Positions 1 through 26,730 of a DNA stretch of 26,730 bases are shown piece by piece; the first letter of the stretch is position 1; every line of letters starts with the position of its first letter. The notes beneath the pieces were generated by a model, which did not search any database, had not been told where the DNA came from, and worked only from the letters and a program-made list of their open reading frames with translations. The stretch is from Entamoeba histolytica HM-1:IMSS. Lineage: Eukaryota; Evosea; Mastigamoebida; Endamoebidae. The DNA lies in NCBI RefSeq assembly GCF_000208925.1, contig NW_001915063.1:2400-29129 (forward strand), in the 5' to 3' direction. The translations under genes were made by a program, and so were the position numbers.

Positions 1-11
1 TGATACTATTG

Positions 12-24
12 GTTATTTAAACTC
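12..24 (+). promoter_or_regulatory. TATTTAAA core promoter
   Basis: GTTATTTAAACTC with the TATTTAAA core at 14-21. The same extended motif precedes the genes at 16682 and 24466. It matches the Entamoeba TATA-like element (GTATTTAAA). It lies only 4 nt before the ATG at 26 but 43 nt before the ATG at 65, so it argues for the downstream start. Confidence 0.55.
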
Positions 25-64
25 AATGAAATATACTAAAACTAGACCATATTTAGAACATCTT

Positions 65-1003
65 ATGCAAAGTATAAATAACATACCTAATAGTTGGTAT
101 ATCAATAATCAATTAATTTATGTTCCTATTCCAGATTCAATACAAGATTTTAAACATGATTCTATTTCATCTCAAGTTAAAAATTATCTAATTACAATGC
201 TTGGTAATGATGATAATGGAATGAATAAAAGACTACAAAAATTAGTTCAAATTCTTAATACTAACTTCAAAAATATTTATAATTCTATTCAATATTCTAT
301 TACACAATATATACAAATGTTTACGAGTTATATTTCATCAGTGTTAAACAGACCAATAATGAATTGGGATCTTAAAGGAATGTTTTATTTAATTGATAAT
401 GGAGATAATTATGTTAATAATCCAATAATGATATTATGTGATAATTTAATTTTATCAATTCAACGATCAACCATTATTAAAAATGCTAAATCAAAAGGTG
501 GGAGTAAAGAATTTAATATTGAAAATGAATATAAACAAGCTAAAGAAGTTGGAAGAAAACAATATATGCATCTTGCTGGGTTACGTGATGATATTTCAAA
601 TAATAATGGATTTAGTAAATCATTAAATGTAGGAAAAAGAAAACAAAAATCATCAAAATATGAAAAAACAGAAAGAAAATTTTCATTTCATTCATTCTTT
701 ATTCTAGGTATGACTAAAAATCAAATTATTCAACATTCATTATTTGGTGGAAAAGAAGGAGCAAGTGCTTTAGCTCATTTAATAAAAGCAAAAGTAATTC
801 CTGATTGTGTAAGTTCAATATGGGTATGTTGTGTTGATAAAAGATATGAAAATGGAAGAAATGGGAAATTTTCTGTATCTAAACAAAATATTACATGGTC
901 AGGTGGAAAACTTAAACCAGATATAGATGATGAAAAGGGATTAACAAAATATTTAATTGATTATTTATATGCTAAAGATCATGAGTATATGAATAAAAAA
1001 TAA
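65..1003 (+). CDS. Unknown 312-aa protein of region 1
   Basis: I do not recognise the family. An ATG at 26 would give 325 aa, but it falls 4 nt after a TATA-like box. The in-frame ATG at 65 has the 28-43 nt spacing seen at the other genes, so I chose it (312 aa). The N-terminal half is Asn/Ile-rich and mostly helical in character. The middle is basic (Lys/Arg-rich, roughly residues 170-225 of the long form). The C-terminal third has mixed hydrophobic blocks including the segment SSIWVCCVDKRY. No membrane segment or catalytic signature is evident. It converges on the packaging-type ATPase gene with 8 nt between the stops, a viral kind of compaction. It could be a virion or DNA-binding protein, but nothing in the sequence proves that. 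Confidence 0.75.
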   Translation: MQSINNIPNSWYINNQLIYVPIPDSIQDFKHDSISSQVKNYLITMLGNDDNGMNKRLQKLVQILNTNFKNIYNSIQYSITQYIQMFTSYISSVLNRPIMNWDLKGMFYLIDNGDNYVNNPIMILCDNLILSIQRSTIIKNAKSKGGSKEFNIENEYKQAKEVGRKQYMHLAGLRDDISNNNGFSKSLNVGKRKQKSSKYEKTERKFSFHSFFILGMTKNQIIQHSLFGGKEGASALAHLIKAKVIPDCVSSIWVCCVDKRYENGRNGKFSVSKQNITWSGGKLKPDIDDEKGLTKYLIDYLYAKDHEYMNKK

Positions 1004-1011
1004 TAATTCAT

Positions 1012-1761
1012 TTATCTTTTTATAATTCTTAAATCTCCTGTTAAATTATCTATTTTTAATACTTCATTTTGATTTATACTTTGATATAAATAATATGCAA
1101 CAGAATTTGTAGCTGATCCTGCTGTTTGTCTATAAATATATCCAAAATTCTCTTTAGAATATCCTTTAAATATTATAATAGTTGCAATTTGTGTTTTAAA
1201 TGATGCATTTAATGCCTTCCATATATGTAAATTCACAATAATTGTTGTTTTCAAATGTCTTAATCTTGTAATAATTTCTCCCCATGTTTTGTCTTCTTTC
1301 ATTAATGCAAATGATGCATCTTCTAATATAATTATTAAATGTTTTTCTTGTGGTTGTTTATAATATTGCATTAATGCTGGCATAAATTTTTCATAATTCA
1401 TTCCATATATTGGTGTTTTAATAAGTCCTTTAAGTTGATTAAATGTTTCATCTTCTCCTGCATTTTGTGATACATAAATAATCGCTTCATATTGATGTTC
1501 TATTTTATTGAGTTTTGCTAATTCTTTCATTATAAATGTTGTTTTCCCTGCTCCTTGTTTCCCAATAATAATATTAAAACTATTATAATAAAAGAAGATT
1601 TGTCGATGAACTTTTTTAATTTGATTCTCTCCTTTAATATTACTTAATCTTTCTTTAATTTCTTTATCTATTTCTTCTTCTCCAATATCATCATCTTCAT
1701 ATTCTTCATATTCTTCTCTATATTCATTTGTATTATCATCTTCAAAATTATCAAATTCCAT
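1012..1761 (-). CDS. A32/FtsK-like DNA-packaging ATPase
   Basis: This 249-aa protein begins with an acidic tail (residues 1-35), followed by one P-loop ATPase domain. Walker A is GKQGAGKTT at residues 67-75. Walker B is HLIIILEDAS at 141-150, with the Glu-Asp pair at 147-148. A sensor-like strand TTIIVNLH lies at 172-179. The length, single domain and strand order fit the A32-like genome-packaging ATPases of large DNA viruses, Polintons, virophages and polinton-like viruses, which pump DNA into capsids. CRESS-DNA viruses normally lack such a gene, so its presence beside relatives of the Rep-bearing element is notable. It converges on the upstream plus-strand gene and lies 27 nt from the coiled-coil gene behind it. 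A different small P-loop NTPase cannot be excluded without a profile search. Confidence 0.72.
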   Translation of the reverse strand: MEFDNFEDDNTNEYREEYEEYEDDDIGEEEIDKEIKERLSNIKGENQIKKVHRQIFFYYNSFNIIIGKQGAGKTTFIMKELAKLNKIEHQYEAIIYVSQNAGEDETFNQLKGLIKTPIYGMNYEKFMPALMQYYKQPQEKHLIIILEDASFALMKEDKTWGEIITRLRHLKTTIIVNLHIWKALNASFKTQIATIIIFKGYSKENFGYIYRQTAGSATNSVAYYLYQSINQNEVLKIDNLTGDLRIIKR

Positions 1762-1788
1762 AAACTAAATTTATAAAGATTCAATTAT

Positions 1789-2118
1789 TTAATAGTTTGT
1801 TTGAAAAACTTCTAGTCTTTGTTCTAATAGTCCATTTCGTATTTCTTCATTTGTTTTCATTTCTTGATTATACATATTTCTTATCTTCTCTATTTCTTTT
1901 CTTAATCGTTTATTCTCGGAAATAATATCTTCCATAAGATCATTCAAATTATCATTTAGTTGTCTTTTAATATACTGATTCATCTTATCTTTTTGATTTC
2001 TTGTTTTCTTAGGTGCTGCTTCTTCTATTGTTGGATTAGTTGCTCTTATTAATACTGGTGGTAATTCATTATTTTCATTTGGTTGTGTTTCAAAAATGTT
2101 TTGTTGTGTATTGCTCAT
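1789..2118 (-). CDS. Small coiled-coil protein
   Basis: This 109-aa protein has a Pro/Glu/Asn-rich N-terminus and a basic patch (PKKTRNQKDK, about residues 36-45). A long helix with heptad-like hydrophobic spacing follows from about residue 50 to 105, predicting a dimeric coiled coil. No enzyme motif is seen. It lies just upstream of the ATPase gene on the same strand. A TATTTAAA box sits about 36 nt before its ATG, so it has its own promoter and the ATPase may be co-transcribed. A DNA-binding or scaffold role is possible but unsupported by recognisable homology. Confidence 0.7.
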   Translation of the reverse strand: MSNTQQNIFETQPNENNELPPVLIRATNPTIEEAAPKKTRNQKDKMNQYIKRQLNDNLNDLMEDIISENKRLRKEIEKIRNMYNQEMKTNEEIRNGLLEQRLEVFQTNY

Positions 2119-2153
2119 GTTATTCTTGTTTGTTATTTCATGTTTTCTTTTCC

Positions 2154-2161
2154 TTTAAATA
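2154..2161 (-). promoter_or_regulatory. TATTTAAA box for 109-aa gene
   Basis: TATTTAAA on the minus strand, 36 nt upstream of the ATG at 2118, within AATATTTAAAGG. The spacing agrees with the Entamoeba-type boxes elsewhere in the window. Confidence 0.55.
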
Positions 2162-2275
2162 TTATGTTGTATTATTCTTATTATTATCCTTTCTATTCTG
2201 TATTATATTCATCATTTAGGGCCCTTGTTTTATCATCATATATACGTCATTTGAAACTCATTATTCATTTGAAAC

Positions 2276-2482
2276 ATGACTACTTTAAAAGATATTCTTA
2301 TTACACTTGCTGCTTATGAAATAGATCAACCATCATTAGAAGAAGCAATCAAATTACAAAAACAAATTGGAAATTTAATCCCATCAATTCATGAAGAACA
2401 TCAGAAAAGATTAATAAAACATGCATATTGGAAAATTGTATGGATAATAAATACATTAGCACCATGGGATAATAAAAATTAA
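2276..2482 (+). CDS. 68-aa protein, homologue of the 106-aa protein at 20855
   Basis: This small gene starts MTTLKDIL and ends with YWKIVWII followed by WD. The protein at 20855-21175 starts MTTIKDLI and has YWSLVYRI. The Tyr-Trp pair falls at residues 51-52 in both, and a Trp-Asp pair follows 12-14 residues later. That colinearity shows common descent. This copy lacks the Lys-rich 38-residue tail of the larger one. Its function is unknown; the fold looks all-helical. Two CATTTGAAAC repeats lie just before the ATG and no clear TATA box is seen. It is the best gene-level link between region 1 and the Rep-bearing element. Confidence 0.72.
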   Translation: MTTLKDILITLAAYEIDQPSLEEAIKLQKQIGNLIPSIHEEHQKRLIKHAYWKIVWIINTLAPWDNKN

Positions 2483-2607
2483 TTGATTATTTGAAACTTT
2501 CATTTTATTATTAATATTTATTAAAATGCATTTAAATTAAATTTATTTTATCTTTCTTTAAAATGTCTTAAAAATTAATTAAATAAAGAAAAAACTAATA
2601 AATTAGT

Positions 2608-3737
2608 TTAAAAATTAAAACCATTCAAATCTTTAAGAGATGAATGGTCTTCTTGGAAATTGAAACTCCAATGATTGTTCACTCCCTCAGTTATTCTATG
2701 AATTGACGATGGATCTTCAAACTCTTCATCATCAGGCTCTTCAAATTCCATTTCATCATCCTCATCATCATTTTCTTCTAATTCCTCCTCATTATTGTTA
2801 TTAATGTATTCTATGTTTATATCCTCGTTTGAATCTGTATTATTCCAATCAAATTCCATCTTGTCTTCAACTTCTTTATTGGATTTCTTTTCACTTGATT
2901 CATCATAAAATTCTTCTAATTCATCATCATTGTTGTTATTAATGTATTTTATGTTTATGTAGTCATTTGAATCATCATCTTCTTCAATATCAATATCCTC
3001 ATTAATATCGTCTTCGGATATTTTTTCCTGTTTAGATTTAATTTCTGCTTCATTCCATTTTGAAATGAATGGTGTTATAATTCTTAAATTCTCAATATGT
3101 GTGGGGTTTTGTTCATCCAATAATATAATAACGTACCAAGAGAATAATGCAATTAATGAATGTCTCATCCAAAAATCTTCATTCAATTTGATTTTTTTAA
3201 CACACAACCCCATTGTCATGATTACACTAATACTAATCTTTGTCAATACACTTTTTTTAAGTAATTTTAAATTGGATATAAATTCAGAGACTTTAGAAAT
3301 TATATGTTCTATATAAGAGGTATTAGTATAATGAAAATCAAAATTTTCAGAAAGTTTTTCTTTAGTGATTTAAAATCTTCAATAACATTATTTATTTTAT
3401 TAAATAGTTTGATAAAGTGAGAATTTAAAGACACGCAGGCATATTTAGGATATCTTTTAAGTGGATTGCGTCTCAAATAATAAGAACGATTCACCGTAAA
3501 TATAGATGATGCTTCTTTTATTGGTTTTTTAAGCGAAGTATAATTTTCATTTAATTTAATGAATTTAATGAATTTGTTTGATAATGAAATATTGTCAGGT
3601 GTAATATTTATTAAATTCTCTTCATTAAATTCTTTTAATTCATTTTGTACATACATGAATCGTTCAATAGGATCATTCTGACACATTTCATTTTCATATT
3701 TAATTAAATTCTCTTCGAATGAATTTACACTAGTCAT
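2608..3737 (-). pseudogene. Frameshifted gene with acidic C-terminus, function unknown
   Basis: Two open frames appear to be one gene. The upstream frame starts with ATG at 3737 (the open frame extends to a GTG at 3758) and runs to a stop at 3309. The downstream frame is already open upstream of 3246, back to about 3370, and ends at 2608. The frames meet near 3372 beside an AAA run in which one extra A would restore a continuous frame. The N-terminal part is polar. The middle has a hydrophobic segment around SLIALFSWYVIILL. The last ~150 residues are an Asp/Glu-rich low-complexity tail with a duplicated unit (the INIxYINNNN motif twice). No family is recognised. A real mutation, an assembly error or programmed slippage could each explain the break. 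Confidence 0.55.
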
Positions 3738-3758
3738 AGTATGATAAGTTTGATTCAC

Positions 3759-4616
3759 TAATGATTAATAAACATTTTGAGATTGATTAAAAATATACTT
3801 TAATTAAATAGTAGAGGCGAACTTTAAAAGATTAGAGTTGAATTTGGAGGTGAAATTAAGAGATATGAGACCAATAATTATTAGTTATGAGGTAATAAAA
3901 ATAAATGATATTTAAAACAACAATTGTGATTATCTAAAAATAGAATATTCTATAAATAAAATATGAAATAAATGTTATATATAACAAATGGTCAAATTTC
4001 GACCGTAGGCATTATATGATGTATCACACTATTGTCAAATTGTACCATAGAAAAATAATATAAAAAGATAATAAAAATAATATAAAAAATAAATAAAATG
4101 AATAATAATATTTAAATAGAAAATAAACTATATTCAATTAATTTAATTCATTATCCAATTAAAATTTATTTAAATATGAATTAAATAATAATTAATTTAT
4201 ATTTATTGTTCTCTTTATTTATTCATTCTTTTTCTGTATTATTTCATCATTTATTTAATTTCTTTTTGAATCTATATCAATTGAATTAAATATTACATTA
4301 TATTTTGATATGTCTGTTTGTATATTTTATTCTTTTATTGAATTTTCTTTTGGTTATCTTCTTCTTTTCTGTTATTCTTTTCTACTTATTCTTTGTGATA
4401 TATTAAAAATTTCTATTACTATTATTGCTTTATTACAACTTTATATTTTGTTTGTTTTATATTCTTTATTTTATTCTTCTTGTTATTTTATATTTTGTTT
4501 ATTTCTAAACACATTCTTTCATTTATTTCTTTCATTTTATTATTATATACTTTGTTTATTCTCTAATTCTTTTTATATTGTTTTACCATCTATATAATAT
4601 ATTTCTGGAAGAAAAA
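3759..4616. other. AT-rich non-coding stretch
   Basis: No convincing gene is present. The sequence is A/T low complexity, with one less AT-rich patch near 3990-4050. The part from about 4065 onward may be a diverged outer half of the long repeat whose inner half is clear at 4617-4866. The hydrophobic open frame at 4310-4597 is Phe/Tyr/Leu low complexity and not a believable gene. Confidence 0.5.
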
Positions 4617-4866
4617 TAATCAAAGAAATAATATATCTAAATAAAATACAAAAAGAATAATATATTTTTCATCAATAAAACAATACCAATTATTTTAAAT
4701 AATTAAAACATACACTTTTATTTGATATTTATATTTTCTGCATTAAAAAATATATTTCATCATGTTTTTCATATTTTATTATTTCTTTTTGATTTACTAT
4801 TTTCTACTTTTATTCTTTTATATCATTCATTCTCTTCTTTTTCAATTATTTGCCTTTTTTCGTTGC
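4617..4866 (+). repeat. Solo partial copy of the region-3 inverted repeat
   Basis: This segment is clearly related to 9190-9463, sharing the block TTTTCATCAATAAAACAATA and the terminal TTTTTTCGTTGC. It has the same orientation as the left repeat of the element at 8659. No inverted partner was found before 8659, so it is a solo or orphaned copy. It shows that the repeat family is multicopy. Confidence 0.6.
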
Positions 4867-7820
4867 CATTTTTCTTTCTGATTTGAATTTTCTTGTTGGA
4901 GGTGCATTAAAATTAGTTGCAAATTATTTTGCTCCGATTAATTTTGCATCTCGATATATCAAAATTTTATTTGTTTTTCTTTATTTTTATTGTTTTTATT
5001 TCAAAAAGTAGATAAAAAGAATCTTTTTATGAGAAGAATCAATTCATTTCAAAATATGCTATTTATAATTATTACATGTCTGTTTGGATTTAACAGTACA
5101 AAAATTCTCATTAATACAGTCTAATAAGTGGTTGGAAAATCCATTTCCATTAGTCTCCATAACAAAATGATTTGTTGACAAATTGTCTACTTTATCTATA
5201 ATCAATTTTTCATTTTCAGTATTATTCAAAATGAATTACTTGTTATTTTATCTTTATTAACCATAAATCACTACGTTCATTCAAAGAAAAATCAAAAGAA
5301 ATGATTGTATTTATTTTGAAATTTAGAAAATAGTATGAAATTTACGTGAGTAATGTCAATGAGAGGATTAGATTTATACAGAAAGTATATGTTGTTTCAT
5401 TATATAATACATTCCAAGTGAAAATAACATTGAATTATTAAAGAAAACACATCTATCACAATCTAATGAAATATTAAACATTTATATGTCATATAAAATT
5501 TATTGCCTTCTGATAATCTAAAATATATATTTAAAATAAAATTAAATGATGAAAGTGTCTTAAATTAATTATAACACAGAAATTAGTTATAAGAAAGTCT
5601 TATAACATTAGTAAAAAATTTGATTTTGATGATGAATTAATGTTTAGACTGTTCAAAGACAAACATATGAAAAGATATTTAAAGTTGAAGAAATCAACAA
5701 AAAGCAATGTTCAATGAAAAATGAAAGAAGTGAAAGAGACAAGAGTAAAAGTAAAGAAGAGTATGATAAAATAGAAATAGATAAAGTAAAATGAATAAAT
5801 CAAAATGATTCACTAAATGGAACAAATTCTAGCAATGAATGTAGAAATATGATAGTAAGGTATGATTCATGAAGAAAAAGAAACACAAAAATTCATATAT
5901 ATGAATAATAATAAAAGGAAAATGTTTATTTGTAAGAAATGATAAATCTTAACCAATGAAAGAATAATCCAACATTAAAGAAATAATTTCATCACAACAT
6001 TTAAGTGAATTATCAATCATACACATAAATTATATAAGTGCCTAAATATAGTACAAAATTATTTTTGTTATTCATAATTAACTTGTTTAACAAAAATTTG
6101 ATTTGTTAGATTTGAACCAGTGAACTAAGAAATTCAGATAAGTTATCAATTAGTCAACATTTATAAAGTTGTATGCATGTACTGATATTCAACGAGTCGG
6201 AGTTAATTCGAGAAAATGTAACAATATTGCACGTGAATATAATGATAAAATTAGACAAATCAAATAAATAAATTGAATTACCATAAGTTTATTTGTTTTA
6301 AAGGCACTAAATCAGGAAAGATGAGTAAGTCTATTCTTGACTCAGAAATATTTATTGAAGAAAATAAGAGAAAAATAAGAGTTGAAATTGTGATGATAAG
6401 AATGAAAAATCAACAAAATGAATACATCAAATACATTTTGATACGTTGGTTTTGAGAAAATGAATTGAACTTTTAGAAAAGAAAGGATGAGAATGCTGAA
6501 CACTTTAAAGAAAATGATAAAAACAAATAAAAAGTGTTTCAATGGATGTGAAGAAGATCTTCCAACCAGTCTGTGAACACTTTGAAAAACTTAGTAAGAG
6601 AGAATTTGCTGAATAAGTTTGTAGTTTAATATAAATTGTTAGTTTCATTTTATTTTTATTTTTTAATAAATTTCAAATAAGAATCGAAAATGACACATCA
6701 GAGGTAGCATACAACCATAATACGTATAAGCTTTAATCAACACTTAATTTCTAGTTATGATGTTGTTTTGTGAGATAATTTACCATTCAAGACAAATTGG
6801 TTATTATTTATTATTGTTGATTATCCATTAAAAACTAATAAGAAGCATTAATTAATAAGGATTCTTATTTGTTAATAAATATGAATATTTCCTATGATTA
6901 ATAATTAATTAGTATGATGAGAGTGTTATTAATTAATATGACATGATATATTTAATAATGATAGAAATGATGTGAATACAAGGTGTGATAACAAGAAAAG
7001 GGAATGTTTAAATTGATGTGAAGATAAAAGAGAGAGGCATAAACACAGTATTATTTGTATATTCTTCTTATAATAACATTATAAAGAATGAAGAAATTTA
7101 ATGCTCATTCAATTCAAATTAAAAGTCAAAGAACAACTTAAATGAAGAACAAATTATGCAGAACATGTTTGAAGACACAACATTTCAAATGAAATAAAAC
7201 ATGTTGAATAAATTGAGACATCCACTTCTCAACATGAAGAAAATCATAATCATAAGTAAATCAATCGTATGTGATTTTTACTAATAATTATCAAACACAA
7301 ATAATATTTCACAGATACCACATAAAACATTAAAATTATCCAAACCTTGAACCCACTAGTTATATTCTGATTATGATATTGTATTTTGTTAGAAAACAAC
7401 ATACTTAATACTATAAGATTACCAATGATTAATATTTCAAATGAATGGATATCAATGATAATAAAAGAATAGAAATAAAGATAGTAGTAATAGTTGATAG
7501 AATAGAAGTATAAATGATAATAAGTTTATTAACAATGAAAATGAATTGTTTGTAATTGATGATAGTACAATTGAAAATAATCATAAGAATATAAAGTTAT
7601 AATCATATTAAAACAAGAAAATAAAGAAGAAATATAATAATCATTAAAAACAAACAATTAAAATAGGAAAATATTTAAAGACATTTAAAATAAGTTATTC
7701 TATATTAAATAAAGTTGCAAAATAATTTTCACCATTATGTTAGAGCGGTATATTCTTCAAAAAAGTTCTGCAAAGTTTAAGTATGCAAGAAGATACATTT
7801 ATTTTGTATCTATTTTCTTA
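4867..7820. other. Decayed gene remnants, no intact gene
   Basis: Almost 3 kb without an intact gene. Short coding-like fragments occur on both strands. On the minus strand, 5059-5320 holds two frames described separately. On the plus strand, fragments near 5400-5510, 5610-5720 and 6190-6270 have plausible amino-acid composition but are closed by stops. The one at about 6185-6268 has a helix-turn-helix-like composition. None is long enough to assign. The pattern suggests an old, scrambled mobile element next to the solo repeat. Confidence 0.45.
5059..5320 (-). pseudogene. Remnant, possibly RNase H-fold nuclease
   Basis: Two adjacent minus-strand frames look like one broken gene. The upstream piece contains ISFDFSLNERSDLW. 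The downstream piece contains HFVMETNGNGFSNHLLDCI and ends in a TAG at 5059-5061. An Asp-containing strand followed later by a (V/I)xExNGxG motif resembles the RNase H-like nuclease of large terminases and some transposases. This is weak pattern matching on fragments. Both the joining of the frames and the family are uncertain. Confidence 0.2.
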
Positions 7821-8621
7821 CTACAAAATTTCTTTGATTCTTTGAGTATAAAAACCACCATTCTTCAATTGAAATGGTGCGATTTCATTAAAAAATACTT
7901 CTTTTGAAGTTCTTTTCCTAATATCAACTTTATTCCTTGGATGTACATTTGTATTATGTTTTATTTTATTTACAATTACATTTGCTATCAAAGTATAAGT
8001 ATTTGGTAAATCAATATTAGAAATTGATTTATCAGTCCAATTTACTTTAATTTCTTTTGATTTAAAAGCAACTGATGGAAGGTCATCATAATTAATAAGA
8101 TATTTTAATGACATAGTTTTTCTTTCTTTCATCAAATGATAACAAGGCTATGCTACTTTAGGATTAACATTTCTTATTTGACAACTAATACAATAATGAG
8201 TGTCATCACATATTACATTATTATTTAATATGTTGTATTGAGATTTTAAGACTTTCTTTGAAAATTCAGTCAATAAATTAAAATGAGGAACATTTTTATC
8301 TATAATTTCATCAGGAAGATCAATCCTAATTATATTACTAAACATTGTATTTGCAAGTGCATAAATATTGTCTGTTAATAAATATAAAGGAAGATTATTA
8401 TGATTAATTATTTTTTTTAAATGTCCAAAGAAACCTTCTACTCGATTTGTTGTAAAATCACGATACATTCCATATTTGATACATTCTGAAGGAATCCAAT
8501 TTTCTTTGTGTTGAATTAAATCAATTAAACACATTAATCCTTTATTAATATTTAATCCTTTTGCTTCTTCTATCATTTGTTTAAATACACAATAAGAGCA
8601 AGTAGAACATATTAAAAAGAA
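7821..8621 (-). pseudogene. Mutator-like (MULE) transposase, C-terminal remnant
   Basis: The frame is open from about 8621 with no start codon at its 5' end. The first ATG is at 8576. It contains TTNRVEGFFGHLKK, typical of the region after the DDE domain of MULE transposases. Next comes a zinc-knuckle-like CISC followed 13 codons later by PCYH, matching the SWIM zinc-finger pattern at the end of such enzymes. A single in-frame TAG at 8148-8150 lies inside this motif, and the same frame continues after it to 7821. The catalytic DDE portion is missing, probably lost when the repeat-bounded element at 8659 inserted or by general decay. It is a dead cut-and-paste transposase. Confidence 0.68.
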
Positions 8622-8658
8622 TTAACAACAAATTAAACTCAAAAAGAAGAAATAAAAA

Positions 8659-9463
8659 GGGAACGAAAATAAGCAAAGAAATAATGAATCTAAATAAATT
8701 ACAAAAATGAAAAAAAGATGCAAAATATTTTGCATCATTAGATTTTTCCACTTATTATATTTTGCTCATAAAAAAATAAAAAATAAAAAAATATGATAAA
8801 TACAGGAATTGTAAATATTTATGTTTATATTTTATAATAACTTGTATTCAATTGATATTAAATATTAATGAAATATATTATTTGATGAATCATATTTAAT
8901 TGTTTCTATTCATTTTTATTTATATGTACTTTCTTATATTGAATATTCATATTTATCATATTTATATTCTTATCATTTATATTTACTCTGATTTGTTTTA
9001 TATTATTTTTATCTTTTATACTTTGATTTTATTATTATATCATTGATTATCATTTCTCATTTTATTTATCATTTATTCTTATTATTCTTTTGTTTTATAT
9101 TCTATATCACATATTCATTTATATTTTATCACTTATTATATGTTATAATAACATAACACATATGATTGAATATATAATAAACATCATAATGAAATTATAC
9201 ATATAAATAATAAACATAGAAAGAATAAAATAATTTTCATCAATAAAACAATATTAATTATTTTACATAATTATATTAGACACTTTTATTGAATATTTCT
9301 ATTTTTTACAATAAAAAATACACAATTTATTTCTTCTTTTTTCTTCTTTTATTATCTATTCTATTTTATTACTCTTTATCTTCTTCTATTTTCTACTTTC
9401 ATTATCTACTTCTGCTTTCTTCTTAACTTCATTTTTCTGTTATTTGTTTTTTTTTTTCGTTGC
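8659..9463 (+). repeat. Left long inverted repeat of region 3
   Basis: About 805 bp of AT-rich, apparently non-coding DNA. Its outer end AACGAAAATAAGCAAAGAAAT matches, inverted, the outer end at 15968-15985. Its inner end TTTTCGTTGC matches, inverted, GCAACG at 14975-14980. The perfect 20-bp palindrome GATGCAAAATATTTTGCATC lies at 8717-8736. The ends of the unit are themselves loosely inverted, so it could equally be a MITE-like element. Confidence 0.65.
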
Positions 9464-9576
9464 TAGGATACACTAGCACTATATATTGAACTATTGATGA
9501 TTCATAATTTATCATGAAGATACTCATATTCTTATTCATTATATTAATCTTCTTGTTCATTAGATCTTTGACTTTG

Positions 9577-10219
9577 TCATCCATCATCATTCAATGCAAA
9601 GATTGTTTGTTCACTTAATGACCATGTAGTTTTATATGAATGGACTATTGGAGAGTCTGTACTTATTGTATGTGGTTTCTCTATCACTAATGTAAATGAT
9701 TCATTATTATTAAATGTGGATTTCTGTTTGTAATTTTGAAGTCCTTTGTCATACGTTGGTTGAATTTGGTATTGAGCACTTGGTGTTTCAATTGAATTAT
9801 TCATCGAATAGAAACAATTTACTGTTTGAATGAGATTCTGATTTCCTACAAACACGTTTGTAACTGGTTGAGTCTTGATAATAACTCTTAGAATTCTTAT
9901 AGTGTCCAAATCTAAATTTCAATTCTTTGCCTAATTGAACATTAGCTGTCCCTTTATGAATAAATGATAGAATATTACTTGATTGAGTTGGAAAGAGTTG
10001 GAGTGAACTTCCAGTGACTGAACTTATTAAGTAATTTGGATGTTCGTCTGTCAGATACATGGTTTTCTTTTCATTCAATTTGACCAGCTTCATCTTAGTA
10101 TGGAAGTTACATTTAAGAATGTCATTCTTGATACTTGACAAAAATGCCTTTGTTTGTTTACATTTATACAATGAATGATTTCGTCTATAAGTGTATCTAG
10201 TTAGTTGTCTAAAATCCAT
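9577..10219 (-). pseudogene. CRESS-type capsid-like protein, frameshifted
   Basis: I start at ATG 10219 (an ATG at 10270 is possible), which puts a basic arm RQLTRYTYRRNHSLYK at the N-terminus, as in CRESS capsids. Downstream, FIHKGTANVQLGKELKF and then RILRVIIKTQP resemble the conserved early strands of CRESS single-jelly-roll capsids (GTxxxxRIGRKI followed by a beta strand). The frame breaks near 9905: one frame runs on to 9797 in another register, while the good-looking continuation ends at a TGA at 9577. A further short open stretch follows that stop. The intact protein would have been about 215-225 aa, a normal CRESS capsid size. Decay implies this copy is non-functional. Confidence 0.5.
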
Positions 10220-10493
10220 AAGAACTAGTAATATTAGTTCATACAATTTATTGGAATAATAGATCGTCATATTGGAGAAATTAACAAAAGTCTAAAACAA
10301 CAGATTTACTGGTATAAACAATGAGCAAGTAAACACAATTGTCCATATACACAAAACATTATCTTCACAAAAATAGACAAATCAAAAGACACTGACATTA
10401 GTAGTAGTGTAATGAATTTAATTCAAATGTATTTAGTGAATAGAGAGAAAATAGAAGTCTATCTATATGTATTTTAATATACGTTGAATTAGT

Positions 10494-10943
10494 TATGAAG
10501 ATGAAGAAGCAATCAAGTTGAATGAGAAGTCATATATTCGAGACACACAAATCACACATTTACTATTTAATAATAATGTAAAACATGTGACAACGTTTTT
10601 TGAATGTTGTCATTCAGGAGGTTTCTTTCAACCTGATGAATCATGCATTTTCATATAGATAGAATAATTAAAAATCCAACACTTGACTATCATTATAATG
10701 AAGATAATATGTATATTGAAATCAAATATTACAGTCTTTAGTATATCACATAAAGAACAAAGAAGTTAACAAATGAAACAAGAAAACAAAGGATATTGAT
10801 GGGCAATACAAAAAATGACTGAATTAGAAAAGAGTCCATTTGATTATACTCAAGAGTATGTAGTTAATTGGTTAAATAAACAAATAGGTGATGAAAAATA
10901 TGTGAATGTCAATTCATCTACATTAATTCATTCATGGTTTTAA
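10494..10943 (+). pseudogene. Caspase/metacaspase-like (C14) protease remnant
   Basis: The frame 10494-10658 encodes a segment with FFECCHSGGFF at 10593-10625. It matches the (D/E)xCHSGG active-site signature of C14 peptidases, preceded by an acidic stretch, an IRD and a hydrophobic strand in the order expected for metacaspases. The gene is broken by frameshifts on both sides. A further open piece from ATG 10815 to 10943 may be its C-terminus, and poorly open stretches near 10300-10470 its N-terminus with the catalytic His region. In an intact element it could have served as a maturation or host-manipulating protease; this is inference. Confidence 0.42.
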
Positions 10944-11004
10944 TCATTAATTAGAACCATTCTTTAATTGATTAATGAATTCAAATTCAATTAGTTTAAT
11001 CCTA

Positions 11005-11990
11005 TTAATTGAGATTTTTCTTCTTTAAGAATTTCTTTGGAAGATAATTTGTTGTTGTAAATCCTATTGTAATTCTATCATCATCAATGTCATCAAGACT
11101 TTGTTGTCTAAATCCAATGAATTGCATTTTAACATTGAATTGAATACCATCATCATTCTCGCAAAGTTTCTCTTTTACAAAACATACTGTCCCATATGAC
11201 AAAAATGCTCCATTAGTGTCTTTATCAGTGTTGTCATACTTATTTAAGAATTCTGTAAGAATATGTTTATTTGGTTCAATTGTGAAATCTTCTGGTTCAA
11301 ATCCTTCTTTAGTAATTCTGAATCGACCAGGATTGACATTTTTAATTACATAATATATTCTATTGTAAACTGATGATTCTCTGCACTTTTAATAATTGCA
11401 TTCTTCAACTTTCTCGTGTCTTTACTTAATTGATAGAATGAAATGGTAGTTCCGGTGATACTTGTTGGTAATTGTGTTGATTGAACAATAATTAAATTCA
11501 ATACAAATGCATCATATTGTTTTAGTTTGTCATAATTTCTGAACAATTTATGAATGAGATGAGTATAACAATAGTCATCAGCACCAATAACAGGAACACC
11601 ATCTTTTTCACTCCATGATTTACTGGTCCTAGAATAATAGAAAGATAAATTGGCTTCTAATGTGAGAGTTTCAGCTTTACAATTAGTGAGTACACTGTAT
11701 AAGACACCATTGGACATTTCTCTAGCAGCAATTAATCCACCTGCAACTTGTTCTTTATTAGCACCAACATGTTGTTGTAAGACTTGTTCTTCCCAACTTC
11801 ATTTTCATCTATAGGACCATCTAAATGATGGAAATCAGCATTGTGAATAGGATAGTCATCTAATTGGAGTCTGTAACAATCAAAACTGTTTTTCTGGATT
11901 CCTTGGACTATTCCTTGACCAGCATAAGTAATGACGTTTAAAACCTTAGGAATGACTTTACTTAGGAGAGTAGATAGAAACCCATTGATA
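11005..11990 (-). pseudogene. Large structural-like protein with two frameshifts
   Basis: Three frames form one decayed gene. A 5' piece from about 11990 to 11795 has a hydrophobic or amphipathic start and a Gly-Gln-Gly motif. A middle piece runs from about 11790 to 11346 and contains the methionine at 11717. A 3' piece is open from about 11390 to the stop at 11005. The joins lie near 11793 and 11365-11390. The composition is rich in beta-prone, Thr/Ser/Tyr-containing segments, as in viral coat proteins, and it is divergent to the capsid-like gene at 12113. No catalytic motif is seen. I call it structural-like from composition and neighbours only. Confidence 0.4.
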
Positions 11991-12112
11991 AGAATAGAAG
12001 AATATGGGATCTAACTAATAAATGAACATCTATCAAATTGAAATGAGAGATAAAAATAAGAGATTTGAGATATTTAAGAGATTGAGAATAACTATATAAT
12101 TCAGAAAGAAAA

Positions 12113-12898
12113 ATGAATCCAAAGAATTTATCAGAGGGAACTGTATGCCAAACATATTCAGTTAGAATTGAATGTAATGTAGCAGATTCAGAAGATGATA
12201 GAGAGATGGTTATAGTCCCATTAATATTAGGACAAGGAACAGATTGGGACAAAATCAACCCAGAGATGTTTCAAATTAAAGACATCAATATAACAATTAA
12301 TTCATATTATCAAAATAGTATGATTGTAAATCAAAGTATTGAGTGGTATATATCAGGAGACTATCCAATGTATGTCCAAGCATTCGCAGGAAATACATAT
12401 AACGAAGGAGATGCAACAAAAATGAATGAATTAATCTTTACAGGAATATATTTATCAGCAAAGTCTAATTCTACAATTCGCTCCAATTTCAAGAGTAAGA
12501 ATATCTACAAGACAGTAATTAACACTGATGATAAGATACAAACTGTAAATAAAGAAGTAATCAGTAGAGGAACAGGAATAGATGAGTCATTAATAAAGAA
12601 TCCAATGTAGTGTTACAATTAGGACATATAGCAATGTCTATTAGAAAAGAAGACTTCAAACAAAGTACATTTCAAGAAAGAATGACAATACAAGTACTAT
12701 GCTTTCAGTAATAGAGAAGAAAGAAGAAAGAAGGAGTTGAAGAGAAATATAATTGTAAAGGAAAGATGCAACATAAACCAGAACCAAGTGAAGATAACAA
12801 GTATGTAGATACGCCAGTAGGAGGAAAGTTAATTTTGAACTATCAAGCATTTATTAGAGCAGAGATTACAATTGCCTATACAAGAAAGCCATACTAAT
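12113..12898 (+). pseudogene. Capsid-like beta protein, frameshifted
   Basis: It starts at ATG 12113, about 40 nt after a GATATTTAAG box. The first frame (165 aa) is beta-rich with alternating hydrophobics, for example FQIKDINITINSYY and QSIEWYISGDYPMYVQ. It shifts frame near 12605. The second frame runs to a TAA-TAG pair at 12709-12714 and stays open in the same register afterwards to a TAA near 12898, ending LNYQAFIRAEITIAYTRKPY. That last strand resembles the C-terminal strand of the capsid-like proteins of region 4 (FNCQWYITVHF). The whole would be about 260 aa. Single-jelly-roll capsid is the best guess. Confidence 0.42.
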
Positions 12899-12957
12899 TG
12901 AATAAGGATTTAAAAAGAAAATAGAATGAAGAAAATAAGAAGAAGTTAAAAAGAGGA

Positions 12958-13224
12958 AATGAGTAAAGGAAAAGATGAAGAAGAGATAAATTCGGAGTAA
13001 TTAGAAGAGATTTTAGAAGAAATGAAAGGAGAAGAAGTGATATAGAAAGAAGTAGAATACAAAAGAGGAAGGATGAAGAAAGGAGTGATGGAGGATAAAG
13101 ACATAAACAAAGTGATTGATAACAACATCAAGAAATTCAAAGAAAATTTCAAAGGAGAAGATGTAATAGTTAGAAATATAGTGAAAAAGACAGATTTCAT
13201 ACAAAAGAAAGAAGTCAGGAAGAG
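12958..13224 (+). pseudogene. Decayed Lys/Glu-rich coiled-coil gene
   Basis: From ATG 12958 the frame is Lys/Glu-rich and interrupted by an in-frame TAA after 13 codons and a TAG 14 codons later, then open to a TGA near 13222. The part from about 13040 on (KKGVMEDKDINKVIDNNIKK region) has heptad-like character. It may be the counterpart of the charged scaffold-like proteins of the neighbouring element, but no direct homology is visible. The long opposite-strand frames here are reverse images of purine-rich coding DNA. Confidence 0.3.
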
Positions 13225-13655
13225 AAAATGAAAGTGAGAAAGAAGATAATATGAGTTCAGAGTATTTAGAAGAGATATTAACATGAATGCAGATAACATA
13301 AGAAAAGAGAGAATTCCAAAATGAAAAGAATTTGTTAAATTTACATTTCAAAACTGATTTTCCAAAAAAAAAACATAGAATAACAAAAATAACAAAATGA
13401 AGAGAATAGTATAAATAACATTTGATAACATTTCTTTTATTCTATTTATAAATAATATAAATCTTTTATATAACACATTTTAGAAGTTACAACGTGTCAC
13501 AAAACACTTTTCATTATTTTTTATTAATTTTTTTAATTTTTCAAAATTATATATAAAGAAAAAAAATGAAAAGAAAAAACCATCAGGTAGTCACACCATA
13601 ACCCTTTGAGCAAGTCACAACGTGGTTATTTTGACTTCTTATTTCTCATTCATCA

Positions 13656-14221
13656 ATGAATACTCCAATAAAGTACAAAGAAAAAGTTGATCTTGTAGTC
13701 GTATTGGTTTTACTGATTATGCTGCTTATTTCTTTTATAACAACAATACACATATGAATTTTACTTATTACAGTACTATGGAAAACTGTAAAAATGCAAT
13801 TAATCCAATTGAAAACCGTACTCTTCAAATTAACTATTCTACTGTTGATGAAATCAGAGACTCTTATTTTCTTATTTATCTCTATTATGATCAAGGATGT
13901 AAAAACTTACAATATATTCTTAATAAAAAGAAATTCTGTTTTCCTCTGAATGGAAGATGGTGGAATTTTACAATAGTAAAGAATACAATCCAAGGTAGGG
14001 AATACTCCGATTCATCTTGTTTAGACATTGTTAGTAATTTCACTACCGACTTAAATGTTTGTTTAACATATCCTCAGAATGTATTTTATATTGATCCTTC
14101 AAAAAATGAATTACCAGGATTAAATTTAGATTATGACTATAACTATAACCATGTTGAGAATAATGCTGAAATGATACTTGGTTATTTAACTATCATGTTA
14201 TGTATCTTCAGTCTCATATAA
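13656..14221 (+). pseudogene. Membrane glycoprotein-like gene, frameshifted
   Basis: ATG 13656 opens a frame encoding a short basic N-terminus and a strong hydrophobic segment (DLVVVLVLLIMLLISF), ending in TGA at 13755-13757. The overlapping frame from ATG 13754 continues for 155 aa. It has several Cys residues, five Asn-X-Ser/Thr sequons (NFT three times, NRT, NYS) and a C-terminal hydrophobic segment (MILGYLTIMLCIFSLI). Signal-anchor, glycosylated Cys-rich ectodomain and C-terminal anchor in this order suggest a surface or envelope-like protein. The ATGA overlap means a one-base change separates the halves. Two proteins made by coupled translation is an alternative but is unusual in this host. 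Confidence 0.45.
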
Positions 14222-14300
14222 GATATTCATTGATAGTACTAGAATCTAATTAATCTATTCTTTGTCTTTTATTTCTTTTTCACTAAAACTAAGAAAAATT

Positions 14301-14954
14301 ATGAGATCAAGACGTACACTAGCATCCACAAGAAGAATTGGACTTACTCCAAAACCTACAGCAAAGAACTTTGATATAAATGATTATGCTGGAAATATCA
14401 CTGTCTATAAAGTGGACCAGATTCTTCAATTTGATCCTACTAATATGAAAAGTGCTACAGCAATAGTAGAGAATAGTAACACATCTTAAATCAATGTTGA
14501 TATGACTAGTTTAAAGACTGAATTATTTAGAACAAAGGCTAATTATGACCTAAGATTTAATGTTAAATTATCTAATGATGATAATGATGATAATACTAAT
14601 ACTAATGAAAAGATTTATGGAATAGGATTCTTATTTCTAATTAATGATAAGAAAACAAAATATGATGTTATTATGTATTGTAATACAAGTGAGAGTCAAA
14701 TTCAAGTTCCTTTAGAAAGTAGTTTATCATTTAATCTTAATGACTCATTCTTCTTATTTGGAGAAAATGCTTACTCCTCACTTACTATTAATCATCCTAT
14801 TGTTTCTATTGAATATAATGATTATCTACAGATCCTATTAAATAATATGCCATTTGGTCTTCAAAGAATCTTAGGTGATTTCACTTTCTCTAATGTTCTC
14901 AGTATAGTAAGTTATGATTATAATGAAACTACTGGTTCATGCTACTTAAACTAA
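14301..14954 (+). pseudogene. Basic-arm structural-like protein with one in-frame TAA
   Basis: ATG 14301 gives MRSRRTLASTRRIG, an Arg-rich arm similar in kind to the start of the capsid at 16682. After 62 codons an in-frame TAA (14487-14489) interrupts. The same frame then continues without break for 155 codons to TAA at 14952-14954. The body is Asn/Asp/Ser/Thr-rich and beta-prone (KIYGIGFLFLIND, SSLSFNLNDSFFLFG). A CAA-to-TAA change would explain the stop. The gene is otherwise intact, so decay is recent or the stop is read through. Minor or major capsid protein is the likely role; homology is not certain. Confidence 0.45.
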
Positions 14955-14972
14955 TTGATTATTTCTTAAAAA

Positions 14973-15989
14973 GGGCAACGAAAAAAGCAAATAATGGAAA
15001 AAGAAGAGAAAGATATAAAAGAATAAAAAGAAATAAGAAGTAGAAGGTGATGAAAAATAAAATTATGAAACTAAGAAAAAGTAGAAGAAGATAAAGAGTA
15101 ATAAAATAGAATAGATAATAAAAGAAGAAATAAAAAGTGTATTTTTAATGTAAAAATTAGAAATATTCAATAATAAGTGTCTAATTTAATTGTGTAAAAT
15201 GATTAACAATATTTTATTAATGAAAAATATTTTACTCTTTTTTATGTTTATTATTTATATGTATAATTTCATTATGATGTTTATTATATATTCAATCATA
15301 TGTGTTATGTTATTATAACATATAATAAGTGATAAAATATAAATGAAAATGATATGAATATATAACATAGATTGAATATAGAAAAACAAAAGAATAATAA
15401 GAATAAATGATAAATAAAACGAGAAATGCTAAAAAATGATATAATAATAAAATCAAAGTATAAAAGATAAAATTAATATTAATATAAATCAAAAGAGAAT
15501 AAATATAAAATGATAATAACATAAAAATGATAAAGATGAATAAGATGAATAAACAAATACAACTAAATAGAAAAGAATAACAATAAGAAAATCTAAATAA
15601 TATAAACATAAAAAATAATAAAATAAGAATAATATAATATATAGATAATAAGAAGAATACAATGATATACATAATATAAACAGAGAAATAAATATAAAAA
15701 TACGATAGATAAATAACATATAAAGAAAAGAATAAAAATAATAAAAATAAATATGAATAATCAAATAATCTATTTCATTAATATTTCATACAAAATGAAT
15801 ACAAATGATTATAAAATATAAACATAAATATTTACAATTCCTGTATTTATCATATTTTTTATTTTTTTATTTTTATTTAGGAGCAAAATATAATAAATGG
15901 AATATTCTATGGATGCAAATTATTTTGCATCTTTTTTCTTTTTTGTAAATTATTTAGATGCATTATTTCTTTGCTTATTTTCGTACCCC
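14973..15989 (-). repeat. Right long inverted repeat of region 3
   Basis: About 1,017 bp, inverted relative to 8659-9463. Matching blocks include both ends, the near-palindrome at 15912-15931 and the segment ACAATTCCTGTATTTATCAT (inverted at about 8793-8812). It is longer than the left copy because of an extra A/T-rich stretch around 15440-15780. No genes; long hydrophobic frames on the minus strand are low-complexity artefacts. Its outer 24 bp are also the outer end of the 265-bp repeat of region 4. Confidence 0.62.
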
Positions 15990-16230
15990 ATTTAAATAAT
16001 ATCAAAACATAAATATTAAAAATATATAAACATATTAATTACATATTTTAATGAATTTGATTCAATTGATTTTAGTAATCCTCATAAATATAATTTACAA
16101 AAGAAATTAAGAAATAATAGAGAAATAATACATGTTATATTAACAATAAATTGATTAATTCACAAAGAGTTAGTAAGGAGATTAAAAGCACTGAAATCTT
16201 TAAATATAAATGGTTTATAACTCATTGTGA
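15966..16230 (+). repeat. Left 265-bp terminal inverted repeat
   Basis: Compared by eye with the reverse complement of 26466-26730 it is colinear over 265 bases, with one difference seen (T at 16222 against C). It contains TTCTTTGCTTATTTTCGTAC at its outer side and ends at ATTGTGA, which is also the outer arm of the palindrome. No gene. Confidence 0.85.
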
Positions 16231-16394
16231 CATGCAGCTGACGTGGCAATTATATATATATTTATTGTAGTCACAATATTATACTAACCACAATCGTGCG
16301 TAGCACGATATTGCCCTTCGCACGATTGTGACTAGTATAATATTGTGGTACAATAATTATTATACAAAATGCCACGTCAACTGTCAGTCACAAT
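16224..16394. other. 171-nt near-perfect palindrome, candidate replication origin
   Basis: Nested arms pair in order: ATTGTGAC (16224-16231) with 16387-16394; TGACGTGGCA (16239-16248) with 16370-16379; TTATTGTA (16262-16269) with 16349-16356; CACAATATTATACTA (16272-16286) with 16333-16347; CACAATCGTGCG (16289-16300) with 16319-16330. The 18-nt apex is TAGCACGATATTGCCCTT. It is markedly more GC-rich than its surroundings. HUH Rep proteins start replication at stem-loops, and CGATATTGC in the apex agrees with the CRESS consensus NANTATTAC at all but two positions. Origin function is inferred. Confidence 0.65.
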
Positions 16395-16681
16395 TTAATG
16401 ATGATGGATTAATGATATTGTGAGTGTATGTATTGATAATGGGAGTTTACGACCCTTTTAGCATTAAAAATCTTTTTTAATCATAATCAGGTTCAGTCAT
16501 CCCATTCACTACGTTACTGTGATCCTCTTCACCTTATGATTACGACTAAAACGATTATTTAATTTCTTACGGGTCTATACATCATTTTAATACAGGATAT
16601 CATTATCCATCATATATTATGTATCAAATAAGCTTCAGCTATTTAAACTCGAATTTAGATTCAACTGAGTTATTGAAATAA
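16395..16681 (+). promoter_or_regulatory. Capsid upstream region with TATTTAAA box
   Basis: No gene. CTATTTAAACTC at 16639-16650 lies about 35-40 nt before the capsid ATG at 16682, followed by an initiator-like GATTCAA. The region between the palindrome and this box contains an inverted pair around TTTTTAATCATAATC and TTATGATTACGAC that may be regulatory. Confidence 0.5.
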
Positions 16682-18205
16682 ATGAGACGTACAAGAAGAG
16701 CCACGGCTACTAGACCAACTTCAACTAGAAGAAATTTAAGAAGTACTATGGCAGGGAATTTAAAAGCTGCTTTTCAACAAAGAGATTCAACTCAAGTAGT
16801 GTTGAATGCTACTGAAACAGTACAATTAGCTATTCCAGCAAATACTAATGGTGCTACAACTGTAATGAATGTTACTAAATTGCTTTGCGGCATGGAATTC
16901 TTCCAACATTATGCTGGAATGTATGATCAATTTAAAATAGATGGAGTGTCAGTGTCAGCTGAAATTGTTTACAATACATTTGGTCAAGCTGCAATGACAT
17001 TTCCTAATGTTATCACTGCATGGGATAGAAATGGTATAGATAAAGCAGTAGCAAGTCAAGTAACACAAGAAGGACAAGGTGTATTAAGTAATGTACCAAT
17101 AGTACCAGGTCCTTATCAAGTGAGTTCATATTCAAGTGCAGTAAGTAGAGCATATTATCCAGGAGCTAGATGGGGTATTACAAGAAGACTTGTTGCATCT
17201 TCATTACAAGAGAAGAGTATTTATCTTCCAACAGTAAAGACTGCTGAAGTATTAACTGAATCTACTTTATATGCAGCATGGAATCCTGATTTCTTACTTT
17301 CTGTTCTTTTAGGAAATCAAACAGCTACATGTCAAACACTTGTATTTAATTTAACATGGTCATGGGTTGTTTCACTTAGAGAATTGAGAAAAAGTACACT
17401 TGGTGTTATTCCAACACCTGCTGCTAATTCACTTGGTTATGCTAATACTAATGCTGGTACAGTTGCATCAGGTACAAATAATGCAATGATTCCTGTTAGT
17501 ATGACTACAACTAACAATGGAGGAGTTGTTACTACAGATAATCCAATTTATACATCAATGGTACAAACAACAGGTGGACAACTATCAAGTTCATCTAATA
17601 CATGGACAGTTGATTCATTTAAGATGTATTTGAATAATATATTTTATAATGCAGGAATTTCACAAGTTAATGCTATAGATTTGAATTATGATAAATTTAC
17701 TGGAGTAGTTCCATCTCAAAGTAATCAAAATTTAACTATTAATGCAGGTGGTACAAGTGTTATGAGAGTACGTTTAGTTGTATTTGCTACTGCTGGTACT
17801 CTTGGTGCTGGAGTAAAAGGATATAATATTTCTGCTTATTTATTTGGTAATGCTAATACTAATGCACATACTGTTACTATTTCAACTGATGCTGATACTT
17901 ATGTTATTGCAAGTAATGTATTTGATATTTATGGAATTAACTTACCTGATACTTCTACTGGTGCTAATTCAGAAGTTAAAATTAATGTTAAAAGTACTAC
18001 TGGTTCATCAACTGATGTAGTTGGATCTCTTTTATATGCTTATAGTGGAACAGTTGAAGATGTTGCAGTTACTATTGCTTCAGGTGCATTACCAGTTGCT
18101 GCTGGAACAGTTGGAAATGGAGTATTGAATCCAGTTGTACTTGTTAGTAAAACATTTGTTACTGGATTGTTTTCAAATGATAACCAAAAACTTATTAGTG
18201 CTTAA
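16682..18205 (+). CDS. Major capsid protein, single-jelly-roll CRESS type
   Basis: 507 aa. Residues 1-20 form an Arg-rich arm (RRTRR, STRRNLR) for binding the packaged nucleic acid. Residues about 45-240 look like a single-jelly-roll shell domain: YDQFKIDGVSV (81-91), TAWDRNG (112-118), YYPGARWGI (148-156), LQEKSIYLPT (165-174) and a C-terminal strand FNLTWSWVVSLREL (222-235). This order and wording fit capsids of CRESS-DNA and related small viruses. The remaining 270 residues are Ser/Thr/Asn/Gly-rich and beta-prone, like a projecting surface domain, which makes the protein about twice the size of a simple CRESS capsid. It has its own promoter and converges on the next gene with 10 nt between stops. 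Codon use is slightly richer in GC than its neighbours. Confidence 0.78.
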   Translation: MRRTRRATATRPTSTRRNLRSTMAGNLKAAFQQRDSTQVVLNATETVQLAIPANTNGATTVMNVTKLLCGMEFFQHYAGMYDQFKIDGVSVSAEIVYNTFGQAAMTFPNVITAWDRNGIDKAVASQVTQEGQGVLSNVPIVPGPYQVSSYSSAVSRAYYPGARWGITRRLVASSLQEKSIYLPTVKTAEVLTESTLYAAWNPDFLLSVLLGNQTATCQTLVFNLTWSWVVSLRELRKSTLGVIPTPAANSLGYANTNAGTVASGTNNAMIPVSMTTTNNGGVVTTDNPIYTSMVQTTGGQLSSSSNTWTVDSFKMYLNNIFYNAGISQVNAIDLNYDKFTGVVPSQSNQNLTINAGGTSVMRVRLVVFATAGTLGAGVKGYNISAYLFGNANTNAHTVTISTDADTYVIASNVFDIYGINLPDTSTGANSEVKINVKSTTGSSTDVVGSLLYAYSGTVEDVAVTIASGALPVAAGTVGNGVLNPVVLVSKTFVTGLFSNDNQKLISA

Positions 18206-18215
18206 ATTAATTGAA

Positions 18216-18989
18216 TTATTTTATTGGGAAGTTTTCTGAAAGTAGAGATGAGTTCAATGACATTTTAAAGTTTGCATTACTTTTTTCAGAACCAATATTT
18301 TCTGAATCATAAGAAATTAGTTTAATTGCTTCTTCTATAGTTGTTCCTTTACAAAAACGAATAAGACCAGTATTTGGACTTTCTGTATTTAATTTCAATA
18401 TATAATATATTAAATAATTGTATATAATAAAGGTTTTTTCTATTTCCATTTCATATATAAATAAGCCATCACTTTTAGTAAGTCTAAATAATATAAATTG
18501 ACAATTTTCTTTTTTTGTAATTTTTATGTATTTATTACTAGTTGAGGTAGTTACTACTTTATGTAAATTTCCATCTGCTGGTATTAAGTCTGTAATATCA
18601 GTGTCTTCTGTAATATTTATTATTTCTGGTGCTACTGTTGCTAATGTATAAGTATTGTTTTGATATACTGATATAGAATCTATTTTATATTGTGGTACAT
18701 TTGCAGTGACATAAACATGATCAAGTGCATCAAGGTTATCATCCGGACTGATAGTGTATGAACCATTTTCAGTAATAGTAACTGCTTTTGTTTGGATTTT
18801 TGGTTCAGGTACTTGAGTGATTAATTGAATACTGTTAATATAATTTTCACTGGTGAATGTTGTTATTCCATTTGTAGTTGTTTCGATAGTTATATCATCT
18901 GTATTTACTGTTACTTTGAATGTATTTTTATTTATTTCATCTTTTCTTATTAAAGTTTCTTGTTTTGTTGTCTTGTTAATGATAGACAT
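18216..18989 (-). CDS. Virion-associated protein with phage-type structural repeat
   Basis: 257 aa. Residues about 68-99 carry KAVTITENGSYT followed by a spacer and VYVTANVP, the hallmark of the short beta repeat common in tail, fibre and surface proteins of Firmicutes phages (xTENGTYTxxxxYxxxxxVxVNVP). A weaker second copy (ISVYQNNTYTL) begins near residue 105. The N-terminus is Thr-rich. The C-terminal half has one hydrophobic stretch (IYNYLIYYILKLN) not typical of a membrane anchor. I infer a capsid decoration or attachment protein. Such a repeat in a eukaryotic virus-like element suggests acquisition from bacteria or phages in the amoeba's food or gut surroundings. Homology rests on one repeat unit. 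Confidence 0.6.
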   Translation of the reverse strand: MSIINKTTKQETLIRKDEINKNTFKVTVNTDDITIETTTNGITTFTSENYINSIQLITQVPEPKIQTKAVTITENGSYTISPDDNLDALDHVYVTANVPQYKIDSISVYQNNTYTLATVAPEIINITEDTDITDLIPADGNLHKVVTTSTSNKYIKITKKENCQFILFRLTKSDGLFIYEMEIEKTFIIYNYLIYYILKLNTESPNTGLIRFCKGTTIEEAIKLISYDSENIGSEKSNANFKMSLNSSLLSENFPIK

Positions 18990-19013
18990 GAATGATAAAA
19001 ATGAGTTAATTAA

Positions 19014-19129
19014 TATAATTGTTTATCTTTTATAATTAAAATAAATGTAGATTCTTCTTTTTCTGGAAATGTTATAGTTACTTTTTCATATGCTGAATTA
19101 TTTTCTGCTTGATATGTGAGTGTCTCTCT
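19014..19129 (-). pseudogene. In-frame coding-like fragment after the second capsid gene
   Basis: Right after the TAA that ends the 236-aa gene (19130-19132), the same frame stays open for 39 codons to the next TAA. It encodes a beta-prone peptide with RETLTYQAENNSAYEKVTIT. This resembles the N-terminus of the adjacent 257-aa protein (QETLIRKDEINKNTFKVTV). It may be the leftover of a duplicated neighbour gene or a readthrough extension of the capsid-like protein. Confidence 0.35.
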
Positions 19130-19840
19130 TTATTTGATTTCTTCATTAGTTAAATTGACATTTAAATCAAGTAAATTCATTGTTTGTTCTTCTTCTATTG
19201 GAGTGCAAATATATCTATCAAAATGAACAGTGATATACCATTGACAATTGAATTTAATACTTTTATTATCATTGCTATTTGGTGTTTCTACTCCTATGAA
19301 GTACCATGGATAAAAAGGAATACTTACATTTTCATTTGTAAATGGTTGAAGTTCAGTATTATCAAATTTCCAATATCTTTTTACTCTAGTAGGTCCATAA
19401 TAGTTTTGTTCTTGTAATGTCATAGCTTTAATAATTGTATTAATTTGAAATGCTCCACCTGGATAATAGACTTGTTGTTGTAAGTGAGTACTTGAATTAA
19501 TCATATTAATTACTTTATTTATATCTTTGTCATCTGCAGTGTCTTGATCAATATTGGAACGAATATATGTTGGAAACCATGTAGTACTAACAATAGGAAA
19601 ATTTAATCCTATTTCTTCTACATTTATTTCACCTATTGAGAGACTAATTAATGCTTTAAATATTTTAACTCTTTTAAAACAATTACAGAATGATTTGTAA
19701 TTAGTGTTATTGAAGAGTAAATCAAAAAGAGAAGTTGTATATACTCCCATTCCTTTATTTAATTTAACTTCAATTGGGGTATTAAAAACAAATTCTACTT
19801 CATGTGTATTATTAGGACAGTTATTTCTAGAACGGATCAT
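19130..19840 (-). CDS. Second, divergent capsid-like (single-jelly-roll) protein
   Basis: 236 aa. It lacks a long basic arm but is colinear with the shell domain of the 507-aa capsid: YYPGGAFQI at 125-133 and LQEQNYYGPT at 142-151 match YYPGARWGI and LQEKSIYLPT with identical spacing between them. FNCQWYITVHFDRY at 197-210 matches the terminal strand, and FKRVKIFKALISLSIG (55-70) matches the early strand. I infer a minor capsid or vertex protein derived by duplication. It is divergent to the membrane-protein gene; their starts are only 33 nt apart and share an upstream region containing GATGAACTGATT. Its stop is followed by 39 further open codons. Confidence 0.68.
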   Translation of the reverse strand: MIRSRNNCPNNTHEVEFVFNTPIEVKLNKGMGVYTTSLFDLLFNNTNYKSFCNCFKRVKIFKALISLSIGEINVEEIGLNFPIVSTTWFPTYIRSNIDQDTADDKDINKVINMINSSTHLQQQVYYPGGAFQINTIIKAMTLQEQNYYGPTRVKRYWKFDNTELQPFTNENVSIPFYPWYFIGVETPNSNDNKSIKFNCQWYITVHFDRYICTPIEEEQTMNLLDLNVNLTNEEIK

Positions 19841-19873
19841 TTGAATATAAAGATGAACTGATTAATTCATAAT
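19841..19873. promoter_or_regulatory. Compact divergent promoter with GAACT element
   Basis: Only 33 nt separate the two divergent ATGs. GATGAACTGATT at 19852-19863 contains the GAACT element described for Entamoeba core promoters, followed by TTAATTCATAA, similar to the initiator AAAAATTCA, just before the ATG at 19874. Core elements for the opposite gene must lie within coding sequence. Confidence 0.45.
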
Positions 19874-20098
19874 ATGAGTGCAGACTCCAGTGATTCTAAT
19901 CACTCGTCTAAATGTACCGAAGAAGTGTTTAAAGAAAGTACATGGAATATTATCCGTAAAATAGTCATGCTTCTATTATCATGTATATTATTAATAGCGA
20001 GTTGTTTCTTTGCATTTTTTGAAAGTAGAAGACAAGGGAATGTTATGAATGCAGTAGAAGAAGTATTAGAAGTAGTAAAAACTTTAATTCCTAATTAA
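19874..20098 (+). CDS. Small single-pass membrane protein
   Basis: 74 aa. A Ser-rich N-terminus (1-25) is followed by a transmembrane helix at about 29-50 (IVMLLLSCILLIASCFFAFF), bordered by Arg/Lys on the N side and SRR on the C side. An amphipathic helix (NAVEEVLEVVKTLI) closes the protein. No family is recognised. It lies 12 nt ahead of the 247-aa gene on the same strand, so the two may share a transcript. Possible roles are membrane attachment, entry or exit (viroporin-like); none is demonstrated. Confidence 0.68.
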   Translation: MSADSSDSNHSSKCTEEVFKESTWNIIRKIVMLLLSCILLIASCFFAFFESRRQGNVMNAVEEVLEVVKTLIPN

Positions 20099-20110
20099 CT
20101 TTTTATTTTA

Positions 20111-20854
20111 ATGTGTTTGGTTAAGAAGAGAAAACAACGATTAAATCTCCATAAAAGAAGATTTGGTTCATATGGTTCAATACGATTTAATTATGATGGA
20201 ATACCAAGAAGTAATCAAACAAAATATAAACCATTTAATACTTCCATGTATATGAGTGGTAGATTACAGAATAATAATCAAGGAGTATATTATACTCAAC
20301 CTCGACCAAATAGAAAAGAAACATTAGATGAAATGCAAACACATAGAAAGAGAAAAATGATTAATGATGTAGATGAAGATTTAGAACAATTGAATAATAA
20401 TCAAGCATATATTAGAAGAGTAGTACCACCTGAATTATGGAAGAGAATTGAAGATGTTGCATTTGAACCAAATGTAGTAAGAAGATATGAAAAGTTGCAA
20501 GATATTCTAGTACCAGAAGCTATTACTACTCATTCATCCAAAGATTATTATCATAAAATTCATATTGGTGCAAGAACAAATAGAAGTGATAATAAAGGTA
20601 CCATCTTTAAAACAGGTGATTTTGAGAGAAAAGGATTGCATCAATATTTACATAAACAACCTCATTTTAATAAAATAGAAAGTGGGAAAGAGAAATATGA
20701 AATGATGAAGAATGTTTATAATCAATTAGAACGATGGGGAACAAGTGATGATCGTACTGATTATGAAAAGGTATTACTTAGAGTATCACCTGATGATGAT
20801 AAAATTAATCATTTTAAAACAATCAAAGGAAACATTAAATATTATAATAAATAA
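20111..20854 (+). CDS. Basic protein with GSYG motif, putative minor virion protein
   Basis: 247 aa, basic and Tyr/Asn/Arg-rich. The N-terminus is KKRKQRLNLHKRRFGSYGSI. The core KRRFGSYGSI (residues 15-24) recurs as KRKWGSYGNI at residues 11-20 of the 504-aa protein of the same element. The body (about 90-247) looks helical with many charged residues and no enzyme motif. The stop at 20854 abuts the end of the convergent 106-aa gene. A shared N-terminal tag on two otherwise different proteins suggests a common targeting, capsid-binding or processing signal. DNA-condensing core protein is one plausible role. Confidence 0.65.
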   Translation: MCLVKKRKQRLNLHKRRFGSYGSIRFNYDGIPRSNQTKYKPFNTSMYMSGRLQNNNQGVYYTQPRPNRKETLDEMQTHRKRKMINDVDEDLEQLNNNQAYIRRVVPPELWKRIEDVAFEPNVVRRYEKLQDILVPEAITTHSSKDYYHKIHIGARTNRSDNKGTIFKTGDFERKGLHQYLHKQPHFNKIESGKEKYEMMKNVYNQLERWGTSDDRTDYEKVLLRVSPDDDKINHFKTIKGNIKYYNK

Positions 20855-21175
20855 TTAATTATCTTCTTTCTTTGGTTTACTTTCTTCTTCTTTCTTTTTA
20901 TCTTTTAATACAAATTTAGTTTTGTATTCTTTCTTTGGTACTTCTGGTGTCTTTACTTTTTTAATCTGTGGTTTATCCCACATTAAGCCTTTCTTTCTGG
21001 CTATTCTATACACCAAGCTCCAATATGGCTTTTTTAATCCTTTTAATTCTTCTTCCTTGGTGTATTCTTCCACTGAATTTATTAGCTTGACCATTGTGTC
21101 TATGAGTTCATCTGCATCCATAGATACAAATTTACCCATAGCGTGGTCAGCTATTAAGTCTTTTATGGTTGTCAT
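20855..21175 (-). CDS. 106-aa protein, homologue of the 68-aa protein at 2276
   Basis: Residues 1-68 are colinear with the gene at 2276-2482: MTTIKDLI start, Tyr-Trp at 51-52, then LVYRI and a Trp-Asp pair. Residues 69-106 are a Lys-rich tail. The protein looks helical and its function is unknown. Its promoter is the clearest in the window: TATTTAAA at 21208-21215 (minus strand), GAACT at 21192-21196 and an ATTCA before the ATG at 21175. The end abuts the 247-aa gene with no spacer. Conservation between two elements implies a core, non-accessory role such as DNA binding or regulation. Confidence 0.72.
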   Translation of the reverse strand: MTTIKDLIADHAMGKFVSMDADELIDTMVKLINSVEEYTKEEELKGLKKPYWSLVYRIARKKGLMWDKPQIKKVKTPEVPKKEYKTKFVLKDKKKEEESKPKKEDN

Positions 21176-21191
21176 GTATGAATGATTAAAC

Positions 21192-21215
21192 AGTTCAAAA
21201 TAAATAGTTTAAATA
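21192..21215 (-). promoter_or_regulatory. Entamoeba-type core promoter (TATTTAAA + GAACT)
   Basis: On the minus strand, TATTTAAA starts 40 nt and GAACT 21 nt before the ATG at 21175, with CATTCATAC as a possible initiator. All three core elements known from Entamoeba occur in the expected order. Confidence 0.65.
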
Positions 21216-21244
21216 TTCAATTTATCTCTTTTCGGAGTACATTA

Positions 21245-22759
21245 TCAAAACTCATACTCGTACTCATATTCTATTTCTGGTTCTTCTACTTCTTCTATAT
21301 CTTCTTCTATTTCTTCTTCTTCATTTACATCAACGTTTTCGTCATTATGTTTAAAGTTATTCCAATATTTTTGTTGATCTTGTATTGTCAACTCTTTTGG
21401 AATGTCTTCAACTCTTAATTTTTCTTCTTCTTGTTCTATTATTGGTTTAATTTGTTCTGGTAGAATATTTTTGGAATCATTTTCTTCTTTCTTTTGTGTT
21501 GGTTTATAATTGTGTAATGCGTCTTTAGTAAGTAATCTATATCTTTTTTCTAATTCATCAACTTCACGTTTTCTGTTTTTAACGTCAGTGAAGAGTTCTT
21601 TATAATTAAATTTAGAATCAAACTTCTTAACTTCTTTGAGTTTTCGTTCTTTTTTGACAATAACTGGTTTTTTGATTCTTTTTTCTTCTTTCTCATCTCT
21701 TTTCTCTTCTATTTTTTCATTTGGTAATGAATTATTCATTATTTCATTATTTTGAACTTCTTCTTTTTCGTTCAATGCTTCATTTTGTGGATGTTCTATT
21801 TTTGTTTCATTTATTGCTTCTTCTCTTTCTTGTTTTTCTTCTAATGGTAAGAACTGTTGTAATTCTTCTAAATGTATTCCTCGTTCGAAATCTCTCTTTT
21901 CTTGATATTCAATGGTATCTTCTAAATGATGTTTTCTTTTGGAATTATCTCTATTTTTATCTATCCATTGTTTGATAGTATTTCTATTCTCTCTTGGTGG
22001 TCTAGGTGGTATAATATTTCTATCTGGTTCTTTTTCATCTTTATGTATTTCTATTTCTTCTTCCATTGGTTTATCTTTTATTTTTTCAAGTAGTTGTGGT
22101 ATTTTATCTTCTTCTACATTATCTGCTAGTATTATATCATTATTTTCATTTGTTAATATTAATGGTATAGTAGTATCTTCCACATTATCATTCTCTTGTT
22201 CTAATTTATTATTGTTTTCTATTATTTCTTGTTGAATTATAGCTAATTTATTTCCTAATTGTTCTGGATCATTAATATCAATTATATCTTCTAATATTCT
22301 GAGTGTATTATCATCATATGTAAGTATTTCTTCTGGTTTATTTGGATTTACTATTTCATATATATTTGTACTGTTATCATTATCATTGTTATTCTCTTCT
22401 TCTCCTTCTTTAATTGAGTCTTCATTAACATTCATTTCTTTATTATATTCTTCATAATCTGGATCATCAAATATTGATTCTTCTGTCTTACTATAATCTT
22501 CATTAATCAAGTCTGGTTTATTTACTCTTTCTGGTTCATTGTCTGGATCAAAGTAATTATTAGCTTCATAACTATCTGGATGTAAATCTACATCATCTTC
22601 TTCAAAATATTCATCTTCTCCATTATCTGGATCATAAGTAGTATTCATTCCATTGTTAAATGAATAATCATTATAATTATCATAGTATTGATTGTTATGA
22701 ATATTTCCATAACTTCCCCATTTTCGTTTTAATACATTTGGTCTATACCAATAACTCAT
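21245..22759 (-). CDS. Acidic 504-aa scaffold-like protein with GSYG motif
   Basis: 504 aa, dominated by Glu, Asp, Lys and Asn. The N-terminus has KRKWGSYGNI (11-20), shared with the 247-aa protein, then Tyr/Asn-rich and acidic segments. A proline-rich patch (IPPRPPRENR) lies near the middle, followed by long Glu/Lys-rich helices likely to form coiled coils. It ends in a run of Glu and the motif EYEYEYEF. No catalytic motif is seen. Low-complexity acidic coiled-coil proteins often act as assembly scaffolds or host-factor binders; this is inference. It lies 36 nt downstream of the Rep gene on the same strand, suggesting co-expression. Long plus-strand frames here are shadows. Confidence 0.65.
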   Translation of the reverse strand: MSYWYRPNVLKRKWGSYGNIHNNQYYDNYNDYSFNNGMNTTYDPDNGEDEYFEEDDVDLHPDSYEANNYFDPDNEPERVNKPDLINEDYSKTEESIFDDPDYEEYNKEMNVNEDSIKEGEEENNNDNDNSTNIYEIVNPNKPEEILTYDDNTLRILEDIIDINDPEQLGNKLAIIQQEIIENNNKLEQENDNVEDTTIPLILTNENNDIILADNVEEDKIPQLLEKIKDKPMEEEIEIHKDEKEPDRNIIPPRPPRENRNTIKQWIDKNRDNSKRKHHLEDTIEYQEKRDFERGIHLEELQQFLPLEEKQEREEAINETKIEHPQNEALNEKEEVQNNEIMNNSLPNEKIEEKRDEKEEKRIKKPVIVKKERKLKEVKKFDSKFNYKELFTDVKNRKREVDELEKRYRLLTKDALHNYKPTQKKEENDSKNILPEQIKPIIEQEEEKLRVEDIPKELTIQDQQKYWNNFKHNDENVDVNEEEEIEEDIEEVEEPEIEYEYEYEF

Positions 22760-22795
22760 TATTAAAATAAAAATAAAAGATAAACCAAAAAAGAG

Positions 22796-24229
22796 TTAAT
22801 TAAAATTTCCACCTGACCACCTACTTGCTAATTCTCTAGCTTGTTGAGTTAATTCAACATCTGGTTCTTTGGGTGGTATTATTGCTGTATCATTCTCTTT
22901 TAACAGAGATAATATTAAAGATTTTCTTTTCTCTCTGTTTTCTTCTACTGGCTTTGGTTCTTCAAGTGCTACAGGAGGAGGCATACTTTCTTCTTCTAAT
23001 TCTTCTATTATATCATTTAAATCATCAATTGTATCATCTCCCATATCATCTAAACTAACATCTTCTTCAACTTCATTCTCCAATAGCATTTCAACTAGTT
23101 TTGGATCTAATCCATCATATTTACTTTTATCTTGTACTGATTCTTCCTTAGGTGGTGGTTCAATATATAATTTCTCATTAGTTTGGAGTACTACTGTGTT
23201 TTTCTCCAACCAATCGAAGTCTTCGAACTCTTTGGCTGTTCGTTGAAGAGCGTTCCAACTTCCAGGATTTAAGACTAAAACAGTTGGTATGGAAGTAACT
23301 CTAGCATGTGAGTATTTCACATTGATGGTTATCTGTTCACCTCTCGTACTTATAAGCGATTTAAATTCTGGCCAAATGATGTCATTAAGGTTAGCATCGT
23401 CAAATAATCTGATGTCATATTTTAAGCTTTCATTATGACCATCCATCATAAATCTGCCTCGGAATTCATCTACTCTTAAATTTTTTAGTAAATCGTTTAT
23501 GAATTCTGTTTTCCCCATTTTCGTATTACTCACGATTACTAAAGTTTTCACTCTTTTCGTTTTACCACTTAAAGCGGAATTTAACCAGACACAGCTGTTT
23601 TTTACGACTGGGTTATCTTCCTTCCAAGGCATAAGTTTGATTTTTATTCTCTCATAGTTATCTCGACTGTGCTCTTGAGCCCATACAGTATCAAACTTGG
23701 CTACGTTATTCATATATCCCTTTAAACTTATGTTTTTTAAATAGGCATGCGCTTCTTCTAGGTCTGGCATTCGGAGTGCTTTTCCTATGTCTATATCTCC
23801 CAATCTCCCTTTATTCTTATCCATCTTTCCTATTTCTTCAAATACCGCTCCTTCATTGGGATGTTTTTCTCCTTGTCTCTTCAGATATTCTATAATAGCA
23901 TTGAAAGATCCATCGTAGTTTTTGTTTTCGGTTATTTTTTCAAAGTGTAAGAAGTGTCTTTCGTTATTAATTTGGATAAAAGGCTTTTTTCTGACGTGGG
24001 CTACTTCTTCGAGCTCGAAGAATGCATGAGCATGTTTATTATTTCCTTGTGTTGTTTTTCCGATGGCTAAATATTTTATATGGGCTCGCTTGTTTTTTGT
24101 TGAGCACCACTGTTCAATCGCGTTTTTCAGGAATTCTTTATTTGGAGTTTTGGTGTTTGGTGTCATGTTTATTGTAATAAAGCCGTGCATGGCTTTAAAT
24201 TCGTAATACCTTTTCTGTGACTCTGTCAT
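22796..24229 (-). CDS. rep: CRESS-type replication initiator Rep (HUH nickase + SF3-like helicase)
   Basis: 477 aa. HUH endonuclease domain: motif I GFITINMT (16-23), motif II KHAHAFFEL (65-73) with H66 and H68 as metal ligands, motif III EYLKRQG (114-120) with Y115 as the nicking tyrosine. The usual Lys three residues after Tyr is Arg here, with a Lys one place earlier. Helicase domain: Walker A SNTKMGKT (234-241), Walker B LFDDAN (275-280), motif C strand TVLVLN ending in N321. Rep cuts the origin, joins covalently to the 5' end and unwinds DNA for rolling-circle or rolling-hairpin replication. Typical CRESS Reps have about 300-350 residues; here about 120 acidic, Pro-containing residues (355-477) are added. 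The gene reads away from the iteron pair at 24308-24328. Confidence 0.85.
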   Translation of the reverse strand: MTESQKRYYEFKAMHGFITINMTPNTKTPNKEFLKNAIEQWCSTKNKRAHIKYLAIGKTTQGNNKHAHAFFELEEVAHVRKKPFIQINNERHFLHFEKITENKNYDGSFNAIIEYLKRQGEKHPNEGAVFEEIGKMDKNKGRLGDIDIGKALRMPDLEEAHAYLKNISLKGYMNNVAKFDTVWAQEHSRDNYERIKIKLMPWKEDNPVVKNSCVWLNSALSGKTKRVKTLVIVSNTKMGKTEFINDLLKNLRVDEFRGRFMMDGHNESLKYDIRLFDDANLNDIIWPEFKSLISTRGEQITINVKYSHARVTSIPTVLVLNPGSWNALQRTAKEFEDFDWLEKNTVVLQTNEKLYIEPPPKEESVQDKSKYDGLDPKLVEMLLENEVEEDVSLDDMGDDTIDDLNDIIEELEEESMPPPVALEEPKPVEENREKRKSLILSLLKENDTAIIPPKEPDVELTQQARELASRWSGGNFN

Positions 24230-24307
24230 GTAGTTGGATGATTTGATAGTAACGAGTTGAACTATTTATATCATTCGGAATTTTCTATTTTGTCTGTTTA
24301 TTGTATG

Positions 24308-24328
24308 TATGAGGTAATGTATGAGGTA
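24308..24328 (+). promoter_or_regulatory. Iteron pair between Rep and the small gene
   Basis: TATGAGGTA at 24308-24316 and again at 24320-24328, a 12-nt step. They lie 79-99 bp upstream of the Rep start in the divergent intergenic region, beyond a TATAAATAG-like box at about 24260-24270. Paired iterons beside the rep promoter are typical Rep-binding sites that also allow self-regulation. Binding is inferred. Confidence 0.45.
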
Positions 24329-24431
24329 GAAAATGATTTTTAAACTATAAGGAATAATAAAAATTTAATTCAATTAATTTAGAAATTCCTCTTTAAGTGT
24401 CTGTTTGTCGTGTTGTTTACACGTTTCATGT

Positions 24432-24443
24432 GTTATTTAAACT
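24432..24443 (+). promoter_or_regulatory. TATTTAAA box for 91-aa gene
   Basis: GTTATTTAAACT about 25-35 nt before the ATG at 24466. Because the box falls inside the longer open frame that starts at 24397, it decides for the downstream ATG. Confidence 0.55.
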
Positions 24444-24465
24444 GGAATACTTTTTATTTTATTCG

Positions 24466-24741
24466 ATGTTCCCTCTCTTGTCTAGCATTGTGCAAGACAT
24501 CGACGAAACCTGTAAAGGTCTCCTCGAGAGTGATAGTTTGGATTTGGACACCAAGTGTCTAATCTATTCTATCCTCTATTTTATGAGGAGATTCGAGGAG
24601 ACACACTATAATTATAGTGATGTTTTATTTTATTACCTTACAGGTTTCGTCGATTCTTGCACTAAGGATCAACGATTTAATAAACTAGGAGGTTTATTAG
24701 AATTACTTGAAAATTTCCATTTCGTTAATGATTTGGAATAA
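24466..24741 (+). CDS. Small helical protein, copy A of duplicated pair
   Basis: 91 aa from ATG 24466, chosen because the TATA box lies 25-35 nt upstream; the frame is open from ATG 24397. Its start LLSSIVQDIDET and centre CLIYSILYFMRRFE, then YNYSD, match the gene at 25378 (LLSAIAREVKSQ, GLIYWFRVWD, LKYSD), so the two are paralogues. No family is recognised; it is probably all-helical. Its coding sequence contains a long inverted repeat (24490-24515 with 24638-24662). It converges on the 115-aa gene, and the two-gene arrangement is repeated once to the right. Confidence 0.65.
   Translation: MFPLLSSIVQDIDETCKGLLESDSLDLDTKCLIYSILYFMRRFEETHYNYSDVLFYYLTGFVDSCTKDQRFNKLGGLLELLENFHFVNDLE
24490..24662. 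repeat. Intragenic long hairpin
   Basis: GTGCAAGA (24490-24497), one bulged base and ATCGACGAAACCTGTAA (24499-24515) are perfectly complementary to 24638-24662. An inner stem GTCTCCTCGA (24518-24527) pairs with 24593-24602. All lies inside the 91-aa gene. The arms total 35 paired positions, far beyond chance. Confidence 0.7.
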
Positions 24742-24817
24742 TAATTAATTTACTATTTTTTATTTTTTTATTTTTTATTTAATAAACAAAATAATATTAA
24801 AAAGAATTAAATTAATT

Positions 24818-25165
24818 TTAATTTTCTTTTGGAGCTCTTGGCTTCTTGGATAATTCCCTTGAAATTGCAACTCTTCTTATTCTTTGCCTTTCTGTTGCTC
24901 TTATTCTAAAGGCATCCAAAATATCTTTAAATTCCTTTTTAATATCAGAAGACATTTCAAATAGAGCTTCGACTAATTCACTCTCCTCTTCTAATATCAT
25001 ATTAAATTTATCTTCTTCTAAATAATATTTCTCCTCCTTCTTGTAGCATTCGACGAGATCATCGCAGATGTCTTCTAATTCATCCAATGCGATAAAATAG
25101 TCTTTTAAAGAGACTATATTTATATTTTCGATTTTTGTGGCTTCAATTTTATCTTCTGTATCCAT
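24818..25165 (-). CDS. Small charged helical protein, copy A
   Basis: 115 aa. It is mostly acidic helices (SLKDYFIALDELEDICDDLV) with a basic C-terminal tail (RIRATERQRIRR, SKKPRAPK). The motif (I/V)SLKD and the following helix pattern, the length and the basic tail match the 129-aa protein at 25823, so they are paralogues. Function is unknown. A TATTTAAA box lies at 25198-25205 on the minus strand, 33 nt before the ATG. It is convergent with the 91-aa gene and separated from it by 76 A/T-rich bases. Confidence 0.65.
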   Translation of the reverse strand: MDTEDKIEATKIENINIVSLKDYFIALDELEDICDDLVECYKKEEKYYLEEDKFNMILEEESELVEALFEMSSDIKKEFKDILDAFRIRATERQRIRRVAISRELSKKPRAPKEN

Positions 25166-25197
25166 TGTCTGGTATGGTATTCTTATTTCTTAAACAG

Positions 25198-25205
25198 TTT
25201 AAATA
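25198..25205 (-). promoter_or_regulatory. TATTTAAA box for 115-aa gene
   Basis: TATTTAAA on the minus strand, 33 nt upstream of the ATG at 25165. Confidence 0.5.
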
Positions 25206-25308
25206 TTTAGATGAAACAGGCATTCAGACAGATGGAGAGACAAAACAGACATTTTCTATTTTTATTATATTATATTTTTATTATAAGTATAGTATAAAAG
25301 TCAATCAT

Positions 25309-25329
25309 TACCTCATACACTACCTCATA
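25309..25329 (-). promoter_or_regulatory. Second iteron pair, inverted
   Basis: TACCTCATA at 25309-25317 and 25321-25329 is the exact inverted counterpart, with the same 12-nt step, of the pair at 24308-24328. It lies just upstream of the TATTTAAA box (25345-25355) of the next gene. A related single site, AACCTCATA, occurs at 26386-26394. Confidence 0.5.
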
Positions 25330-25377
25330 TCAGCCATTTAATTTGTTATTTAAACAGCAATAATATTTTAGCATTCA

Positions 25378-25686
25378 ATGTCTTTTAGTGGTACTTTTAG
25401 AAGGACACGTCTTTCTGTACTACTCTCGGCTATTGCCAGGGAAGTAAAGTCCCAACTCAGTCGAGCCAATGATAATAATACTGAAATAGTATTATATGGT
25501 TTAATTTATTGGTTCCGAGTTTGGGATCATAAGTACCATTTAAAGTACTCGGACTAAATGAATAAATGGCTCGACTACATAATGGTGGATATTTATTCCA
25601 CCATTATGGATTGTGGTCCTCTTTTATTCTTACTCAATACACTTTATTCAGGCAGATATATTCCTGATATTGAGCACTTTAATTGA
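25378..25686 (+). pseudogene. Small helical protein, copy B, with in-frame TAA
   Basis: ATG 25378 lies 23-33 nt after the box GTTATTTAAAC. It gives 59 codons to a TAA at 25555-25557; the same frame restarts with ATG and runs to TGA at 25684-25686. Both parts align with the 91-aa paralogue: the first part with its N-terminal two thirds (LLSAI, LIYW, YSD), the second (KWLDYIMVDI, LLFLLNTLYSG) with its C-terminal third. So it is one gene split by a stop, by decay or functional readthrough, or two half-proteins. Its DNA is hairpin-rich: AGTCGAGCCA (25459-25468) pairs with 25567-25576, and a perfect 12-bp stem CATAATGGTGGA (25578-25589) pairs with 25597-25608. Confidence 0.55.
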
Positions 25687-25769
25687 ATGTTTTTTATTCC
25701 TTTTTATTTTATTTTATTATTGCTTATTGCTTATTGTTTAAATAACAAATTATTTTCTTTTTTAAAATT

Positions 25770-25803
25770 TTGAATAACAAAAATAAATAACAAAATTTTA
25801 AAA
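25770..25803. terminator. A/T inverted repeat between convergent genes
   Basis: TAAAATTTTG is followed by CAAAATTTTA about 15 bases later, between the convergent ends of the copy-B genes. It may help separate or polyadenylate the two transcripts; in such AT-rich DNA the significance is modest. Confidence 0.25.
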
Positions 25804-25822
25804 TTAATTAAATTAAATTAAA

Positions 25823-26212
25823 CTAGAGAGGTCTGGTTTTTCTCCTCTCTGGTTTTGTCTCTTCTTCTTTCTTTTTCTTCTCCGCTTCATCGATTCTCTT
25901 CTCTCTGTTTTCTCTTCTAATACTTTCTTTTATTTTATTAATAAGAAGAACATTGTTCTTCTTGAATATTTTAATACTTTCATCTATCTCATCTATGGAT
26001 TTAATATGTCCTTCTAAAATTAGTTTCATTGAAATGAGGGGATATTCCCCAAGTGATAATTCTGATCCCCGTGCTAATATATTACAATTTTCAGCAACTA
26101 CTGAAATGTCATTAATAAGCTGAACAACATCTTTGAGTGAGATGGGTCTATCGACTATTTCGGTTTCTTCTTCTGATACATCTCGAGTACATCTATTTGG
26201 AGTTCCGTACAT
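25823..26212 (-). CDS. Small charged helical protein, copy B
   Basis: 129 aa. PISLKDVVQLINDI near residues 22-35 begins a helical region aligned with the 115-aa copy A. The C-terminus is very basic and Glu/Lys-rich (IRRENREKRIDEAEKKKK, then RRKTRPL), again like copy A but longer. No family is recognised. A TAATATTTAAT variant box lies about 37 nt before the ATG. It is convergent with the split copy-B gene. A basic tail on acidic helices could serve nucleic-acid or partner binding; this is unproven. Confidence 0.62.
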   Translation of the reverse strand: MYGTPNRCTRDVSEEETEIVDRPISLKDVVQLINDISVVAENCNILARGSELSLGEYPLISMKLILEGHIKSIDEIDESIKIFKKNNVLLINKIKESIRRENREKRIDEAEKKKKEEETKPERRKTRPL

Positions 26213-26465
26213 TGTTTGATCTAATGACCATATCTAGATGGTAGGGTCATTAAATATTAGTATAGTATTATTCTTAATAGTTTATTTAACTATTCTTTGG
26301 ACATGTTCCACTCAAGGTGTTCATTACGAATGAAATCCCGTTTTCATACGTGAAACACCTATAAATATTTGGGACAATAAGTAATAACCTCATATCAAGT
26401 ATAATAATAAATAGTATTTTTACTATTAATTATTTACTATAAATTGTGACTGCTGACGTCATCTA
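26213..26465. other. Right subterminal region with stem-loops
   Basis: No gene. A 46-nt imperfect stem-loop lies at 26315-26360 (AGGTGTT with AACACCT, ATGAAA with TTTCAT, apex near TCCCG). A single iteron-like AACCTCATA lies at 26386-26394. At 26443-26472, ATTGTGA and TCACAAT flank the 8-bp palindrome TGACGTCA, which corresponds to the base of the large left palindrome with its centre missing. Confidence 0.5.
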
Positions 26466-26730
26466 TCACAATGGGTTATAAACCATTTATATTTAAAGAT
26501 TTCAGTGCTTTTAATCTCCTTACTAACTCTTTGTGAATTAATCAATTTATTGTTAATATAACATGTATTATTTCTCTATTATTTCTTAATTTCTTTTGTA
26601 AATTATATTTATGAGGATTACTAAAATCAATTGAATCAAATTCATTAAAATATGTAATTAATATGTTTATATATTTTTAATATTTATGTTTTGATATTAT
26701 TTAAATGGGGTACGAAAATAAGCAAAGAAA
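26466..26730 (-). repeat. Right 265-bp terminal inverted repeat, cut by window end
   Basis: Inverted copy of 15966-16230 with one difference noticed. The last 24 bases are the start of the longer repeat family seen at 8659 and 15989, so the repeat very likely continues past the window. Confidence 0.85.

Follow-up and report, generated by a model that had tools for sequence, protein, structure and literature searches.

CRESS viruses of Entamoeba are already represented by the Naryaviridae and Nenyaviridae, whose Rep and Cap genes have been found integrated together (Kinsella 2020, PMC7493932, cited here for part of its content). These families have circular genomes with Rep and Cap, as opposed to the large, multigene and inverted-repeat-bounded element described below, and the main text of that report does not contain the word 'inverted'. 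Linear ssDNA members of the Cressdnaviricota have been ratified by the ICTV as the Lineavirales with the family Oomyviridae, which, in the portion of the source consulted, resemble the present element in their CRESS-type Rep, have a linear and not a circular genome, and likely infect Stramenopiles as against an amoebozoan host here (PMC12451638). The Entamoeba element, with at least 10–16 kb, at least 10 genes and repeats of at least 1–2 kb, is set apart from the Oomyviridae on these features. The so-called parvovirus-like hybrid genomes are small. Adomaviruses and other larger viruses carry a CressRep and more genes than the classic CRESS viruses, and parvoviruses with an auxiliary CressRep have been described (PMC11071296, a preprint, consulted in part); viruses of the adomavirus type have adenovirus-like virion proteins and are animal viruses, and neither 'Entamoeba' nor 'inverted repeat' occurs in the preprint's text. 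As linear CRESS viruses and larger CressRep viruses have both been reported, the Entamoeba element represents no new principle.

Among repeated elements, the geminivirus-like element of Tuber, like the Entamoeba one, has a Rep gene within terminal inverted repeats (TIRs), but these are only 37 bp long, two transposase ORFs are present, and no capsid is listed in the part of the article consulted (Liu 2011, PMC3198968), which also names PEVE of planarians. The AT-rich Entamoeba repeat Eh_ERE1 has 2,221-bp TIRs around a core but differs in having a single 369-aa ORF, and 'capsid' and 'Rep protein' are absent from the text of its description (Lorenzi 2008, PMC2657916, seen in part). In a literature search over partial texts, we found no account of an element of 10–16 kb that combines a CRESS-type Rep, long inverted repeats and T-shaped palindromes in flip and flop orientation.

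The window, i.e., the whole stretch of 26,730 nucleotides analyzed here, spans C189:2400-29129 of a 16.95-Mb host assembly in 392 contigs. The following genes were recognized in the element at its right-hand side:

16682..18205, + strand, capsid protein candidate CP1, 507 aa with an Arg-rich N-terminus (from the ORF and its relatives)
18216..18989, − strand, 257-aa protein that looks fibre-like by eye; its group B homologue is at C88:12630-13694; dN/dS 1.2–1.45
19130..19840, − strand, 236-aa protein, weak CP1 relative (13–15 bits to CP1 in the 103-ORF database); dN/dS 0.13–0.37
19874..20098, + strand, 74-aa protein, identical in 3/3 copies compared, in which a hydrophobic stretch is seen by eye
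20111..20854, + strand, 247-aa protein, at least 437 aa in C69
20855..21175, − strand, 106-aa protein to which 2276-2482 in the window's other element is weakly related (14 bits)
21245..22759, − strand, 504-aa acidic protein, in two frames in C123
22796..24229, − strand, Rep, 477 aa, HUH endonuclease and SF3 helicase, with residues H66, H68, Y115; G239 K240, D277 D278, N321
24466..24741, + strand, 91-aa conserved protein
24818..25165, − strand, 115-aa conserved protein with a group B homologue
25823..26212, − strand, 129-aa fast-evolving protein

The Rep combines an HUH endonuclease having a single catalytic tyrosine with an SF3 helicase, as is characteristic of the Cressdnaviricota. All eight residues listed for it, which we take to belong to the named HUH and SF3 motifs, are invariant in 20/20 aligned Reps, comprising that of the window, 5 further copies from the genome and 14 of 25 database relatives. 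Its fold matches the Reps of Vientovirus, WDV and TYLCV, and the isolated endonuclease domains listed as matches are those of redondovirus and geminivirus Reps; no isolated AAV or parvovirus endonuclease domain is among the best 50 VIA-align matches, which by itself excludes nothing. Pfam recovered weak matches to Gemini_AL1 (best 0.005) and PPV_E1_C (best 7.4e-4) in three each of the 20 Reps and none for the window's own Rep, and a Rep profile had no match among PDB sequences. All 29 proteins listed by the Rep profile search are Entamoeba-named or unnamed, the named protein relatives come from E. histolytica, E. nuttalli and E. dispar, and the Rep of C123 is 100% identical to CL6EHI_095460 of E. 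histolytica, by which the assembly is that of E. histolytica or a very near relative. IMG/VR scans with Rep, the group B Rep, CP1 and both profiles returned no relative, a PHROGs search gave no useful result, and an Rfam scan of the window had no match.

CP1 shows a Pfam Circo_capsid match below the cut-off (E 0.044), some of its relatives carry the UniProt name 'Capsid protein', its fold model is poor, its structural matches would not stand alone, and the capsid profile had no match among PDB sequences. A sequence-only reading of this DNA had spoken of jelly-roll capsids; a capsid candidate is upheld, a proven jelly-roll is not. The 236-aa product of 19130-19840 is possibly a second capsid protein, going by its faint similarity to CP1; it is 286 aa on C123 and 291 aa on C69, the window copy being 50–55 residues shorter. 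The 74-aa protein has a Pfam Pox_A14 match (E 0.016), also below the cut-off.

Rep, the capsid candidate and the accompanying gene block are one unit. While Rep matches are found on 15 contigs and CP1 matches on 12, 12 contigs, C189 included, match both. Both frames are open and unbroken on eight of these (C189, C69, C123, C88, C82, C72, C86 and C49), with the Rep in pieces on the other four (C48, C174, C142 and C239), and the two genes are convergent, in constant relative orientation, in the 10 contigs whose CP1 exceeds a mere fragment. C239 has only broken Reps, which carry stops and were used for comparison without being read through, along with capsid fragments, and C142 is rearranged. Thus, the possibility raised at the outset that Rep and capsid are separate insertions fails. 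All 11 element ORFs of the window have homologues in C123 and C69, and those for Rep, CP1, the fibre-like protein and the 115-aa protein have homologues on the group B contig C88 (E-values of these ORF comparisons refer to the set of 103 ORFs). At least 10 conserved ORFs lie between the repeats, which is not the small circular genome with Rep and Cap only that is generally taken to mark the Naryaviridae and Nenyaviridae.

The copies fall into two groups. Group A Rep relatives lie on C189, C69, C123, C239, C11, C48, C142, C174 and C335, and group B Rep relatives, at 23–27% identity, on C88, C82, C72, C86 and C49, with a weak one on C348; the CP1 relatives are on C189, C48, C174, C123, C69, C239, C72, C86, C88, C82, C49 and C142. 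Group B is a sister family of about 16 kb whose Rep and capsid are homologous and whose repeats, at least 2.0 kb long, are cleanest on C88 (arms of about 2.0 kb, 98.5% identity). Parts of both arms are present on all five group B contigs, several being cut by contig ends, and a 54-bp palindrome within the arms is conserved at 100% in 9/10 of them and at 96% in the other. C88, the one group B contig read for this, also codes for a deoxynucleoside kinase (Pfam dNK 5.4e-10). C88:16214 was rejected as a proven group B end and is a candidate only, as C86 diverges there into a high-copy repeat. On C348 (L042:390-2691), the divergent Rep is apparently split into 258-aa and 487-aa ORFs, which have no Pfam match, and an SF3-like helicase is discernible by eye in the latter.

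In regard to overall architecture, the sequence-only reading had likened the element to parvoviruses and Polintons and had considered a self-synthesizing transposon. The parvovirus-like layout finds support in the additional group A copies and in group B. Of the Polinton/Maverick features, the long terminal inverted repeats are present, but Pfam PolB or retroviral-type integrase domains were found neither in 10 group A ORFs (E <= 0.1) nor in 10 group B ORFs (E <= 0.05), and self-synthesis in the Polinton sense is accordingly not supported. Pfam missed the Rep too, so that domain absence alone is weak, but no ORF between the arms exceeds 507 aa, which is short for a PolB.

The repeats and their surroundings comprise the following features:

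14976..15965, + strand, AT-rich (85%) repeat of high genomic copy number next to the left arm (40 of 552 candidates scored)
15966..16230, + strand, left arm of the inverted repeat, capsid side (repeat search; same sequence at C123 and C69)
15998..16197, + strand, interspersed-repeat fragment in the left arm with its mirror image at 26499-26698; other copies are about 180 nt longer
16225..16393, no strand, long palindrome with a partly degraded two-armed head, candidate origin or terminal hairpin (fold z −12.3, 0/200 shuffles)
26444..26471, no strand, scar of a lost palindrome on the Rep side, with one TTGTGAC and TGACGT motifs remaining
26466..26730, − strand, right arm of the inverted repeat on the Rep side, truncated where the contig ends (repeat search)

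The 265-bp inverted repeat first noted in the window is genuine (264/265 identical, one mismatch), but the contig runs out within its right arm, and an interspersed-repeat fragment next to the high-copy AT-rich repeat makes up its outer part. Positions 15966 and 26730 were rejected as element ends, since outer homology among copies continues, C69 and C123 matching the window far to the left of 15966, and since the contig stops there; neither these exact boundaries nor the size of 10.8 kb are hence supported, and the element measures at least 10 kb, its copies being known as integrated forms only. Sequence similar to 15998-16197 occurs as an interspersed repeat on a further 35 contigs; on C143 and C288, the two that this reading covers, the ORF of the repeat reads by eye as a LINE endonuclease. 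These LINE-like ORFs have no Pfam match, and, as the arm matches on both contigs overlap them, the 35 contigs were rejected as further element copies. The AT-rich repeat adjoining the left arm is not element-specific and may belong to Eh_ERE1.

Position 16198 was also rejected as the actual terminus: although C48 and C11 cease to match the window there, a further stretch of about 713 nt past this point is common to the two, at opposite ends. This outer sequence of C48 (capsid end) and C11 (Rep end), different from that of the window, is common to both at 90%; C11 scores 759 bits, with the next best genomic site at 148 bits and 74% (best 40 of 94 candidates scored), and the C123 Rep end retains only about 133 nt of it. 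On these matches, the outer repeat is lineage-specific and sits at opposite ends of different copies, a distribution that favours its moving together with the element and being copied end to end. A SINE insertion with a duplicated target at 16198 was discarded, as the motif was found once only in the C48 and C11 stretches. The 287-nt right end of the window is 100% identical to the C123 capsid end and 99.7% to the C69 Rep end, and matches the C123 Rep end at 96.5% over 172 nt.

These data bear on whether the whole could be a chance juxtaposition or an assembly artefact, with separate small CRESS insertions and repeats mis-assembled at a contig end. The right arm of the window does end exactly at the contig end, and much of the outer part of the arm is interspersed-repeat sequence; however, the gene block recurs in C189, C123 and C69 and partly in the group B contig C88, C88 and C72 each hold two inverted arms of about 2.0 kb inside a single contig, and the two ends of C123 bear the same hairpin in opposite orientation. 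We consequently regard this explanation as very improbable.

The palindrome lies between the outer repeat and the unique region, i.e., just inside the repeat. A two-armed T fold, each short arm of which has a 3-nt loop, is found at 5/9 group A ends inspected (both ends of C69 and of C123, and the C174 capsid end); a long hairpin with an altered head is kept at the C189 capsid end, C48 and C11, and at the C189 Rep end the palindrome is lost. Five ends folded against 200 dinucleotide shuffles each gave z-scores of −19.9, −12.3, −16.3, −15.0 and −18.8, with no shuffle as good. The order of the arms is the same at C69, the C123 capsid end and C189, and is inverted at the C123 Rep end and C174; after reverse-complementing one, the two heads of C123 are identical over the aligned stretch, a flip/flop relation known from parvoviruses. 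Across six ends (five distinct), 10/37 pairs have changed on both sides, in the stem and both arms, as against 0/500 shuffles with as many two-sided changes and 0–2 in slid controls, though the structure derives from the C123 row, a choice that favours it, and there are two sequence types among the rows; the count of further pair types was equalled by 54/500 shuffles. Such covariation would be expected from selection on the fold or from arm-to-arm copying, both of which imply that the folded form exists.

The motif TTGTGAC occurs five times within 15966-26730, every time at the two ends, and in each of the locus pieces L011-L014 all occurrences (7/7) are inside the hairpin; it also occurs outside the element at 13496 and 13614 and is absent from the group B pieces. 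Hairpins in two orientations with covariation, and TTGTGAC iterons at these hairpins, are direct observations. A nonanucleotide on a stem-loop is a hallmark of CRESS origins, and by eye the stretch TATATTAC is present in the hairpin stem of C69 and C123. We infer that the iteron-rich T palindrome near the inner end of the repeat serves as the Rep-binding and nicking site.

The T palindrome, its two short arms, the 3-nt loops, the flip and flop forms and the stem iterons all recall what is generally known of parvoviruses; unlike in the Parvoviridae, the hairpin is internal to a longer repeat rather than at the terminus, and the endonuclease-domain matches of the Rep are to redondoviruses and geminiviruses. 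The element genome is two to three times the size of a parvovirus genome. We posit that these are large TIR-bounded CRESS-Rep virus-like elements whose replication probably starts at hairpins in the repeats. The Rep would nick the extruded hairpin, the free 3′ end of which would then prime copying through the palindrome; hairpin transfer in the style of parvoviruses would produce the flip and flop orientations and would also carry changes over between the two repeats; the capsid proteins encoded by the element might package the displaced DNA, and integration of copies would be into AT-rich, repeat-rich host DNA. We infer linear replication, the nicking site, packaging, and transposition or infection, and the element would then work like a hairpin-replicating virus. 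On balance, we consider it fairly likely that the window element is one copy of a family of large virus-like Entamoeba elements with a CRESS-type HUH/SF3 Rep, capsid candidates, long terminal inverted repeats and hairpin-transfer replication.

Alternatively, the replicating form might be a circle with two inverted repeats, in which the palindrome is an ordinary CRESS cruciform origin and the integrated copies are linearized circles. CRESS Reps normally act on circles, the hairpin position internal to the repeat fits such an origin, and four group B contigs have similar lengths of 16.1–16.8 kb, with the fifth at 14.4 kb. This reading likens the element to PEVE, a Rep-encoding virus-like element in which, as here, inverted repeats flank unique regions; PEVE is extrachromosomal, has a parvovirus-like Rep and, to our knowledge, no T-hairpin. 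Contrary to a circle, the contig ends show no head-to-tail overlap in the four contigs tested (C88, C69, C48 and C82), the outer sequence is common to C88 and C82 and unlike that of C86, though C86 enters a high-copy repeat there, and a two-armed T that occurs in both orientations is what linear genomes with hairpin ends typically show. We hold the circle to be unlikely, if the strongest competitor to linear hairpin transfer.

The divergence of the copies was assessed on C189, C123 and C69 only, leaving out the 20111 ORF, with one pair for the 21245 gene (split in C123), the 20855 gene of C123 cut by the locus edge, and one pair for the 25823 gene giving no dS. For Rep, a dS of 1.0–1.3 with dN/dS of 0.10–0.14 shows that it is under strong purifying selection and that long-term selection has acted on an active Rep. 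For CP1, dS is 0.03–0.07 and dN/dS 0.58, 1.45 and 0.69. Identity in 400-nt steps is 69–83% over 23166-24366 in Rep, 90–99% over CP1 and 96–99% over 21966-22766, a pattern that, with the near-identity of the repeat ends, constitutes recombinational mosaicism and repeat homogenization among the copies.

Selection also bears on a reading of the element as a non-packaging, Rep-driven TIR transposon that merely carries virus-derived genes. The copies adjoin other repeats, and the Tuber case, in the portion of the report consulted, is a precedent for a TIR-bounded Rep element (PMC3198968). Nevertheless, CP1 is open across all 507 codons in 5/5 group A copies covering the whole gene, with fragments only on C239 and C142, and the 19130 gene is under purifying selection while the fibre-like gene is evolving rapidly, as would befit genes for virion proteins. 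A transposon of this kind thus appears quite unlikely, less so than an artefact but more so than a circle.

There is also a broader proposal, which we advance tentatively and with rather less assurance than the family itself: the elements might constitute a new order-level group of large (10–17 kb) amoeba viruses in which a cressdnavirus Rep has moved off circular replication to parvovirus-style hairpins in long inverted repeats, with gains of capsid paralogues, fibre-like and nucleotide-metabolism genes, as an independent evolution of, or an intermediate towards, parvovirus replication. In this element, a CRESS-type Rep is combined with hairpin ends, inverted repeats and a genome several-fold larger than usual, and the element may thus stand midway between two modes of viral DNA replication; the passage from circular-replicating ssDNA viruses to linear hairpin-ended or larger DNA viruses would be testable in a culturable amoeba. 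Virus particles have been seen in E. histolytica since 1972, and their genome is listed as unstudied in the part of the source consulted (PMC9973342). The element, known here from sequence alone, is a candidate genome for such particles.

Other elements are present in the window and elsewhere in the genome. Window 26-3737 is part of another virus-like element with a Pox_A32-like ATPase at 1012-1761 (Pfam 1.3e-5), relatives of which are on C57, C38, C118, C279, C146, C142, C239 and C23. C189, C142 and C239 each have a CRESS Rep copy and an A32-like ATPase, which could reflect either nesting in repeat clusters or a functional link. On C118, the neighbors of the ATPase include a dNK-dUTPase fusion and a second dNK, and beside the ATPase element there are fully complementary inverted repeat blocks of 402 and 185 nt (L068:1207-1764, 2446-3053), which resemble back-to-back element ends and of which the inner pair is 681 nt apart. 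A separate small CRESS-like insertion on the same contig (C118:11375-13641; L069:1875-4141) codes for a Rep helicase fragment (Pfam RNA_helicase 2.3e-7) and an Arg-rich 532-aa ORF that is capsid-like by eye. Further left in the window, ORF fragments at 7821-8621 read by eye as a transposase remnant, with no transposase match in Pfam, and at 8653-15994 AT-rich inverted repeats of about 0.8–1.0 kb surround a 5.5-kb segment of short or broken ORFs, possibly related to ERE1. The middle part, 9466-14959, was rejected as a relative of the element, having given one 21-residue match (E 0.043), and C318 has the one other full copy of 11000-13400, at 99%.
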